Translations under genes and position numbers: made by a program
Assembly: GCF_027587205.1 (NCBI RefSeq)
Contig: NZ_JAPDOD010000050.1
Span: 1 to 64,000, forward strand
DNA: 64,000 nucleotides
Direction of reading: 5' to 3'
From: Solirubrobacter ginsenosidimutans
GTDB lineage: Bacteria; Actinomycetota; Thermoleophilia; Solirubrobacterales; Solirubrobacteraceae
Notes under the pieces: generated by a model
What the model was told of the DNA's origin: nothing
Databases searched by the model: none
What the model saw: the letters and a program-made list of their open reading frames with translations, nothing else
In this document: one piece after another, positions 1-64,000 of the stretch
Numbering within the stretch: position 1 is the first letter of the stretch
How the letters are laid out: each line of letters opens with the position of its first letter

Positions 1-1329
1 GGCAATGGCGGCGCGGGTCGTGCCGGCGCGGGCAGTGGCCACGGCGGCGCCGGCGGTCGCGACTCGCGCGGCAACGGCGGCCACGGAAACAAGGGCGGCG
101 GCAGCGGCAACGGCCGCGGCGGCAACGCGGGCGGCGGCAACGGCAGTGCCGGTGGTGGCCACAGCGGTTCCGGCGCTCGCGACTCGCGCGGCAATGGCCG
201 CCGCGGCGGCAACGCCGGCCACGGGAACAACGGCGGCGCGGGCGGCCCCTCCGGCGGCGCGGGCAACCCGCGCGGCAACGGCGGGTCGGGTAGCGCTGGC
301 GCGGGTGGTGGCCACAGCGGCTCCGGTGCTCGCGACTCGCGCGGCAACAACGGCGGCGCAGCCAACCCGCGCGGAAACGGCGGCGGGACCGCGCCCGGGC
401 GGCAAGGGAGTGCAAACAAGCGCGGGACGGGCGCGGGTGGTGACGGCGCGTCCGTGACCGGCCGCCGTGGCAATGGGCGGACGGGCGACCGGCGTGAGTC
501 CGCGCCCGGTCCGCGTGAGCGTGGCGGTCGGCGGCGTGGTGGCGGCGCGGGCTCGCGCCACCGACGAGGCCGTGGTCGCGCCCCTGTCCCGCAGCCGCCG
601 ACCCCCACCCCGACCCCGGACCCGGCCCCGGCCCCGCCGAGTGGAGGCGACATGCCCGAGCCGACCGTTCCGACTCCTGGTGGCGGTGTCCCCGAGCCGA
701 CCGTCCCGACGCCCGGTGGCGGCCTCCCCTGGCCGATCGTGCCGATCCCCGGCGGCGGCCTGCCCTGGCCGATCGTGCCCGCGCCCGGGCCGATCGGACC
801 CACGCCCGGTGGCGGCGTGCCCGGTCCTACCGTTCCGACACCCGACCCGGTTGTCCCCACGCCCGGCCCGGCCGTGCCCGGTGGCGGCATGGCGCCCAGC
901 CCGGCCGTGCCCTCCCCCACCGCGGGTCCGTCAGCGCCGCCGGTGCTGCCGCCGTCACGCCGGGTCGTGCCCACCGATCGCCCCGTGACTACGACGGGCG
1001 GGGCGCCGAGCGCGGCGAACCCGCGGCCGGTCCCGGTGAGCGGCGAGGCGACGCGGACGGGCACGAGCACGCCGCCCGGTCCGGCGGCGCCGCAGACCCA
1101 TCGCGGCGGGGCGCCGGCGTCGCGCGCTCCCCGATCACCGTCGCGGACCGCCCCGCGTCACCCCCATACGCCGCGACGAGACCCGGACCAGGGGCCCGTC
1201 GGACCGTTCGGACTGCTCAGGCCGACCGCCGAGCGCGCGAAGGACATCGCACCGTTCGCCGTGCTGGCGCTGATCCTGCTCGTGGTGGCGCCGATGGTGG
1301 CATCGCGCCGGGCGCGGCCGCGAGCCTGA
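1..1329 (+). CDS. Gly/Pro-rich surface protein with C-terminal membrane anchor (5' end outside window)
   Basis: The frame is open from the first base of the window to the TGA at 1327-1329, so the gene starts upstream; 442 residues are visible. Residues 1-150 are a Gly/Asn/Ser/Arg low-complexity region with repeated SGSGARDSRGN-type units. Residues about 200-300 are Pro/Gly-rich with repeated VPTPGGG and LPWPIVP modules. The last 30 residues hold one hydrophobic segment (APFAVLALILLVVAPMVA) followed by Arg-rich RRARPRA, as in a C-terminal stop-transfer anchor. There is no LPXTG motif. I infer a cell-surface or wall-spanning protein; no enzymatic domain is recognisable. A GTG at 454 lies in the same frame and could be mistaken for the start. 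Confidence 0.7.
   Translation, partial: GNGGAGRAGAGSGHGGAGGRDSRGNGGHGNKGGGSGNGRGGNAGGGNGSAGGGHSGSGARDSRGNGRRGGNAGHGNNGGAGGPSGGAGNPRGNGGSGSAGAGGGHSGSGARDSRGNNGGAANPRGNGGGTAPGRQGSANKRGTGAGGDGASVTGRRGNGRTGDRRESAPGPRERGGRRRGGGAGSRHRRGRGRAPVPQPPTPTPTPDPAPAPPSGGDMPEPTVPTPGGGVPEPTVPTPGGGLPWPIVPIPGGGLPWPIVPAPGPIGPTPGGGVPGPTVPTPDPVVPTPGPAVPGGGMAPSPAVPSPTAGPSAPPVLPPSRRVVPTDRPVTTTGGAPSAANPRPVPVSGEATRTGTSTPPGPAAPQTHRGGAPASRAPRSPSRTAPRHPHTPRRDPDQGPVGPFGLLRPTAERAKDIAPFAVLALILLVVAPMVASRRARPRA
151..347 (+). repeat. 44-nt direct repeat inside the Gly-rich region
   Basis: Positions 151-194 and 304-347 are nearly identical over 44 nt (two mismatches), in the same frame and 153 nt (51 codons) apart. They encode GGGHSGSGARDSRGN twice, so the region grew by in-frame duplication. 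Confidence 0.75.
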
Positions 1330-1337
1330 GGCTCGGA

Positions 1338-1368
1338 GCGACTCAGCGCCGGCCCGGCGCTGAGTCGC
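1338..1368. terminator. Hairpin between convergent genes, likely bidirectional terminator
   Basis: Two perfect 15-nt inverted arms (1338-1352 and 1354-1368) separated by one base form a very GC-rich stem 9 nt after the stop at 1329. A partial further copy follows at 1369-1385. There is no T-tract, which is common in this type of genome. Confidence 0.7.
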
Positions 1369-1548
1369 TCAGCGCCGGTCCGGCGCGTGATGCGCTTGGT
1401 GCCGGCCGAACTCGCCGTCAGCGGTACCGTGGGCGACCGGCGCGACCTCGCGCACGATCGGAAGCTGGAAGCCGCGGGCCGCGCGTCGTTCGCGACCTGC
1501 CGGGCGTCTCAGGGGGTCGATGCCTGCGGTTGGATCGGTCGCGGTCAT
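1369..1548 (-). CDS. 59-residue micro-ORF translationally coupled to thiolase
   Basis: An ATG at 1548-1546 overlaps the thiolase TGA (1547-1545) as ATGA, preceded by a GAGGT element about 7 nt upstream. The product is a 59-residue Arg/His/Pro-rich basic protein (starting [15 protein letters not shown]) with no signal peptide or membrane segment. Function is unknown. The coupling and Shine-Dalgarno-like sequence favour translation, but composition gives little support, so it could be chance. Confidence 0.35.
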
Positions 1549-2849
1549 GCGGCACCTCGGGGGGTTCGTGGGGCGTTGGCTGGGCCGGCGTCGCAGTCGG
1601 CGCCGACAGGGGTGCGGCGGCCGCGGAGGGCACGCGGGCGGGAACGGCTCGAGGCCGCGGTCCGATGCGCGCCGTTGCGGATCACGGCCGCCTGGCCCTG
1701 ACCGCCGCCGACGCACAGCGCCGCGACTCCGCGTCCGGCATTCGTCCGGCGCATCTCGTGCAAGAGGCTGACGAGGATTCGTCCGCCGCTCGCGCCGATC
1801 GGGTGCCCGAGGGCGATTGCGCCGCCGTGCGGGTTCACCCGCTCCGCCTCGAGGCCGAGCTCGCGGATCACCGCGAGCGATTGCGCGGCGAACGCCTCGT
1901 TGAGCTCGAACAGGTCGATGTCGCGCAGGCTGAGCCTGGCCCTGGCGAGGGCGGCGCGCACCGCGGGGACCGGCCCGAGGCCCATGATCGCGGGGTCCAG
2001 GCCCACGGACGCATGGCTCTCGACGCTGCCGAACGGCTCCAGCCCGAGCTCGGCCGCCCGCCGGGCCGACATCACCACGAGCGCCGCCGCACCGTCGTTG
2101 AGGCCGGACGCGTTGCCGGCTGTCACCGTGCCGTCGTCGGCACGGAAGGCGGTGCGGAGCCGGGCGAGCGCCTCGACGGTCGTTCCCGCCCGCGGGGACT
2201 CGTCGGTGTCGACGAGGCGGGTCCCGCGCCCGTGCGGCACCCTGATCGGCACGATCTCGTCGCGGAACACGCCGGCGTCGAGGGCGCGCTCGGCCTTCTG
2301 CTGGCTGGCCGCGGCGAACGCGTCCTGGTCCTCGCGCGTGATGCCGAACTGCTCCGCGACGTTCTCGGCGGTGATCCCCATGTGGATGTCGTGGAAGGCA
2401 TCGGTCAGGCCGTCGTGGACCATCGAGTCGATGAACGCGGCGTCGCCCAGACGCGCGCCGAAGCGCGCCTCCGGCACGAGATAGGGAGCGCGCGACATGC
2501 TCTCCATGCCGCCGGCGACCACGATGTCCGCGTCGCCGGCGCGGATCGCCTGCGCGGCGAGCGCGACGGACTTCAGGCCCGAGCCGCACAGCATGTTGAC
2601 CGTCGTGGCGGGGACCGCGTTCGGGATGCCGGCCGCGAGCGCGGCCTGGCGCGCCGGGTTCTGTCCGAGGCCGGCCTGCAACACACAGCCCAGCAACACC
2701 TCGTCGACGGCGTCGGCGCGAAGGCCGATGCGCTCGAGCGCGGCGCGCACCGCGTGCGCCGCCAGTTGTGGTGCGGGGATGTCCTTCAATGCGCCGCCGA
2801 AGCTGCCGACGGGGGTGCGCAAAGCGCTGACGATGACGGGCCGGTCCAT
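1545..2849 (-). CDS. Acetyl-CoA C-acetyltransferase (thiolase), copy 1
   Basis: This 434-residue protein has full thiolase architecture: nucleophile Cys88 in NMLCGSG, NEAF at 318-321, His349 in GHPIGASG and Cys379 in CVGGGQGQ. The family condenses two acetyl-CoA to acetoacetyl-CoA or cleaves 3-ketoacyl-CoA. A normal thiolase ends about residue 392; here about 42 Arg/Ala-rich residues follow, which may be a non-conserved tail. Neighbouring PHA-type genes (reductase at 9788, phasin-like at 9513) suggest a PhaA-like role, but a degradative thiolase is equally compatible. A close paralogue lies at 48313-49554. Confidence 0.93.
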
Positions 2850-2958
2850 TTATCTCACGCTAAGGCAGCCCCCGGGAACGCCAGGCTGGCCGATCGGACT
2901 GCGCCTCTGGCCGTCGGGACAGTCGTGCCTGTTCCGGCCCGCCCGCACTCTGCCGCTA

Positions 2959-4599
2959 ATGAAGAAACGGATTCTCGCGGCGCTCGCCGGCATCGCGGCG
3001 CTGGCCGGCGCGCCGTCGGTCGCCCGAGCGGGTGATGCTGACGCGAGCGCCGTCGCCGTGGCGTCGGGCAACGTGTACGTCGGCGGGTCCACCTTCGCGA
3101 CCGGTGACCTGCGCTCGAGCGTCATCGGTCGCTTCAATCCGGCGGCCGGCGCCTTCGACTGGCTCGAGCGCGTCGAGGGAGCCGCGGGAGCGGCTGACGG
3201 GATCACCGACGTCGTATCCGCCGGCGGCTACGTGTACGGCATCGGTTACGGCAACGGCGGACTCGTCGTGTCGAAGATCGACCCTTCGACTGGCACGCTG
3301 CAGCGCTCATGCGGCGCGGGCGGCGTCACCGTCAACGGGCTCGCCGCATCGATCCTGCCCGGCCGAGCGGCCGCGCTCGGCAACGATCTCGTGGTCGTCG
3401 GCGGGACGCTCGCGCTCCCGACCCGCGGCGTGATCGCGATCGTCGACGGCAGCGACTGCACGGTCCGCACGTCGGCCATGATCGGCGCGGCCGATCCGCA
3501 GTCCAGCGTCGGCTTCACCACGGTCACGATCGATGCGACCGGCCATCCGGTCGCCGCCGGCTTCTCGGGCAGCGACGCGGCGCTGTTTCGCTTCGCGCCC
3601 GACCTGACGCCGATGCAGACGCGCACGTTCGACCTCGGCGGCCTGCTCGGCGAGGCGTTCACCGGGCTGGCCGCCGGGCCGGACGGCGGCGTCGCGGTCG
3701 CCCTCGCGGGCACGACCCTCACCGGCCAGTGCTTCACCCTCCCCGCGCTGAGCGCCGCTCCGGCCTGCGGAGCGGGAGGACGGCGGACGCTCAGCTTCGG
3801 CTCCGGCACCGGCGCACCGGTGGGGAGCGTGGCCCTCGCACGCATGGCGTCGGGTGGCTGGCTCGTCGCCGGCTCCCAGCTCGGGTGGGCGGCGCCCGCC
3901 GGCTTTCTGGCGCGCGCCGCGCTCGCCGCCGTCGCGCCGACGGCGCTCGCCGCGGACACGACCGTGTTCGCCCCCCTCGGCGCGCAGGTCCTCAACCCCT
4001 TCCCGTATCTCCCGTCCGGCTTCGCCGCCGTCACCGCGAACGCCGACGGGATCACCGGGACGGGAACCGCGGGCTACCCCGGTTCCCGCCGGCCGTTCCT
4101 CTTCACGTCGCGGCCGGACGGCAGCCAGGCCGCGGTCACGCCGTTGGACGGGTTCGAGAGCGCTCCGGCGGCCCCGGTCGAGCCCGCTCCGCCGGCCGAT
4201 CCGCCGCCCGCCGACCAACCCGTCGCCGCGCCGCCGCCGGCCGTGCCGCCACGGCCGGCGCTCGCGACCGCGCGCTGGGGGCGACTGGCCAAGCGCCCGG
4301 ACGCGAGCGGCGGGTTCGGCGCGGTGTCGCTGCGCTGTGCCCGCGCGTGCACCGCAGCGGGCACCTACACGGCGAAGGTGCGCGGCCATACGGTGCGCGT
4401 CGGTACGGCGAGCTCGCGGCTCGCGGCCGGTGACGCCGTGCGCCTGCGGCTCGCGCTCTCGCCCAGCGGTCGCAAACGGCTGGGTCACAGCCGCCGGCTC
4501 GCGGTCACGGTCCGCTTCCGCGTGACCGGCGCGCGGCAGGAGCGTGCGCTCTTTCAGACCGCGGTGCGGCTGACCGCGCGCGCAAGCCGGCAGCGCTGA
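2959..4599 (+). CDS. Secreted repeat (propeller-like) protein with Pro-rich linker and C-terminal basic domain
   Basis: The start ATG at 2959 gives a classic signal peptide (MKKRILAALAG... cleavage after ARA, about residue 24). Residues 25-395 contain repeated Gly-rich strands such as VYVGGSTF, VYGIGYGNGG and GRFNPAAG, resembling delta-60/SBBP-type beta-propeller repeats. Residues about 400-435 are a Pro/Ala-rich linker. The last 110 residues form a Cys-pair-containing (RCARACTAAG), Arg/Leu-rich domain common in secreted proteins of this lineage. The 546-residue product should be exported; the ligand is unknown. The frame is open upstream but that part is antisense to the thiolase and was excluded. 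Confidence 0.75.
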   Translation: MKKRILAALAGIAALAGAPSVARAGDADASAVAVASGNVYVGGSTFATGDLRSSVIGRFNPAAGAFDWLERVEGAAGAADGITDVVSAGGYVYGIGYGNGGLVVSKIDPSTGTLQRSCGAGGVTVNGLAASILPGRAAALGNDLVVVGGTLALPTRGVIAIVDGSDCTVRTSAMIGAADPQSSVGFTTVTIDATGHPVAAGFSGSDAALFRFAPDLTPMQTRTFDLGGLLGEAFTGLAAGPDGGVAVALAGTTLTGQCFTLPALSAAPACGAGGRRTLSFGSGTGAPVGSVALARMASGGWLVAGSQLGWAAPAGFLARAALAAVAPTALAADTTVFAPLGAQVLNPFPYLPSGFAAVTANADGITGTGTAGYPGSRRPFLFTSRPDGSQAAVTPLDGFESAPAAPVEPAPPADPPPADQPVAAPPPAVPPRPALATARWGRLAKRPDASGGFGAVSLRCARACTAAGTYTAKVRGHTVRVGTASSRLAAGDAVRLRLALSPSGRKRLGHSRRLAVTVRFRVTGARQERALFQTAVRLTARASRQR

Positions 4600-4650
4600 G
4601 ACCGGCGCCGGCGATCGAGCTTTCCATCACCCCCGACGAAGGAGGTACCG

Positions 4651-5151
4651 ATGACACGCGCCGTGCACGGGCTTAGACGCCTGGCCGCGCTCCCCATGGC
4701 GACCGCGGCACTCGCCGCGCCCGCCCCCTCGTCCGCGCAGGCCGCGGACAGGGCCGCCGCGGTCATCCGCGAGATCAACGCGCAGCGCGCCGCGAACGGC
4801 CTTGGACCGGTGAGGCGGGAGCGCTCGCTGGCCGCGCTCGCCCGCGCCCACTCGGCCCACATGGTCGCGCGCCGGCACTTCAGCCACGGTGACTTCGAAG
4901 CACGGATCCGGCACAGCTCGTGGGCACGGCGGCACACGGCCTGGTCGGCCGCTGAGACGCTCGCGTGGGGAACCGGCCGGCGCGGGACGCCGGCCGGGAT
5001 CGTGGCCGCCTGGATGCAGAGCCCACCGCACCGCCAGATCGTGCTCGACCCGCGGTTCCGCGTGGTCGGCGTCGGGCAGGTCAGGGGCGTCCCCGTCTCT
5101 GGTGCGCACGGCCCGCACGGCCGCACGTACACCGCCGACTTCGGTTCCTGA
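4651..5151 (+). CDS. Secreted CAP-domain (SCP/PR-1-like) protein
   Basis: A strong GGAGGT (4641-4646) precedes the ATG. The 166-residue protein has an N-terminal signal (cleavage about residue 32 after AQA) and a compact bacterial CAP domain: IREINAQRAANGLGPV, the HSAHMVARRHFSH segment, ETLAWG, and WMQSPPHRQIVLDPRF followed by VVGVGQV. The histidines and Glu occupy the usual CAP cavity positions. CAP proteins are extracellular and of mostly unknown activity. The gene ends 4 nt before the convergent protease gene. Confidence 0.88.
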   Translation: MTRAVHGLRRLAALPMATAALAAPAPSSAQAADRAAAVIREINAQRAANGLGPVRRERSLAALARAHSAHMVARRHFSHGDFEARIRHSSWARRHTAWSAAETLAWGTGRRGTPAGIVAAWMQSPPHRQIVLDPRFRVVGVGQVRGVPVSGAHGPHGRTYTADFGS

Positions 5152-5155
5152 CCGA

Positions 5156-6376
5156 CTACCGCCGGCGGATGCGCACGGACGCGCGCAGCACCTCCGCGGC
5201 GGGCGCGGAGCGCGTGGGGATCGCGCCCACCGTCAGCTTGTAGACGCCCGGCACGAGGTTCGAGCCGGCCAGCCGGACCGTCTGTCGCGTACCCGGCTGG
5301 GCGCGCACGATCGTCAACGCTCGTGTGCGGCCGTGCCGCGCCAGGCGCGCGCGCACGAAGCGCGCGCCGGCCGGCACGACGACCGAAGCGTGCAGCTTGC
5401 CGGCGCGCGCGGCGCGCAACGAGATCCGCGACCGCACCCGCAACCTGCGCAGCGCGTCAGCCGGCAGCGCCGGCACGCCGTCCGCGGCCGGATCATCGGC
5501 CGGCTGCTCGGACGGCGACGGCGGCGGGGGCGGCGGCTGCATGGACGGCGCCGGCTGGGTGCCGAGCGTGGTGTTGATGAAGTTGGTGAAGCCGGGCATC
5601 CACGTGTAGACGACGGGGAGCTCCGGCGCGCACGGCGGGCCCCCGTTCTGCGGCGCGTAACTCGTCACGCCCCACAGCACCGGCTCACCGGTGCTCGCGT
5701 CGAACTCCAGCAGCGGCCCGCCGCTGTCTCCGAAGCAGGCTCCGGTCTGATCCGGCGTGCCTGCGCACGTCTGGGTCAGGGGGTCGAAGTCCTGGGCGAC
5801 GGTGGCGCAGTCGGCCGCCGACCGGATCTGCAGATACCCCTCCTGCAGTTCGGGTGTGAAGACCTGGCCGGATTCGTCGATCGCCCCCCATCCCGCGGCG
5901 TTCGGCTTGCCCTGAGGGCTCACGAGCGAGTCGCCGCTCTGGGCGATGCGGATCGGCGGCTGCGCGGTCGGCTGCGCGAGGTGCACCAGCGCGATGTCGT
6001 TGTGGTTGCGCTGCGGGTCGTAGTCGTCGGTCATGACGCTGTCGCCGGCGATCACCTCGGCGTCGGGATCGTCGCGCTTGGTCGTACCGAGGGTCACGCT
6101 CAGCGACTCGAGCGTCTCACCCTGCGGCCCGCGCGTGCAGTGCGCGGCGGTCATGATCCATTGCGGCGCCACGACGCTGCCGGTACACGCGAAGCCGTGC
6201 TCGCCGTCGGGGCCGACATAGGCGCCCCTCAGATAGGCGATCGAGGGCCAGGCGCCGGGCGCGGCGGCAGCGCCGCCGACGATCAGCGGAAGGCCTTGAG
6301 CGCCGGCGATCTGCGGAGCCGAAAATACACATGAGAACGCCACTATTGCAGTCAAAGTCAAGTGTTTCGTGTTCAC
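5156..6376 (-). CDS. Secreted trypsin-like serine protease (S1) with C-terminal domain
   Basis: The catalytic triad is visible: His79 in MTAAHC, Asp127 in NDIALVHL and Ser218 in GDSGGPLL. I chose GTG at 6376 because it places a signal peptide (cleavage near AGA, about residue 26) at the N-terminus and IVGG at the mature start. After the protease domain (about 32-275) comes a Pro-rich linker and a basic domain of about 95 residues (SLRAARAGKLHASVVVPAGA...). That domain is closely matched at the C-terminus of the neighbouring 6513-7676 gene. The mature enzyme likely cleaves proteins outside the cell. Confidence 0.9.
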   Translation of the reverse strand: MNTKHLTLTAIVAFSCVFSAPQIAGAQGLPLIVGGAAAAPGAWPSIAYLRGAYVGPDGEHGFACTGSVVAPQWIMTAAHCTRGPQGETLESLSVTLGTTKRDDPDAEVIAGDSVMTDDYDPQRNHNDIALVHLAQPTAQPPIRIAQSGDSLVSPQGKPNAAGWGAIDESGQVFTPELQEGYLQIRSAADCATVAQDFDPLTQTCAGTPDQTGACFGDSGGPLLEFDASTGEPVLWGVTSYAPQNGGPPCAPELPVVYTWMPGFTNFINTTLGTQPAPSMQPPPPPPSPSEQPADDPAADGVPALPADALRRLRVRSRISLRAARAGKLHASVVVPAGARFVRARLARHGRTRALTIVRAQPGTRQTVRLAGSNLVPGVYKLTVGAIPTRSAPAAEVLRASVRIRRR

Positions 6377-6450
6377 ATATCGACCGTAAGCCGACGGCCT
6401 CGCGCGCGGACGCGCGCGCGCGAGATGCGACACGTTCGGGCGCGCGCACA

Positions 6451-6483
6451 CGGCGACGGCCCCGTGAGCCGGGGCCGTCGCCG
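6451..6483 (-). terminator. Rho-independent-type hairpin after the 6513-7676 gene
   Basis: Fourteen-bp perfect arms (6451-6464 and 6470-6483) around a 5-nt loop lie 29 nt after the stop of the minus-strand gene and upstream of the protease start. No long T-run follows. Confidence 0.75.
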
Positions 6484-6512
6484 TCACTTCATGAGCGGTG
6501 TGCGAGCGCGGC

Positions 6513-7676
6513 TCAGCGCACGCGCACCTGAGCCCGCAGGACGTCGCCCACGAACATCGTCCCGACCGGACTGGCCAGAACCGTGATCGTGTACACGCCG
6601 CGCTTGGCGTTGCGCACGCCGGTCAGCGCGATGGTCTGGCGCGAACCCGCGGCCGCGGCCTGGGCGATCACCTTCGCCTTCGTGGTGCGGTTCTTCGAGA
6701 GGCGCACGCGCACGTAGTTCGCGCCGGTCGGCACGATGAACGAAGCGCGCAGCTTGCCGGCCCGCAGCGAACGCAGCGTGATCTTCTTCTTGGCCAGCAG
6801 GCCGTGCAGCGAGATCTTCGGCGCGGACGGAGCCGCCGGCTGCGGTTCGGGCTGGGGCTCGGGATCGGCCGGCGTCGCGGGCGTCTGCTTGTCGACGCTC
6901 AGCGTCGGGCCGCCGATGTCGGCCGGGTTGCCCGTCGCCACGTCCGGGACGTTGTAGTCCGCGGAGACGTTCAGCGCGCCGTCGGCCAGCTCCGCGAGCG
7001 CTGCGGCGGGGATGGTCGCGGTGTACGAGCCGTCGGAGGCGAGCGTCGCGGCGACCTCGTCCGTCGACAGGTCGGCGGAATCGGTGGCCTTCACGGTCAC
7101 GCTCTTGGTGCCCGGCTGGGCCTGGCCGGTGACCGCGAGATCCCCGCCGGCGGACGCGAAGGAGGCCGTCTTGACCTCGTTGCGGCCCCAGAGCGACAGG
7201 GTGTCGCAACCGGCGATCGGGCCGCCCGTCGTGCCGTCGCCGGCGGCGGTCTGCGCGGGAACGGTCAGGGTCGGGCCGCCGCCGGTGACGGAGACCGTGT
7301 CACCGGGGAGGATGTCGGGCGTCAGGCCGAGGTCGCCGGAAAGCGACAGTGCGCCCTTCTGCCAGCAATCCCCGGCCGGGTTCAACAAGCTCGGCGCGGT
7401 CGTGTTGACGCCGAACGGCAGGCCGAACAGCGCAAGGCCCTGGTACTGGCCGGTCACGACCGGCGCGCCCGTCTTGAGGTCTGGGCGCGTGATCTGAAGC
7501 GTCGCCATGCCCAGTGGCAGGCCGGAGACCTGGACCGAGTCCTTCGCGGCATCGACGGTGATCGCCGATTGCGCGCCGGCGACGGGGGCGGCGACCGCGA
7601 CGCTGACCAGCGCCGCCGTCACCGCCGGCGCGAGCCGCCGGGCCGTGAAGCGCTCGGAAGGCGGAAGGATGTGCAT
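6513..7676 (-). CDS. Secreted GDCWQK-family protein with C-terminal basic domain
   Basis: The 387-residue protein has a signal peptide (cleavage after GAQ, about residue 36), a beta-rich region with the motif GDCWQK followed by LTPD(I/L)xxGD, and a second Cys (GCDTLSLWGRNE). A Pro/Gln linker then leads to an approximately 100-residue C-terminal domain (SLRAGKLRASFIVPTGANYVRVRL) shared with the neighbouring protease. A shorter paralogue lacking the C-terminal domain lies at 47502-48293. I do not recognise a named family; it looks like an extracellular beta-sandwich protein. Confidence 0.75.
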   Translation of the reverse strand: MHILPPSERFTARRLAPAVTAALVSVAVAAPVAGAQSAITVDAAKDSVQVSGLPLGMATLQITRPDLKTGAPVVTGQYQGLALFGLPFGVNTTAPSLLNPAGDCWQKGALSLSGDLGLTPDILPGDTVSVTGGGPTLTVPAQTAAGDGTTGGPIAGCDTLSLWGRNEVKTASFASAGGDLAVTGQAQPGTKSVTVKATDSADLSTDEVAATLASDGSYTATIPAAALAELADGALNVSADYNVPDVATGNPADIGGPTLSVDKQTPATPADPEPQPEPQPAAPSAPKISLHGLLAKKKITLRSLRAGKLRASFIVPTGANYVRVRLSKNRTTKAKVIAQAAAAGSRQTIALTGVRNAKRGVYTITVLASPVGTMFVGDVLRAQVRVR

Positions 7677-7928
7677 GCAGAGTGTCCTGTCGGTAGGGGG
7701 TCAGGCTGCCGCAGAACGGTCGCCGCGCGCCGGACTTCGAGACACTGACCCGAGGTCAGGACCGGACCGGTCCTTCGGCTCCCCGGCGACCCGGCGGGCG
7801 GCCGTGCCGACCCCCTGGGCGGGTCGCGCTGGCGCTCGGGCCAGTGCCTCGGACCCTGGGCCGGACCTAGCTTCACCGTTTCGAGCGCCGCCTCGGCGCA
7901 CCCTCGTACAAGAAACGGAGAATCCCCG

Positions 7929-8807
7929 GTGCCGACGATCGTCACGGGGGCGTCCGGACACCTCGGGCGCCTCGTCGCGGAGGAGCTGCTGGAGCGGCTG
8001 CCCGCGAGCGAACTCATACTCGTCACGCGTCATCCAGAGGCCCTGGAGGACATGACCGAGCGCGGCGCGAGCGTCCGCTACGGCGACTTCGACGAGCCAG
8101 GGTCCCTGCCGGCGGCGTTCGCCGGCGGGACGCGCATGCTGCTGATCAGCACGCTGGCCGTCGGCCGGCGCATCCCGCAGCACCAGAACGCGATCGACGC
8201 GGCCGCCGCGGCCGGCGTCGAGCACGTCGTCTACACGTCGTTCCTGAACCCGGTCGCCCGCCACCCGGTCGGCGCGATCGCGACCGAACACGGCGACACC
8301 GAGGCCCTCCTGCGCGAGAGCCCGCTGCGGTGGACGATCCTGCGCAACGCGACGTTCGCCGAGCTGCAGGTTCAGCCCGGCGCGCTGGCCGTGGCCGGCG
8401 GCAAGCTCTACACCAACGCAGGCGACGGCCGGCTCAGCTACGTGTCGCGGCGCGACGTCGCGCGTGTCGCCGCGACGGTGCTGACCGGCGACGGCCACGA
8501 AGGCATGACGTATGACGTCACCGCCTCGGAGACGCTCTCGCAGCGCGAGCTCGCCGAGCTGCTGGCCGAGGTGAGCGGTCGCGCGGTCAAGCTGGTCCCC
8601 TTGGGCGACCGGGTGCTGACCTGGGGCCTGACCCGCAACGGTGCGCCGAAGCCGGTCGCGAAGGCGATCGCGGCGTTCGGCCGCGCCATCCGCGAGGGGT
8701 ACTACGAAGTCGTCGATCCCGCCGCCGCCACGATCACCGGCCACGACCCGACAAGCATGCGCGACGTCCTGATCGCGCATCGCGGCGACCTCCTCACCTA
8801 CACGTGA
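7929..8807 (+). CDS. NmrA-like / QorB-type NAD(P)H-binding atypical SDR
   Basis: GTG at 7929 with an AAACGGAG element upstream. The 292-residue protein begins with a Rossmann motif TGASGHLG (6-13), then LVTRHPEAL, GDFDEP and the substrate-side LRNATF, the pattern of atypical SDRs such as NmrA and quinone oxidoreductase QOR2. It probably reduces a quinone-like substrate or senses NAD(P) in the cytoplasm. Its stop overlaps or abuts the next gene (GTGA at 8804), so it heads a four-gene operon with a NarL regulator, a phasin-like protein and a PhaB-like reductase. Confidence 0.85.
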   Translation: MPTIVTGASGHLGRLVAEELLERLPASELILVTRHPEALEDMTERGASVRYGDFDEPGSLPAAFAGGTRMLLISTLAVGRRIPQHQNAIDAAAAAGVEHVVYTSFLNPVARHPVGAIATEHGDTEALLRESPLRWTILRNATFAELQVQPGALAVAGGKLYTNAGDGRLSYVSRRDVARVAATVLTGDGHEGMTYDVTASETLSQRELAELLAEVSGRAVKLVPLGDRVLTWGLTRNGAPKPVAKAIAAFGRAIREGYYEVVDPAAATITGHDPTSMRDVLIAHRGDLLTYT

Positions 8808-9496
8808 GGACTATGAGCGTCCCCAACACGGCACTCCGCGGAAGCGTGCTGCTGGTCGACAACCAGGACCTGATCCACATCGGCCTGCGCGTCGTGCTCC
8901 AGCGCCAGGACTGGGTGACGCGCATCATCGGTGCGCGCCGCGGCGAGGACGCGGTGCTCCTGGCCGCGCGCCACGAGCCGCGGGTCGCGCTCGTCGACCT
9001 GTTCGTCGGCGAAGAGTTCGGAGCCGAGATCTGTGCGGCGATCCGCAGCGAGGCGCCCACGGTGCGGGTGCTGCTGACCTCGAGCGCTCGCTCGATCACC
9101 CAGCACGCCGCGCGCGTGGCGGGTGCGTGCGGGTTCGTGCCCAAGGACAGCACGGCCGCGGAGCTGGTCGACACGCTCCGCGCCGTCGCCGGCGGCGACG
9201 ACCCCTTCGTGTGGCGCCCCGAGGTGCGACGCGGGCAGCTCTCCGAGCGCCAGAGGCAGATCCTCGACCTGATGGCGGAAGGCGAGACCAACCGCACGAT
9301 CGCCGAGGCGCTCGGGCTGTCCGTCGACACCGTCAAGCACCACACGACGCTGATCTACCGCAAGCTCGACGTTCGCAACCGCGCGGCCGCCGTTCATCGC
9401 GGCCAGCGGCTCGGGCTCGTGCAACCCGCCATCCGTGTGCCTCAGCGCCACACGGAGGCCGCGGCGACGCCGCGGGAGCTGCAACGCGCTGCGTGA
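8804..9496 (+). CDS. NarL/LuxR-type response regulator, copy 1
   Basis: An N-terminal receiver domain (about 12-125) is followed by a LuxR-type helix-turn-helix (LSERQRQILDLMAEG...NRTIAEALGLSVDTVKHH). The receiver is atypical: the acidic pair reads VDNQD, the phosphoacceptor region reads VDLFVGEEFG without the usual Met-Pro, while TSS and the invariant Lys (FVPKD) are kept. Start is GTG 8804 (4-bp overlap with the previous gene) or ATG 8813 (AGGA just upstream, tight spacing). A near-identical paralogue at 50014-50682 precedes the carotenoid genes, and both end with an LQRAA-like tail. No kinase is adjacent. Confidence 0.92.
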   Translation: MRTMSVPNTALRGSVLLVDNQDLIHIGLRVVLQRQDWVTRIIGARRGEDAVLLAARHEPRVALVDLFVGEEFGAEICAAIRSEAPTVRVLLTSSARSITQHAARVAGACGFVPKDSTAAELVDTLRAVAGGDDPFVWRPEVRRGQLSERQRQILDLMAEGETNRTIAEALGLSVDTVKHHTTLIYRKLDVRNRAAAVHRGQRLGLVQPAIRVPQRHTEAAATPRELQRAA

Positions 9497-9512
9497 CCAG
9501 AAGGAGACCATC

Positions 9513-9782
9513 ATGACCGCTACATCCACCCAGGACCCCGAGAAGATCGTGGCCGGCATCCGCGACGGCCAGGAAGAGCTGTTGACGGCCGGGCGCACGA
9601 CGATGATCGAGGCGGCCGAAGCGTTGGAACAGACGCTCGGCATGTTCGCCGACGCCGACGACAAGCTCGCCGAGGCGACCGAGATCGACTGGATGACGCG
9701 TCTGCTTCACGCCCGCGCGTCGTTCACTCGCGACCTGCTCAGCGCGTCCAGCCGCTTCACCCGCGAACTGCTGACGCCGTAG
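9513..9782 (+). CDS. Small helical, phasin-like protein
   Basis: AAGGAGA (9501-9507) precedes ATG 9513. The 89-residue protein is all-helical in character, Ala/Leu/Glu-rich with heptad-like spacing (EAAEALEQTLGMFADADDK) and repeated TRxLL segments near the end, with no signal peptide. Short amphipathic helical proteins next to a PhaB-type reductase are typical of phasins, which coat polyhydroxyalkanoate granules. The assignment rests on context and composition, not on a diagnostic motif. Confidence 0.5.
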   Translation: MTATSTQDPEKIVAGIRDGQEELLTAGRTTMIEAAEALEQTLGMFADADDKLAEATEIDWMTRLLHARASFTRDLLSASSRFTRELLTP

Positions 9783-9787
9783 ACAGG

Positions 9788-10597
9788 ATGTCCGCTATCG
9801 AGATGCAGGACAGTGCCGCCCTCGAGCGCGACGACAGGCTCATCGGCCGCGTCGCGCTCGTGACGGGCGGCACGCGCGGGATCGGCGCGGCGATCAGCCG
9901 CGCGCTGGCAGCGCGCGGCGCGGTCGTCGCGGCCGGGTTCGGAAGCGACCGCGAGCGCGCCGCGCGCTTCGAGGCCGAGTCCGCGATCTCCGTGCATCAG
10001 GGCGACGTCGGCTCGCCGGAGGCGTGCCGGCGGACGGTTCAGGAGGTCATCGAGCGCTACGGCCGGCTCGACATCCTCGTCAACAACGCCGGCATCACCG
10101 CCGACCGAACCGCGCTGAAGATGAGCGATGACGACTGGCACCGGGTGCTCGCCGTCAATCTCTCGGGCGCCTTCTTCACCGCGCAAGCGGCGCTGGGGCA
10201 CATGATCGAGCGCGGCAGCGGTCGCATCGTGAACATCTCCTCGATCATCGGGCAGACCGGGAACATCGGCCAGGCGAACTACGCCGCGTCGAAGGCCGGC
10301 CTGCTCGGGCTCACGATGTCACTCGCCAAAGAGGCCGCCTTCGCGCTCAAGCGCCAGGACCGGCTGGAGCCCGACGGCCTCAACATCACCGTCAATGCGG
10401 TCGCGCCCGGGTTCATCGAGACCGACATGCTCGCGTCGGTGCCCGAGAAGGTGCTGGACGGCATCCGCTCGCAGGTGCCGCTCAGCCGGCTGGGCCGCGC
10501 GGACGAGATCGCGCGCGTCGTCGAGTTCCTCGCGGCTGACGCCTCGTCCTACATCACCGGCCAGGTCTGGGCCGTCAACGGCGGCATGGACATGTGA
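9788..10597 (+). CDS. Acetoacetyl-CoA reductase / 3-oxoacyl reductase (SDR, PhaB/FabG-like)
   Basis: This 269-residue classical SDR shows TGGTRGIG (26-33, NADP(H) binding), NNAG (99-102), catalytic Ser about 152, Tyr165 and Lys169 (YAASK). The GQTGNIGQANYAASKAG stretch is typical of PhaB and FabG. It would reduce acetoacetyl-CoA to 3-hydroxybutyryl-CoA or act in fatty-acid elongation. Compared with FabG there is an extra segment (FALKRQDRLEPDG) before ITVNAVAPGFIETDM. Close spacing (5 nt) to the phasin-like gene supports a storage-polymer role. Confidence 0.85.
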   Translation: MSAIEMQDSAALERDDRLIGRVALVTGGTRGIGAAISRALAARGAVVAAGFGSDRERAARFEAESAISVHQGDVGSPEACRRTVQEVIERYGRLDILVNNAGITADRTALKMSDDDWHRVLAVNLSGAFFTAQAALGHMIERGSGRIVNISSIIGQTGNIGQANYAASKAGLLGLTMSLAKEAAFALKRQDRLEPDGLNITVNAVAPGFIETDMLASVPEKVLDGIRSQVPLSRLGRADEIARVVEFLAADASSYITGQVWAVNGGMDM

Positions 10598-10604
10598 AGG
10601 TCCC

Positions 10605-10629
10605 GCCCGGGCGCCAATGGCGCCCGGGC
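10605..10629 (+). terminator. Terminator hairpin of the SDR-regulator-phasin-reductase operon
   Basis: Perfect 11-bp arms (10605-10615 and 10619-10629) with a 3-nt AAT loop start 8 nt after the reductase stop. There is no T-tract. Confidence 0.8.
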
Positions 10630-11322
10630 ACACCTCCCTCGCTAGGCGCGTGCGACCCGGCCGTGAGTCCACGTGGCGGCCGGCCTTCCCACCTCATTCG
10701 GCCCCAAGACACGTGGGAAGGTGAGCGAGCGTCGACTTTCGTGAGCACAGCGCGAGAAACTCGACGCTCGCGTCGCGAGCGCGAACCTGATCGAGCACAC
10801 GTTCAGACCGGTACACGCGCACGGTCGACCGCGGCGACCGGGACCCGGCGTGTGCGGGACACACTTTCCTTCTCCGTAGCCCGTAACTGTCGGTATCCCG
10901 GCACGGCGACCCGTGCCAACAGAGCCGAGCCGCGAGGCGGACGGCGGCAGCCCAGGGGCGGGTGGCTCGCCACTCCCCCCTCCCCCACCCGGCGCAGTTG
11001 ACGTTCGTCCCCCCAGGCGAATGAGCGTGGCCACGGCCCTTCACCCCGCGCCGGCAGCCGCGACGCTCAAGTGAGGCGGTCCACGACTGGGGTGGTGGTC
11101 GAGACTGACCGTCAAGGCTCCGGGCAAACGACCACCGGTCGCGAGGGGGGTGCTGCACAAACGTTCCCCCTGCGGGTACAAACGTGAAGCACCCCCATCA
11201 CCGCGCCACATCGAACAGCGCGAACCTGATCGAAACCCGCGCCGGAACCCTCAAACCCGTACGGTCGATCACTGCGACAGACACGGCGTGTGAGGGAGTT
11301 GACGTTCGTCCCCACGGCCCTC
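10630..11322. other. 693-nt intergenic region with degenerate repeats, no supported gene
   Basis: This lies between convergent genes. Open frames here have poor codon character and no ribosome-binding sites. It holds two exact repeats: a 17-mer (AGCGCGAACCTGATCGA at 10778-10794 and 11217-11233) and a 16-mer (GTTGACGTTCGTCCCC at 10997-11012 and 11298-11313). Both pairs are in the same order with GGCGTGTG between or near them, suggesting two degenerate copies of one unit. An octamer ACAAACGT occurs at 11157 and 11178 inside an inverted repeat (11146-11154 with 11188-11196). Confidence 0.6.
10725..10771. repeat. 11-bp perfect inverted repeat with 25-nt spacer
   Basis: GCGAGCGTCGA at 10725-10735 is the exact reverse complement of 10761-10771. 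It sits in the convergent intergenic region; function unknown. Confidence 0.6.
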
Positions 11323-13158
11323 TTAGAGGTTCAAGCGCGGGCGGTACAGCTCGAGCCACGCCTCGAGGTTGAGCGTCCACTCCAGCCCCTGGCGGTCGGC
11401 CGTCGAGACCACCGCCGCGGGGCGCGTGGCGCGTTCCAGCCACACGCGATCGACGAGGTCGGTCACGCCGTTCTCGCAGTAGTCGAGCACCTCGCGCCCC
11501 TGGCGCTGCAGCGCCGCGACGTAGTGCGGATCCTGGGTCGACGGGTACGGGCTCTTGACGCGCTCGACCACCGAGCGCGGGAGCACGTCGCGGGCGGCAC
11601 CGCGCAGCAGGCTCTTCTCGCGCCCGTCGTAGGTCTTCAGCGCCCACGGGGCGTTGTAGACGTACTCGACCAGCCGGTGGTCGCAGAACGGGACGCGCAC
11701 CTCGAGCCCGACCGCCATGCTCATGCGGTCCTTGCGGTCGAGCAGGTAGCGCAGGAAGCGGGTCAGGTGCAAGTAGCTCGAGATCCGCATCCGCCGCTCG
11801 AGCGCGTCCTCGCCGTCGAGGTGCTCGACCTCCGCCACCGCGGTCGCGTATGCGTCGCGGCGGTAGCCGGGAAGGTCGAGCGCCTCGGCGATCGCAGGAG
11901 CGAGGATCACGTCCGGCTTCATGCCGAACGCGTCCTTCGTCGCGAGCCAGGGGAACTCGTGCGCGCGCTGGATCGCCGGGTCGTGGAACTGCCGGTAGCC
12001 GCCGAAGAGCTCGTCGGCGGACTCGCCGGAGAGCGCGACCGTCGAGTGCTCGCGGATCGCCTTGCAGAGCAGGTACAGCGAGGCGTACATATCGCCGAGG
12101 CCGGTCGGGAGATCGTTGGCGGCGGTGACGCGCCGGCGCAGCTCGGGGTCCGACAGGGTCTCGTTGTCGAGCACGATGTCCTGGTGCTCGGCGCCGACGT
12201 GGCGGGCGACGTCGTGCACGTACGGCGTATCCGGCGTCCCGCGCAGCTCGTCCGGGTGGAAGTGCTCGGTCTGGCCGACGAAGTCGACCGCGAAGCTGCG
12301 CACGCGCTCGCCGTCCTCGCCGAGGAACCGGGCCGCCAGGGCCGTGACCGTGCTCGAGTCCAGCCCGCCGGAGAGCAGGACGCAGCGCGGCACGTCCGAG
12401 ATCAGCTGGCGGCGCACGATGTCGTCGAGCAGCCCGCGCACGTGCGCGACCGAACGCTCGCAGCCGCCCTCGTGCGGATGTGTGGCCAGCCGCCAGTAGC
12501 GACGCTCGCGGACACCGTCCGCGTCGACCGTGACGACCGTACCCGGCTGAAGATCGTGCATCCCCGCCCAGACGGCGTGCCCAGGGGTGCGCACGTGCGC
12601 GAAGAGCTCGCGCAGCCCGTCGGCGGAGACCTCACGGCGCGCCAGCGGGTTGGCCAGGATCGCCTTCGGCTCGGAGCCGAAGAGCACGCCGTCGACGGTG
12701 CGGTAGAAGTACAGCGGCTTGATCCCGAGGCGGTCGCGGACGAGCACGAGCTTGCGCGCGCCCGCATCCCAGATCGCGAACGCGAACATCCCGTTGAGCC
12801 GTTCCGCGAGGCCTTCGCCCCAGTGCTGGTAGGCGCGCAGGACGACCTCGGTGTCGCTCTCGGTCGTGAACCGCTGGCCGGCGGCCTCGAGCTCGGCGCG
12901 CAGCTCGCGGTAGTTGTAGACCTCGCCGCTGTAGACGAGCACGATCTCGCCGGCGGGCGTGGTGACCGACATCGGCTGGGCGCCGCCCTCGATGTCGATG
13001 ATCGCGAGCCGCCGGTGCCCGAGGGCAGCCTGCCCGTCGATCCAGATCCCGCACGCGTCGGGCCCGCGGCACGCCATCGTCTCGGTCATGGCCTCGACGA
13101 TCGGCCGCTCACTCGCGAGCTCGCGTTCGAAGGCGATCCATCCGGTGATTCCACACAT
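11323..13158 (-). CDS. asnB: Asparagine synthetase (glutamine-hydrolysing)
   Basis: The 611-residue protein begins MCGITGW, with Cys2 as the glutaminase nucleophile after Met removal, followed by class-II amidotransferase motifs (RGPDACG, YNYRELR, NGMFAFAIWD, RDRLGIKPLY). The synthetase half has the PP-loop SGGLDSS (263-269) and SGESADELFGGY. It makes asparagine from aspartate, glutamine and ATP; related proteins amidate secondary metabolites or wall peptides. GGAGGT sits about 6 nt upstream of the ATG. It stands alone, with no biosynthetic neighbours. Confidence 0.95.
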   Translation of the reverse strand: MCGITGWIAFERELASERPIVEAMTETMACRGPDACGIWIDGQAALGHRRLAIIDIEGGAQPMSVTTPAGEIVLVYSGEVYNYRELRAELEAAGQRFTTESDTEVVLRAYQHWGEGLAERLNGMFAFAIWDAGARKLVLVRDRLGIKPLYFYRTVDGVLFGSEPKAILANPLARREVSADGLRELFAHVRTPGHAVWAGMHDLQPGTVVTVDADGVRERRYWRLATHPHEGGCERSVAHVRGLLDDIVRRQLISDVPRCVLLSGGLDSSTVTALAARFLGEDGERVRSFAVDFVGQTEHFHPDELRGTPDTPYVHDVARHVGAEHQDIVLDNETLSDPELRRRVTAANDLPTGLGDMYASLYLLCKAIREHSTVALSGESADELFGGYRQFHDPAIQRAHEFPWLATKDAFGMKPDVILAPAIAEALDLPGYRRDAYATAVAEVEHLDGEDALERRMRISSYLHLTRFLRYLLDRKDRMSMAVGLEVRVPFCDHRLVEYVYNAPWALKTYDGREKSLLRGAARDVLPRSVVERVKSPYPSTQDPHYVAALQRQGREVLDYCENGVTDLVDRVWLERATRPAAVVSTADRQGLEWTLNLEAWLELYRPRLNL

Positions 13159-13423
13159 CTGCGCACCTCCGTGCGACGGGTCCCGCCCTCTCTGAAATCA
13201 CCATGACGCGCCCGCGGCGCGCGGACGCTGGCCAAAGGCCGGGAAGGGGACTGTCCCCCGCATCCGCCGGCGCCTGAAGGTGCTCGGACGGGTGCGCGTG
13301 CAGGCCCGCCGCCGCCTCGCGGTATCTACGTTCGAGTCGGACCCACCGAGCCGTTCCGGCGGTCAGCGCGTGCCGTCAATGCGGCCAGCGTCGAGCCCGG
13401 ACGGTGGCCCGCAAGCTGTGGCG

Positions 13424-14044
13424 ATGCCTGTACGCCCGTGGGCCGTCGCGACGGCCGCTGCCGCGTTGATGGTCGCTCATACTGCGACGGCGTCGGCCAC
13501 CGACCCCGTTGGAACCGACCCGACGCCGACGCCGACCCCGACCACAGTGCCGCCTGGTCTGCCGGAGCTCCCCGACGTCGCCGGTTCGGTCATCTACGTG
13601 GTCACGGTGACCACCACGGTCACCACGACGACCGTCACCGCGCCGATCACCGTCGTCGCCGCACCGATCACGACGACCGTCAACAACGCCACCAACAACA
13701 CGACGAACAACTCGACGAGCTCCACCACCCAGGCCCCGGCTCCGGCGCCAGGGGCCCAGACGGAGCGCAAGCGTGGCCGGATGGAGATCAACCTGCGCGG
13801 GTGCCAGAGCGGTGCCGCAGGCGACCGCTTCGCACGCATGCAGACGCAGGTGCGGCTGCCGCGCGGCACGCAGCTGATCGTGCGCGTCAACGGCCGCCAG
13901 GTCGGCGTGCTCGATCTCGGCGCCGGCAGCGACGCGACGGCGAAGCCTGTGCCGCTGCGGATCAGGGTGCAGCGCAACGGGATGCTGAGCATCTGGCGCC
14001 CGTCCGGTCGCGTGCTGACCTCCCAGGGCTGCAGCGCCCGCTGA
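13424..14044 (+). CDS. Small secreted Thr/Val/Asn-rich protein
   Basis: ATG 13424 (or in-frame GTG 13418) gives a signal peptide ending near TASA (about residue 25). Residues 25-110 are low complexity: Thr-Pro repeats, then VTTTVTTTTVTAP-type and TNNTTNNSTSS stretches that would form extended beta or stalk-like structure. The C-terminal 90 residues include a Cys pair (GCQSGAAG ... SQGCSAR) and beta-rich sequence. Function unknown; probably cell-surface. It lies 18 nt upstream of the ABC transporter ATPase and may share its transcript. Confidence 0.65.
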   Translation: MPVRPWAVATAAAALMVAHTATASATDPVGTDPTPTPTPTTVPPGLPELPDVAGSVIYVVTVTTTVTTTTVTAPITVVAAPITTTVNNATNNTTNNSTSSTTQAPAPAPGAQTERKRGRMEINLRGCQSGAAGDRFARMQTQVRLPRGTQLIVRVNGRQVGVLDLGAGSDATAKPVPLRIRVQRNGMLSIWRPSGRVLTSQGCSAR

Positions 14045-14062
14045 CGCGAAGGAACCAACCAA

Positions 14063-15046
14063 GTGGCCAGTACCCCGATGATCCTCGCCGAGGGTCTGCA
14101 GAAGTCCTTCGGCTCCGTGACCGCACTCGCCGGCATCGACGTGCGCGTCGAGAGCGGCACCGTGCTCGCGGTGCTCGGACGCAACGGCGCGGGCAAGACG
14201 ACGTTCGTCCGCATCGTCTCGACGCTGCTCGCGCCAGACAGTGGCATCGTGCGGATCGCCGGCGTCGACGCCGTCCGCGATGCCGCGACCGTCCGGTCGG
14301 TGATCGGCCTCGCCGGGCAGTTCGCCGCCGTCGACGAGATGCTCACCGGCCGCGAGAACCTCAAGCTCGTCGGCCGCTTGTACGGGCTGAACAAGCAGGA
14401 GGCGCGAGCACGCGCCGACGAGGTGCTCGAACGCCTGGGGCTCACCGACGCCGCCAGCCGTCTCGTCAAGACGTACTCGGGCGGCATGCGCCGCCGGCTC
14501 GACCTCGGGGCGAGCCTTACGGGGCGGCCTCCCGTGCTGCTGCTCGACGAGCCCAGCACCGGTCTGGACCCGCGCTCGCGCGCCGAGCTGTGGAGCTTGA
14601 TCGAGGACCTCGTGGGCGACGGCAGCACGCTGCTGCTGACCACGCAGTACCTCGAGGAGGCCGACCGGCTCGCCGATCGCGTCGCGGTCGTCGAGCGCGG
14701 GAAGATCATCGCCGAGGGGACGCCGCACGAGCTCAAGCGCCGGATCGGCGGCGACGTGCTCGAGGTGCGCCCGGCACGCCCCGGCGACCTCGAGCGTCTG
14801 GCGCGGCTGCTGCGCGGCCTCGGTCCGGGCGAGCCGCTCGCCGATGTCCGCGCGCAGCGCGTGACGCTGCCGGCGCCGGAGCGCGTTCCGACGCTGCTCG
14901 CCGCCGCACGGCGCATCGAAGAGGCGGAGATCCCGGTCGCTGACCTCGGCGTGCGCGGGCCTTCGCTCGACGACGTGTTCCTCACACTGACGGGCACAAA
15001 GCCGCTGCGCGCCGTGAGCGAGCCTGAGATGCGGGCGACGGCATGA
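14063..15046 (+). CDS. DrrA-type ABC exporter, ATP-binding protein
   Basis: GTG 14063 with AAGGA upstream. The 327-residue protein has Walker A GRNGAGKTT (39-47), signature YSGGMRRRLD (138-147), Walker B VLLLDEP (158-164) and the C-terminal extension found in daunorubicin-resistance ATPases. With the adjoining permease it should export a hydrophobic or lipid-like substrate across the plasma membrane. Its stop overlaps the permease start as ATGA. Confidence 0.95.
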   Translation: MASTPMILAEGLQKSFGSVTALAGIDVRVESGTVLAVLGRNGAGKTTFVRIVSTLLAPDSGIVRIAGVDAVRDAATVRSVIGLAGQFAAVDEMLTGRENLKLVGRLYGLNKQEARARADEVLERLGLTDAASRLVKTYSGGMRRRLDLGASLTGRPPVLLLDEPSTGLDPRSRAELWSLIEDLVGDGSTLLLTTQYLEEADRLADRVAVVERGKIIAEGTPHELKRRIGGDVLEVRPARPGDLERLARLLRGLGPGEPLADVRAQRVTLPAPERVPTLLAAARRIEEAEIPVADLGVRGPSLDDVFLTLTGTKPLRAVSEPEMRATA

Positions 15047-15852
15047 GCGAGAACTTCCCCGCCCCCCTGATCGTTCGCGCCCGGCCGACCGGCCCGCGCA
15101 CGTTCCTCTCCGACACCCTGCTGCTCACCGGGCGCAACGTGCGGCTCGCGCTGCGCACGCCACAGCTCCTCGCGCTCGCGTCGATCACACCGGCGATGTT
15201 CGTGCTGCTGTTCCGGTACGTCTTCGGCGGCTCGATCCACGTCCCCGGATACCCGAGCTATGTCGACTATCTGATCCCCGGGATCATCGTCCAGACGTCG
15301 CTGTTCGGCGGCTCGTCGTCGGCCGTCGGCGTCGCCGAGGACATGACCAAGGGCGTCACCGATCGCCTGCGCGCACTCCCGACGAGCCGCACCGCGATCC
15401 TCGCCGCGCGAACGCTCGCCGACCTGCTCCGCCTCGCCTACACGATCGCGCTGCTGATCGCGCTCGGATATCTCGTCGGCTTCCGGTTCGGCGGTACCCC
15501 GCTCGAGGTCGCCGCCGGGCTCACGATCACGCTGCTGTTCGGCTACGCGTGCTCGTGGCTGTTCACGCTGATCGGCCTCGTGGTGCGAGACGCCGAGAGC
15601 GCGACCATGGCCGGCTTTCTCGTCACGTTCCCGTTCGTCTTCGCGTCGTCGATCTTCACGGCGCCCGCGACGTTCCCGCACTGGCTCGAGACCTTCGCCG
15701 AGGCGCAGCCCGTGACGCACGTCACCGATGCGCTGCGCGGGCTGAGCGCCGGCACCGCGAGCCTGCACTCGGTCGAGTCCGCGCTGGCGTGGTCGCTCGG
15801 GATCGTGGTCGTGTCCGCCGTGCTGGCCACGTGGCGCTTCCGCCGACTCTGA
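15043..15852 (+). CDS. DrrB-type ABC-2 permease
   Basis: The 269-residue protein starts in a 4-bp ATGA overlap with the ATPase gene. It has about six hydrophobic segments, and the ABC-2 family context GYPSYVDYLIPGIIVQTS and GVTDRLRALPTSR, characteristic of DrrB/NodJ-like permeases. It forms the membrane half of the exporter. The substrate cannot be deduced; no polyketide or glycosylation genes are adjacent. Confidence 0.93.
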   Translation: MSENFPAPLIVRARPTGPRTFLSDTLLLTGRNVRLALRTPQLLALASITPAMFVLLFRYVFGGSIHVPGYPSYVDYLIPGIIVQTSLFGGSSSAVGVAEDMTKGVTDRLRALPTSRTAILAARTLADLLRLAYTIALLIALGYLVGFRFGGTPLEVAAGLTITLLFGYACSWLFTLIGLVVRDAESATMAGFLVTFPFVFASSIFTAPATFPHWLETFAEAQPVTHVTDALRGLSAGTASLHSVESALAWSLGIVVVSAVLATWRFRRL

Positions 15853-15888
15853 CTGCACCCATCCGTCCCTCGACCTCGAGAGGTCTGC

Positions 15889-16656
15889 ATGATCCATCGT
15901 TTCACGGGCCATCTACGCGGCAATGCCGTCGGCTACCTGGCCCTGTTCATCGCGCTCGGCGGCTCGTCCTACGCCGCCGTGCGCCTGACCCCCGGCAGCG
16001 TCAAGAGCGCCGCGATCGCCAAGCGCGCCGTCACGCACGCGAAGCTCGCACGCAACAGTGTCACGAGCGCCAACGTCGCCAAGGGCACGCTCACGCCCAG
16101 TGACTTCAAGGCCGGTACGTTCCTCCAGGGCCTCAAGGGCGACTCGGGGGATTCCGGCGGAGAAGGCTCCGACGGGCTCGACGGGCTCTCGGGCTTCAAG
16201 GGCGACGCGGGCGACGCGGGCCCGCAGGGACCGCAGGGGCCGGCCGGCAAGGACGGCAACGGCGCCATCGCGGCCAAGATCCGTCTCGGCAACACCGTCA
16301 CCGCCCCGCACGGGTCGTCGACGTCCGTCCCGCTGAGCGGCGGGAGCTGGACGCAGAGCGCCGGCCAGATCAACCTGCTCGCCGGCACGGTCACGCTCGC
16401 GGTGCCCTCGTCGTGCACGGGCTCGTTCGGCAACTCGCTCGTGATCTCGGTCGACGGCCAGGCGAACACGTTCGCCCTCGCGCCGATCGTCCCCGCGGGC
16501 ACCACGGTGACGATGCCGATCGTCGTCGGCACCATGTCCGAGACGGACGGCGACACGCAGCACACGATGACCGCCTCGTTCGCCAACTCGTGCACCAAGG
16601 GTGGCGAGGACTACGCGGTCAACGGCGCGAAGCTCGACGTCATCGCGTTCGGCTGA
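15889..16656 (+). CDS. Collagen-like secreted or membrane-associated protein
   Basis: The 255-residue protein starts with a hydrophobic N-terminus (GNAVGYLALFIALGGSSYAA) typical of Solirubrobacterales. A helical segment with repeating A-(I/K)-A/K-x-x-V/L pattern follows (about 45-75), then Gly-X-Y collagen-like repeats (about 85-125, including GPQGPQGPAGKDG). A C-terminal beta-rich globular domain holds two Cys (SSCTGSFG and NSCTKGGED). I infer a trimeric surface fibre. GAGAGG precedes the ATG. Confidence 0.85.
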   Translation: MIHRFTGHLRGNAVGYLALFIALGGSSYAAVRLTPGSVKSAAIAKRAVTHAKLARNSVTSANVAKGTLTPSDFKAGTFLQGLKGDSGDSGGEGSDGLDGLSGFKGDAGDAGPQGPQGPAGKDGNGAIAAKIRLGNTVTAPHGSSTSVPLSGGSWTQSAGQINLLAGTVTLAVPSSCTGSFGNSLVISVDGQANTFALAPIVPAGTTVTMPIVVGTMSETDGDTQHTMTASFANSCTKGGEDYAVNGAKLDVIAFG

Positions 16657-16684
16657 CCTGACTCAGACGCACCGCACGCAGCAC

Positions 16685-16713
16685 AACGGGCCGGCGCAGA
16701 GCGCCGGCCCGTT
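16685..16713 (+). terminator. Intrinsic terminator after the collagen-like gene
   Basis: Perfect 13-bp arms (16685-16697 and 16701-16713) with a 3-nt loop and TTT following the stem. It lies between convergent genes. Confidence 0.85.
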
Positions 16714-16734
16714 TGCGTGCGAGTGACGGCCGCG

Positions 16735-17001
16735 CTAGCAGCCGGGCAGCGTGACCGTCAGCGTCGGGAGCTCCAAGGGCGCGTTCTCCACGTGCACGCC
16801 CGGGCTGATGACCTTGCCGCCGATGATCACGGGGCCGATCACCACCACGACCCGGCCCATCCGCGGGGGCACGAACGTCAGCGTGCACGGAGAGCTCGCC
16901 GTGGTCACGGGAGCGGCAGCGTGCGCAGCGCCCGCGGGAGCGAGCACGGCGCCGGCGCCGATGGCCGCCGTCGCCAGCGCGCGTTTGAAGGTCCGACTCA
17001 C
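16735..17001 (-). CDS. Small secreted protein, third gene of tandem cluster
   Basis: GTG 17001 overlaps the upstream stop as GTGA, indicating translational coupling. The 88-residue product has a signal peptide (cleavage after AHA, about residue 28) and a hydrophobic mature part rich in Val/Ile/Gly ([24 protein letters not shown]) with two Cys (SSCTLTF and the C-terminal PGC-type end). Function unknown; probably exported, perhaps aggregating at the surface. Confidence 0.65.
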
Positions 17002-17297
17002 AGGACGATGACGACGTTGCCGGCGGACGTGACGACGACGCCGCCCGCCGCGCCCGTGATCACGGGTCCGGCAGCGGACGTGATCGAGGTCGCGGGTGCG
17101 ATCTGATTGACGCCGGAGCCGCAGACGATCGTGTCGTTGCCTCCGGTCTGGCCCTGCCCCTGATCGCCGATCGTGTTGTCGCAGATCGCCCCACCAGGTT
17201 CCTCCAGGAGCGCGGCGTCGGCCGCCGGCGCGCCCGCAGCGAGCGCGAGGGCGGCCGCGAGCGGCGCGAGCCGCAGCGTCCGGCGTGACAGCATCAT
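16998..17297 (-). CDS. Small secreted Cys-pair protein, tandem paralogue B
   Basis: The 99-residue protein starts MMLSRRT after a GAAAGGAA ribosome-binding site. The signal peptide ends near ADA (about residue 29). The mature part has two Cys spaced 20 residues apart with QGQTGGND between them, then a Gly/Ala/Val/Ile-rich tail ([20 protein letters not shown]). It is clearly paralogous to the product of 17411-17764. The size, export signal, Cys pair and Val/Gly-rich tail recall chaplins, but the chaplin consensus is absent. Confidence 0.75.
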
Positions 17298-17301
17298 TTG
17301 G

Positions 17302-17316
17302 TTCCTTTCGTAGGAA
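17302..17316 (-). promoter_or_regulatory. Duplicated 5' UTR element (copy B)
   Basis: TTCCTTTCGTAGGAA occurs 5 nt before the start codon at 17297 and again at 17772-17786 before the paralogous start at 17764. The outer five bases are inverted repeats (TTCCT/AGGAA), so the ribosome-binding site (GAAAGGAA in mRNA) lies in a small potential hairpin. Confidence 0.6.
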
Positions 17317-17410
17317 GCGGTGCGGGTTCAATGCTCACCGCGCCCGGCGCCCACGGGCCCGGACGCCGGGACCGTGGCGGCCGGGCCGATGGACAGCGTG
17401 AGCTCCGGCG

Positions 17411-17764
17411 CTACGGGAGGATCGAGACGTTGCCGGCGGACGTGATGACGGTGCCCGCGAAGCCCGCGGTGATGATCGTCGGGCCGATCGTGTTGGTGAT
17501 CGAGGTCTGCGGCCCGACGAAGGTCAGGCCGTTCCCGCACAGGGTCACGTCGTTGCCGCCCGTCCGCCCTTGGCCCTCGGCGCCGAACTGGTTCCCGCAC
17601 ATCGACCCGGCGGGGAACGCGGGAAGACCCGCGTAGGCGGTCGGCATCTTGAAGTTGAGCTTCGGTGCGGTGTATGCGTGCGCCGCGGGCGCGCCGGCGG
17701 CGAGCGCAACGGCTGCCGCGAGCGGAGCGAGCGGTGCGAGGAGCGGTGTACGGCGTGACAGCAT
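17411..17764 (-). CDS. Small secreted Cys-pair protein, tandem paralogue A
   Basis: ATG 17764 follows GAAAGGAAG. The 117-residue product has a signal peptide (cleavage after AHA, about residue 30), then a mature region with CGNQFGAEGQGRTGGND and LCGNG: two CGN-type Cys sites about 20 residues apart. The tail is hydrophobic and Gly/Thr/Ile-rich (GPTIITAGFAGTVITSAGNV). It is similar to 16998-17297 throughout. Likely a surface-deposited structural protein; family not recognised. Confidence 0.75.
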   Translation of the reverse strand: MLSRRTPLLAPLAPLAAAVALAAGAPAAHAYTAPKLNFKMPTAYAGLPAFPAGSMCGNQFGAEGQGRTGGNDVTLCGNGLTFVGPQTSITNTIGPTIITAGFAGTVITSAGNVSILP

Positions 17765-17771
17765 CAGTTGC

Positions 17772-17786
17772 TTCCTTTCGTAGGAA
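17772..17786 (-). promoter_or_regulatory. Duplicated 5' UTR element (copy A)
   Basis: This is the identical 15-mer to 17302-17316, placed 7 nt before the 17764 start codon. Conservation outside the coding region suggests that the tandem duplication included leader sequence or that the leader is under selection. Confidence 0.6.
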
Positions 17787-17886
17787 ATGGTGAGCTCTGA
17801 ATCCTCATCGCACCGGTCGTCGCGGGCATCGGACGCCCGGCCCGTCACCCCCCTGCTCAGGGACAGCGGGGTGCAGGGAGCCGCGC

Positions 17887-18081
17887 CTAGTCCTCGATGC
17901 TGATGACGCCCGCCGGGCACAGCGCCTCGGCGCGGCGCACGCGCTCGGCGAGCTCCGCCGGCGGGGACGGGTCGAGCAGGACGACGATGCCGTCCTCGAC
18001 ACGCTGATCGAACACCTCGGGCGCCGTGAGGACGCAGTTGCCGGAGGCGACGCACTTGGCCTGGTCGACCCTGACACGCAT
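17887..18081 (-). CDS. [3Fe-4S] ferredoxin, P450 redox partner
   Basis: AAGGAG precedes ATG 18081. The 64-residue protein has Cys10, Cys16 and Cys55 (KCVASGNC ... ALCPAG). It lacks the second cluster Cys and so matches single [3Fe-4S] ferredoxins that serve actinobacterial P450s. It is located 17 nt downstream of the P450 gene and would pass electrons to it in the cytoplasm. Confidence 0.92.
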   Translation of the reverse strand: MRVRVDQAKCVASGNCVLTAPEVFDQRVEDGIVVLLDPSPPAELAERVRRAEALCPAGVISIED

Positions 18082-18098
18082 GTGAAGCTCCTTGCTGC

Positions 18099-19313
18099 TC
18101 ACCAGCCGACGGGCAGCTCGTAGACGCCGTAGACCAATGAATCGTGCTTGAAGGGGATCCCGTCGAGGCCGACGGCCGGCCGCAGCGTGGGGATGCGGCG
18201 GAAGAGCGTTCCCAAGGCGACCTGCAGCTCGACGCGGGCCAGCGGCTGACCGAGGCACTGGTGCACCCCGAAGCCGAACGCCATATGGCCGCGAGCGTCG
18301 CGGTGGACATCCAGCCGGTCGGGGTCGGCGAACACGGAGGCGTCGCGGTTGGCCGCCTCGGTGGCCAGGATCACGCCCTCGCCGGCGCGGATCGTCTGCC
18401 CGGCGATCGGGATGTCCTGGAGCGCCACCCGGCGCCGCCCGCTCTGGACGATGCTCAGATAGCGCAGCAGTTCCTCCACGGCCGCGGCGATCAGCGCCGG
18501 GTCGTCGGTCGCGCGCAGCGCCTCGACCTGCTCGGGATGCTGCAGCAGGGCCAGCGTGCCGAGCGCGATCATGTTCGCGGTCGTCTCGTGACCGGCGACC
18601 AGCAGCAGGCTCGCCATCACCGCCGCGGCGTGACGCGTCAACTCGCCGTCGTTCACGTGCCGGGCGAGGTCGGACAGCAGGTCGCCGCGCGGGTCCGCGA
18701 GCCGCTGGCCCAGCAGTCCGTCGAGGTAGTCGGTCAGCCGCTCGCGGGCGGATCGCGCCTGCTGCGGGGTCGTCGCGTTGTTGAGCAGGATCCTGCTGTT
18801 GGCCTGGAAGAACTCGTGGTCGCCATACGGGACGCCGAGCAGCTCGCAGATCACCGACGACGGCAGCGGCAGCGCGAAGGCGGTGACCAGATCCAGCGGC
18901 GGCGGTCCGGCGAGCATGTCGTCGATCAGCCGATCGGCGATCCGCTGGATCGCCGGACGCAACGTCTCGACACGCTTGATCGCGAACGCGGCGGTGAGCA
19001 TCCGGCGCATGCGGGCATGCTCGGGGTCGTCCATGACGATGAAGCTCCGCTCCCCCGCGAGCAGCTCCTTCTGCGCCGGGCCGCGATGGGGGTAGTGCGG
19101 ATGTGAGGCGTCCGCGCTGAGGCGCGGATCGGCGAGCAGCTTGCGCTGCTCGGCGTGGCGGGTCACCAACCAGGCGATGCTGTCGTCCCAGAGCCGCACG
19201 CGGGTCAGCGGCGATGCCACCTGGAGCGCGCGCAGCGCGGGCGGTGGATCAAACGGACAGCTCGCCGCGCGCGACATCGGAAAGGCCTGAAGGCGTCGTG
19301 TCTCTGCAGCCAT
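18099..19313 (-). CDS. Cytochrome P450 (CYP105-like class)
   Basis: The 404-residue soluble P450 has AGHETT at 240-245 (I-helix oxygen activation), ExxR at 281-284 and the heme signature FGFGVHQCLGQPLAR with Cys353 as the axial ligand. Length and motifs match actinobacterial class-I P450s that use a small ferredoxin, here encoded directly downstream. The substrate cannot be deduced; no biosynthetic cluster is adjacent. An alternative start (Met13) would also give a complete enzyme. Confidence 0.95.
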   Translation of the reverse strand: MAAETRRLQAFPMSRAASCPFDPPPALRALQVASPLTRVRLWDDSIAWLVTRHAEQRKLLADPRLSADASHPHYPHRGPAQKELLAGERSFIVMDDPEHARMRRMLTAAFAIKRVETLRPAIQRIADRLIDDMLAGPPPLDLVTAFALPLPSSVICELLGVPYGDHEFFQANSRILLNNATTPQQARSARERLTDYLDGLLGQRLADPRGDLLSDLARHVNDGELTRHAAAVMASLLLVAGHETTANMIALGTLALLQHPEQVEALRATDDPALIAAAVEELLRYLSIVQSGRRRVALQDIPIAGQTIRAGEGVILATEAANRDASVFADPDRLDVHRDARGHMAFGFGVHQCLGQPLARVELQVALGTLFRRIPTLRPAVGLDGIPFKHDSLVYGVYELPVGW

Positions 19314-19376
19314 GGTGGTTCGAGTCTCCGTCCACCGGCTACCGCGCCGCCTGACTCCAGGGACGGAAAACGCAGG

Positions 19377-20426
19377 TCATCCGTCCCAGCCCACGTGAAT
19401 GTGGTCGCAGTGGTCGGCGCGCGCGAAGCCGCGGGGGTCGTCCGGGCCATCCGGGTCCCAGCAGTAGATGAGCTCCGTCGATCGCAGCGGCCCGGTCATG
19501 GCGGCGAGCTCGTGCACCAGGTTGGCGCAGCGCCCGGTCCGGATGCCGCGGCAGACCTCGCCGTCGACGGCGCCGATGTCCATCGCGCGCCCGGCGGAGT
19601 GGTTGGAGACGTTGCCGTCGACGGTGTAGGTCGAGTGGTCGGACTTCAGCGCGGTGACGACGATCGCATGGCGCTTGCCCATGTCGGCCATGATCGCCAG
19701 CACCCGCGGGTCGAGCGTGCCGGAGCGCACGTCCCCACGCTGGATCGGCGTCAGCGTGATCCCCCGGTCGTCGAGGATCTCCGGCACCGTGACCGACGGT
19801 GGCGGAACGTCATCCGTTCCGCCGCCGCCGGGCAGCGGTGTCGCGGACCGGTACTGGTCGGCTTTGGCGAGGACCTCATTGACGTACCAGACCGCGTGGT
19901 TGTAGGCGAAGATCGCCTTGCGGTAGTCGTCGGGCGCGCCGCCGGCGACGAGATAGCGGGCGGCGGCGGGGATCGCGTCGGCCGGGTCATACGGGGACTT
20001 CGTGCCGTCGCCGTTGCCGTCGACGCCGTAGCTGTCCCACGTGCTCGGCGAGCCGATGACCGAGAACTGCATCGGGCCCGCGCAGCACCCGTAGGTGTTC
20101 ACGCCCGAGCTGACGCCCGGCGCCGTGGACCGGCCGTGGTCGGTCTCGATCGAGCCGATCGCCGCGAGGATCCACGGGTCGATGCCATAGCGCTCACCCG
20201 CGGCCTCGTAGAGCTCGAGGTAGAGCGACGGGATGTCGCCGCGCGCGAGGGACGACGGGCCGGACCCGCCGGTCTGCAGCGGCTGCAGGCCGAAGACGGC
20301 GCCGATGATCCCCATCAGGAACACGAACAAGATCACGCCGAGCGCGGACAGCGCCGCGAGCACCTTCGGGCCGAGGCGGCGGCGCCGCCGGACCACTTCC
20401 ACGGCGATGGCCAGCGGCAGCGCCAC
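19377..20426 (-). CDS. Cell-wall hydrolase of T4SS operon: lytic transglycosylase plus M15-like peptidase
   Basis: The 349-residue protein (GTG 20426) has a membrane segment (about 21-45). A transglycosylase-like domain (about 62-190) includes the presumed catalytic Glu in GSIETDHGRS and the AGPMQFSVIGSPSTW segment. The C-terminal domain (about 225-349) has NVSNHSAGRAMDIGAV and HCDHIHVGW, which match the metal-ligand pattern of M15/LAS-type peptidases. It resembles TcpG/VirB1-type proteins that open peptidoglycan for conjugation machines. It is the last gene of the operon, 3 nt after the previous stop. Confidence 0.85.
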   Translation of the reverse strand: MALPLAIAVEVVRRRRRLGPKVLAALSALGVILFVFLMGIIGAVFGLQPLQTGGSGPSSLARGDIPSLYLELYEAAGERYGIDPWILAAIGSIETDHGRSTAPGVSSGVNTYGCCAGPMQFSVIGSPSTWDSYGVDGNGDGTKSPYDPADAIPAAARYLVAGGAPDDYRKAIFAYNHAVWYVNEVLAKADQYRSATPLPGGGGTDDVPPPSVTVPEILDDRGITLTPIQRGDVRSGTLDPRVLAIMADMGKRHAIVVTALKSDHSTYTVDGNVSNHSAGRAMDIGAVDGEVCRGIRTGRCANLVHELAAMTGPLRSTELIYCWDPDGPDDPRGFARADHCDHIHVGWDG

Positions 20427-20429
20427 GCG

Positions 20430-21026
20430 TCAGCTCTCCACGCCGGTGACCGTCCAGCGCCCGCCCGCGGCACGGGCGAGCTCGAGCGCGAGCGTGTAGA
20501 CGCCGGAGCCGTCGGCGACGAGCGCGGTCAGCGTCGCCGCCCGCGCGTCGACGCCGTTGCTCTGCAGCAGCCGCACCCGCGGATGGTGCGCGCGGATGCG
20601 TCGTGGCACCCGCGGCGGCTGCTGCGTCAGGTCGTGCTTGAGCGCCGGCGCTGCGCCGCGGATCGCGCGTGCACGCCCACGGCCATAGGAGAACGCGAGG
20701 TAGCCGGTGAGGAAGCGACGCGCGGCGCCCTTGGCCGCGCGGACCTCTGCGGGCGACGCGGCGGTCGCGGGCTCGGCCTGGCCCTCCTCGCTCGGTGGGG
20801 CCGCGGGCGTCGGGGTCGCCTGCGGCGGCGGACCCGCGTCGCTCGTCGCGGTCGCGGTCTGCTGCGCGTGCGGCTCCGTCTTGCCCTGCCGCGACGCGCC
20901 GGCGCCGTCGAGCAGGGCCATCACGGCGACGACGGCGACGACGACGGCGACCGTGCACGCGAACAGGCGCAGCCGGTCGCCGTCGCGCAGCGGCCGGTTG
21001 GCGGCCTGACGGAGCGCGTCAAGCAT
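20430..21026 (-). CDS. Membrane-anchored T4SS accessory protein (VirB8/NTF2-like candidate)
   Basis: ATG 21026 overlaps the upstream gene by 8 bp. The 198-residue product has one N-terminal membrane segment (about 22-40), a disordered Ala/Pro/Gln linker (45-90) and a C-terminal domain (about 93-198). That domain contains AAKGAARRFLTGYLAFSYG and ends RWTVTGV, reminiscent of the NTF2-like fold of VirB8/TcpC proteins. The topology (short N-in, single helix, extracytoplasmic domain) fits a scaffold protein of the secretion channel. Confidence 0.65.
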   Translation of the reverse strand: MLDALRQAANRPLRDGDRLRLFACTVAVVVAVVAVMALLDGAGASRQGKTEPHAQQTATATSDAGPPPQATPTPAAPPSEEGQAEPATAASPAEVRAAKGAARRFLTGYLAFSYGRGRARAIRGAAPALKHDLTQQPPRVPRRIRAHHPRVRLLQSNGVDARAATLTALVADGSGVYTLALELARAAGGRWTVTGVES

Positions 21027-23103
21027 CGCGCTCCTCGTCGCTCTGGTCGTCACGCTGCCGGAGCTCGCGCGCCCGCCGCATGACATCGTCGTGCGACCCG
21101 CGCGGGGTCGTGTCGGCGTGCACGGCCGGCTCGGCGGGTGAATACGCGTGGGCCGGCGCCTCGGCCGCGGAGTTGCCGCGGGAGCGCCATGAGGCTCGCA
21201 CGAGGCGCGCCGGCCGCTCGCCGGTGGACAAGCCGTCCGGGGTCGCGGACCCGTCGCGAGCCGGGGTCGCGGACCCGTTGCGAGCCGCGGACGCATCCGG
21301 AGCGGCGGGCCCGGTGTGCGGGGCGACGCCATTGGCGCCGTTGCCGTTCGCGTGCACGTCGACGTGCGCGTGCGCGTCGCTGCGCACCGGCGGCGCGCCG
21401 TTCGCCGAGCCTTCGGGTCCGGCGCCATTCGCGGAGCGCCCGGGTCCGGCGCCGTTCGCGGAGTGGCCGGGTCCCGCGCCGTTCGTGGAGTGGACGGGTC
21501 CCGCGCCATTCGCCGGCTCACCCGCATGCGCCGGATCGGACGTGACGATCGACCCGCCGCCGAGCGCGCTCTCCTGCTGCTTGGACCCGCGCTCGTCCTC
21601 GCCGCGGTCGCGGCGGGCCACGCCGACGAGCGCGACGAACGGGGCCGCGGCGGCCGCGCCGGCGCGCTGCGCGACCGTCATCGGCGGCATCGACGGCCCG
21701 CCTCCCGCGCCCGACGTCGCCCCTACCAGCCGCGCGGTGATCTGCTTGCGATAGAGGAAGATCGCCCAGAAGAAGATCGCTTCCAGCGCGAACGCGAACA
21801 GGAACCCGAGCGACGCGGTCGCACTCGTCAACGCCGCCGCGACCGCCACGACGATCGCGATCGTCAGGGAATAGAGCGCCTTGATGAAGATCGCCGTGGC
21901 GAGCTTGCTCAACCAGCCGCGGAACACGTCGTGGCCGGTTCCCGGGAAGATGCCCACGATCAGCGCGATCGGCGCGAACCCCAGCAGGACCAGCGCCACC
22001 ACCTGCGCCAGGATCACCGCCAGCGACAGGAACCCGAGCAGGCAGACCGCGCCGAGTGCCCCGGCGAAGATCACGATCGTGACGGTCAATCGCTGGTAGG
22101 CGCCGCCCGCCTGCTGGATGTCCACCGCGGGCGCGTCGGACTTGTCGACGTGGTAGCCCTTGAACTGCGTCCCCCCCAGCGCCGGCAGCTCGCCCTTCTT
22201 GAGGGCTTCGTACTCCGCATCGCGCGCATCCGAACCGGGCGCCTGGCTGAGGAACCGCGGCGCGTAGCCGCCGAACCCGTCGGCGCTCGCGCGCAGGTGA
22301 TTGCGGCACACGTCGCGCGCGGGATCGTGCGGCCCGACGGGCGTCGGGAACCCGTCGGAGTCGCGCTTGCCGGTGTCGACGCAGTGCGACAGGCCGCCGA
22401 ATTCGAGGACGACCCACGGCTTGTACACGAGCGTGTCGAAGAGCTGGTCCGCCACCTGGCGCTTCGCGCCCTGCGGATCGTCGAGCGAGCCCTGCGTCGT
22501 CCCCGAGAGAAACGCGAGCGACAGCTGGTTCGTCCACTTGCTCGCCTGCCCGATCGTCTGCGCCGGCTGGTAGACGAAGAACAGCGCCACCAGCACGTAG
22601 GTGAGCGAGAGGGCCAACGCCCCCGCGGTCTCCGTGTAGCGGCGCTGCATCAGGGCCTTCCAGATCCCCCAGACGCCGGCGATCAGGATCGCGGCGACCG
22701 TCCACGACTGGCCGATCACGTTCTCGTACAGGCTGGTGATCGCGTTCGAGACAGGCCCGAGCGCGCCGCCGGACCCGTTGAGCAGATCCAGCGAGAACGC
22801 CCACGTGAACAGGTCGATCACCGACTTCACGAGAAAGCTGGTGATGTTCCACAGCTGCGCCGCGGCCCACTGGGCGATCATCGGCGGGATGCCGTCGGGG
22901 TTGGTGACGCCGACGTCCACGTGGTAGTCGAGCGTGTAAGCCGACAGCGGGTAGCGGTCGACGAGCCCTCCCGCGACCTGCGACTCGGGCCCGATGTTGC
23001 CGAGGACGTCGCTGCCGCGGTACTCGGCGGAGGCGAGCGGTGAAGCGAGGAGGAGGAAGAAGCCGACGGCCGCGGTGAGCAGCCACCGCCGGCGAACCCT
23101 CAC
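21019..23103 (-). CDS. Polytopic T4SS channel protein (VirB6/TrbL/TcpH-like)
   Basis: GTG 23103 overlaps the VirB4-like stop as GTGA. The 694-residue product begins with a signal-like helix (RRWLLTAAVGFFLLLASPLASA). Several membrane helices follow (about 75-115, 125-190, 330-470) with an extracytoplasmic loop between them. From about residue 480 to the end it is hydrophilic and low complexity, including a 9-residue tandem repeat NGAGPGHSA. Size, topology and position after the VirB4 ATPase fit the VirB6/TrbL-like pore component of Gram-positive conjugation systems. Confidence 0.75.
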   Translation of the reverse strand: MRVRRRWLLTAAVGFFLLLASPLASAEYRGSDVLGNIGPESQVAGGLVDRYPLSAYTLDYHVDVGVTNPDGIPPMIAQWAAAQLWNITSFLVKSVIDLFTWAFSLDLLNGSGGALGPVSNAITSLYENVIGQSWTVAAILIAGVWGIWKALMQRRYTETAGALALSLTYVLVALFFVYQPAQTIGQASKWTNQLSLAFLSGTTQGSLDDPQGAKRQVADQLFDTLVYKPWVVLEFGGLSHCVDTGKRDSDGFPTPVGPHDPARDVCRNHLRASADGFGGYAPRFLSQAPGSDARDAEYEALKKGELPALGGTQFKGYHVDKSDAPAVDIQQAGGAYQRLTVTIVIFAGALGAVCLLGFLSLAVILAQVVALVLLGFAPIALIVGIFPGTGHDVFRGWLSKLATAIFIKALYSLTIAIVVAVAAALTSATASLGFLFAFALEAIFFWAIFLYRKQITARLVGATSGAGGGPSMPPMTVAQRAGAAAAAPFVALVGVARRDRGEDERGSKQQESALGGGSIVTSDPAHAGEPANGAGPVHSTNGAGPGHSANGAGPGRSANGAGPEGSANGAPPVRSDAHAHVDVHANGNGANGVAPHTGPAAPDASAARNGSATPARDGSATPDGLSTGERPARLVRASWRSRGNSAAEAPAHAYSPAEPAVHADTTPRGSHDDVMRRARELRQRDDQSDEERDA
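21394..21501 (-). repeat. Four tandem 27-bp units within the VirB6-like gene
   Basis: Units at 21394-21420, 21421-21447, 21448-21474 and 21475-21501 differ by a few bases and encode the 9-residue repeat NGAGPxxSx; a partial fifth follows. The period is a multiple of three, so copy number can change in frame. Confidence 0.8.
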
Positions 23104-25514
23104 GCGGCCTCCTGCAAGCGCATGCCCGGGGACGTGTCGAGCACGCGCAGGAGGTGCTCGTAGACCGGCTCGATCTGCAACTCGGCGACGCGGTCGTCGA
23201 TGTCGCGCATGAGACAGCGCCCGCGCCGGTAGGCGCGCAGGCGCTCGACCATGGCCCGGTCCTCCGGGTCCAATCCGAGCAGCTCCAGCGCGCGCCGCGC
23301 CTCCGCGACCGTCTCCTGGCCGAAGATGAAGCGCGTCCCGATCAGGTTCTCGATCTCCCCGACGTCGGTCAGCTGCTGCGTGGCCAGGATCAGCGTCGCG
23401 TTCTCCGTCCGCCCCAGCCGGTTCAGCCGGTCGATCAACCGGCGCCCGTCGCGCGACGCGAGCAGGAACCACGCCTCGTCGAAGAGCACGACCTTGTGCA
23501 CGGACCGGTCACCGCTCACCAGCCGCATCGCGTACGCGGCGATCAACTTCAGCGTCGCGACCCCGAGCCGCTCGGCCTGGTCGTAGTCCGTGCGCGGGAC
23601 GCCCGGCACGGGGAGCGCGAGGCCGCGCGCCTTGATGGTGGTGACCGGGCGCGAGGCGGAGATCCGCTCGGTCGTCCCGTCGCCGAACCCGAGGCGCGCG
23701 ACGCCCGAGTCCGACCACACCGCCAGCGCTTCGCCGACGGCTCGCGCGTCGGAGTCGGCCCCGTGCAGCAGCGTGTCGACGACGCGCAGGCAGCTCGGCT
23801 GCCGATGCTCGAGGACCGTTCGCACCGCCTTGCGAACCTGCGTCTCCCACGCGGCGGGCGCTTGCGGCAGCAGCTCCATCAGGTACGAGCTGGCGAGATC
23901 CTCGCGCAGCGCGTCCGGTGCCACGACGAGGGGATCGAGCAGCCCGCGGTAGCGATCGTGGCCGGACAGCTCGATGACGTGCACGCGCTTGTCGAGCTCC
24001 GGCAGCCCTTCGAGATTGTGGTCGGGCTTGGGGTCCACGTCGACGATCAGGCTGCCTCGACGCTCGGCCTGGTACGCGAGCAGCTCGGCGGCGATCGTCT
24101 TCCCCGAGCCGAGCGTGCCCGCCAGCAGGATCGACGGCGGGCGCCCCGTCCGCGATGCCTCGGTGATGTCGAAGCGCACCGGCCGCGCGCCGCCCGTCAG
24201 CGTCCGCCCGAGGTACACACCGCGCTCCGAGCCCGCCTGGTGGGTCCCGATCGGCATCAGCGCACCGAACTGCTCGATCGTCAGCACATCCGCGTAGTCG
24301 CGTACCGTGCCGCCGTCGGCCCGAGGCAGATGGTCCATGAAGAGCGCCGGCTGCAGCCCCAGCGGGCGGTGGAGCGTGACCGTCCCGTACTGGTGGACCA
24401 AGGCGGCCACGCGGTGCTCGAGCTCATCGCGGGACTCCGCCCCGACGGCCAGCGAGATCGCGCAGTTCAGCAGCGGCGGCCGTTCGTGCGACTGCAGGTA
24501 GGCATCGAGCTCGCGCGCCAGTTGCCGGTTCTCCTCGACCGAGTACGAGAGCGGGCCGTGCGAGGAATGCAGCTGCTCCGAGAAGGCGACGTCGGCGTCG
24601 ATGATCCGCCGGCGCACGCGGGTGATCGCCTCGCGGTTGCCCAGCCAGCGGGCGTGTACGACCGCGTCGACCGGGAACGGCACCGCCTCCAGCGGTGAGA
24701 AGAGCAACTCGGCCCCGCCGGGAAACTCGACCTCCTCGGGCAGCGCGCCGAGCGCGAGCAGCGCCTGGTGCGAGCGGCCGGCCTCCGCGTCGATGACCAG
24801 CGAGCGCTCGTGCTCGTACACGGGCGCGTTGACGTGCCGGATGAGGTCGTTGCTGAGCGGCTCGTACGCCGGCCGCCCGTTCGCCTCGACGATCAGCGCG
24901 GCCGGCTCCCAATGCGGGTCCACGACCGGTTCGGCGACGCCGCGGCTTGAGGCACGGCGCAGCAGCCACTGCAGCTCGCGCGTGGTGGCGCGGCGCAGCG
25001 GCAGGCACGCTTCGGCACGCCGGAGCGCGCGTTCCTCCGCCACGATCAGCGCCTCGAGCTCCGCCGCCGCGATCGGCAGGGTACGCCGGACGCCGAACAG
25101 CCCCTCGACACGCTGGCGCGCGCGGCCGAGCCCGCGCTTGACGCCCGACCCGCCCGGAGGCGTGAGCGAGACGGCGAGGTAGACCTCGGGCACGAACGCG
25201 CGCAGCTGCCGCAGGTGCGTCTCATGGCCCTTCAGGTACTGGCGCCAAGCGATCGACGACTGTCCGCGGTCGTCGAGGAGGGACTGCGCCTGCGCCGCGT
25301 ACTCGTCCGCCGGGTAGGCGCGGCACACGCGCCACAGCGAGAAGTCCGCCTCGGCGGAGAAGGCGAACCGCGCCATCCGGCGCAGCCATTCGCGTTTGTC
25401 GGCAGCCGCGAGGAAGGGATAGGAGACGGTGTCGAGGCGGTACAGCGCGGCGTACGCCTCGCCGTCGCCGATCAGGAGATTCTGGTGGACGTAGCGCAGT
25501 GGGAAGCCGTTCAC
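23100..25514 (-). CDS. VirB4/TcpF-type T4SS ATPase
   Basis: GTG 25514 overlaps the TcpE-like stop as GTGA. The 804-residue protein has Walker A GTLGSGKT (466-473), Walker B VVLFDEAW (675-682) and the downstream ATQQLTDVGEIEN segment typical of VirB4 ATPases, with a long N-terminal region that docks on the membrane complex. VirB4 proteins energise pilus or channel assembly at the inner membrane. It is the hallmark gene that identifies this operon as a type IV secretion system rather than another membrane complex. Confidence 0.92.
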   Translation of the reverse strand: MNGFPLRYVHQNLLIGDGEAYAALYRLDTVSYPFLAAADKREWLRRMARFAFSAEADFSLWRVCRAYPADEYAAQAQSLLDDRGQSSIAWRQYLKGHETHLRQLRAFVPEVYLAVSLTPPGGSGVKRGLGRARQRVEGLFGVRRTLPIAAAELEALIVAEERALRRAEACLPLRRATTRELQWLLRRASSRGVAEPVVDPHWEPAALIVEANGRPAYEPLSNDLIRHVNAPVYEHERSLVIDAEAGRSHQALLALGALPEEVEFPGGAELLFSPLEAVPFPVDAVVHARWLGNREAITRVRRRIIDADVAFSEQLHSSHGPLSYSVEENRQLARELDAYLQSHERPPLLNCAISLAVGAESRDELEHRVAALVHQYGTVTLHRPLGLQPALFMDHLPRADGGTVRDYADVLTIEQFGALMPIGTHQAGSERGVYLGRTLTGGARPVRFDITEASRTGRPPSILLAGTLGSGKTIAAELLAYQAERRGSLIVDVDPKPDHNLEGLPELDKRVHVIELSGHDRYRGLLDPLVVAPDALREDLASSYLMELLPQAPAAWETQVRKAVRTVLEHRQPSCLRVVDTLLHGADSDARAVGEALAVWSDSGVARLGFGDGTTERISASRPVTTIKARGLALPVPGVPRTDYDQAERLGVATLKLIAAYAMRLVSGDRSVHKVVLFDEAWFLLASRDGRRLIDRLNRLGRTENATLILATQQLTDVGEIENLIGTRFIFGQETVAEARRALELLGLDPEDRAMVERLRAYRRGRCLMRDIDDRVAELQIEPVYEHLLRVLDTSPGMRLQEAA

Positions 25515-26077
25515 GGGCGTACCTCGAGTCGCTCGCCCGGGCACAGCACGACGGCCTCGCCGCGCGGCCCCTCAGCGGCGGGACGCGCCACCAGCCCGCG
25601 CAGGTGCAGCGGCACGTTGAACGTGATGCGCGCCGGCCCGGTCACGCGCCCGCGCGCGAGCCGCGTGCCGTGCTGATCCCAGGTCACGCCGAGCTCGCCG
25701 TGCCACAGCACCCGCTCACCCTCCAGCGGCATGACCCGGCCCGCGGAGCGCCGGCGCGCGCGCAGCTTGAAACCGACCCATTCGGCGGCGAAGCGGTGCG
25801 CGGCGCGGCCGTCGGGAGCGGCCTGCGAGCCGAGCACGGCGACCGCGAGCGGGATGATGACGTAGCGCAGCGGCGCGGAGATCGCGCCGATCAGCTCGCC
25901 CGTCGCGGGGAGGACGCTGAGGAGGACCGTGAGAACCACCGTCGCCGCGAAGTACCCGACCGCGCGCAACGGGATCCCGCCCGGCACCGGAAGCGCCCAG
26001 CGGTCGATGCGATAGATCCTCCGGTCGACCTCGAAGACCCGCCGATAGGAGCGGATGAGCAGGCGGTCACGTGCCAT
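25511..26077 (-). CDS. TcpE-like conjugal transfer membrane protein
   Basis: The 188-residue protein has a basic N-terminus (RSYRRVFEVDRRIYRIDRWALP), two adjacent membrane helices (about 38-60 and 68-85) and a soluble C-terminal half containing beta-rich sequence. This N-terminal layout matches the TcpE/PrgI-like small membrane proteins that sit next to the VirB4 ATPase in Gram-positive systems. It overlaps the preceding gene by 11 bp. Confidence 0.7.
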   Translation of the reverse strand: MARDRLLIRSYRRVFEVDRRIYRIDRWALPVPGGIPLRAVGYFAATVVLTVLLSVLPATGELIGAISAPLRYVIIPLAVAVLGSQAAPDGRAAHRFAAEWVGFKLRARRRSAGRVMPLEGERVLWHGELGVTWDQHGTRLARGRVTGPARITFNVPLHLRGLVARPAAEGPRGEAVVLCPGERLEVRP

Positions 26078-26372
26078 TCGTCACGGTCTGCCAGATGCTT
26101 TGCACGGTGTTGGCGATCTCGTGGGGCGCGAGCACGAACCCGCCGACGAGGACGGCGGCGCCCATGAAGACCGCCAGGTCGGTGAACTTGCGGGTCATCA
26201 GGAACAAGATCGCCACGATCGCCGCGACGCCGATGTACAGACTCTTGGCCCATGTGCCGAGCATGTGGCTGATGTTCTCGCCGACCCGCTCGCCATCTCC
26301 CGCGTACGCCGGCGCGGTGAGCACCCACACCCACACGGCCGTTCCCATTCCGTAAAGCAGCTTGCGCATCAT
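26067..26372 (-). CDS. Small two-helix membrane protein (VirB2/TcpD-like)
   Basis: The start lies in a TGATG junction with the upstream gene. The 101-residue product has a signal peptide (cleavage after AYA, about residue 24) and two membrane helices (about 46-60 and 65-85). Length, cleavable signal and paired helices match VirB2/TrbC pilin-like or TcpD-like subunits. The exact class cannot be settled by eye. Confidence 0.7.
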   Translation of the reverse strand: MMRKLLYGMGTAVWVWVLTAPAYAGDGERVGENISHMLGTWAKSLYIGVAAIVAILFLMTRKFTDLAVFMGAAVLVGGFVLAPHEIANTVQSIWQTVTNGT

Positions 26373-27247
26373 CAACCCCCTGTGACCGCCGCCACGTACC
26401 AGCGGTCGTGTCGAACGAGCTGCAGGCGATACCTGAGCCCATAAGTCGCGCGAGACTGCTCGTCCCGCACCTGAACACTCGTCCACACGGCGCGCGTGTC
26501 TCCCTTGGGCGGCGCCGCGAGCATCAGCGACGTGATGCCGACCAGCTCGTAGGGCTGGCCGACGGGCGAGATCCTCGTCCCAGGCGGGACGAGGTATTCG
26601 AGCCCGTTCGCGTCACCGGCCAGGTACGCGGTGAGGAACCGTTTGAGAACGTCTTCGATCGCCGCGCGCTCGCTCGAGTCGACGGGGTCGTAGGACGGCG
26701 CCTCGATGACGGCGCGCGCCGGAGGCCCGACCAGCGCCGGGAGGTCGCTGACGACGAGCCCGCCGCGGGCGTCGCGGGCGACGGGGACGGCCAGATAGCG
26801 CGTGCCGTCGCCGACCGCCGCCGCGACGGTGATCAAGGCCTGCGAGGGGCCGAGTTGCGCGACCCGAGCCACGGAGACGGCACCGACGTCCTGGCGCGAG
26901 TGCGCGGCGTACTCGGCGGCGATCGCCGGCGCCAGATCAGGCGTGACGTAGCGCTCGAGCGACGGCTCCGGCGCGGTCAGATACGCCCGCGCGAAATCCG
27001 CGGCGAACGCGCGCGCCTCCTCGTCGGGCCACGTCGCGATCGGGTGCGCCAGCGGCTTGACGACGGTGGGCGACGCTTCGCCGTCGGTCGCCAGCAGGCT
27101 CACGAGCCCGCGCGCCAGCACCACGATCACGAGCATCCAGAGGAGTCCGCGGCCGATGCGCTTGAACAGGTCCGCCGGCGTCCGGAGCGCGCGTGCCGAG
27201 CGACGATCGGGCCGGCTTGCGCCGAACCTCAGATGCGCCATGGGCAC
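26372..27247 (-). CDS. TcpC-like T4SS scaffold protein
   Basis: The 291-residue protein (GTG 27247, or ATG 27241 two codons later) has an N-terminal basic region, one membrane helix (about 34-52) and two successive domains (about 70-180 and 185-291). The second contains LKRFLTAYLAGDANGLEYLVPPG and ends with beta strands, the pattern of the tandem NTF2-like domains of TcpC. TcpC is the essential core scaffold of clostridial and other Gram-positive conjugation machines. It is the first gene of the operon. Confidence 0.8.
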   Translation of the reverse strand: MPMAHLRFGASRPDRRSARALRTPADLFKRIGRGLLWMLVIVVLARGLVSLLATDGEASPTVVKPLAHPIATWPDEEARAFAADFARAYLTAPEPSLERYVTPDLAPAIAAEYAAHSRQDVGAVSVARVAQLGPSQALITVAAAVGDGTRYLAVPVARDARGGLVVSDLPALVGPPARAVIEAPSYDPVDSSERAAIEDVLKRFLTAYLAGDANGLEYLVPPGTRISPVGQPYELVGITSLMLAAPPKGDTRAVWTSVQVRDEQSRATYGLRYRLQLVRHDRWYVAAVTGG

Positions 27248-27460
27248 GAAGGCGAGATGTCGACGTGACGTTGCAGCGTCTGCATCGCCACACGGTGGCC
27301 AGGCCGCCGCGGCGATGCCAAACGCCGCCAGGCGGATTCGCCCAATCGGGCGATCGGGCGAACCGGACTAGGGGACGACCGTCACTGTCCCGGAGGGGCG
27401 CAGATGCGAGCGGGCCCGATCGCCAGGCTGAGCGCATGGTCCATTACGCGGGAGCACAGC

Positions 27461-27491
27461 GACGGCGCGCCGTGACCAACGGCGCGCCGTC
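27461..27491 (-). terminator. Hairpin terminator downstream of the esterase gene
   Basis: Perfect 13-bp arms (27461-27473 and 27479-27491), each containing GGCGCGCC, surround a 5-nt loop. The stem lies 31 nt beyond the stop of the minus-strand esterase gene and upstream of the divergently placed secretion operon's leader. Confidence 0.75.
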
Positions 27492-27521
27492 GCGCTGGGA
27501 GCGCCTACTCGAGCGCGTGGG

Positions 27522-28715
27522 CTACGGGCGCTTCGAGAGGCTGTGGGGAGGCCAAGGAAGCGGCGACGCCGGTTGCGTCGGCGTGGGCCAGCCGGTGGGC
27601 GGCGCCGGCCAGCCGGTGGGAGCCGTCGGCGTGCCGGTGGTCGGTGACGTGGGCCAGCCGGTCGGCGGCCACGTGATCGGCCCCGTGGGCGTGTTGCCGC
27701 CGAGCGCCGGGCCGGGATCGCCGAGCGGATGCGTGGCGAAGAAGTCGTACATCGCCTCGGATTCGTCCGGGCCCGCGGCGTCGGAGTACTGCGCGGACGG
27801 ATCGCCGCCGGACCAGGCGTGACCCATGCCCTTGATCACCCAGTACTCGCCGAGCTCGTGTCCGTGACCGTCGGAGTAGTACTTCACCGTGTACGAGCGG
27901 CCGCCCTTGGACTTGCCGCTGACCGTCTTGACCGCGGCGCTCGGCACCGAGTGGTTCTCCTGGCCGTCGTCGGCCCAATCCGCCGTGATCTGCTGCGTGC
28001 GCACGAGCTGATCGGCATTCACCGGCGGGACCGTCTTGTCCTGGTCGCCCTGGAAGACGATGAACGGCACCGGCCGCGCGAACGCGCCCATCGCTTCGTA
28101 CGCCCGCTTGCCCGCCTGCTCCGGGTCGGCGCTCTTGTATCCGGCGCAGGCCGCTCCGGCGGTGTACTCGCAACCCGACCCGACGCCGACGGCCGAGTAG
28201 AGGTCCGGGTAGGTGGCCGCCATCACGGAGGCCATCGCGCCGCCGGCCGAGAGGCCGGTGATGGACACGTGCCGCGGGTCGACGCTGTACTGGGACTCCA
28301 GCTGCAAGGTGAGGCCGGCGATCAGCGACGGCTCGCCCGCGGCGCGGTTGACGTTCGCGTCCGTGAACCAGTTCCAGCACCGGAGCGAGTTGTTGGCTTC
28401 GGTCTGCTCCGGATACGCGACGATGAACCCGTCGGCGGCCGCCAGATCGTCGAGATGACTCAGCGTGCGGAACTGGGCCGCGGTCTGCGTACAACCGTGC
28501 AGGGCGATGACGAGCGGCATCGGCGTGCCGGCCTGGTAGCTCGGCGGCACGTAGAACTCGTAGCCGATCGCGCCGGCGGGGTTGCTGTACGTGTCGCCTA
28601 TCGAGAGGTTGCCATTGAGCGGTTCCGCCTGCGTGACGGCTGGGTGCAGTGCTACGGCCGAGGCGACGATCGCACAGGCAATCGCCACGCCAGCCCTACA
28701 GGGGCTGATGTGCAT
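27522..28715 (-). CDS. Extracellular PHB-depolymerase-family esterase
   Basis: The 397-residue protein has a signal peptide (cleavage near TQA, about residue 30). Its alpha/beta hydrolase domain has LHGCTQTA (oxyanion), nucleophile Ser156 in GLSAGG, Asp226 in GDQDKTVPP and His299 in GMGHAWSGG. These motifs define the poly(3-hydroxybutyrate) depolymerase/feruloyl esterase family (LpqC-like). A C-terminal tail of about 55 residues is a Trp/Pro/Thr repeat (PTGWPxPP). The enzyme would act outside the cell on short polyesters or aryl esters. A PucR-type regulator is divergently encoded. Confidence 0.9.
   Translation of the reverse strand: MHISPCRAGVAIACAIVASAVALHPAVTQAEPLNGNLSIGDTYSNPAGAIGYEFYVPPSYQAGTPMPLVIALHGCTQTAAQFRTLSHLDDLAAADGFIVAYPEQTEANNSLRCWNWFTDANVNRAAGEPSLIAGLTLQLESQYSVDPRHVSITGLSAGGAMASVMAATYPDLYSAVGVGSGCEYTAGAACAGYKSADPEQAGKRAYEAMGAFARPVPFIVFQGDQDKTVPPVNADQLVRTQQITADWADDGQENHSVPSAAVKTVSGKSKGGRSYTVKYYSDGHGHELGEYWVIKGMGHAWSGGDPSAQYSDAAGPDESEAMYDFFATHPLGDPGPALGGNTPTGPITWPPTGWPTSPTTGTPTAPTGWPAPPTGWPTPTQPASPLPWPPHSLSKRP
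27582..27672 (-). repeat. Imperfect repeats encoding Trp-Pro-rich tail
   Basis: Copies of GGCCAGCCGGTGGG-like sequence recur several times and encode PTGWP units at the esterase C-terminus. Confidence 0.6.
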
Positions 28716-28814
28716 GGTTAGGACGCTATGTGCGGTTTGCCACCTGAACCATTCGGCAAAGCGAGGACTCTGCGGCGCGGCGCTCGTAGGATCCACAAGA
28801 GGGTGGGTGCGGAC

Positions 28815-30059
28815 ATGGCGGTGAGTCGGCCGCGCCACAGCGCGCTCTGCGATCTCGGCGACCGCGTCCTCGCCGACAAGGAGCGCATCGTCCGCCGCAC
28901 GCTGAACCGCTTCCGCGAGGAGCTGGTGGGCTGGCAGGACGTCGACGACGAGATCATGGCGGCCACGCGCGTGTTCATGCTGCGCAACATCGAGGCGTTC
29001 GTCAGCGAGCTCGAGCGTGGCGAGCCGGTCGGCGACGATCTGCTGCAGGCCGCGCGCGCCGTCGCGGCGCGGCGCTTTCACCAAGGCGTCACCTTCGAAG
29101 GGCTGTTGCGCGCGAGCCGGCTGGCGGCCGAGACGCTGTGGGATTCCGTGCTCGCCGCTTCGCGGCCCGAGTGTCCCGAAGAGCGCGAGGCCGCGCTGGC
29201 CATCGCCGGTCGCGTGTGGCGCCATTTCGACACGCTGACGACCGCCATGGGGCACGCGTATCTCGACGAGATGACCGACCGCGGCCTGCTCGGCCACGAC
29301 CTGCTCGACGGGCTCCTCGCGGGGCGCGGCGACGAGGAGGCGGTGCATCGGATCGCCAGGGTGCTGCACCGGCGCCTCGCGGACAGTTACGTCGTCGTGC
29401 TGATCCGCTTCGAGCAGCCGCTCGAGAACGGGGCCCTGCGCAACGATCGCGCCGTCGATCACATGCTCCCGGCCGTGCGCGCCGCGCTGCGCCCGAGCGA
29501 GGCCTCGCTGCTGGTCGGGATCCGCCAGGGCGACGTGGTCGCGCTGCGCCCGGCCGCCGAACCCAGTGAGCTCGAAACCGTCAGGCACGAGTGCGAGCAG
29601 CTCAACCGCACCGTCCCCTTCGAGATGAGCATCGGCGTGAGCGGGTGGCAGCCGGGGCCGCGCGCGGTCGCAACCGCCTATGCCGAGGCCCGCGAGGCGC
29701 TGGACATCGCGGCCGGCATCGGGATCACCGGCCGCGCGGTGACGCTGGACGACGTGCTCGTCGACCACATGCTCCGCGCGAGCCCCCACGCGCGGCGGAT
29801 CCTCGAGCGGACGCTGCGAACGCTCACCGACTACGACGACTCGCACAACAGTCAACTGCTGTTGACGCTGCGCGCCTACGTCGAGTCCGGCGCCAACCTG
29901 ACGCGCAGCGCCGCCGCGCTCAAGGTGCACCCGAACACCGTCGTGTACCGGCTGCGCCGCATCGCGGAGATCTCAGGCCGTGCCCCGAGCTCGATGGCCG
30001 ACCTGCAGGTCCTCTTCCTCGCACTGAGGCTGCGCGATCTGAGCGCACGCACCGACTAG
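28815..30059 (+). CDS. PucR/CdaR-type transcriptional regulator
   Basis: The 414-residue protein has an N-terminal helical domain, a central GGDEF-like region (about 170-330) and a C-terminal PucR-type helix-turn-helix (LLLTLRAYVESGANLTRSAAALKVHPNTVVYRLRRI, split here only for description of its position, about 352-390). Such regulators respond to metabolites. Divergent arrangement with the esterase, 99 nt apart, suggests control of that gene. Start could also be an in-frame GTG at 28803. Confidence 0.88.
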   Translation: MAVSRPRHSALCDLGDRVLADKERIVRRTLNRFREELVGWQDVDDEIMAATRVFMLRNIEAFVSELERGEPVGDDLLQAARAVAARRFHQGVTFEGLLRASRLAAETLWDSVLAASRPECPEEREAALAIAGRVWRHFDTLTTAMGHAYLDEMTDRGLLGHDLLDGLLAGRGDEEAVHRIARVLHRRLADSYVVVLIRFEQPLENGALRNDRAVDHMLPAVRAALRPSEASLLVGIRQGDVVALRPAAEPSELETVRHECEQLNRTVPFEMSIGVSGWQPGPRAVATAYAEAREALDIAAGIGITGRAVTLDDVLVDHMLRASPHARRILERTLRTLTDYDDSHNSQLLLTLRAYVESGANLTRSAAALKVHPNTVVYRLRRIAEISGRAPSSMADLQVLFLALRLRDLSARTD

Positions 30060-30138
30060 GTGCCTGGCCCAAGGGACGGCGACGCCTGTCCCGATGGGGC
30101 GGCCCTGGCCGGGCCAGGTGTCGCGGAGCATGGACGCG

Positions 30139-30330
30139 ATGCCAGTGATCCGCTGCGAGCGTTGTGGCGCATCTCCGTACATCGCCGTCGCCCATGTCGC
30201 GCGGCCCGAATGCCCGAGGTGCGGCCATCAGATCTCCGTCACGCGAAAGGCGCTCCTGACCCCGGTGATCGCCGCCGGGATCGCCCATCGGGTGCCGATG
30301 CCGGGCGTGGTTCGCCGTTCACGCGCGTGA
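30139..30330 (+). CDS. Small zinc-ribbon protein
   Basis: ATG 30139 has GGAG about 10 nt upstream. The 63-residue product holds two CxxC knuckles (IRCERCGAS and PECPRCGHQ) about 20 residues apart, a zinc-ribbon pattern, then a basic tail. Upstream in-frame ATG 30130 is less well spaced. Function unknown; nucleic-acid or protein binding is possible. Confidence 0.5.
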   Translation: MPVIRCERCGASPYIAVAHVARPECPRCGHQISVTRKALLTPVIAAGIAHRVPMPGVVRRSRA

Positions 30331-30552
30331 CGACGCCGCGTGTACGCCTCGGGGCGTAGGCGCAAGAGTCGTCCGCAGCCTGACGACGCGCGCGCCGATG
30401 TACGGAAAGATTGACGGTGCGCCGCGGGTTGTCGAGACCGCGGCGTCCAAACTTCCTCCGGGCCCCCGCTCGGTGTCCTCAGTGCCAAGGCCAGGTGAAC
30501 ACCCGCCCAAAGACCGACTCGGGCCGATCCGGGCCCCGGCGATCATCGGTAC

Positions 30553-30999
30553 ATGACGCGCTGGATGTACAGCGGGGGCGAGCCCCTGATCGAACTCCTG
30601 TCAATCCTCGTGGTGATCGCCATCGCGGCCCTCGCCGTGGGCGGTGCGCTCGCGGGGATCGCTCATCTGATCCGGCGCGGCGATCCGCCTGACGAGCCTG
30701 GCTCCGACGCGGACGACCGCGGCGGGGGCAGCCCGCGCCCCGACCCTCCCTGCCCCACCCGCGGCGGCGATCCGGCCTGGTGGCCGGAGTTCGAGCGCGA
30801 ATTCGCCAACTACGCCGCGGCCGTGCGCTCCACGGAGTCCGGAACGGCGGACAGCCCCGCGAACGCGCGCGCCCGGGCGGATCAAGCGTGTGCGCCTTCG
30901 CGTTCACCGCGTCGCCGGACGGGCGATCGGCGCGCGTCGCGATCCCGCCCCCGGCGGCGTCGCGAACGTACCGCCGCTTGCCGCAGACGCCAGCGTTAG
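30553..30999 (+). CDS. Small single-pass membrane protein
   Basis: The 148-residue protein has one strong membrane helix (about 13-38, SILVVIAIAALAVGGALAG). An acidic/Gly-rich cytoplasmic part follows, with WWPEFEREFANYAA near residue 77. The last 45 residues are very Arg-rich and look less protein-like, so the true end may be different or the sequence may carry a frame disruption. Function unknown. Confidence 0.45.
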   Translation: MTRWMYSGGEPLIELLSILVVIAIAALAVGGALAGIAHLIRRGDPPDEPGSDADDRGGGSPRPDPPCPTRGGDPAWWPEFEREFANYAAAVRSTESGTADSPANARARADQACAPSRSPRRRTGDRRASRSRPRRRRERTAACRRRQR

Positions 31000-31002
31000 C
31001 AG

Positions 31003-31365
31003 CTAATCGCCGAGCAGGAGGTGCAGTTCCGCGTTCGGCAGCTGGTCCTTCGGCACGAACGCGGCGGCCCCGCTGCGCTCCACGTCTTCCGGCGTCGCCG
31101 CGTCAGCGTCGCTTGACGTGAGGACCACGCGCGGTCGCCAGGGGAGCGCCGTGAGCAGCCCGGCGAGGGTGATGCCGTCGCCGTCGGGCAGCCCGACGTC
31201 GACAAGGACGGCATCAGGCCGCAGGGAACCTACGACCGCAAGCGCAGCAGACACGCTGTCCGCTTCGCCGGCGGGAGCGAAACCAAAGGTGATGAGGAGG
31301 CGACGCGCCAAGCTGCGAAACGCAGCGTCGTCGTCCACCACGAGCACGTTGCGGCCCATCGGCAC
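31003..31365 (-). CDS. Stand-alone receiver-domain response regulator
   Basis: The 120-residue protein is a single CheY-like receiver: acidic DDD near residue 11, phosphoacceptor Asp in VLVDVGLPDGDG, TSSDAD and Lys in FVPKD. There is no output domain. It is divergent from a two-gene NarL-regulator operon and probably works as a phosphorelay or protein-interaction switch. The start is GTG 31365 or ATG 31359. Confidence 0.88.
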   Translation of the reverse strand: MPMGRNVLVVDDDAAFRSLARRLLITFGFAPAGEADSVSAALAVVGSLRPDAVLVDVGLPDGDGITLAGLLTALPWRPRVVLTSSDADAATPEDVERSGAAAFVPKDQLPNAELHLLLGD

Positions 31366-31420
31366 CCATCATGCCAACTCCACACGACGGCAGAGGTAGT
31401 GCCAACCAGACAGAGCGGCA

Positions 31421-31434
31421 GGGTAGAGCTACCC
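31421..31434. promoter_or_regulatory. Inverted repeat between divergent regulator genes
   Basis: GGGTAG-AG-CTACCC lies in the 177-nt region between the receiver gene and the NarL pair. Its position fits an operator, but I have no direct evidence. Confidence 0.3.
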
Positions 31435-31542
31435 CGACACTCGGCTGGGGCAGCCTGGAAACGGGAGTGGGGTCGAGGGCTCTAGGCAGACAGTGCCGTG
31501 CGCGACAGTCTTGACGGGCTGATCGATCGCATAGGAGGCGAC

Positions 31543-32355
31543 ATGGCCGAGCCACTTCACTGCTTCCCGGTCCCCAACGCAAAGTCCGCGTCCCCGAGTC
31601 GCCCGCTGCGTGTGGTCATCGCCGACGCGCACGGGCTTACACGGGCCGGTCTGCGCGCCCTGCTTGACAGCTACGCCGACGTCGAGGTCGTCGCCGAGGC
31701 CGCCTCGGGCGACGAGGCCGTCGAGGTGACACGCGCGGCCCGTCCCAACGCGGTGGTGATCGATGCGAGCCTGCCGGCCGACGGTGGCCTGTCGGCGACG
31801 CAGCGAATCCTGCAGGCCGGCTGCGCGGACGTCGTCCTGCTGCTGAACTCGGCCGCCGACGAGGCGGTCTTCGGCGCGTTGCGCGCCGGCGCCAAGGGAC
31901 TGTTGCTCAAGGACGCCGGCCCGGACGAGCTGGCCGCGGCGGTCCGCGCCGTGGCGGCGGGAAACGCGATGCTTGCACCGGCGATCGCCCGCCGGCTGGT
32001 CGAGGACTTCGCGGCGCGCCCGCGGCGCCCGGCCGACGTCCTCGAGCAGCTGCCGGAGCTGACGGCGCGCGAGTGCGAGGTCCTGGAGCTCGTGGCCAAC
32101 GGGCTGAGCAACGAGGAGATCTCGAAGCGGCTGGTGGTCACGCGCGCGACGGCGAAGACGCACGTCAGCCGGATCCTGTGCAAGCTCGACGTGCGCGACC
32201 GCGCGCAACTCGTCGTGCTGGCCTACGAGAGCGGCATCGTGCGGCCGGGTGGAGCCCCCGTCCCCGCGCACCCACCGGTGGGTGGGACCGTGACGCCCAT
32301 CGGCCGTGCCCGCGCGGCGCGCCCGCGCGGCGGACTGCGTGGCGTCGCCGCATGA
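31543..32355 (+). CDS. NarL/LuxR-type response regulator
   Basis: AGGAGG (31533-31538) fixes the start at ATG 31543, not the in-frame GTG at 31498. The 270-residue protein has a receiver (about 22-140) and a LuxR HTH (LTARECEVLELVANGLSNEEISKRL, starting near 168). The receiver has VIADAHG instead of a DD/DE pair and LLN where Thr/Ser is expected, although VIDAS and LLLKD remain. Phosphorylation may be weak or lost. ATGA overlap with the next regulator. Confidence 0.9.
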   Translation: MAEPLHCFPVPNAKSASPSRPLRVVIADAHGLTRAGLRALLDSYADVEVVAEAASGDEAVEVTRAARPNAVVIDASLPADGGLSATQRILQAGCADVVLLLNSAADEAVFGALRAGAKGLLLKDAGPDELAAAVRAVAAGNAMLAPAIARRLVEDFAARPRRPADVLEQLPELTARECEVLELVANGLSNEEISKRLVVTRATAKTHVSRILCKLDVRDRAQLVVLAYESGIVRPGGAPVPAHPPVGGTVTPIGRARAARPRGGLRGVAA

Positions 32356-33083
32356 ACCGACCGCCACCGGCCCGCATCGGAGATTCGCTTGAGGCGACCG
32401 GCGGAGTAGGGTTCGCGCTGGTGCCCGAACGCGTGCGGGTGGTGATCGGGGAGGACGACGTGCTGCTGCGCGAGGGCATCGGGCGGCTGCTCGACGACGC
32501 AGGCTTCGATGTCGTAGCGCTGGCGGGAGACGCGGATGATTTCCTCCGCAAGGCCGTCGCACACAAGGTCGACGTCGCGATCGTCGACGTACGGATGCCG
32601 CCCGGGTGGACCGACGACGGCCTACGCGCGGCCGTCGAGCTGCGCCGGCGCCGCCCCGAGACCGCCGTGCTCGTCCTTTCGCAGTACTACGAGCCGCGCT
32701 TTGCGCTCGATCTGATCGGCGAACGCGCTGAAGGCGTCGGCTACCTGCTCAAGGAGCGCGTCGGCGACCTCGACGCGTTCTTGGAAGCGGTCCACCGCGT
32801 CGCGGGGGGCGGCAGCGTCCTCGACCCGGAGGTCGTCGGACGGATGCTGGGACGCCGGTCGCCGGACAGCCCGCTGGCGCTGCTGACCGCGCGTGAGCGC
32901 GAGGTCCTCGCCGCGATGGCGGAGGGGAAGTCCAATCAGGGCGTCGCCAAGACGCTGTGCGTGACCGAGGCCGCCGTCGAGAAGCACGTGACGCGCATCT
33001 TCAACAAGCTCGGGCTCTCGCCGACGGCGGCCGAGCACCGGCGCGTCCACGCCGTCCTGACGTTCCTGCGCTCGATCACCTGA
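32352..33083 (+). CDS. NarL/LuxR-type response regulator
   Basis: ATG 32352 overlaps the previous stop as ATGA. The 243-residue protein has an intact receiver: GEDD, IVDVRMPPGWTDDGL, LSQYYE and LLKERV. The LuxR HTH follows (LTAREREVLAAMAEGKSNQGVAKTL). An internal GTG at 32421 would remove the first 23 non-conserved residues and is a possible alternative start. No cognate kinase is adjacent. Confidence 0.92.
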   Translation: MNRPPPARIGDSLEATGGVGFALVPERVRVVIGEDDVLLREGIGRLLDDAGFDVVALAGDADDFLRKAVAHKVDVAIVDVRMPPGWTDDGLRAAVELRRRRPETAVLVLSQYYEPRFALDLIGERAEGVGYLLKERVGDLDAFLEAVHRVAGGGSVLDPEVVGRMLGRRSPDSPLALLTAREREVLAAMAEGKSNQGVAKTLCVTEAAVEKHVTRIFNKLGLSPTAAEHRRVHAVLTFLRSIT

Positions 33084-33088
33084 TCGAT

Positions 33089-33313
33089 TCAGGCGGCGAG
33101 GCGGCGCGAGACGACGCGCTCGAGCTCGCCGGCAGCCTGCTCTTCGCGGGCGAGCGCCAAGCGGTAGGAGAGAAAGGCTTCGGTGCGCGCCGAAGAGGCG
33201 CCCGCCTCGCGCCACATGCGCAAGTGCTCACCGCAGTCCCGCTGGGCGGACGACCATGTGCGGTACGCGTGCTCGGTGGCGGAGTGTGGGAGGCTCAGGT
33301 CCAGGGGTGGCAT
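33089..33313 (-). CDS. Small helical protein, paralogue of 34383-34622
   Basis: GAGGAG is 7 nt upstream of ATG 33313. The 74-residue soluble protein contains an aromatic/charged helical pattern: AYRTWSSAQ, LRMWREA, YRLALAREEQAAGELER. The same order (Y-x2-W, LWR-x-A, Y-x2-AL-x2-EE-x-AA) recurs in the product of 34383-34622. No known domain recognised. Confidence 0.6.
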   Translation of the reverse strand: MPPLDLSLPHSATEHAYRTWSSAQRDCGEHLRMWREAGASSARTEAFLSYRLALAREEQAAGELERVVSRRLAA

Positions 33314-33442
33314 CGGCGGCTCCTCTATGTGGCGTTGGGCGCGGATCGAGTACGTCAAGTGTCCCGGTCGGCCGTCCGCACGCCCATGCCCCCAGGCCGG
33401 AGAGGGTTCTCCGGCTCGCCGGACGGCGGCGTCGGGATGTCC

Positions 33443-34231
33443 CTACCCGCGCCCGGAGATCATGCGGATGACCGTCACGTCGTCGTGCACCTTCTCGGCC
33501 GCCCGGCGCGTCGCGGCGCGCCGGCGTTCCCACCGGCGCAGGCCGGCGAGCCACGCCGACAGCTCGCCGAGCACGTCCTCGCGCAGGCGCGCCCCATCGC
33601 TCGCGAGCACCAACTCGTGCGCGTCGTGGAACGTGAACTTCCTGATCACGGGCTGCGGGAACCGACCCAGGGCGGTCGAGGTCCATGCCGCCGGACGGCC
33701 CAGGTAGCGCTCCTCCGCGTCATGGCGCTCATCACGCCCGCAGGTGCGATTGGAGTCCTGCCAGCGTTCCCACGCCACCTCGACGGACGGCCGGAGCGCC
33801 GTCCCGGTCCCGAGGTGGGTCCAGCCCGCCGACGTGCGGGCCCACGCCTCGCAGTCGCCGGCACGGACCAACTCGATCCGGCCGTCGTCGAACACGTCGG
33901 CCGCGGTCACGCACGTCTGGGTCTGGTCGCGCGAACGGGGGAGCGAGCGGTCGTGCAGGTGGTGGTTGGCCGCCCGCAGGCTCTCGACCAGCCCGCGCCC
34001 CGAGCGTTGCAGGGCGATCCGCGTCACCGCCGCCGCATACATCGGGCCGGCGACCCCGGCCACGGTGCGACAGCGGCGCGTCGGTGTGACGCCGTCGAGG
34101 ACGGCGACGCGGAGCCGCGGAGCGGCGGGATCGCGCCATACGAGATGGGCGTCCTGCGACGCGTCCGCACCGGATGGTTGCTCCCAGGTCTCGATGTGCC
34201 ATCCGGGAATCTGTGTGACGGTTCGCTGCAT
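33443..34231 (-). CDS. PP2C-like (PPM-family) protein phosphatase
   Basis: The 262-residue protein keeps the PPM metal-site pattern: VAVLDGVT (Asp46), VRAGDCEAW, ELVLASDGA (207-213) and HDDVTVIRM (249-257). It should dephosphorylate Ser/Thr residues, as in partner-switch stress signalling. I chose Met at 34231; the frame continues upstream to 34384 but that part is Arg/Pro noise. The gene lies between two paralogous small proteins, and a patatin follows on the other strand. Confidence 0.75.
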   Translation of the reverse strand: MQRTVTQIPGWHIETWEQPSGADASQDAHLVWRDPAAPRLRVAVLDGVTPTRRCRTVAGVAGPMYAAAVTRIALQRSGRGLVESLRAANHHLHDRSLPRSRDQTQTCVTAADVFDDGRIELVRAGDCEAWARTSAGWTHLGTGTALRPSVEVAWERWQDSNRTCGRDERHDAEERYLGRPAAWTSTALGRFPQPVIRKFTFHDAHELVLASDGARLREDVLGELSAWLAGLRRWERRRAATRRAAEKVHDDVTVIRMISGRG

Positions 34232-34382
34232 CGGCGCGACAGCGTCGCCCGGCCCGGGCGGCCCGCAAGCTGTCCGTCCTGCCAGACGCAGATGACCCTC
34301 GGGCGACGCGGCACCCTCCGGCCGGTCGCGGCTGGCCGGGCGTCCAGTCGCGGCGCGGGCTCGGCCCGGCGACGCTCCCGCC

Positions 34383-34622
34383 ATGAGCGATTGGATATCG
34401 CGCGAGTCACGGGTCCACCATGCCGCGTCCGGCTACCTCGTCTGGCGTGCGAGTTGCGCCCACGTGGGGTACGCGTACGGCTTGTGGCGAGCGGCGCCGC
34501 TGGATGAGTGTGCGTTTGCTCACGCCGCGTACCTCCGCGCGCTGGACGACGAGGAGCGCGCGGCCGAGTCGTACTCGCGCGCGCTCACCGGGGGCGTGAG
34601 GCAGGCTCCGTGGGAGCGGTAG
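34383..34622 (+). CDS. Small helical protein, paralogue of 33089-33313
   Basis: The 79-residue protein shares the spacing of Trp/Tyr/Arg and the EE-x-AA segment with the 33089-33313 product (GYLVWRAS, GLWRAAP, YLRALDDEERAAES). It has no signal peptide. It overlaps the patatin gene by 13 bp, so the two are probably co-expressed. Function unknown. Confidence 0.6.
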   Translation: MSDWISRESRVHHAASGYLVWRASCAHVGYAYGLWRAAPLDECAFAHAAYLRALDDEERAAESYSRALTGGVRQAPWER

Positions 34623-35500
34623 CGCGGCTGCGGCAACGTCGCGCCGTCGCGCCGACCGCCTTCGTGCTCTCCGGCGGCGGCAGCCTCGGCGCGCTCCAGG
34701 CCGGGATGCTGCGCGCCCTCTACGAACGCCGGATCGTGCCGGACATGCTCGTCGCCACGTCGGCGGGGGCATTGAACGCGGGGTTCGTCGCGTCGCGGCC
34801 GCAGACCCTTGCCACCGCGGACGCCCTCGCGGACGTGTGGCGCGGCATGCGCCGCGACGACATCTTCCCCGTCCGGCCGTGGGCGATCGCGGCAGGGATG
34901 CTCGCGCGTCGCGACCACCTGATCGCACCGGACCGGCTGCGCCGCCTGATCGCCCACCACATCGAGTTCGACGATCTGTCGGACTCCGCGATCCCGCTGC
35001 ACATCGTCACCTTCGACGTGAAGCGCTCCGAAGAGGTCGTGCTCTCCTCGGGCCCTGCGGTGGACGCGCTGACGGCGGCCGCCTCGATCCCCGGCGTCCT
35101 CCCGCCGGTCACCTTCGGCGACCGCCGGCTCGTCGACGGCGGCGTGGTCAACAACATCCCGATCTCGCGCGCGCTCGCCCTCGGCGCGCGGCGCATCTTC
35201 GTGCTACCGACGCGGATGGCATCGACGCCTGGCGTTCGCTACCGGCACGGCGGGCTCGGTCCGAGCGCCGACGGGCTGCCGCCCCTCACCGCACGCCGGC
35301 TCGCCGCCCACCTCGCGCGTTACTCCGCCGAGATCGTGCCGCTGCCGGCGCCGAATCCACTCGACGTCTCGTCCGTCGACTTCGCGCACGCCGGGCGCCT
35401 GATCGCGGACGCCACGGCGGCCGCGCATCTCCGGCTCGACGAGGTGCTCGACGGGCAAGGCGAGCCGTTTCGCGCGAGCCTCGGCTTCAGCCGCGCTTGA
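34610..35500 (+). CDS. Patatin-like phospholipase
   Basis: The 296-residue protein (GTG 34610) has the oxyanion loop GGGSLG (22-27), nucleophile Ser51 in ATSAGA (usual GTSAG with Ala for Gly) and the catalytic Asp176 in DGGVVNN. This is the Ser-Asp dyad of patatin/RssA-like lipases. It likely hydrolyses membrane phospholipid or acyl esters in the cytoplasm or at the membrane. Confidence 0.92.
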   Translation: MGAVARLRQRRAVAPTAFVLSGGGSLGALQAGMLRALYERRIVPDMLVATSAGALNAGFVASRPQTLATADALADVWRGMRRDDIFPVRPWAIAAGMLARRDHLIAPDRLRRLIAHHIEFDDLSDSAIPLHIVTFDVKRSEEVVLSSGPAVDALTAAASIPGVLPPVTFGDRRLVDGGVVNNIPISRALALGARRIFVLPTRMASTPGVRYRHGGLGPSADGLPPLTARRLAAHLARYSAEIVPLPAPNPLDVSSVDFAHAGRLIADATAAAHLRLDEVLDGQGEPFRASLGFSRA

Positions 35501-35642
35501 CCGAGCGGCTCGTCACCCGCTGCTCGCGTCACCCATTCGGGTGATGTGTCCCGCGGCGAATGGCCGGGGTCGACGCGGGTGTCTAACGTCCGGCCGCAGG
35601 CTGACCTTCCTGCCCACGTCAGCCCGGACAAGGGAGAACGAG

Positions 35643-35906
35643 ATGACGACCCAGACCTCCTCGGCACCGCTCCCGTTCGATTGCCAGGCGACCCTGCGGT
35701 CCTGGCAGCGGACGGCGCGCGGGGTCACGCATCGCTACCTCGACCTCTACGCGGCCGCGGTCGGCCGCTTCGCCGATGCGGAGGTCGAGACGACGCGCGC
35801 GACCAACGTCCCCGCGCTCGTCCCGCTGGCCCAGAGCCATGCCGCGCTCCATCGCGACGTCGCGGACGCCTACGTGACGGCAATGCGCGGGTTGATCGAT
35901 GCCTGA
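35643..35906 (+). CDS. Small helical (phasin-like) protein
   Basis: AGGGAGAACG precedes ATG 35643. The 87-residue protein is predicted all-helical, with Ala-rich amphipathic segments (ATLRSWQRTARGVTHRYLDL, AHRDVADAYVTAMRGLI-like end). It has no signal or membrane segment. It resembles short phasin-type helices but has no diagnostic motif; the context here is signalling genes, so the call is tentative. Confidence 0.5.
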   Translation: MTTQTSSAPLPFDCQATLRSWQRTARGVTHRYLDLYAAAVGRFADAEVETTRATNVPALVPLAQSHAALHRDVADAYVTAMRGLIDA

Positions 35907-36163
35907 CGAGCGCGTTCCGCGGGTGCGCCGTTCCGCGACTGCCGACGCAGCCGCGCTGCGTCACTGCGAAGCCGAGCTGATCGACGCGGACGTCCAGCTT
36001 CCGCCGCCGTTCGCCGCCGCCGAGGCCGCCGCCGCGCCGCGGTGCTGTGCGCACGCCGAAGCCGCAGCGCTGCGCTCTCGCGCGACCGAGCGGGCCGGCC
36101 AGCGCGAACCCGCCGCAAGGACAGTGCGAGCCAACCCCCTTCGCCACGACGGTATTCCCGCCT

Positions 36164-36898
36164 ATGAGCTCCCATCACGTTCTCCAAGGCCTGCTGATGG
36201 CTGCCAAGCCGCGGGCCCTCGTCGCCGCGTTCCAGACCGTGCGCCAGACGCTCGGCCACGCGGCACCGGATCACCGCCGCTCCCAGCGCAGCTACGGAGC
36301 GATGGCCCAGATCTATGAGCTGCGCACCTCCAGCGGCGATCACGGGCGGCGTGAGCTCGTGGAGTGCCTGGCGCCGCGCTCCGGCGAGGTCATCCTCGAC
36401 GTCGGGTGCGGCTCGGGCCGGAACTTCGACCAGATCAGGCGGCGGATCGGCCCCAGCGGGCGACTGATCGGCGTCGAGCCGAGCCCCGAGATGCTCGCCC
36501 AGGCGCGCGCCCTCGTCCGGCGGCGCGGATGGACGAACGTCGAACTGATCTGCGCCACCGCCGAGAAGGCGACGATCCCGACCCAGGTCGACGCCGCGAT
36601 CCTCTGCGCGGTGCACGACGTCATGCGCTCGCCTCGCGCCCTGACCAACATCCTCGGGCACGTCCGCCAGGGTGGCCGGATCGCGGCCGGCGGCCCGAAG
36701 TGGGTGGCGTGGCGGCCGCAGACGATCGCGCTGAACCTCGCCACGTGGCGACTCAACCGCGACTGCGTCAGCACCTTCGAGGGCTTCATCACGCCCTGGA
36801 GCCGGCTCGCGGAGCTCGTCGAAGACCTGCACGTGGACGAGCGCTACGGCGGGGCCGGGTACGTCGCCTCGGCGCGGTGCGATCGCGCTGACCGATGA
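36164..36898 (+). CDS. SAM-dependent methyltransferase (class I)
   Basis: The 244-residue protein has motif I ILDVGCGSGRNFD (about 79-91), GVEPSPEM and the later VDAAILCAVHDVM stretch, a typical Rossmann-fold methyltransferase related to UbiE-like enzymes. Start options are ATG 36164 and ATG 36197; neither has a strong ribosome-binding site. The substrate is unknown. Confidence 0.85.
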   Translation: MSSHHVLQGLLMAAKPRALVAAFQTVRQTLGHAAPDHRRSQRSYGAMAQIYELRTSSGDHGRRELVECLAPRSGEVILDVGCGSGRNFDQIRRRIGPSGRLIGVEPSPEMLAQARALVRRRGWTNVELICATAEKATIPTQVDAAILCAVHDVMRSPRALTNILGHVRQGGRIAAGGPKWVAWRPQTIALNLATWRLNRDCVSTFEGFITPWSRLAELVEDLHVDERYGGAGYVASARCDRADR

Positions 36899-36923
36899 GG
36901 TGCGCGTCAGCTAGCCTCCGTGC

Positions 36924-38165
36924 GTGAGTGGGCGCAGAAGCAGCCTGCCCCCCGCGAGGGCGATCGCCATTGCCTCCGCGGCCGCCGCCGCGCTGTTCTT
37001 GACGGCGCGGCGCCTGCAGGCCTCCGAACAGGAACGCCGACGGCTCGCCGACGAGCAGGCGGCACTGCGGCGCGTCGCCACGCTGGTGGCGCGCTCGGAG
37101 TCGACCGAAGAGGTCTTCGAGGCGGTCGTGCGTGAGGTCGGGCTGCTCTGCGACGCCGATCTTGCGCGCATGGAGCGCTTCGAGGCCGATCGGACGGTCA
37201 CCGCGATCGCGGCCTGGAGCCGCGACGGTCAGGGCCGGCTGGCGGTCGGCACGCGGTTCGAGCTCCAGGGGGCGAGCATCGCCGCACAGGTCTACGAGAC
37301 GTCGCAGGCCGCCCGCGTGGACAGCTTCGCCGGCGCCTCGGGTCCGATCGCGCACGAGGCCGAGACGCTGGGCATCCGCTCCTCGGTCGGTTGTCCGATC
37401 GTCGTCGGTGGTCGGATCTGGGGCGTGATCGCGGCGTCAACGACGCGTGACACGCCGTTTCCCCCGAACACGGAATCCCGGATCGCGGAGTTCACCGAGC
37501 TCGTGGCGACCGCCGTGGCGAACGGCGAGGCACGCTCCGCGCTGATCGCCTCGCGGGTGCGCCTGGTCACGGCCGCCGACGACGCGCGCCGGCGCGTCGC
37601 GCGAGACCTCCACGACGGCGCGCAGCAGCGGCTGGTAGGAGTGATCGCCGCGCTCAAGCTCGCGCAGCTCACCAGGGCGAGCGACGACGGCGAGTCGTGG
37701 ACGCTCGTCGGCGAGGCGCTCGCCGGGGCCGAGGCGGCCAACGCCGAGCTGCGTGAGCTGGCCCACGGCATCCTCCCTCACATCCTGGCCCGCGGCGGGC
37801 TGCAGGCAGGCGTGAGCACGCTCGTCTCACGCATGCGCGTTCCGGTCAACGCGGACGTGCCGGGCGAGCGCTTCGCCGCCGACGTCGAGGCCAGCGCCTA
37901 CTTCATCGTCGCCGAGGCGCTCACGAACGTCGCCAAGCACTCGCGGGCACAGCGCGCGGACGTGCGGGCCTGGGTCACCGACGGTCTGCTCCACCTCGAC
38001 GTGCGCGACAACGGCGTCGGCGGCGCCCGTTCGGACGGCAACGGCCTGACCGGGCTGCGCGACCGCGTCGACGCGCTCGGCGGTCGGCTCAGAGTCGAGA
38101 GTCCCCGCGGAGGCGGCACGCGGATCGCCGCGAGCCTGCCGCTCCGCGCCCACGGCGCGGATTGA
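36924..38165 (+). CDS. GAF-domain NarL-family sensor histidine kinase
   Basis: The 413-residue protein (GTG 36924) has an N-terminal hydrophobic helix (11-28), a coiled linker with DEQAALRRVATLVAR (44-57) and one GAF domain (about 60-205). The HisKA_3 phosphoacceptor follows at His230 (RRRVARDLHDGAQQ), then the ATPase domain with EALTNVAKHS and DNGVGG. It autophosphorylates and would signal to a NarL-type regulator. It is a single-GAF relative of the kinases at 40673 and 61454. Confidence 0.93.
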   Translation: MSGRRSSLPPARAIAIASAAAAALFLTARRLQASEQERRRLADEQAALRRVATLVARSESTEEVFEAVVREVGLLCDADLARMERFEADRTVTAIAAWSRDGQGRLAVGTRFELQGASIAAQVYETSQAARVDSFAGASGPIAHEAETLGIRSSVGCPIVVGGRIWGVIAASTTRDTPFPPNTESRIAEFTELVATAVANGEARSALIASRVRLVTAADDARRRVARDLHDGAQQRLVGVIAALKLAQLTRASDDGESWTLVGEALAGAEAANAELRELAHGILPHILARGGLQAGVSTLVSRMRVPVNADVPGERFAADVEASAYFIVAEALTNVAKHSRAQRADVRAWVTDGLLHLDVRDNGVGGARSDGNGLTGLRDRVDALGGRLRVESPRGGGTRIAASLPLRAHGAD

Positions 38166-38209
38166 CGCGCCTGCCTGCGGTTGCGATGTCGGGCATAGTC
38201 CCGTAACCT

Positions 38210-38225
38210 ACAACCATATGGTTGT
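38210..38225. promoter_or_regulatory. Perfect 16-bp palindrome over the ArsR-gene start codon
   Basis: ACAACCATATGGTTGT is a perfect palindrome with the ATG of the ArsR gene (38218-38220) at its centre. ArsR-type dimers bind palindromes near their own promoters, so autoregulation is a natural inference. It is one of the few AT-containing spots in this region. Confidence 0.65.
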
Positions 38226-38577
38226 GGATCTGCTGGCCGGCGGAGCGCTCTCAGAGCCCGAGGCCGACCGTGTCTTCCGGGCGCTCGCTGACGCGACCAG
38301 ACGAGACATCCTCGCCCGCGCGATCGAGCGCGAGCAGTCTGTCTCGGCGCTGGCGCGGCGCTACGAGATGAGCCTGACGGCCGTACAGAAGCACGTGGCG
38401 GTGCTCGAGCGGGCGGCGCTCGTCAGCAAGCACCGAAGTGGAAGGGAACAGCACGTGGCCGCCAACCCGGAGACGTTGCGCAAGGCGACGCGGTTGCTCG
38501 CCGGATTCGAGCGGCTGTGGGTCCAGAGGGCGACGAAGATCGCCGAAATCCTCGCGGAGGAAGAAGCACGAACATGA
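38218..38577 (+). CDS. ArsR-family winged-helix regulator
   Basis: The 119-residue protein has the ArsR wHTH (FRALADATRRDILARA, SVSALARRYEMSLTAVQKHVAVLERAALV). There is no metal-binding CxC. ArsR proteins of this subtype occur next to AHSA1/SRPBCC genes, as here (ATGA overlap). They repress their own operon until a ligand binds. The start codon lies inside a palindrome. Confidence 0.92.
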   Translation: MVVDLLAGGALSEPEADRVFRALADATRRDILARAIEREQSVSALARRYEMSLTAVQKHVAVLERAALVSKHRSGREQHVAANPETLRKATRLLAGFERLWVQRATKIAEILAEEEART

Positions 38578-39068
38578 CGCTCATCACCAGCAGCAGCGAC
38601 GCGGAGAACCTGTCGATGACGTTAGTCGCCGAATTCGACGCCGCGCCGGAACGCGTGTGGAACGTGTGGGCGGACCCGCGCAAGCTCGAGCGCTGGTACG
38701 GCCCGTCACCGTATCCGGCGACGTTCACACGCTACGAATTCCAGCCCGGTGGACAGTGCCGTTACTCCATGACCGGGCCGGAGAACTTCCTGCACCACGG
38801 CTGGTGGCGGATCGACGCGCTCGATGCGCCACGCCGGATCGAGTTCGTCAACGGCCTCGCCGGCGATGACGGCGAGCCGGTGCCGGGGCTCGAGCCGATC
38901 GTCGGCGTCGTCACGTTCGACCCGATCGCCACCGGCACTCGCATGACCGTCCTGTGCCGGTTCCCCGACGCCGAGGTGATGGAGCAACTCGCAACCGGCA
39001 TGGAGGAGGGCATGAGCATCGCGATCGACCAGATCGACGCCCTGCTCGAGCCCGTCCACGCCGCCTGA
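38574..39068 (+). CDS. SRPBCC (AHSA1-like) domain protein
   Basis: ATG 38574 overlaps the ArsR stop. The 164-residue protein has the START/AHSA1 pattern: FDAAPERVWNVWADPRKLERWYGP, GGQCRYSMTGP, and a C-terminal helix (MEEGMSIAIDQIDALLE). It forms a hydrophobic ligand-binding cavity. The partner ArsR may sense the same ligand. Second gene of the operon. Confidence 0.9.
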   Translation: MTLITSSSDAENLSMTLVAEFDAAPERVWNVWADPRKLERWYGPSPYPATFTRYEFQPGGQCRYSMTGPENFLHHGWWRIDALDAPRRIEFVNGLAGDDGEPVPGLEPIVGVVTFDPIATGTRMTVLCRFPDAEVMEQLATGMEEGMSIAIDQIDALLEPVHAA

Positions 39069-39078
39069 GCACGGCACC

Positions 39079-39621
39079 ATGGCCTCACTGATCCTGAAGC
39101 TGTCCGTCTCGCTCGACGGCTTCGTCGCACCACTCGACGGCAGCACCGACTGGGTCGCCGCGGGACGCTCCGATGACGGCGCCAGTTGGACGCTCGAGAC
39201 GTTGAGCAACGCCGGCGCGCACCTCATCGGGGCCACCACGTATGCCGGCTGGGCCGGCTACTGGCCCGGCGCCTCCGGGCCGTTCGCCAAGCCGATGAAC
39301 GAGATCCCCAAGGTCGTGTTCTCGGACTCGCTCGCGTCCGCCGGTTGGGGCGAGACGACGATCGCCACCGGCGACCTGACCGCCGCCATCACGCGGCTCA
39401 AGCGGGAGCGCTCCGACGGATACCTGCTCGCCCACGGCGGGGTGCGGTTCGCTCGATCGCTGGTCGAGACCGGCTTGATCGACGAGTATCGCCTCGTCAT
39501 CCACCCGGCCGTCCTGGGCGCGGGCGAGCGGCTCTTCACGGCACCCCTCACCATCGAGCCGACGAGCACCACCGTCTTCAGCGGCGGAGCCGTCGCCCAC
39601 GTCTTCACGGCCCACCCGTGA
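39079..39621 (+). CDS. Dihydrofolate-reductase-like (RibD C-terminal) protein
   Basis: The 180-residue protein has the RibD-C/DHFR-like fold signatures: LKLSVSLDGFVA at the start, LIGATTYAGW, LLAHGGVRFARSLVETGLIDEY and HPAVLGAGERLF. Such YyaP/YwjB-like proteins use NADPH; the substrate is unknown. It follows the ArsR-SRPBCC pair by 10 nt. Confidence 0.88.
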   Translation: MASLILKLSVSLDGFVAPLDGSTDWVAAGRSDDGASWTLETLSNAGAHLIGATTYAGWAGYWPGASGPFAKPMNEIPKVVFSDSLASAGWGETTIATGDLTAAITRLKRERSDGYLLAHGGVRFARSLVETGLIDEYRLVIHPAVLGAGERLFTAPLTIEPTSTTVFSGGAVAHVFTAHP

Positions 39622-39628
39622 TCAGGCG

Positions 39629-40600
39629 CTAAACGACGATGACCATCTTGCCGCCGGCCGCGCCCGCCTCCATCGCGCGGTGCGCGTCACGGATCTCGTC
39701 GAAGCCGAACACGCGTGCGGGCGCCGCGTCCAGGCGGCCGGCGGCGATGTCGTCGGCGATCCGCTGGAGCGGGACGTCGGAGAGCGGGAAGCCCGGGGTT
39801 CCGAAGACGAAGCTGCCGAAGAAGGTGAGATGGACGCCGCTGGCCATCTCCATCAGCGGATTGAACTCCGCGATCGGGTCAAGCCCACCGAGCCAGCCGG
39901 CCAAGCAGGCGCGACCGCCCCGGCGCAGCATCGTCAGCGAGTCGAGGATGGTGCTGTTGCCCACGAGGTCGAGCACGGCGTCGACCCGCCCGGCGTCCGC
40001 GACGCGTTGTGACAGTTGCGGTCCCTCGAGCTCGACGCGTTCGGCGCGGAGCCGCTGGAGCAGGGCGAAGTGCTTCGGGTTGCGACTCGTGGCGATCACG
40101 CGCGCGCCGGCGCCGACAGCGAGCTTGACCGCCGCCTGGCCGAAGGAAGAGGTCGCCCCGCGCACGACCAGTGACTGGCCGCGCTCGAGCTCGAGGTTGC
40201 GAAACAGGCACGTCCAGGCCGTCGCGAAGGTCTCGGGAATCGCCGCGAGCTGCGCCCACCCCAGGTCCGACTCGATCGGCGCGACGTTGGCGACCGGCAC
40301 GCGCGTGAACTGGGCGTAGCTGCCGCTGATCGTGCGTCCGAGCCCGCCCATCAGCGCCGCGACCTTGGCGCCGCGCGGGAACTCCCCGCCCGGGCAGGCG
40401 TGCACGAGGCCGACGCACTCGATCCCGCTGACCTGCGCCGCCTCGGCCCATTCGCCCCTGCGCATGTGCATCTCGGCGTGGTTGATCCCGAACGCCTTGA
40501 CCGCGATGACGGCGTGGCCGGCGATCGGCTCCGGGTCCGGCAGCTCGCGGAAGACGAGGCATTCGGGCCCGCCGAAGCGGTCGATGACGATGGCGCGCAT
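39629..40600 (-). CDS. Quinone oxidoreductase-like MDR dehydrogenase
   Basis: The 323-residue protein shows the medium-chain dehydrogenase layout: GFGINHAEMHMRRGEW-type catalytic domain, YAQFTRVPVANV, and a nucleotide-binding stretch VRGATSSFGQAAVKLA (about 130-145), ending HRAMEAGAAGGKMVIVV. No structural or catalytic zinc Cys cluster is evident, so it belongs with the zinc-free quinone reductases using NADPH. It is convergent with the DHFR-like gene (7-nt gap). Confidence 0.88.
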   Translation of the reverse strand: MRAIVIDRFGGPECLVFRELPDPEPIAGHAVIAVKAFGINHAEMHMRRGEWAEAAQVSGIECVGLVHACPGGEFPRGAKVAALMGGLGRTISGSYAQFTRVPVANVAPIESDLGWAQLAAIPETFATAWTCLFRNLELERGQSLVVRGATSSFGQAAVKLAVGAGARVIATSRNPKHFALLQRLRAERVELEGPQLSQRVADAGRVDAVLDLVGNSTILDSLTMLRRGGRACLAGWLGGLDPIAEFNPLMEMASGVHLTFFGSFVFGTPGFPLSDVPLQRIADDIAAGRLDAAPARVFGFDEIRDAHRAMEAGAAGGKMVIVV

Positions 40601-40672
40601 CAGCACCGAGTGTGTCCGCGCGGACGCCGTCGCTCTCCGCGGCGCGAGTGGCGCCACCCGAACGGGCCGCGC

Positions 40673-42781
40673 TCAGCTGGGGAGCGGGATGCTGGCGGAC
40701 ACGAGGGTGCCGCCGGCGGCCGGGCTCTCGATCCGCAGCCGGCCTTCGAGGACGGCGAGCCGGTCCGCGAGTCCCATGAGACCGCTGCCGTCGAGCCGCG
40801 CGCCTCCGACGCCGTCGTCGCGCACCTGGACGACGAGCGCGCCGCCCTCGATCCGCGCCGCGACCGCGGCGTGTCCGGCACGGGCGTGCTTGGCGACGTT
40901 GGTGAGCGCCTCGGCGACGACGAAGTGGGCGGTCGCCTCGACCGTGGCGGGAAGCCGGTCGACGGCGACGTCGGTCTCGACCGGCACCTGCATGCGCGAC
41001 GCGAGCGCGTCGACCGCCGCGCTCAGCCCGCCACGGACCAGGACCGTGGGCAGGATCCCGTGGGCGAGCTCGCGCAGCTCGCGATTCGCCTGCTCCGCGT
41101 TGTCGAGCGCGTCGCGGACCAGATCGTCGACGGCCTCCCGGTCGTGCTCGAGCGCTCCGGACGCCAGCTTGAGCGTGACGATCGTGTGGACGAGACGCTG
41201 CTGCGCGCCGTCGTGCAGATCGCGAACGACGCGCCGGCGCTCCTCGTCGGCAGCCGCCACGATCCGCGCCCGCGAGGCCATCAGCTCGGCGCGGCTCTCG
41301 GCGTTCGCCAGCGCGGTCCCCACGAGCTCCGTGAACGAGGTCAGGCGCTCGTCGGTGTCCGGCGGCAGCCGCCGGCCCGTGGTCGAGGCGACCGCGACGG
41401 CGCCCCACAGGCGATCCTCGACGACGATCGGCGTCCCGACCGCGCAGTCGATGCCCGCGTTGTGGGATTCGAGACCGACCGGCCCGCTGGCTTCGGCATA
41501 CGGCTCGAGGCGGACCGGACGGCCCGTCTCGAACACGAGGGTGGCGAGGTTTCGACCACCGAGGGGCCACCGGCTACCGACGGGAAAGTGCTCACCGCCG
41601 CTCCCCCAGGCGGCGAGCATGGTCATGGTGCGGTCGGGCTCGTAGCGGCACATGGTCGCCAGATCGGCGGCGAGCAGCCGCCCGACCTCCTCGGCGACCG
41701 CCGCGAAGATCTCATCCGGCGCTACGCCACGGGCCACCAGCGTCGCCACCCGCCGCAGCGCCGCCTGCTCGTTGGCCACCCGGGCGAGCGCGGCGCGGCT
41801 CTCGGCGTTCGCGACCGCCGTCTCCAACAGGTCCGTGAACTGGGCCAGCCGCGGCACGGTGTCCGCCGGCATCGGTTCCTCGAGGCTCCAGCCTGCCGCC
41901 ATCACGCCCCAGAGGCGCCCGTCGACGGTGACGGGGGTACCGACGGCGGAACGGACGCCGGTCTGGGCGGTCGGGCCCCCGATCTCCCCGGAGGCATCGG
42001 CATAGCTCTCGACCCGGACCGGGCCACCGGTCTGCGCGACCAGCGTGGTGGCGTTCTTCCCGCCGAGCTTGAGCCGGGCGCCGACGGGGAACACGGCCCG
42101 GGTCTTGCCCCAGCCGGCGACGAAGGTGATCGTCCCGTCCGGCTCGCAGCGACCCAGATCCGCGAAGTCGACCGGCAGCAGGCGGCCGACCTCCTCGACG
42201 ACCGCCGCGAACACCTCCTCCGGTGCCACACCGCGCGCGACCAGCGTCGCCACGCGCCGCAGCGCCGCCTGATCCGCCGCCAGCCGGGTGACACCGGCGC
42301 GGCTGTCCGCGTTCGCGATCGTGGTCGCGACGAGTTCCGTGAACGAGGCAAGTCGCAGCTCGGCATCGGCGGCGAGCGCCTGGACGCCGCGCGAGCCGGC
42401 GACGATCAGGCCCCAGAGACGCCCTTCGACGATGACCGGCGTTCCGACCGCCGCGCGCACACCGGCCTCGCGGGCGGCGATCCCGAGCGCCCCGGAAGCG
42501 TCCCCGTAGCCGTCGATCCGGGCCGGGCGGCCCGTGTCGAACACGATCGTGGCGAGGTTGCGCCCTCCGAGCGCGGTCCGCGGCATGGTCACGCCCGCGT
42601 CGCCCCAGGAGGCGACGACGGTGAGCGTGTCGTCGGGCTCGTAGCGACCGATGCGCGCGTAGTCGACGGCGAGCCCGCGACCGACTTCCTCGAGCACCGT
42701 CGCGAACACCGCGTCCTGCGGCGCTCCGCTCGCCACTCGCCGCGCGATCCGGCGCAGCGCGTTCAGCTCGTCACCGCTCAA
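40673..42781 (-). CDS. Triple-GAF NarL-family sensor histidine kinase
   Basis: The 702-residue protein carries three successive GAF domains (about 15-165, 180-335, 350-505). They are joined by near-identical helices (DQAALRRVATLVARGVAPEEV and EQAALRRVATLVARGVAPDEI, both beginning DQAAL/EQAAL). The HisKA_3 motif RRRVVRDLHDGAQQ and an HATPase domain (EALTNVAKHAR, DDGVGGARL) follow. There is no membrane segment, so it senses cytoplasmic signals. The start is a TTG (42781) with GAGGGA upstream. Repeated linkers show internal duplication. Confidence 0.92.
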   Translation of the reverse strand: MSGDELNALRRIARRVASGAPQDAVFATVLEEVGRGLAVDYARIGRYEPDDTLTVVASWGDAGVTMPRTALGGRNLATIVFDTGRPARIDGYGDASGALGIAAREAGVRAAVGTPVIVEGRLWGLIVAGSRGVQALAADAELRLASFTELVATTIANADSRAGVTRLAADQAALRRVATLVARGVAPEEVFAAVVEEVGRLLPVDFADLGRCEPDGTITFVAGWGKTRAVFPVGARLKLGGKNATTLVAQTGGPVRVESYADASGEIGGPTAQTGVRSAVGTPVTVDGRLWGVMAAGWSLEEPMPADTVPRLAQFTDLLETAVANAESRAALARVANEQAALRRVATLVARGVAPDEIFAAVAEEVGRLLAADLATMCRYEPDRTMTMLAAWGSGGEHFPVGSRWPLGGRNLATLVFETGRPVRLEPYAEASGPVGLESHNAGIDCAVGTPIVVEDRLWGAVAVASTTGRRLPPDTDERLTSFTELVGTALANAESRAELMASRARIVAAADEERRRVVRDLHDGAQQRLVHTIVTLKLASGALEHDREAVDDLVRDALDNAEQANRELRELAHGILPTVLVRGGLSAAVDALASRMQVPVETDVAVDRLPATVEATAHFVVAEALTNVAKHARAGHAAVAARIEGGALVVQVRDDGVGGARLDGSGLMGLADRLAVLEGRLRIESPAAGGTLVSASIPLPS

Positions 42782-42941
42782 CTGCGCTCGCTTCCCTCAG
42801 TCGCGCTGCCGCCCCCATCGGCCTATCGTACGCGCGCCGCGCACTAGCCCATTGGTGCCGGGTACCGGTGCGGCGCACGGGTCGTCGGATGGCCGTCGGA
42901 TAGTCCTGAAGCATGTCGACCGTCGCAAGAAAAGGACGACC

Positions 42942-43196
42942 ATGATCGGTGCCATCATCCTCGGCATCGTCGCCGGCTTCGCCGGGCGGTTGATCATGCC
43001 CGGCAGGGACAAGATGGGCCTCATCGCCACGGTGGCGCTCGGGCTCGCCGGGGCGGTTGTCGGCTGGCTCATCTTCACCGGCCTGCTCGGGATCGGGGAC
43101 ACAGACGTGTTCGATCTCGGCGGTCTGGTCTCGGCGATCATCGGCGTGCTGATCATCCTCGGCGGCTTCCGCCTGATCCGCGCGCAGCGCCGCTAG
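42942..43196 (+). CDS. GlsB/YeaQ/YmgE-family stress membrane protein
   Basis: AAAAGGA sits 6 nt before ATG 42942. The 84-residue protein has three membrane helices ([38 protein letters not shown] and the C-terminal [11 protein letters not shown]). GRLIMPG is the transglycosylase-associated family signature. Function is stress-related and poorly understood. It lies just upstream of the gas vesicle genes. Confidence 0.9.
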
Positions 43197-43238
43197 TAGT
43201 TCTTCGGGCCGAGCACGGCCCCTTCAGGAGGTCTTCTC

Positions 43239-43451
43239 ATGCTTTCCGGAATTCCGGCGCGGCACAGCGGATCGCGTTTCGCGATCCGTGGCGCAGCCCT
43301 GCCCATGTTGCACCGCAATGGCCATGCCCAGCACACCGCCGCGATCGCGTTCGCGAGCTGCGGCGCGGGCTTCGCGATCGGCACCGCGGCCGGCGCGCTG
43401 ATGGCGCGCACCAGGCATCCCGCATCGGGAGCACCGAGGTCCTCGAACTGA
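43239..43451 (+). CDS. Short ORF leading into the gas vesicle operon
   Basis: AGGAGGT (43226-43232) gives ATG 43239 one of the best ribosome-binding sites in this part of the window. The 70-residue product has a hydrophobic Ala/Gly-rich segment ([20 protein letters not shown], about 36-55). The last 28 nt overlap, in another frame, the coding sequence for the GvpA N-terminus. It may be a leader peptide, a small membrane protein, or the true 5' part of a gvpA gene split by a one-base deletion. Confidence 0.4.
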
Positions 43452-43723
43452 TCCTGGATCGCGGCGTCGTCATCGACGTCTTCGTGCGGGTGTCCCTGGT
43501 CGGGATCGAGGTGCTGACGATCGACGCCCGCGTCGTGGTTGCGAGCGTCGGCACCTACCTTCGCTACGCCGAAGCTGTGGGCCGGGTGAATCTCGACACG
43601 CCCAAGCGCGGCGTGCCCGATCTGATCGAGGGCCGCAAGACGGCCGGCGCGATCGAAGCGGCCACGGACAAGCTCGGCGAGCTGTTCGGCGTGATGCCCG
43701 AGCCGACCAAGGAGAAGCAATGA
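43424..43723 (+). CDS. gvpA: Gas vesicle structural protein GvpA (start unclear)
   Basis: From 43433 onward the frame encodes [18 protein letters not shown], then [25 protein letters not shown] (broken here only for length), the conserved GvpA core that forms the gas vesicle ribs. No ATG, GTG or TTG exists in this frame upstream of the conserved helix. The first usable GTG (43484) would delete that helix. The listed 5' end is an ATC codon with AGG 8 nt before it. The alternative is a -1 shift from the 43239 frame or a one-base deletion. The gene ends in an ATGA overlap with gvpF. Confidence 0.8.
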
Positions 43724-44493
43724 GCAGGTACGTCTACGGCGTCATCGACGCCAAGGATGCGGCGTCATGGCCCCAGGACGGCGGCATCGGCGGCCCGGTG
43801 CGAGCACTCGTCCGCGGAGACATCGCGGCGCTCGTCAGTGACATCTCCGATGACGTACGACCGGGGACCCGTGACGATCTCGAGGCGCAGCGTCGCGTCC
43901 TCGGGCGGGCGATCGAGCTCGGCACCGTGATCCCGATGCGGTTCGGCATGGTCATGGCCGACGACACGGAGGTGAGCGAGCGGCTGCTCGAGCTCCACGG
44001 CGAGCAGCTGAGCGACCTCTTGGCCGAGCTCGACGGACACGTGCAGATGACGGTCCGTGCGTTCTACGCCGAGGACGCGCTGGTGAGCGCCGCCACCGCC
44101 GGCGACGCGGAGATCCAGCGCCTACACACGTTCGTCAACGGGCATTCGGAGCTCGAGACGCGCGATCAGCGCATCGCGCTCGGCCAGCGCGTCGCCGAGG
44201 CGATGGACCAGCGGCGCGAGCGTGATCAGGAGGCGCTGCTCGCGCGCCTGCGCCCGGTCGTGAGCGACCTACGGGTCGACCCGCCGGGCGGCGAGCGCGT
44301 CGCGCTCAGCGCGCAGGTGCTCGTCCGCCGCGACGCCCGGACCGCGCTCGACGCCCAGATCGCACACCTCGGCGCGGCGCTGCAGGGCTATCTCGGCCTG
44401 CGGTACATCGGGCCGCTGCCGCCGTACTCGTTCACGGCGCTGCGGCTCGAGCCCGAGGTGTCGGCGCAAGCCACCGAGAGCCGCGAGCGGTGA
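43720..44493 (+). CDS. gvpF: Gas vesicle protein GvpF/GvpL (first copy)
   Basis: The 257-residue protein starts YVYGVIDA and has the GvpF/L pattern: [33 protein letters not shown], and the C-terminal [23 protein letters not shown]. GvpF/L proteins chaperone or nucleate GvpA assembly. It is the second gene of the operon, linked by ATGA to gvpA and directly abutting gvpG. Confidence 0.93.
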
Positions 44494-44739
44494 GTGGGAC
44501 TCGTCAAGAGCCTGCTGCTGCTCCCGCTCGGACCGGTGAACGGCGTCCGGTGGGTGGTCGATGTGCTCGTGGGCGAGGCGGAGCGCGAGCTCGCCGAGCG
44601 CGAGTCGCCGCAACGGCGGCTGGCCGACCTCGACGCCCGCTGCGCCAACGGCGAGCTCAGCGACGCGGAGGCCGAAGCGCTGGAGGCGGAGTTGATTGAG
44701 CAGCTGCTCGCCCGCCACGGACTTTCAGGGGGGCCGTGA
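44494..44739 (+). CDS. gvpG: Gas vesicle protein GvpG
   Basis: GTG 44494 follows the gvpF stop with no gap. The 81-residue protein has a hydrophobic N-terminus (GLVKSLLLLPLGPVNGVRWVVD) and a charged helical remainder (EAERELAERESPQRRLADLDARC), the usual GvpG layout. It is an accessory assembly protein. Confidence 0.85.
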   Translation: MGLVKSLLLLPLGPVNGVRWVVDVLVGEAERELAERESPQRRLADLDARCANGELSDAEAEALEAELIEQLLARHGLSGGP

Positions 44740-44740
44740 T

Positions 44741-45001
44741 GTGGAGCCGGCTTCCCTGGTCCAGCAGGCACGGCAGCAGGTGTCCGAGCTCACCGGCATG
44801 CCGGCCGAGGCCGTCACCGGACTGCGGCGCGACGACAGCGGTTGGACGGTGACCGTCGAGGCGCTCGAGCTCGCCCGTGTGCCGAGCACGATGGACGTGC
44901 TCGGCACCTATGAGATCACGCTCTCCGACGAGGGCCGGCTGCTTGGCCTGCGCCATGTCGGCCGCCACCGCCGATCCGCCACCGACCACGGAGGAAGCTG
45001 A
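44741..45001 (+). CDS. gvpO: Gas vesicle protein GvpO
   Basis: GTG 44741 lies one base after the gvpG stop. The 86-residue protein matches GvpO: QQVSELTGMPAEAVTGLRRDDSGW followed by TVTVEALELARVPST and LGTYEITLSDEGRLLGLRHV. GvpO is required for vesicle formation in haloarchaea and is found in actinobacterial clusters. Confidence 0.88.
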   Translation: MEPASLVQQARQQVSELTGMPAEAVTGLRRDDSGWTVTVEALELARVPSTMDVLGTYEITLSDEGRLLGLRHVGRHRRSATDHGGS

Positions 45002-45002
45002 C

Positions 45003-45332
45003 ATGTCATCCCTCGAGTCGCGTCGCGCCGGGCTGGGAGTCCAGCACTCCGGCGACAGCCTCGCCGACATCCTCGAACGCGTCCTGGACAAGGGCATCGT
45101 GATCGCCGGCGACATCCAGATCAACCTGCTCGACATCGAGCTGCTCACGATCAAGCTGCGGCTCGTCATCGCCTCGATCGACAAGGCGAAGGAGATGGGG
45201 ATCGACTGGTGGGAGAGCGATCCGGCGCTCAACAGTGCCGCCGCGGGGTTCGCGGCCGAGCACCGGCGGCTGCGCGAGCGCCTCGACCGGCTCGAGCGCG
45301 AGCTTCCGGACGGGCGAGGACACGATGGCTGA
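45003..45332 (+). CDS. gvpJ: Gas vesicle protein GvpJ
   Basis: The 109-residue GvpA-like protein has DSLADILERVLDKGIVIAGD and INLLDIELLTIKLRLVIASID, then KAKEMGIDWWESDP, the signature that distinguishes GvpJ from GvpA. GvpJ proteins form the vesicle tip or nucleus. The C-terminus is a charged coiled segment (RRLRERLDRLERELP). It overlaps the next gene by 8 bp. Confidence 0.92.
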   Translation: MSSLESRRAGLGVQHSGDSLADILERVLDKGIVIAGDIQINLLDIELLTIKLRLVIASIDKAKEMGIDWWESDPALNSAAAGFAAEHRRLRERLDRLERELPDGRGHDG

Positions 45333-46047
45333 GGCGATCTGGGTCTACGGCGTCCAGGACGCGGCGGCCGCGCGGCCGCCCGCGGGACCGGGCGTCGATC
45401 CCGCGCACCCCGTAGAGCAGGTCCGTCACGCGGGGCTCGCCGCGGTCGCGAGCCGGATCGATCTCGCGCGGTTCGGCGCGGACGCATTGAGCGAGTCGCT
45501 CGAGGACCTCGAGACGCTCGGCGCGCTGGCGCGTGCCCACGATCGCGTGCTCGGCGAAGCCCTCGGCGCCGGCGCCCTGGTGCCGTTCTCGATGTGCACC
45601 CTCTACACGAGCCTGGACGGCGTGCGGGCGATGCTCGCACGCGAGCGAACGTCGCTCGCGCGAGCGCTCGAGCGGCTGCGCGGCCGGTCGGAGTGGGGTG
45701 TGAAGGGTTTCGCGCCCGCCACCCCGGCGCCGCCGGCGGCGCAAGCGACGACCGGGGCGGAGTATCTCGCCCGCAAGAGCGCCGTCAAGCGGGATCGCAA
45801 CGCGCTCGAGGCCGCCGTCGCGGCCGTGCACGAGGCGCTCGCGGCGGCAGCCGACGCGGCGACCCTCAGCCCGCTGCAGGACCCGCGGCTGGCCGGCCGC
45901 ACCGAGGAGATGGTCCTCAACGGCGTCTACCTCGTCGCCGACGCGGACGTGTTCGCCTTCCGGGCGCTCGTCGCCGACCTCGTCGCGCGCCACCACGTGC
46001 CGCTCGAGGTCACCGGACCCTGGCCCGCCTACCACTTCAGCCGGTGA
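45325..46047 (+). CDS. gvpL: Gas vesicle protein GvpL/GvpF (second copy)
   Basis: The 240-residue protein (MAEAIWVYGVQ) has the GvpL/F landmarks: HDRVLGEALGAGALVPFSMCTLY, a central helical region with EYLARKSAVKRDRNA and the terminal VTGPWPAYHFSR. It overlaps gvpJ upstream and gvpS downstream (GTGA). Likely a minor assembly component. Confidence 0.92.
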   Translation: MAEAIWVYGVQDAAAARPPAGPGVDPAHPVEQVRHAGLAAVASRIDLARFGADALSESLEDLETLGALARAHDRVLGEALGAGALVPFSMCTLYTSLDGVRAMLARERTSLARALERLRGRSEWGVKGFAPATPAPPAAQATTGAEYLARKSAVKRDRNALEAAVAAVHEALAAAADAATLSPLQDPRLAGRTEEMVLNGVYLVADADVFAFRALVADLVARHHVPLEVTGPWPAYHFSR

Positions 46048-46214
46048 GCGTGTCCCCGCAGCGCAACGTCGCGCTCGTCGACCTGCTCGACCGCCTGCTC
46101 GGCGGCGGCGTCGTCCTCGGCGGCGAGATCATGCTGTCGCTCGCCGACGTCGACCTCGTGCAGCTCTCGCTGCGACTCCTGATCACGCCCGTGTCCGGGG
46201 AGCGAACGCAATGA
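46044..46214 (+). CDS. gvpS: Gas vesicle protein GvpS (GvpA-like)
   Basis: GTG 46044 overlaps the gvpL stop as GTGA. The 56-residue protein is a shortened GvpA-like chain: VALVDLLDRLLGGGVVLGGE followed by LSLADVDLVQLSLRLLI. It corresponds to GvpS of Streptomyces-type clusters. It ends in an ATGA overlap with the next gene. Confidence 0.85.
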   Translation: MSVSPQRNVALVDLLDRLLGGGVVLGGEIMLSLADVDLVQLSLRLLITPVSGERTQ

Positions 46215-46822
46215 TCTGGCTCTACGCCGTGTGCGAGGACCCCCAGCGCCCGCTCCCCGACGTCAGCGGTCTCGGCGGCGCACCGCTCGAGGGCATCCCC
46301 GACGGCCCGCTGCTCGCGGTCGCCACCCGTCACGACCACGTCCCCGACTCGACCGCCGCCGATGCGCTGTGGACCCACCAGCGCGTGGTCGAGAGCATCC
46401 AGCGCGAGCGCGCCGTCGTGCCGGTGCGCTTCGGCACGCGCCACGCCGATCCAGACCGCGTCCGCGCGGCGCTGGCCGGGCGGCGCGGTCAGCTGCTCGC
46501 GGCGCTCGAGCGCGTCCGTGGGCGGGTCGAGCTCGCCATGCGGGTGATCGAGCCGGGCGAGGCGCTCGACGGCCGCGCCTATCTCGCACGCCGCCGCAAG
46601 GCCGCGGCCCTGCACGACGCGCTCACGGCGCTCGCGGTGGCCGAGGTCAGGCGGCCCGAACGCGGCGGCCAGGAGCTGCTGCGCGGCGCCTACCTCGTCG
46701 AGCGGCCCGCGCTGCGGGCCTTCACCGCCGCCGTCGAGACGCTCCAGCGCGAGCACCCTGAGGCCTCGCTGGTCTGCACGGGACCGTGGCCCGCTTACTC
46801 GTTCGTGGGAGATCCGGGGTGA
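46211..46822 (+). CDS. Gas vesicle protein GvpL/GvpF (third copy)
   Basis: The 203-residue protein starts MIWLYAVCEDP and contains HQRVVESIQRERAVVPVRFGT, AYLARRRKAAALHDAL and VCTGPWPAYSFVGDPG, the GvpF/L core. It is the smallest of the three copies here. It overlaps gvpS and gvpK by 4 bp on each side. Confidence 0.92.
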   Translation: MIWLYAVCEDPQRPLPDVSGLGGAPLEGIPDGPLLAVATRHDHVPDSTAADALWTHQRVVESIQRERAVVPVRFGTRHADPDRVRAALAGRRGQLLAALERVRGRVELAMRVIEPGEALDGRAYLARRRKAAALHDALTALAVAEVRRPERGGQELLRGAYLVERPALRAFTAAVETLQREHPEASLVCTGPWPAYSFVGDPG

Positions 46823-47172
46823 GCGACGCGCCCGAGGACAAGCTGCTCGCCGGCCCGGCGGACCTGGAGCCGTTCGCCCGCGAGGCCCGGCGGCTCGACG
46901 ACGCGGTCTCGCGCCGCATCGACGCCGATCCCGAGAACGTCGAGCGCGGCCTGGCCCAGCTCGTGCTGACGATCGTCGAGCTCCTGCGTCAGCTGATGGA
47001 GCGTCAGGCGATCCGGCGCGTCGAGGCGGGCGGGCTCGACGACGAGACCGTCGAACGCCTGGGCCGCACGCTGATGGCGCTCGAGCAGCGCATGGACGAG
47101 CTCAAGCGCGTCTTCGGCCTGCGCGACGAGGACCTCAACCTCGACCTCGGGCCACTCGGGCGACTGCTCTAA
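46819..47172 (+). CDS. gvpK: Gas vesicle protein GvpK
   Basis: GTG 46819 overlaps the previous stop (GTGA). The 117-residue protein has the GvpK pattern: RIDADPENVERGLAQLVLTI followed by VELLRQLMERQAIRRVEAGGL, and the LMALEQRMDELKRVFGL helix. It closes the gas vesicle operon. Confidence 0.93.
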   Translation: MSDAPEDKLLAGPADLEPFAREARRLDDAVSRRIDADPENVERGLAQLVLTIVELLRQLMERQAIRRVEAGGLDDETVERLGRTLMALEQRMDELKRVFGLRDEDLNLDLGPLGRLL

Positions 47173-47501
47173 GGCCGTCGCGACCGTGGCCCGGGCGGAT
47201 GCGGATGCGTCTCGCGCACCACCGGAACGGTGAATGCGTGCGAGACGGAGAGGCGGCGCCGGGTGGTGATCTTTACGGTCACGCCATGCAGTCTCGCAGC
47301 GCACGCCGGGGATTATCAGACGGGAGGACCGGATTCGTGTGGTCAACAATCCCGCCCTCACCCGGGGGTTTGCCCTACTCCCGTATGGGCCGTCGCCGGT
47401 CCCAGGACCAGGCGCGCCTGACCCGACGGCCGCTATCGCGGTCCTCGGCGCGAGAGAAATAGTTAGTCGCCCCTGAATTCAAGTTGCGAGGAGGCACAGA
47501 A
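47173..47501. other. 329-nt intergenic region after gvpK
   Basis: No gene is supported. It holds a CACCG-GAA-CGGTG hairpin inside a larger imperfect stem (GTCTCGC ... GCGAGAC, about 47207-47248) that may end the gas vesicle transcript. An AT-richer stretch (about 47455-47485) precedes the next gene and may contain its promoter. Confidence 0.45.
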
Positions 47502-48293
47502 GTGCGTCAGCACCCTCATGCAGCGCGCCGGCGGCGGGCGGCGTACGGACTCACGCTCACGATGCTGGTCGCCGTATCCATGGCCGCCTTACCAGCCGCC
47601 GCGCACGCGCAGTTCCCGTTCCCCTCGGCCCCACCGACGATCACCGTGATCGGCGACTCGGTGATCGCTTCGGGCCTGCCGTTCGGGCGCACGACGGTGA
47701 CTGCGACGCGCGCTGACGCGGTGACCGGCGCGCCGGTCGCGGTCGGCACGTTCGCCGCGTCGGCGATGACGTTCCAGCCGTTCACGATCAACACGTCCGC
47801 TCCGACGTTGCTCAAGCCGACGGGCGACTGCTGGCAGAAGAGCGCGTGGTCGTCGGCGCTGACGCCGGACCTGCAGACCGGCGACAAGCTGGCGTTCGTC
47901 GGTACGGCGATCTTCGGCCAGCCGCCCCGGACGACGATCACGGTGGGCGCGCCGGTGGGATCGCCCGGTCCCGTCCCGGTATGCAGCGCGCTCGCGCCGT
48001 GGGCGCGCAACGCCATCCTCAATCCCCCGGCCACCGCCGGCGCGTCGGTCGTGCTCAACGGCGTCGCACAGAAGTTCGCCACCCAAGTCGCGCTCACGGC
48101 GACCGACGGGGCACACACCACTCCGGCGGTGCAGGCCACGCCGGCCGCGAACGGCACCTGGAGTGCAACGGTGCAGCTGGGCACCCTCGACAACGGCCCG
48201 GTCACGATCACGCCCGTAGTCACCGTGCCCGACGCGGTCACGGGCGCAACCGCGCATATTGCTGGGCCGAAGGCCTCGCTCACGAAGAGCTGA
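47502..48293 (+). CDS. Secreted GDCWQK-family protein, short form
   Basis: GAGGAGG precedes GTG 47502. The 263-residue product has a signal peptide (cleavage after AHA, about residue 35) and beta-rich sequence with PTLLKPTGDCWQK and LTPDLQTGDKL. A second Cys (VCSALAPWARN) follows, as in the 6513-7676 protein, but the C-terminal basic domain is absent. It is convergent with the thiolase gene (19-nt gap). Function unknown. Confidence 0.75.
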   Translation: MRQHPHAARRRRAAYGLTLTMLVAVSMAALPAAAHAQFPFPSAPPTITVIGDSVIASGLPFGRTTVTATRADAVTGAPVAVGTFAASAMTFQPFTINTSAPTLLKPTGDCWQKSAWSSALTPDLQTGDKLAFVGTAIFGQPPRTTITVGAPVGSPGPVPVCSALAPWARNAILNPPATAGASVVLNGVAQKFATQVALTATDGAHTTPAVQATPAANGTWSATVQLGTLDNGPVTITPVVTVPDAVTGATAHIAGPKASLTKS

Positions 48294-48312
48294 GGCCGTC
48301 GGAAGCGATGTG

Positions 48313-49554
48313 TCAGGCGGCGTGCGCGAGCGCTGCGTCGCGGGCGCCGACGCGGGAGGCCAGGGCATGGGTCGCGGTGCTGCGGATCACCGCGGCCTGG
48401 CCCTGGCCGCCGCCGACGCACAGCGCCGCAACGCCGCGCCGGGCGTTCGTGCGGCGCATCTGATGCAGCAGCGTGACGAGGATCCGCGCGCCGCTCGCGC
48501 CGATCGGGTGCCCGAGCGCGATCGCGCCTCCGTGCGGGTTCACGCGCTCGTCGGCGACGCCGAGCGCGCGGTTCACCGCGAGCGCCTGGGCGGCGAAGGC
48601 CTCGTTGAGCTCGAACACGTCGATGTCGTCGAGCTGGAGGCCGGCCTTCGCGAGCGCGGATGCCACAGCGGGGATCGGGCCCGTGCCCATGATCGCCGGG
48701 TCGACGCCGACGGAGGCATGGCTCTCGACCACACCGAGCGGCTCGAGCCCGAGCTCGGCCGCGCGCCGGGCCGACATCAGGATCACCGCGGCCGCGCCGT
48801 CGTTGATCGTCGACGCGTTGCCCGCCGTCACCGTGCCGCCGTCGCGCCGGAACGCGGTGCGCAGCTTCGACAGGGCCGTCACCGTGGTGCCCGGCCGCGG
48901 CCCTTCGTCGGCGTCGACGATGCGCGTGCCGCGCTTGTCGGGCACCTCGACCGGCACGATCTCGTCGCGGAACACCCCCTTGGCGAGCGCGCGCTCGGCC
49001 TTCTGCTGGCTCGCGGCGGCGAAGGCGTCCTGCTCGGAGCGCGTGATCGCGAACTGCTCGGCGACGTTCTCGGCGGTGATCCCCATATGGACGTCTTCGA
49101 ACGCGCACGTGAGACCGTCGTGCAGCACGGAGTCGACCAGCGCGGCGTGCCCGATGCGCGCGCCGAAGCGCGCCGCCGGTGAGAGGTACGGCGCGCGCGA
49201 CATGCTCTCCATGCCGCCGGCCACCACGATGTCCGCGTCGCCCGCGCGGATCGCCTGCGCGGCCAGCGCCACCGCCTTCAGGCCCGAGCCGCACAGCATG
49301 TTGATCGTCGTCGCCGGCACCTGTTGCGGGATGCCGGCCGCGAGCGCCGCCTGGCGCGCGGGGTTCTGCCCGAGGCCGGCCTGCAGCACGCAGCCGAGGA
49401 TGACCTCGTCCACCGCGTCGGCGGGTAGGCCCACACGATCGAGCGCGCCGCGGACGGCGCGCGCGGCGAGCTGCGGGGCGGGAATGTCCTTGAACGCGCC
49501 GCCGAACACGCCGATGGGCGTGCGCAGGGCGCTGACGATGACGGGCTGATCCAT
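48313..49554 (-). CDS. Acetyl-CoA C-acetyltransferase (thiolase), copy 2
   Basis: The 413-residue protein starts [15 protein letters not shown] (ATG 49554; upstream open sequence is non-coding in character). It has the catalytic Cys88 in NMLCGSG, the His in [10 protein letters not shown] and the second Cys in CVGGGQGQ. It is very similar throughout to copy 1 (1545-2849), diverging after AAVIR. The role is acetoacetyl-CoA synthesis or beta-ketothiolysis. Confidence 0.95.
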   Translation of the reverse strand: MDQPVIVSALRTPIGVFGGAFKDIPAPQLAARAVRGALDRVGLPADAVDEVILGCVLQAGLGQNPARQAALAAGIPQQVPATTINMLCGSGLKAVALAAQAIRAGDADIVVAGGMESMSRAPYLSPAARFGARIGHAALVDSVLHDGLTCAFEDVHMGITAENVAEQFAITRSEQDAFAAASQQKAERALAKGVFRDEIVPVEVPDKRGTRIVDADEGPRPGTTVTALSKLRTAFRRDGGTVTAGNASTINDGAAAVILMSARRAAELGLEPLGVVESHASVGVDPAIMGTGPIPAVASALAKAGLQLDDIDVFELNEAFAAQALAVNRALGVADERVNPHGGAIALGHPIGASGARILVTLLHQMRRTNARRGVAALCVGGGQGQAAVIRSTATHALASRVGARDAALAHAA

Positions 49555-49765
49555 CTGGCGCACGTTAAGTGCGGCCTCCGGCGCCCACCTCTGTCCGGGC
49601 GCGCGCAGCGTGGCCGGTCGTCGGGCCAGTCGGTGACGGGCGACGGCGAGCGGCGCCCGGCGGGTGTCCCCCGGAACGGGCAGGGCTAGGCCTCGGTCCA
49701 CTTCCGGTGGTGCGCCATCGCATCGATTGTCGGAGCGCTTGGAGTCCCGAAACGAGGAGTTGCCG

Positions 49766-49927
49766 ATGACCCGCCAGACGGAGCCGCCCGCCGGCCCGAA
49801 CACCGACGAACTCGCCGAGCGGCGCCGCCGCTTCCGCGACGCGATCAAGCAGATCCACGCGCACCAGCCGGACGCGGCCCTACGTACGCTCGCCCCCCGT
49901 CGCTGGTACAGGTCCGGCCGACCCTAG
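49766..49927 (+). CDS. Small charged protein
   Basis: GAGGAG precedes ATG 49766. The 53-residue product is hydrophilic with a helical stretch (DELAERRRRFRDAIKQIHAHQ) and a C-terminal Arg-rich end. No known family. It is followed 86 nt later by the NarL regulator. Confidence 0.45.
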   Translation: MTRQTEPPAGPNTDELAERRRRFRDAIKQIHAHQPDAALRTLAPRRWYRSGRP

Positions 49928-50013
49928 GTACAGCCACCTTCGGGCGGCCCCAAAAGTACCTTCACGTTGCCCGGTGCCGACCCGGGCAACGGTCCTAGCG
50001 AAGGGAGACGCCT

Positions 50014-50682
50014 GTGCCGACGGTGCGGGGCAGCGTGCTGCTGGTCGACAATCAGGATCTGGTCCACATCGGCCTCCGGCTCGTGCTGCAGCGCCAGGAC
50101 TGGGTGACGCGCATCATCGGAGCGCGACAACGCTCGGACGCGATCATGCTCGCCGTGCGCCACCAGCCGCGCGTCGCACTCGTCGACCTGTTCGTGGGCG
50201 AGGAATTCGGAACCGAGATCTGCGTCGCGATCCGGCACGCGGCACCCGCGGTACAGGTACTGCTGACCTCGAGTGGGCGTTCGCTCACGCAGGACGCCGC
50301 GCGCGCCGCCGGGGCGGCGGGCTTCGTCCCGAAGGACGGCTCGGTCTGGGACCTGCTGAACGCGCTGCGGAGCGCGGCCAGCGGTGAGACCCGGTTCACG
50401 CGGCAGCCGGAGCCGGTGCACGGTGCGCTCTCGCCGCGCCAGCAGGAGATCCTCGAGTTGATGGCGCGCGGCGCGACCAACAGCAAGATCGCCCGGACGC
50501 TCGACCTCTCCGTCGACATGGTCAAGCACCACACGACCGCGATCTATCGGCGGCTCGAAGTCAGCAACCGGGCCGCCGCCGTCCATCGCGCGCAGCGGCT
50601 CGGGGTGTTGGCACCCGAGGTCTCCGAGCCGCAATGGCCCGCGGAGCTCCCGGTGGAGCAGCTGCAGCGCCGCGCCGCCTGA
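50014..50682 (+). CDS. NarL/LuxR-type response regulator, copy 2
   Basis: AAGGGAGA precedes GTG 50014. The 222-residue protein matches the regulator at 8804-9496 along its whole length: VDNQD in place of the usual acidic pair, QRQDWVTRIIGAR, VDLFVGEEFG, LLTSS, FVPKD, then a LuxR HTH (LSPRQQEILELMARGATNSKI). It sits 81 nt upstream of crtI, so it may control carotenoid genes. No kinase is adjacent. Confidence 0.93.
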   Translation: MPTVRGSVLLVDNQDLVHIGLRLVLQRQDWVTRIIGARQRSDAIMLAVRHQPRVALVDLFVGEEFGTEICVAIRHAAPAVQVLLTSSGRSLTQDAARAAGAAGFVPKDGSVWDLLNALRSAASGETRFTRQPEPVHGALSPRQQEILELMARGATNSKIARTLDLSVDMVKHHTTAIYRRLEVSNRAAAVHRAQRLGVLAPEVSEPQWPAELPVEQLQRRAA

Positions 50683-50763
50683 TCCGCCCCGCGCCGAAAG
50701 GACGGCGCGATCGCTGCGCCGGGACAGTCGTTCGCCTCCGCGCGTCCTCGCAAGGTGGTGGCG

Positions 50764-52224
50764 ATGAGGATCGCCGTGATCGGAGCGGGCCTGGGCGGCC
50801 TGGCGCTGGCGCTGCGCCTGCAGGCGGCCGGCTGCGAGGTCACCGTGCTCGAGCAGCGCGGGGTCCCGGGCGGCCGGATCGGTCGCCTGCAGGACGCCGG
50901 CTACACGTGGGACACCGGCGCGTCGTTGATCACGATGCCCTGGCTGCTCGAGGAGACGTTCGCCGCCGGCGGGATCGACCTGCACAGCGAGGTCTCGCTG
51001 CGGCGCCTGGATCCGCTCTACCGGCTGCGCTGGGCCAGCGATCCGCGGACGTTTCACTTCGCCGACTGCGCGGAGCGGCTGCGCGAGGAGGTGGCGAAGT
51101 TCTCCTCGCGCGACGCCCGGCGCGTCGGCGACTTCCTCGAGGCGGCGGGCCGGATCTACGAGCACGCGGTGCTCGACGTCGGGCGGCGCCCCTGCGGCGA
51201 CCTGCGCACGCTCACCCCGAAGCTGCCCGCGCTGCTCCGGCTCGACGCGCTCATGCCGCTGCACCGCTTCGTCTCGCACTTCTTCCACCACCCGCGCGTC
51301 CGCGAGGCGTTCTCGTTCCACTCGCTGTTCATCGGCGGCGATCCGTTTCGCGTGCCGGCCATCTACGCCTCGCTGGTGTACCTGCAGGTCCTCGACGGCG
51401 GCTGGTACGCCGACGGCGGCGTCCTCTCGCTGGTCGAGCCGATCGCCCGCCGCCTCGACGTCCGCTGCGGCGCGCGGGTCGTCGCGGTGGAGACGGCGGG
51501 CGGCCGCGTGCGCGGTGTCCGGCTCGAGGATGGCGAGCGGATCGCGGCCGACGTGGTGGTCTCCAACGCCGACGTGCTCCGGACGGACGCGCTGCTGGAC
51601 CGCCCGGCGTCCGGCCGGGCGCGGCGCTCGACGATGTCGTGCTTTCTGCTCCACCTCGGGCTCGACCGCCGGTTCGAGGAACTGGCGCACCACACGCTGC
51701 TGGTCGGGCCCGACTACCGCGACTTCGTGCAGAGCGTCACGCAGGGGCGCCGGCCGCCGCGGACCTTCTGCGCGTACGTGCACGCCCCGGCCCGGACGCA
51801 GCCGTCGATGGCCCCGCCCGGCGCGGACGCGCTGAGCTTCCTGCTCCCGGTCGCCAACCTGCGCGCCGGCTTCGACTGGGAGCGCGAGGCCGACGGGTTG
51901 CGAGCCGCGTTCGTCGCCGATCTGGAGCGCTCCTTCGGGCTTCCCGGACTCGACGCCGCGGTCACCGTCGAGCACCGGATGACGCCGCCGGACTTCGCGC
52001 ACGAGCTCGGCGCCGTCGACGGCAACGCGTTCTCGCTCGAGCCGACGCTGCTGCAATCGGCGGCGTTCAGACCGCCCAATCGCGTGGCCGGCGTCGCCGG
52101 GATGTACCACGTGGGCGCGGGCACGCACCCGGGTGCGGGCATCCCCGGCGTCCTGATCGGCGCCGCCATCACCTCGGAGCTCGTGCTGGCCGACGCCCGC
52201 CGGCGCGGTGGAGGCCGGGCGTGA
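50764..52224 (+). CDS. crtI: Phytoene desaturase-like FAD oxidoreductase
   Basis: AAGGTGG precedes ATG 50764. The 486-residue protein has the N-terminal FAD-binding fold (RIAVIGAGLGGLALALRLQAAG), GGRIGRLQDAGYTWDTGAS, and the C-terminal CrtI signature GMYHVGAGTHPGAGIPGVL. It introduces conjugated double bonds into phytoene. It overlaps crtB by GTGA. Confidence 0.93.
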   Translation: MRIAVIGAGLGGLALALRLQAAGCEVTVLEQRGVPGGRIGRLQDAGYTWDTGASLITMPWLLEETFAAGGIDLHSEVSLRRLDPLYRLRWASDPRTFHFADCAERLREEVAKFSSRDARRVGDFLEAAGRIYEHAVLDVGRRPCGDLRTLTPKLPALLRLDALMPLHRFVSHFFHHPRVREAFSFHSLFIGGDPFRVPAIYASLVYLQVLDGGWYADGGVLSLVEPIARRLDVRCGARVVAVETAGGRVRGVRLEDGERIAADVVVSNADVLRTDALLDRPASGRARRSTMSCFLLHLGLDRRFEELAHHTLLVGPDYRDFVQSVTQGRRPPRTFCAYVHAPARTQPSMAPPGADALSFLLPVANLRAGFDWEREADGLRAAFVADLERSFGLPGLDAAVTVEHRMTPPDFAHELGAVDGNAFSLEPTLLQSAAFRPPNRVAGVAGMYHVGAGTHPGAGIPGVLIGAAITSELVLADARRRGGGRA

Positions 52225-53042
52225 CCGGCGCCGCGGCCGCGCCGCGCGCCGACCTGCGCGAGGCGCGGGCCACGACGCGACGCGTCGCCGGCACGTTCGC
52301 GCTCGCCTGCCGGCTGCTCCCGCGCGCCGTGCGCGATGACGTGTACCTGCTCTACCTCGTCCTACGGACCCTCGACGACCTGGTGGACGACGGCCATATG
52401 GAGGCGAGCGCCCGCGTCGACGCGGTCGCCGCCTGGGCGGCGGGCCAAGTGGGTCCGGGTACCCGCGAGGTGGCGATCCTCGACGCCCTCGCCGCCCGTC
52501 ACCCGCTCCCGCGCCGGGCCGTCGCGGACTTCTGCACCGGCATGCACCAGGATCTCGCGCGCGCGACGTTCGCCGGTGAGGCCGACGTCGATCGCTACTG
52601 CTACCGGGTGGCCGGGACCGTGGGGCTGCTGATGACCGCCGTGCTCGGCGCGCGCGACGAGCGGCGGGCAGGACCCGCGGCCGTGGCCCTCGGGATGGCG
52701 ATGCAGCGGACGAACATCCTTCGTGACATCGACGAGGACCTCGCGCGGGGGCGCATCTACGTGTCCCAGGAAGCGCTGGAGCGGCACGGATCGCTGCTGC
52801 CCGGCCGGCGCTCCGCGCTGCTGCGCGAGCAGATCGCGTACGCCGACCGCCTCTACGAGGTCGGGCTCGCCGGCGTCGATGCCCTCGGGCGCGGGCGGCG
52901 CGCGATCGCCGCCGCCGGCGCGGCGTACCGCGAGATCCTGCGCCAACTCGAGCGCGATGGCTACGGCGTGAGCGCAGGTCGCTCGAGCGTCCCCACGCCA
53001 CGCAAGCTCGCCGTCGCCGGGCGCGCGGCATGCCGCGGCTGA
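52221..53042 (+). CDS. crtB: Phytoene synthase
   Basis: GTG 52221 overlaps the crtI stop. The 273-residue protein has both squalene/phytoene synthase Asp-rich motifs (DDLVDD about 55-60 and LRDIDEDLARGRIY about 170-185). It condenses two GGPP to phytoene. The frame continues upstream, antisense-like, and that part was discarded. It overlaps the cruF-like gene by 13 bp. Confidence 0.93.
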   Translation: MTGAAAAPRADLREARATTRRVAGTFALACRLLPRAVRDDVYLLYLVLRTLDDLVDDGHMEASARVDAVAAWAAGQVGPGTREVAILDALAARHPLPRRAVADFCTGMHQDLARATFAGEADVDRYCYRVAGTVGLLMTAVLGARDERRAGPAAVALGMAMQRTNILRDIDEDLARGRIYVSQEALERHGSLLPGRRSALLREQIAYADRLYEVGLAGVDALGRGRRAIAAAGAAYREILRQLERDGYGVSAGRSSVPTPRKLAVAGRAACRG

Positions 53043-53752
53043 CGACCGCGCTGCTCGCCGCCGTGGCCGCCGCGCAGGTGGCCTATGGCCGCGCGCCGGA
53101 ACCACGCTCGCCCGCCCAGACGCGCGCGCTGGTGCTGGCGATGTTCGCGCTCTCGACGATCGAGGCGAAGCAGGCACGCGGGCGGCGCGGCGTACTCGTG
53201 GGGGCGATCTGCGGCACGGTCGGCTTCGGCGCCGAGCTCGTCGGCGTGGCGACGGGGCGGCCGTTCGGTCGGTACGCGTACTCGAGCCGCCTCGGCCCGC
53301 GTGTGCGCGGGGTGCCGCTGCTGGCCGCGGCCGCGTGGGCGCTGCTCGGTCGTCCCGCCTGGGTCGCCGCCGGCTGGGTGGACGCGCGCCCGGCGGTGCG
53401 CGTGCCGCTCGCCGCCGCGGCGCTGACCGCGTGGGACGTCTTCCTCGACCCGCGGATGGTGCGCGAGGGCTACTGGACCTGGCGCGACGGCGGCGCCTAC
53501 GAGGGCATCCCCGCCTCGAACTTCGCCGGCTGGTTCGCCTGCGGGCTCGCCGCGTTCACGCTCGTCGCCGTGCTCGACGACGCGCCGCCGGACGCGCGCG
53601 ACGACGGCGCGCTGGCGCTGTACGCCTGGACGTGGGTGGGCGAGTCGGTCGCCAACGCGGTGCTCTGGCGTCGGCGGCGCGTCGCGGTGGCGGGCGCCTT
53701 GGCGATGGGCGCGATCGCCGCGCCGGCGCTGCATGCGAGGTATCGCGCGTGA
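53030..53752 (+). CDS. CruF-like carotenoid 1,2-hydratase (carotenoid biosynthesis membrane protein)
   Basis: The 240-residue polytopic protein has several membrane helices and motifs of the CruF/DUF422 family: GTVGFGAELVGVATGRPFGRYAYS, then TAWDVFLDPRMVREGYWTW and YEGIPASNFAGWF. Family members add water across the C-1,2 double bond of acyclic carotenoid ends. It lies in the operon between crtB and a second desaturase. Confidence 0.82.
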   Translation: MPRLTTALLAAVAAAQVAYGRAPEPRSPAQTRALVLAMFALSTIEAKQARGRRGVLVGAICGTVGFGAELVGVATGRPFGRYAYSSRLGPRVRGVPLLAAAAWALLGRPAWVAAGWVDARPAVRVPLAAAALTAWDVFLDPRMVREGYWTWRDGGAYEGIPASNFAGWFACGLAAFTLVAVLDDAPPDARDDGALALYAWTWVGESVANAVLWRRRRVAVAGALAMGAIAAPALHARYRA

Positions 53753-53816
53753 TCGCCGCGCTCGGGCGGCACCCGTATGGCACCGGTGGGCCGGCCCGCT
53801 GGGCGAGGTGGCGAGG

Positions 53817-55223
53817 GTGAGGATCGCCGTCGTCGGCGCGGGCGTCGGCGGTCTGGCCGCCGCGGTCGAACTCGCCCATCTCGGGCACCACGTCACGGTG
53901 CTCGAGCGCCGCGACGTGCCGGGCGGCAAGTGCGCGCGGGTCGTCCGCGGGCCGTTCCGGTGGGACGCGGGCCCGTCGCTGCTCACGCTGCCACACGTGT
54001 TCCGCGCGCTCTTCGCCGCCACCGGCGCGCCGTTGGAAGAGGAGCTCGAGCTGCTGCGCGTGGAGCCCGTGACCCGCTACACGTTCGCCGACGGCTCAAG
54101 CGTGGAGCTCTCCGCGGACCTGCCGCGCGCGCTCGAGGCGTTGGAGACGTGGTCGCGCGGTGCCGGTGCCGACTGGGCGCGGTACCTCGCCACCTGCGCC
54201 GCGATCTGGCCGGCGTCGGAGGCGTTCCTGAGCGGTCACCCGCCATGGCGCAGCGGCGCGCGGCCCGACCCGGCCGCCGCCGCGCGCATCCGGCCGTCGC
54301 GCACGCTGCGCGACTTCGCCCGCGTCCACGCCCGCGACCCGCGTCTGCGCATGATCATCGAGCGGTTCGCGAGCTACGCCGGCGGCGATCCCCGCCGGAT
54401 GCCGGCGGCGCTGGCCGTCGCCGGGTACGTCGAGCACGCGTTCGGCGCCTGGCATCCGCGGGGCGGGATGAACGAGCTCGTGCTCGCGCTCACGCGCCGG
54501 CTGGCCGCGGTCGGCGGCGAGCTGCGCCTCGGCACGCACGTCGAACGCATCGCCGTGCGCGACGGGCGCGTACGGGCCGTGCACACCTCGGCGGGCAGCG
54601 TGCCCGCGGACGCGGTGATCACGGACGTCGACCGTGCGGTGGTGCGCGGGTCCCTGCTCGCGCTGCCGGCCGCCCGGAGCACCGCTCGCTCGGTGTCCGG
54701 CCTCGCGCTGCTGCTCGGCCTGCGCGGCGCCACCCCGGGCGTGACCCATCATGCGATCCGGTTTCCGGCCGACCCCGACGCCGAGCTCGACGACCTCTTC
54801 GTCCACCGGCGCCCGGTCCGCGACCCGACGATCTACGTCTGCGCGCCGGGTGTGACGGATCCCGGGGACGCGCCGCCGGGCGATGAGGCCTGGTTCGTCC
54901 TGGTCAACGCGCCCGCGATCGGTGCGGCCGGCGACTGGGAGGACGCCGAGTCGGCGCTGCTCGACCGCCTGTCCGTGCGGGACAGACTCGTCGAATGCCT
55001 TCGCCGCTCACCCGCCGACCTCGAGCGCGAGACCGGCGATCCGGGCGGCGCGATCTACGGCGACGCACCGCACGGCCGGCTGCGTGGACTCGTCCGTCCG
55101 GCGACGCGGATCCGCGGAGCGCGCGGGCTCTGGCTGGTCGGCGGCAGCGTGCGTCCCGGCGGCGGGTTGCCACTCGTGACCCTCGGCGCCCGCGCCGTCG
55201 CCCGCGCTATCGGTCCAGCGTGA
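53817..55223 (+). CDS. CrtD-like carotenoid 3,4-desaturase (FAD oxidoreductase)
   Basis: GTG 53817 gives [22 protein letters not shown] at the N-terminus. [25 protein letters not shown] and [21 protein letters not shown] are closer to CrtD (hydroxyneurosporene/methoxyneurosporene desaturase) than to CrtI. The end has [20 protein letters not shown]. The 468-residue enzyme would desaturate a 1-hydroxylated acyclic carotenoid. The 3' end overlaps the convergent crtA-like gene by 17 bp. Confidence 0.8.
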
Positions 55224-55989
55224 GCGGGTCCGTACCGTCCCACGCGCCCTCGGACCCGTACGGGGCGAAGCGGGCGAAGAGCTCCTCGGAGAACCAGCCC
55301 GCGTCTCGCGCGCGGCGGACAACGGTGGCATGGGCGGAGCGCCGGTAGGCGAAGCTCGTCGCGTCCGCGAGGGTGCGCCAGAGCGTGAAGTTCGCCTGGC
55401 GCAGGACCGGTCGCTCGCCGACGCCGACCGCCGCCAGCAGCCCGGGCTGATGCGCGAGGTCGGCGTCGGGGCCGGCGATCGCGCCGTAGAAGGCGCGCGC
55501 GCTGCGCGGCCGGATCGCGGCGCGGGTCAGGATCGCCACGGCGCCCTCCGGCGGCGCCACCGACGGCGCTCCGGCCAGCGGGTCTCCCCCGCCCCAGGAG
55601 CCGTGCCGGCGCACGGGCGTCAGCCGCACCACGTAGCGCTCCTCGGACAGCGCGTCCCAGCGGCGCGCCACCGGGTGGCGTGAGAGGAAGGCGTCGAGCG
55701 CCGCGTCGTCGTCCCACACGGCGAACAGCGCCCAGCGCCGCAGGTCCGCCGACAGCGTCATCGTCCGCCCGCGGCCCGTTCCGAGCAGCCGCCAGAAGCG
55801 AAGCCCGTCGACGCGCCCGAGCCCGCGCCGGTCCAGTCCCATGCGACCGAGCGGCGTCGCGGCACGTGCGTAGCGGACCAGGTGAAAGGAGGCGACGGGC
55901 AGGCGTGGATCATCGGACCCGTCCGCCGAGCGGGCATCTGGCCGTGGGCCACGGCGCCGCCGGGCAAAGGACGGGTCGACCGCCCACAC
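55207..55989 (-). CDS. CrtA-like spheroidene monooxygenase family protein
   Basis: The conserved core is [63 protein letters not shown] and [24 protein letters not shown], as in CrtA ketolases. No start codon lies close to VASFHL; GTG 55989 is the nearest upstream start and adds 34 weakly conserved residues. It would insert a 2-keto group in acyclic carotenoids. It is divergent from the prenyl synthase only 21 nt away. Confidence 0.8.
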
Positions 55990-56010
55990 GTGCCCCGGGA
56001 TCCTCGCGGG

Positions 56011-56922
56011 ATGCACCCTGCCGCTTCCCAAGACGTCCCCGAGAGGGCCGCCGGTTTTCCGGACGACCTGACCCTCCTGGTCAACGACTACCTCGCCCAG
56101 TTGCGGTTCGCCCGCGAGCCCGGCGTCAGCGGACTGCAGGAGGCGATGCACTACTCGCTGCTGGCCCCCGGCAAGCGCGTCCGGCCGGTCCTGGCCCTGG
56201 CCACCGCGCGCGCCATCGGGCACGATCCGCGCGAGGTCCTGCCGCTGGCCGCGGCGCTCGAGCTCATCCACACCTTCACCCTCGTCCACGACGATCTGCC
56301 GGCGCTCGACGACGACGACCTGCGCCGCGGCCAGCCGACCGCGCACGTGCGCTTCGGCGAGGACGTCGCCATCCTCGCCGCGGACGCGCTGTTCGCCGAG
56401 GCGTTCCGGCTCGTCTTGAGCGAGCAGCGCGGCGAACCGGCGCACGTGCTCGCCGCACTCGCGGCGCTGACCGACGCGACCGGCGTCAACGGGCTGGCGG
56501 GCGGCCAGTACATCGACGTGCGCGGGCTCGCCGGCGCCAGGAGCGTCGGCCTGCGATGCCTGCACCGGCTCAAGACCGGCGCACTGATGCGCGCCAGCGT
56601 CGAGAGCGTCCTGCTCGTGCACGGCTTCAAGGGCGTCGCCCTGGATGAGTTCCGGAAGTTCGCCGACGAGCTGGGGCTGCTGTTTCAGATCGTCGACGAC
56701 ATCCTCGACGTCACGGCCGACGCCTCCGAGCTCGGCAAGGACACCGGCACCGACGCCCGCCACGGGAAGGTCACCTACGTCAGCCGGTTCGGGCTGCCAT
56801 GGGCGCAGAGCCTGGCCGAGCAGACGCACGCCGCCGCTCGCGCCGCGCTGGCGCGCGCCGTCCCGGACGGCGCCGCCGAGCTCGAGGCGATCACCGACTT
56901 CTTCCTGGATCGCACGTCCTAA
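56011..56922 (+). CDS. Polyprenyl diphosphate synthase (FPP/GGPP synthase)
   Basis: The 303-residue protein has the first Asp-rich motif [10 protein letters not shown] (from residue 94) and the second DDILDVTAD, with GKRVRPVL and GGQYIDV. The DDxxxxD spacing is the bacterial FPP/GGPP type. In this cluster it should supply GGPP for crtB. Start is ATG 56011; upstream in-frame sequence overlaps the divergent crtA-like gene. Confidence 0.93.
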
Positions 56923-56961
56923 GTCACGGCCGTGGTATCAACACCAGTTGGCACGTTCGGA

Positions 56962-57010
56962 GGGGTGTTTCGTTTTGGTTCACCCCTGGTGAACTAAGTC
57001 GTAACACCCC
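56962..57010. repeat. Symmetric nested hairpin (two-stem palindrome)
   Basis: The outer arms GGGGTGTT (56962-56969) and AACACCCC (57003-57010) enclose inner arms GTTCACC (56978-56984) and GGTGAAC (56988-56994) with a CCT loop. An 8-nt unpaired spacer lies on each side between the stems. It follows the prenyl synthase stop by 39 nt, in locally T-rich DNA. It may be a terminator or structured mobile-element remnant. Confidence 0.6.
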
Positions 57011-57070
57011 CCAACGCGCGTGACTGGTTGCTCACCGGAACCGATCACCGAAGGCTCGCCGCGGACGGGG

Positions 57071-58105
57071 GTGTCAGGTACTACGATTATCCGAGGCGCC
57101 GTAGCGCTGTCTCGACAGCGACCTCGACCCGGGAAGTCATGCCGGGCACATCGACGGGACGGCGCCCAGCGACCTGACCACGGATCCACTTCGGCCCGCT
57201 GTCGTCATAGTGCAGCAGGGCATACAGGTCCCACCACGGATCGAGAGTCACCCCGGCGATCGACTCATAGAGCGATCGAAGCTGCTCCGACCACTCGGGC
57301 GAGTAGAGCGCCGCCAAGTATCGCCGACAGTGCCCGACGTCAATCGCGCGCGCCCCCCGATGGATGGAGTTCCAGTCGGTCAGTCCAGTAATCCTCCCGC
57401 GCGACCACAGCAGGTTGACAGGCAGGAGATCGCCGTGCAGAAAGACGGCAGTGTCCTTTGGCGGCGGCGCCGCCATGACATCAAACGCCGCCTTCCACAC
57501 AGCCGGCTTCTGTGCGTCGACCGGCACCTGAAACCCGTCTACAGGAGCGATCCAAGAATCCGTCCAGGGTCTGAACAGCTTCGCGGGGAGATCGAGGGAA
57601 TGCAGCAATACAGCAATCTCCGCGATCCTCGTCATCCACGACCGAGGTTCCGCCGGATTGAGGTGAACCTGCCCCTGCAACCGTGTCATCAGCAACGATG
57701 GCGCGCCCCCCGTCGAAGCACCAGCAACATCAGTAGCCAGGATGCCCGGAACCGGGAGCCCACTTCCCGCCACCACACCAAGGTTGGCGATCTCGTTCTC
57801 CAAGCTCCCCTGCAGGCCAAGCCCGCCCGGGTACTGCCGCAGTACGACGAACGTTCGCATTCCACGTCGCTCGACAGTCAGCCGATTTACGGCGGAGCAG
57901 ACGCCACCGGTCAATCGGCGATAGCCAACGATGCGACTGCCCCGACCCATCGAAGCCGCAACCCAGGCGAGAGTCTCCACGGAGGGCCGACGCTGCCTGA
58001 ACCCGCCATCCCTCCAGTCGCCGTCGGTCATGAGCGCGAGCCTATCCGTCCCCCGGAAGGCCGACGGCGGACCGGAGTGTCAGTACCACGCCCGTAACTG
58101 TCGGT
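57071..58105. repeat. Imperfect direct repeats flanking the phosphotransferase gene
   Basis: GTGTCAGGTACTACG (57071-57085) and GTGTCAGTACCACG (58077-58090) lie just outside the two ends of the low-GC gene. The second is followed by CCCGTAACTGTCGGT (58091-58105), which also occurs exactly at 10880-10894. Confidence 0.55.
57087..58031 (-). CDS. Aminoglycoside-phosphotransferase-family (APH/kinase-like) protein
   Basis: The 314-residue protein has the APH/choline-kinase catalytic loop FLHGDLLPVNLLW (Asp and Asn of HGDxxxxN) and a GLTDWNS segment for the metal-binding Asp. It also has an N-terminal nucleotide-binding half (RLTGGVCSAVNRL). The substrate is unknown: antibiotic, sugar or metabolite. 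Base composition is visibly less GC-rich than its neighbours, and short direct repeats flank it, suggesting acquisition by transfer. Confidence 0.85.
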   Translation of the reverse strand: MTDGDWRDGGFRQRRPSVETLAWVAASMGRGSRIVGYRRLTGGVCSAVNRLTVERRGMRTFVVLRQYPGGLGLQGSLENEIANLGVVAGSGLPVPGILATDVAGASTGGAPSLLMTRLQGQVHLNPAEPRSWMTRIAEIAVLLHSLDLPAKLFRPWTDSWIAPVDGFQVPVDAQKPAVWKAAFDVMAAPPPKDTAVFLHGDLLPVNLLWSRGRITGLTDWNSIHRGARAIDVGHCRRYLAALYSPEWSEQLRSLYESIAGVTLDPWWDLYALLHYDDSGPKWIRGQVAGRRPVDVPGMTSRVEVAVETALRRLG

Positions 58106-58126
58106 CGGTCACTGCTGCCCGCGCCC

Positions 58127-58146
58127 GCGGCCCGCGCGCGGGCCGC
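58127..58146 (-). terminator. 20-bp perfect palindrome downstream of phosphoketolase
   Basis: GCGGCCCGCG and its exact reverse complement are contiguous. It lies 41 nt beyond the phosphoketolase stop, and all bases are G/C. Likely terminator; it could also be a protein-binding site. Confidence 0.55.
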
Positions 58147-58187
58147 CTGACGGGACAAGCCCGCGGCGGCCCGCGCACGTCAGTCGC

Positions 58188-60581
58188 TCAGTTCGGACCC
58201 GGCCAGGTCCACTCGAGCACCTCGGGAAGGTCCACGCCGTGCCGGCAGATGTACTGCTTGTGTCGGAGCTTGGAGTCGCGCATCTCCTGGGCGACGTACG
58301 CGGCGCGGTGGCCGAGCTGCGGCAGCCGGCCGACGACGTTCTCGACGAGGCTGAAGCGGTCGATGTGGTTCATCACGCACATGTCGAACGGCGTCGAGGT
58401 CGTGCCTTCCTCGATGTAGCCGCGGACGTGCAGGTTGGCGTGATTGGTGCGGTGGCAGGTGAGGCGGTGGATGAGCCACGGATAGCCGTGGTACGCGAAG
58501 ACGATCGGCTTGTCGGGCGTGAACAGCGCGTCGAAGCGCTGGTCGGACAGGCCGTGGGGGTGCTCGCTCTCCGGCTGCAGCGTCATCAGGTCGACCACGT
58601 TCACCACGCGGATCCGCAGCTCGGGGAAGCGCTGGCGCAGCAGGTCGACGGCGGCGAGCGTCTCCAGCGTCGGCACGTCGCCGGCGCAGGCCATCACGAC
58701 GTCCGGCTCGCCGTCGTGGTCGTTGCTCGCCCAGTCCCAGATCGTCACGCCCTGGGCGCAGTGCTTGATCGCGGCGTCCATCGTCAGGAACTGCGGCGCC
58801 GGCTGCTTGCCGGCGACGATCACGTTGACGAGGTCGCGGCTGCGCAGGCACTGGTCGGCGACGGCCAGGAGCGTGTTCGCGTCCGGCGGGAGCCACACGC
58901 GCACGATGTCGGACTTCTTGTTGACGACGTGATCGATGAACCCGGGGTCCTGGTGGCTGAAGCCGTTGTGGTCCTGCCGCCAGACATGCGAGGTCAAGAG
59001 GTAGTTCAGGGAGGCGATCGGCCTGCGCCAGGGCAGCTCGCGGGTGGTCTTCAGCCACTTGGCGTGCTGGTTGAACATCGAGTCGACGATGTGGATGAAC
59101 GCCTCGTAGGAGGAGAACAGGCCGTGGCGCCCGGTGAGCAGGTACCCCTCCAGCCAGCCCTGGCAGGTGTGCTCGGAGAGGATCTCCATCACGCGGCCGT
59201 TGGCGGCGAGGTTCTCGTCGGCGGGCAGCTCGCGCGCCATCCAGGCATTCGCCGTGACGTCGTAGAGGGCGCCCAGGCGGTTGGATGCCGTCTCGTCGGC
59301 GCCGACCACGCGGAAGTTGCGCTGCTCGTCGTTGAGGCGCATCACGTCGCGCAGGTAGTAGCCGAGCACGCGCGTGGCCTCGGCGGTCGCGGCGCCCGGG
59401 GCGGGCACGTCGACGGCGAAGTCGCGGAAGTCGGGCATGCGCAGGTCGCGCAGCAGCGTCCCGCCGTTGGCGTGCGGGTTGGCGCCCATGCGCCGGTCGC
59501 CGACAGGGGCGAGCTCGCGAAGCGCTTCGACCAGTCGCCCTTCCTCGTCGAAGAGCTCGTCCGGGCGGTAGCTGAGCAGCCAGCGCTCGAGCTCCTGCAC
59601 GCGCCCGGGCTTCCCGGCGAGATCGCTGAGCGGGACCTGGTGCGAGCGCCAGTGATCCTCGACGGGCTTGCCGTCGACCTCGCGCGGACCCGTCCACCCC
59701 TTCGGCGAGCGCAGCACGATCATCGGCCAGCGCGGACGGTGCGACTCGCCGCTGGCGCGGGCGTGACGCTGGATCTCCGCGATCTCGTCGAGCGCGGCGT
59801 CGAGCGTCGCCGCCATGGCCTGATGCATGGTCTCGGGATCGGCGCCCTCGACGACGTACGGCTTCCAGCCGTAGCCGGTCAGCAGGCTCTCGAGCTCCTC
59901 CGGCTCGATCCGCGCGAGCACCGACGGGTTCGCGATCTTGTAGCCGTTGAGGTGCAGGATCGGCAGCACGGCACCGTCGCCGGCCGGGTCCAGGAACTTG
60001 TTCGAGTGCCAGCTGGCGGCGAGCGGCCCGGTCTCGGCCTCCCCGTCACCGATCACGCAGGCCACCACGAGATCCGGGTTGTCGAACGCGGCGCCGAAGG
60101 CGTGCGAGAGCGCATAGCCCAGCTCGCCGCCCTCATGGATCGACCCGGGCACCTCGGCCGCGACGTGGCTCGGCACGCCGCCCGGGAACGAGAACTGCTT
60201 GAACAGCCGGGACATGCCGCGCTCGTCCTGCGACACGTCGGGATGCACCTCGCTGTAGGTGCCCTCCAGATACGTGTTGGCGAACAGCGCCGGACCGCCA
60301 TGGCCGGGCCCGGTCACGTAGATCATGTTCAGGTCGCGCGCCTTGATGACCCGGTTGAGGTGCGCGTAGAGGAAGTTGAGCCCCGGCGTGGTCCCCCAGT
60401 GCCCGAGCAGACGAGGCTTGATGTGCTCGAGGGCCAGGGGCGTGCGGAGCAACGGGTTGTCGAGCAGGTAGATCTGCCCCACGGACAGGTAGTTGGCGGC
60501 GCGCCAATACGCGTCCATCTGCGCCAGCTCGGTCTCGTCGAGTGCCGCTTGCAGTGTGGGGTGATTCTCTATGGCAGTCAC
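58188..60581 (-). CDS. xfp: Xylulose-5-phosphate/fructose-6-phosphate phosphoketolase
   Basis: The 797-residue length is typical for the family. Visible motifs are [58 protein letters not shown] (thiamine diphosphate site), and [18 protein letters not shown] 60581 starts [10 protein letters not shown]. It converts ketose phosphates plus phosphate to acetyl-phosphate and an aldose phosphate. That feeds acetyl-CoA (two thiolases in the window). No acetate kinase or phosphotransacetylase is adjacent. Confidence 0.96.
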
Positions 60582-61019
60582 GGTGTCGGACCGTACGGCG
60601 GGGCTTCGGCCCCCAGAACTGCCCGTGCGATGCGTCCGCGCAGGACCTTTGGACCCCGACCCTGTCCACACACGCGCGCGGGCGGCACATGGCCGCCCGC
60701 GTAAGGGTCCGTTTGAGATCTGAGGATCAGTGACCGCGCTGCGACCGGTCGACGGGCGCGCGGGGATCTCTCCGCGGCGCGCCGCCGGCTGATCGGCAAC
60801 TGCCGGCACAGGCCGTTTGTTTCACCATTCGAGCACGGAGATCCGCCCAGAGAACCTGCAGTTCGACTCTGCGGGTGATGGTGTCCATATTGCACCTCGC
60901 TTAGGGGTGGTGGATGAGCAACGCAAACCGTCCACATACGTTGACGCCGTGACCGAGGAACACACCTGGACTCAGGTCGCGCGGCGCGCCGACCCTCGTT
61001 CAGCGCCTCGAGGAACCGC
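60582..61019. other. 438-nt intergenic/leader region, no supported gene
   Basis: Open frames here (e.g. 60817-61053 on the plus strand) have no ribosome-binding site. A perfect 10-bp stem (60677-60686 and 60692-60701) with a 5-nt loop lies about 100 nt upstream of the phosphoketolase start and would be in its leader if transcription begins farther upstream. The stretch 60830-60960 is less GC-rich and is the likely promoter zone. Confidence 0.4.
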
Positions 61020-61041
61020 GGGAGGGGCCGAAGCCCCTCCC
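61020..61041 (-). terminator. Terminator hairpin with UUCG tetraloop
   Basis: On the minus strand the 9-bp arms GGGAGGGGC and GCCCCTCCC enclose TTCG, a very stable RNA tetraloop. It lies 16 nt after the stop of the 61058-61357 gene. Confidence 0.8.
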
Positions 61042-61057
61042 ACGCGCGTCTAGAGGG

Positions 61058-61357
61058 TTAGTTCTGCCGCGGGAACCCGGGGAAGCCGGGGAAGCCGGGG
61101 AAGCTCGGGAACGACGGCTGCGAGCGGGGCGTGCAGCCGACCGACGCGCCCGCGCGGCTGAGCACGTCCGCGAGGGACGAGCCCCCGAGCCCGGACGTGG
61201 GTCCGAGCGGCCCCTTCGCGATGTCCAACAGCGAGCAGACCGTCGGGTCGACGATCGGGGTCGTCGCGGCGTTCGCACTCGCCGCGGGGATGGTCGCCGC
61301 AAACGCGGCGCTGACGGCCGCGGCCGCCAATAGGGATTTTCTGTGAGACAACGTCAT
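61058..61357 (-). CDS. Small secreted Cys-pair protein with FPGFPGF tail
   Basis: AGGAG is 10 nt upstream of ATG 61357. The 99-residue product has a signal peptide (cleavage after ANA, about residue 30), Cys in PTVCSLLD and SVGCTPR about 33 residues apart, and a C-terminal repeat FPGFPGFPGFP. It is too short for an enzyme and probably a surface or wall peptide. No homology to the 16.7-17.8 kb family is evident beyond size and Cys pair. Confidence 0.7.
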   Translation of the reverse strand: MTLSHRKSLLAAAAVSAAFAATIPAASANAATTPIVDPTVCSLLDIAKGPLGPTSGLGGSSLADVLSRAGASVGCTPRSQPSFPSFPGFPGFPGFPRQN

Positions 61358-61453
61358 GAGTTTCTGACTCCTGGTCGACAACGGGATGCCCTCCGACGGT
61401 GGCATCGCCGGAGTGCACCGAGCGCCGTCCCCCAGGACGGTCGGGGCCGGTAC

Positions 61454-63625
61454 TCAGGGCAAGTGGCCCACGACGTCCGCCGACAGCGGAAACGTCGCGG
61501 CCACCAGCGTCCCGGCCCCCGGCGGGCTCCGGATCTCCAGCCACCCGCCGAGCGCGGTCACACGGTCGCGCATCCCGACGAGGCCATGGCCGTTCGCGTC
61601 CGCACCGCCGATGCCGTCGTCGCTCACCTCCAGGCGCAGCATCCCGTCCTGCGTCGTTGCGCTGACCGCGGCGTACCCGGCGCGCGCGTGCTTGACCACG
61701 TTGGTCAGCGCCTCGGCCACCAGGAAGTACGCGGTCGCCTCGATCTCCTCGTCGAACCGCTCGTCCGCGACGGCCAGGCGGACCGGGAGCTCGAGCCGCT
61801 GCACCACCGCCTCCACGCCGTCCCGCAGGCCCCCGCGCGTGAGCGCCGCGGGCAGGATGCCGTGCGCCAGCTCGCGCAGATCGACGATGCCCTGCTCGGC
61901 CTGCGTGAGCGCCTCGTGCACCAGCGACTCGACGTTATCGTCACCGTGCAGCAGCGCGCGCTCGACCATCTTGAGGGTGATGATCGTGTGCACGAGCCGC
62001 TGCTGCGCACCGTCGTGCAGGTCCTGGACGACGCGCCGCCGAGCGTCATCCGCCGCGGCCACCAGCCGCGCCCGGGAGGCGATCAGCTGGTTGCGGCCGT
62101 CCGCGTTCGCGATCGCCGTCTCGAGCAACTGCCCGAACCGCTCCATCCGCGCCTCGGTGTCCGGAGGGGGCGTCTCGTCGCCGCCCCAGCGCGCCACCAT
62201 CAGGCCCCACAGCCGGCCGTCCACGACGACCGGCGCTCCGACCCCCACCCGCGCCTGCAACCGGGTGGCCAGCTTGGACAGCATGTCGTTCTCGTCGTAC
62301 TCCACCCGCCCCGGCCGCGCGGTCCGCCGCACGATCGCCGCCACGCTCCCCTCCCGGTATTGGATCCGGCTTCCGACGGGGACCTTGAACGTGTTGTTGC
62401 CGAGGTCGGCGACCAGCAGGAGCTCCTCGTCGGACTCGAATCGCGCGAGCGTGACCCCGTCCGCTCCGAGCGCGCGAACCATCTCCGCGGTGACGGCGTC
62501 GAACAGCTCGGTGGGCGCGGGCCCTTCCGCGACCAGCGTCGCGACCCTCCGCAGCGCCGCCTGCTCGTCCACCAGCCGCGCGAGCTCCGCGCGCGCCTCC
62601 GCGTTGGCGATCGCGGTCGCCATCAGCTCCGTGAACTGACCCAGGCGCTCCTCGGTCTGCACGGGGAACGGCACATCGCGCCGCTTGGCGGCGACGATCG
62701 CGCCCCACAGCCGGCCCTGGACGAGGATCGGCGCGGCCACGACGCAGCGCGTACCGGTGGTGCGGGCCGCGTCGCCGATGGCGCCGGTCGCCGTCCCGTA
62801 GTCGTCGATCCGCACCGGCCGTCCGGTGGCGAAGACGCGTGATGCGGCGTTCTCGCCGCCCAACGGGTGCCGAGCGCCGATCGGCAGGACGTCCTCGCGC
62901 TCGCCCCAGGCCGCCATCACGATCGCGGTGTGGCGCGACTCGAAGCGGAACATCCGGATCTCCTCCGTGGCGAGCAGGTGCCCCACCTCCTCGGCGATCG
63001 CGGTGAACGCCCGCGTCTGCGATGCCTCGCGGGCCACGATCGTGGCCACGCGCCGCAGCGACGCCTGCTCGTCGGCGAGCCGCTGGAGCTCTTCGCGTGC
63101 CTCGCTGTTGGCGATCGCCGTCGCGACGAGCTCGGTGAACTCCGTCAGGTCGGCCCCGATCCCGGCGGGCAGCACGTCGGGCTCGAACGTGGAGACGACC
63201 ATCGCCCCCCACAACCGCCCCGCGACGGCGATCGGACTGCCCGCGGTGGACCGGATGCCCGCCTCGCGGACCCGGTCGGCGATCTCACCCGTCAGCCCCG
63301 CGTAGTCGTCGATCCGCGCCGGGCGCAGCGAGTCACGGACCTGCGCGACGACATTGGTCCCGCCGAGCGACCAGCGGGTGCCGAGCCGGAACAGGGTTCC
63401 GCGCTGCGAGAAGCTGGCACGCTCGGTGGCAGTGCCGTCGGCCTCGTAACGGACGATGCTGACGAGCGGCACGTGCAGGATCTCCGCGACCTGCTCGGCG
63501 ACCACGGCGAACAGCGTCTCGGCCGCGGCGCCGCGCGCGACCAGCGTCGCGACGCGCCGCAGCGCCGTTTGTTGCTCGGCCAGCTGATGAAGCTCAGACC
63601 CGTCGCCGGGGCGCCCGCCCGCCAT
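61454..63625 (-). CDS. Triple-GAF NarL-family sensor histidine kinase
   Basis: The 723-residue cytoplasmic protein has three GAF domains (about 20-175, 190-345, 360-515), each preceded by an (E/D)QxxLRRVAT(L/I)VA helix. HisKA_3 RRRVVQDLHDGAQQ and an HATPase domain (EALTNVVKHAR, DDGIGGADANG) follow. ATG 63625 was chosen; upstream codons are non-homologous. It is a close relative of the kinase at 40673-42781. No response regulator is adjacent. Confidence 0.92.
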   Translation of the reverse strand: MAGGRPGDGSELHQLAEQQTALRRVATLVARGAAAETLFAVVAEQVAEILHVPLVSIVRYEADGTATERASFSQRGTLFRLGTRWSLGGTNVVAQVRDSLRPARIDDYAGLTGEIADRVREAGIRSTAGSPIAVAGRLWGAMVVSTFEPDVLPAGIGADLTEFTELVATAIANSEAREELQRLADEQASLRRVATIVAREASQTRAFTAIAEEVGHLLATEEIRMFRFESRHTAIVMAAWGEREDVLPIGARHPLGGENAASRVFATGRPVRIDDYGTATGAIGDAARTTGTRCVVAAPILVQGRLWGAIVAAKRRDVPFPVQTEERLGQFTELMATAIANAEARAELARLVDEQAALRRVATLVAEGPAPTELFDAVTAEMVRALGADGVTLARFESDEELLLVADLGNNTFKVPVGSRIQYREGSVAAIVRRTARPGRVEYDENDMLSKLATRLQARVGVGAPVVVDGRLWGLMVARWGGDETPPPDTEARMERFGQLLETAIANADGRNQLIASRARLVAAADDARRRVVQDLHDGAQQRLVHTIITLKMVERALLHGDDNVESLVHEALTQAEQGIVDLRELAHGILPAALTRGGLRDGVEAVVQRLELPVRLAVADERFDEEIEATAYFLVAEALTNVVKHARAGYAAVSATTQDGMLRLEVSDDGIGGADANGHGLVGMRDRVTALGGWLEIRSPPGAGTLVAATFPLSADVVGHLP

Positions 63626-63671
63626 GGAGGCAATAACCCACACCTTCAGGCGCGCGTCAAGCGCGCCGGAC

Positions 63672-64000
63672 TCAGGGCAGCGTGCGCACGATCGTCGTAT
63701 TCGTCGCGCCGGGCGCTCCCGGCTGCTGCCCGTGGGTGACCACGATCCGGTCACCGCTGCGCAGACCGGCGACGTCGGGGCCGACGCGCAGCGCGGCGGC
63801 GACGATGTCGTCGAGCGAATCCGCGGCGTCGGTGAGGACCGGGTAGACGCCCCATTCGAGCGTCAGCTGCTCGGCGACGCGCGGATCGTGCGCGAGCGCG
63901 ACGACCGGTTGGCGCGGCCGGTGCCGGCAGCACGCGCGTGCCGACGCGCCCGTCGCGGTCGCGACGATGATCGCGGCCGCGTCGACGTCGTCGGCCAGCT
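63672..64000 (-). CDS. pyk: Pyruvate kinase, C-terminal domain (5' part outside window)
   Basis: The minus-strand frame is open from the window edge to the TGA at 63674-63672, giving 108 residues. It reads IIVATATGASARACCRHRP, then PVVALAHDPRVAEQLTLEWGV and SGDRIVVTHGQQPGAPGATN, the alpha/beta C-terminal domain of pyruvate kinase. The enzyme makes pyruvate and ATP from PEP. It lacks an internal start codon in the visible part, so it is easily overlooked. Confidence 0.88.
   Translation of the reverse strand, partial: LADDVDAAAIIVATATGASARACCRHRPRQPVVALAHDPRVAEQLTLEWGVYPVLTDAADSLDDIVAAALRVGPDVAGLRSGDRIVVTHGQQPGAPGATNTTIVRTLP

Follow-up and report, generated by a model that had tools for sequence, protein, structure and literature searches.

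A type IV secretion gene set of Solirubrobacter ginsenosidimutans, probably the channel module of an integrative element

A stretch of 64,000 nucleotides from Solirubrobacter ginsenosidimutans (contig NZ_JAPDOD010000050.1, positions 1 to 64,000), called the window in the following, harbors seven genes which, judged by their sequences, constitute a Gram-positive (Tcp-like/MPF-FA) type IV secretion (T4SS) apparatus. Probably, although far from certainly, this T4SS represents the mating channel of an integrative element of the Gram-positive type and has been preserved as a module in the chromosome without coupling protein, relaxase or initiator, and integrase. The genes of the module and its surroundings are as follows.

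26372..27247, minus strand: tcpC-like gene, VirB8-class wall scaffold, 291 aa (PF12642, 6e-20)
26067..26372, minus strand: virB2/tcpD-like gene, small membrane protein, 101 aa (PF04956, 9e-5, below cut-off; NCBIfam TcpD, 0.02)
25511..26077, minus strand: tcpE-like gene, 188 aa (Pfam PF12648, 2e-12)
23100..25514, minus strand: virB4 ATPase gene, ~804 aa (AAA_10 PF12846, 4e-61; TcpF, 3e-68)
21019..23103, minus strand: virB6/trbL-like gene, channel protein, 694 aa (PF04610, 1e-6; CD3337/EF1877 model, 8e-34)
20430..21026, minus strand: predicted second VirB8-fold (NTF2-like) single-pass protein, 198 aa (AlphaFold model, weak Foldseek matches, 10-row alignment)
19377..20426, minus strand: wall hydrolase with transmembrane helix, lytic transglycosylase domain and C-terminal H..D..HxH stretch (SLT_2 PF13406, 4e-8)
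18099..19313, minus strand: cytochrome P450 (PF00067, 2e-30)
17887..18081, minus strand: ferredoxin, 64 aa (Fer4_13, 3.5e-10)
28728..30059, plus strand: PucR-family regulator, right flank, used as linkage marker (PF13556, PF17853)
17036..27696, no strand: stretch between the aligned flanks (blastn of the window against L080, six-frame view)

An earlier, sequence-only reading had described seven minus-strand genes between 19377 and 27247 with overlapping or near-overlapping stop and start codons. All seven were found in the claimed order and on the claimed strand, with overlaps of 1, 11, 4, 4, and 8 nt followed by a single 3-nt gap; all frames are open and the start/stop overlaps are preserved. 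The start of VirB6 was corrected to 23103, and VirB4 most likely starts at 25514 as in its 804-aa homologues, the open reading frame itself opening at 25544. The P450 gene named as one flank was confirmed, and it is followed by a ferredoxin gene that the earlier reading does not mention. The hydrolase gene is separated by 63 nt from the P450 gene and this by 17 nt from the ferredoxin gene, both redox genes lying on the strand of the operon.

Profile searches verified the identities of TcpC, TcpE, VirB4, VirB6, and the SLT protein by matches to PF12642, PF12648, PF12846, PF04610, and PF13406, respectively. TcpF was the best NCBIfam model for VirB4 (230 bits, far under the model cut-off of 1100), and both the Walker A (GTLGSGKT) and the Walker B motif (VVLFDEAW) are intact. 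VirB6 scored 117 of 120 bits with the CD3337/EF1877 model, and the small membrane protein has a counterpart in Solirubrobacter deserti with 59% identity at the equivalent gene position. The TcpC-like protein weakly matched (E 0.002) structure 3ub1, deposited as 'ORF13-like protein', which we take to be TcpC of pCW3. In sequence, the wall hydrolase resembles lytic transglycosylases (1ltm/1d0k, E 1e-4); its C-terminal H..D..HxH stretch may be a zinc peptidase, a reading for which the library gave no match. The PDB sequence search returned no match for VirB4 and none for the VirD4-like protein P0132.

The single-pass protein had been proposed to be VirB8-like. Its AlphaFold model (mean pLDDT 80, pTM 0.56) shows a transmembrane helix, a linker modelled with low confidence, and a helix-helix-four-strand domain; profile searches yielded no significant family, and Foldseek no match at E 0.001. 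Its weaker Foldseek matches are in many cases NTF2/cystatin-like, including the VirB8-like OrfG of ICESt3 (6zgn, rank 16, E 0.05) and TraM of pIP501 (4ec6, rank 48, E 0.15).

The nearest named relative of the window T4SS occurs in S. deserti, the VirB4 proteins being 81% identical. There, the T4SS is part of a 21.8-kb element (G001:C62) located at a tRNA-Thr gene and carrying 46-bp att repeats, RepSA (1e-143), FtsK, and an integrase. Hence, an integrative element is the most likely ancestor of the window copy, whose mobilisation genes would have been lost or left behind. A sister element of 19.5 kb with 48-bp repeats was detected at another tRNA-Thr gene in genome G140, where blastp together with the gene order identified the RepSA/FtsK/integrase core. 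In G140, VirB4/VirB6 of the T4SS are broken; therefore, its loss is tolerated in this genome. Both elements possess the same T4SS genes in the same order as the window, whereas neither tRNA-Thr, att repeats, RepSA, FtsK, nor integrase was found in the window. A common locus with S. deserti or G140 was rejected; the flanks differ. According to the sequence-only reading, linked mobilisation genes or patchy presence with att sites would indicate an ordinary ICE; such features were partly found in the relatives.

The same reading had noted that VirD4/TcpA, relaxase, integrase, and att site are not visible, and profile, protein, and att searches of the window bore this out. When profiles built on related elements (VirD4-like ATPase, Replic_Relax, integrase, and methylase) were run against the window, none matched. 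The S. deserti element has 16 further genes, among them FtsK, RepSA, and integrase, and none of these gave a match in the window at E ≤ 0.01. No coupling protein or relaxase was detected among 37 window ORFs scanned against Pfam, a scan that also covered relaxase families besides Replic_Relax/RepSA. The set typical of an AICE (RepSA, FtsK-type Tra, Xis, and Int at a tRNA) is absent from the window, in which no tRNA gene was found. The att site of the 21.8-kb element had no convincing copy in the window (best match 15 bases, E 0.25), and no direct repeats marking the segment borders were present among the 20 shown of at least 60 repeat families. An ordinary intact ICE can be rejected at this position because the S. 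deserti element comprises 21.8 kb, yet neither its 16 other genes nor its att site gave a match in the DNA flanking the T4SS, of which the window covers 19.4 kb and 36.7 kb, respectively, on the two sides.

Genome G136 provided an empty site. Its flanks are nearly contiguous and collinear with the window on both sides (blastn), and they enclose 0.7 kb as compared to 10.7 kb in the window; the net extra DNA corresponds to ferredoxin, P450, and T4SS. This one empty site is what bears on insertion versus deletion. The element in S. deserti, the empty site in G136, and the presence of a VirB4 match in 38 of 146 genomes of the family together argue for an ICE-derived rather than an ancient order-wide system.

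VirB4 homologues and the same PucR regulator are apparently linked on two further contigs of 15,740 bp and 29,089 bp, as deduced from both matches lying on contigs of equal size and source and not read off the contigs. The PucR proteins on these contigs are 79–81% identical to that of the window; therefore, this arrangement is not very recent. None of the 120 listed PucR matches falls on the 218,770-bp contig of the closer VirB4 homologue P0013 (95%), and no listed VirB4 match on the 98,688-bp contig of PucR P0255 (87%); thus, the module is not fixed at the PucR site. PucR linkage applies to two of the five VirB4 homologues of at least 85% identity on contigs >10 kb. That P450 and ferredoxin belong to the module as conserved components was not supported. 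The best P450 match reached 43%, in seven genomes of the S. deserti group, and the 15,740-bp and 29,089-bp contigs were not among the 120 listed P450 matches.

Around VirB4 relatives, 32 Thermoleophilia loci were analyzed by tblastn; VirB6 was found in 31, SLT in 27, TcpE in 26, and TcpC in 20 of these loci, which are not independent, as some share one species or MAG; contig ends truncate many of them. The recurrence of the component genes indicates that the gene order is not due to chance. In a VirB4 tree obtained by a quick method, from which shorter fragments such as P0070 were excluded, the window belongs to a 10-row clade (SH-aLRT 100) nested in a larger clade that also contains the S. 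deserti copy; the nine other VirB4 proteins of the 10-row clade comprise 802–805 aa. A plasmid origin was rejected: the top-ranked plasmid VirB4 (Nonomuraea) is 29.8% identical, and all 790 matching records remained below 60%. One contig of a viral collection bears a VirB4 of 45% identity.

Comparison with S. deserti gave dN/dS values of 0.18 for VirB4, 0.35–0.49 for TcpC, the VirB2-like protein, TcpE, VirB6, and the hydrolase, and 0.81 for the second VirB8-fold protein. With the controls AsnB (0.37) and PucR (0.69), determined between window and G136, VirB4 alone is clearly more constrained than AsnB.

The window genes might instead be a fragment of a defective ICE that is being lost and has no function of its own, its genes being intact since the mobilisation half disappeared recently. 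This explanation is doubtful, although it deserves serious consideration: the closest kin are mobile elements, the G140 copy is broken, VirB4 matches are restricted to the 38 genomes mentioned, P0013 with its 95% identity has no listed PucR next to it, and evolution of the second VirB8-fold protein is fast. It is opposed by the seven open frames with their retained overlaps, by the uniform length of the nine other clade VirB4 proteins, and by the apparent PucR linkage on two contigs, which at 79–81% PucR identity is not very recent.

Helpers acting in trans appear unlikely. Here, FtsK or another coupling protein and the relaxase or initiator of other resident elements would feed the channel, resulting in a split conjugation system. 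T4SS, FtsK, and RepSA do occur on one element in S. deserti and G140, genomes G138 and G139 have RepSA matches yet no VirB4 match, and PMC12102498 describes coupling proteins whose genes lie far from virB4; within the 64-kb window, however, neither relaxase nor coupling protein was found. In the family, coupling-protein PF02534 was matched in 63 of 146 genomes, some matches being weak and partial, VirD4-like P0132 in 11, Replic_Relax in 56 (50 above cut-off), and RepSA in 10 (6 above cut-off).

By analogy, a complex acting in development or chromosome handling could be envisaged, comparable to the chromosomal cmdA-F cluster of Streptomyces coelicolor with its five membrane proteins and one ATPase (PMC2782261); this is very improbable, as the window module is patchy and ICE-related, and the listed VirB4 relatives on Streptomyces plasmids are just 24–27% identical. 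A chimeric contig joining an element to unrelated chromosome is least credible of all: a 66,742-bp contig is listed for the P450 of the window, but G136 is collinear with the window to the left and right of the segment, and two other contigs apparently hold VirB4 with the same PucR.

For the preserved mating-channel module, the following course may be assumed. The ancestor would have been an element like that of S. deserti; subsequently, the mobilisation half may have been lost or the T4SS half moved to the PHB-esterase/PucR locus. The proteins would still build a single-membrane, wall-crossing T4SS: VirB4 would be the motor, VirB6 and TcpE would form the base, TcpC together with the second VirB8-fold protein the wall channel, and the transglycosylase would act as the opener. 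Such a machine, with no coupling protein linked to it, may move a substrate out of or into the cell, or it may serve elements elsewhere in the genome; from its present site, the module is not self-mobile. Domestication, as suggested by the sequence-only reading, is plausible but unproven for the window copy and better supported for a second T4SS type.

This distant type (VirB4 ~42% identical) is accompanied by parts of one Lon/ferredoxin-reductase locus in all 18 genomes with flanks, and no linked coupling protein, relaxase, or integrase was found in these. Its VirB4 shows dN/dS of 0.14–0.29 and retains both ATPase motifs. Seven genomes with Lon-type VirB4 (G096, G097, G098, G104, G105, G107, and G115) have matches to neither PF02534 nor P0132; all seven have Replic_Relax matches on other contigs (best E 1e-38 to 1e-7), so that freedom from mobilisation genes is not demonstrated for them. 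At the Lon locus, Mantel tests gave r = 0.70 for VirB4 and FAD reductase (p 0.005, 12 genomes), 0.41 for VirB4 and Lon (p 0.024, 9 genomes), 0.41 for VirB4 and YihY (p 0.029, 12 genomes), 0.13 for VirB6 and Lon (p 0.27, 8 genomes), and 0.02 for Lon and FAD reductase (p 0.44, 7 genomes); with respect to shared descent of T4SS and neighbors, they are suggestive only. For the Lon-locus T4SS, domestication is the probable reading, and the shared place across related genomes suggests that some machines are kept for a non-conjugative job. Tentatively, Solirubrobacterales may have repeatedly captured Gram-positive-type T4SSs as non-conjugative chromosomal machines, the Lon type being one and the window a separate younger one; in both, redox genes of the P450 type lie behind the T4SS on its strand, ferredoxin reductase at the Lon locus and P450 plus ferredoxin in the window, and may then point to redox- or secondary-metabolite-linked export.

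Among known systems, the Tcp/MPF-FA conjugation loci of pCW3 (tcp), Tn916, and ICESt3 have a layout in which TcpC, TcpE, TcpF-like VirB4, VirB6, a VirB8-fold protein, and a wall hydrolase are shared with the window, whereas TcpA/VirD4 coupling protein, relaxase, and integrase were not found in the window. The ICEs of Solirubrobacterales (18 loci) have the same T4SS gene order with VirB4 48–56% identical; they encode a VirD4-like ATPase, in most cases accompanied by Replic_Relax, methylase, and integrase, and the window is devoid of these downstream mobilisation genes. Elements of the S. deserti/G140 type combine a pSAM2-type AICE core with a T4SS, in a genus which presumably lies outside the Actinomycetales. 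The accessible text of a 2011 survey of 275 actinobacterial genomes reports, by its first criteria, no AICE outside this order (PMC3218068).

Chromosomal T4SSs of monoderm Patescibacteria, mostly without relaxase, were inferred to be co-opted (Quinonero-Coronel et al. 2025, PMC12102498); as described in the accessible part of that paper, they are very widespread in that group, have VirB2-like pilins, and belong to the MPF-FATA class. The cmdA-F genes, like those of the window T4SS, form a chromosomal transfer-like cluster with one ATPase; by the accessible description, they occur in the Streptomyces species examined, three of them resemble plasmid transfer genes, and their loss delays sporulation and leaves plasmid transfer, for which they are dispensable, unchanged (PMC2782261). 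The Lon-locus type shares the TcpC-TcpE-VirB4-VirB6-SLT set with the window, the hydrolase being without a match in a few cases. It is situated between Lon/BrkB and ferredoxin reductase, which follows the T4SS, whereas the window T4SS has other neighbors, is followed by P450 and ferredoxin, and belongs to another VirB4 clade. With 18 free-living actinobacterial genomes and VirB4 under purifying selection, the Lon-locus T4SS offers a direct test case, and the comparison as a whole shows how ICE channel genes may end up alone in a chromosome.

VirB4 is a signature ATPase of type IV secretion systems (T4SSs), and the sequence-only reading had placed it in a compact seven-gene operon. Retranslation of the genes, Pfam and NCBIfam confirmed the seven genes and their order.

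19377-27247, minus strand: T4SS operon; in order of transcription TcpC, a 101-aa VirB2/TcpD-like protein, TcpE, VirB4, VirB6, a single-pass protein and a wall hydrolase, with overlaps of 1-11 nt or a 3-nt gap between genes
17887-19313, same strand: P450 and ferredoxin genes, 63 and 17 nt further on after the hydrolase gene

TcpC, TcpE, VirB4, VirB6 and the transglycosylase were backed by Pfam and NCBIfam; the 101-aa protein scored under the cut-off. The single-pass protein matched no Pfam or NCBIfam family and was assigned by its predicted fold, a transmembrane helix followed by a linker and an NTF2-like domain, together with weak Foldseek matches, all of them worse than E 0.001, that include the VirB8-like 6zgn and 4ec6. 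In monoderms, according to PMC11753425, proteins of the TcpC/VirB8 type serve as subunits in the wall.

The nearest named relative is S. deserti (VirB4 81%), whose T4SS is bounded on one side by a tRNA-Thr gene and on the other by a 46-bp direct repeat that matches the end of that gene. This 21.8-kb element (L086 16012 to L087 17904) encodes Xre, FtsK (PF01580 2e-11), RepSA (PF20199 1e-143), an Xis-like HTH protein and a tyrosine integrase. It is pSAM2-like and also has a full T4SS; its cargo comprises HicAB, a C5 methylase and genes of no assigned role. A sister element in genome G140 (L085/L089, G140:C416; 19.5 kb) occupies another tRNA-Thr gene with 48-bp repeats; it encodes homologues of FtsK, Rep and Int, and its VirB4 and VirB6 genes are broken. 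In G136, a relative with no VirB4 match, 2.4 kb separates the sequences that border the S. deserti element. RepSA exceeded the cut-off in 6 of 146 family genomes.

Among named genomes 33 related loci were found, one of them from Paenibacillus at 23%; the 32 from Thermoleophilia keep one order of the matched T4SS genes. Profiles built from these same 32 loci (18, 9 and 11 sequences, respectively) detected a VirD4-like ATPase in 18, Replic_Relax in 16 and an integrase in 12. The VirD4-like protein has Walker-like motifs, recognised by eye; a Pfam scan of its L024 member gave no match. Of the 14 loci without this ATPase, two (L001, L002) are from S. deserti and eight others are truncated where a contig stops. 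A different ATPase is encoded in L023 and L028, from a family whose G003 member coincides with a PF02534 match. L025 has an ATPase upstream and an ORF recognised by eye as Replic_Relax-like. Since these mobilisation genes are present in many relatives, the T4SS is an ICE apparatus in most relatives with enough flank. In L018 (4525-22145, genome G106) its neighbours, identified by eye, are a lepA-like gene on one side and murJ/holA-like genes on the other, and no VirD4-like ATPase or other mobilisation gene was found there.

Near the T4SS in 17 loci a gene cluster of 520-780 aa was observed (e.g. L014 4475-6823, L024 3541-5823); bacterial Ig-like domains were recognised in both members analysed, each next to a protein that matches sigma-70 region 4 weakly. 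The cluster is perhaps a regulated surface adhesin. Separately, the 141,737-bp IMG/VR 'viral' contig L124 encodes a VirB4 45% identical to that of the window and so might represent a phage-plasmid or a conjugative element.

Profiles from the related loci for the VirD4-like ATPase, Replic_Relax, integrase and methylase had zero matches in the window, as had 16 other genes from the S. deserti element at E 0.01. No tRNA genes were found in the window, and the 46-bp att site had no match there better than E 0.25. Pfam assigned the ORFs outside the operon (37 ORFs including it) to metabolic, transport, sensory, regulatory or gas-vesicle functions, or gave no match. The proposal that the operon is an orphan thus holds within the 64-kb window. 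The T4SS operon is real and intact-looking, and most likely ICE-derived. Elsewhere in the window lie three GvpL/GvpF gas-vesicle genes (43720-46822), in a presumed soil Solirubrobacter relative, and a stretch of 27 kb that encodes three histidine kinases with GAF domains (36924-38165, 40673-42781, 61454-63754).

Window positions 1666-17035 and 27697-30025 are collinear with G136:C2, where the gap measures 0.7 kb versus 10.7 kb in the window; the extra DNA comprises the ferredoxin, the P450 and the T4SS. The homologue lists comprised the top 120 of 931 VirB4 matches and the top 120 of 261 PucR matches, PucR being the right-flank regulator. Two VirB4 homologues of 90% identity, P0019 and P0020, lie on contigs of 15,740 and 29,089 bp; contigs of exactly these sizes, from the same sources, hold the PucR homologues P0260 (79%) and P0259 (81%), respectively. 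Going by size and source, each pair was taken to be a single contig, on which VirB4 would be joined to PucR. Fixation at the window site is opposed by VirB4 homologues P0013 (95%, 218,770-bp contig), P0014 and P0021, without PucR among the matches listed, and by PucR P0255 (98,688-bp contig), without VirB4 among them. In a quick-method tree of 104 rows, which omitted P-row fragments under 780 aa, the window VirB4 grouped with P0019 and P0020 in a 10-row clade (support 100) nested in a larger clade holding the S. deserti copy.

Between window and S. deserti, dN/dS was 0.18 for VirB4 and 0.35-0.49 for five other genes, and the single-pass (second VirB8-fold) protein gave 0.81; the controls AsnB and PucR, compared between window and G136, gave 0.37 and 0.69. 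Therefore, only VirB4 is clearly constrained among the window T4SS genes.

VirB4 matched in 38 of 146 family genomes. Of 26 further regions, 21 carry VirB4s of a single type, which share 58-75% identity with the G105 copy and about 42% with that of the window. Flanking sequence was available for 18 of these, from 18 genomes (L092-L096, L103, L106-L108, L110, L113-L117, L119-L121), and all 18 share at least part of one neighbourhood, named by Pfam on the G105 copies.

G105 locus, in order: Lon, BrkB/YihY, an unnamed gene, T4SS, ferredoxin reductase (Pyr_redox_2 plus Reductase_C), two unnamed genes, a CbiQ-like gene

Lon was matched in 13 of the regions and the reductase in 13. Representatives of two VirD4 families, Replic_Relax, integrase, FtsK and RepSA found nothing by tblastn (E<=1e-8) in the 21 regions of 4-20 kb; where PF02534 or Replic_Relax matches were listed for these genomes, they were on different contigs. 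TcpC was unmatched in the G105 region, and the hydrolase in those of G103, G106, G117 and G009, though the contig runs on. G106 has, besides the T4SS of L018, one of the Lon-locus type; it also has an ICE-type VirB4.

All 15 readable Lon-type VirB4s (16 tried) have Walker A and an FDEGW motif resembling Walker B. In the quick-method tree, 15 VirB4s of this type form one side of a branch with support 96. The dN/dS of Lon-type VirB4 was 0.14-0.29 (6 computable of 7 pairs); for the neighbours it was 0.11-0.23 (Lon), 0.19-0.35 (reductase) and 0.19-0.42 (YihY), with dS often near 1. Counted from its furthest possible start, the reductase ORF begins 9-98 nt past the hydrolase gene in eight of nine loci with both, and 451 nt past it in the ninth. 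Some distance correlations at the locus favour common descent; others were not significant. Redox genes lie 3' of both T4SS types, the P450 and ferredoxin on the same strand in the window and the ferredoxin reductase at L096 14805-16064, which may be coincidence.

The suggestion of a domesticated apparatus is plausible for the window copy and well supported for the distant Lon-locus type. No description of the window T4SS was found among the open-licence papers listed on Solirubrobacter/Thermoleophilia type IV secretion, AICE/pSAM2/TcpC and actinobacterial VirB4/FtsK/relaxase/MPFFA. What is shown for the window is gene content, gene order, ATPase motifs and the finding of no linked mobilisation genes. 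As a proposed mechanism, the apparatus may translocate a substrate that has no need of a linked coupling protein, or may borrow one in trans; the main rival explanation is that it is a relic. Some T4SSs are without VirD4, Ptl and Brucella VirB being examples given in PMC12102498.
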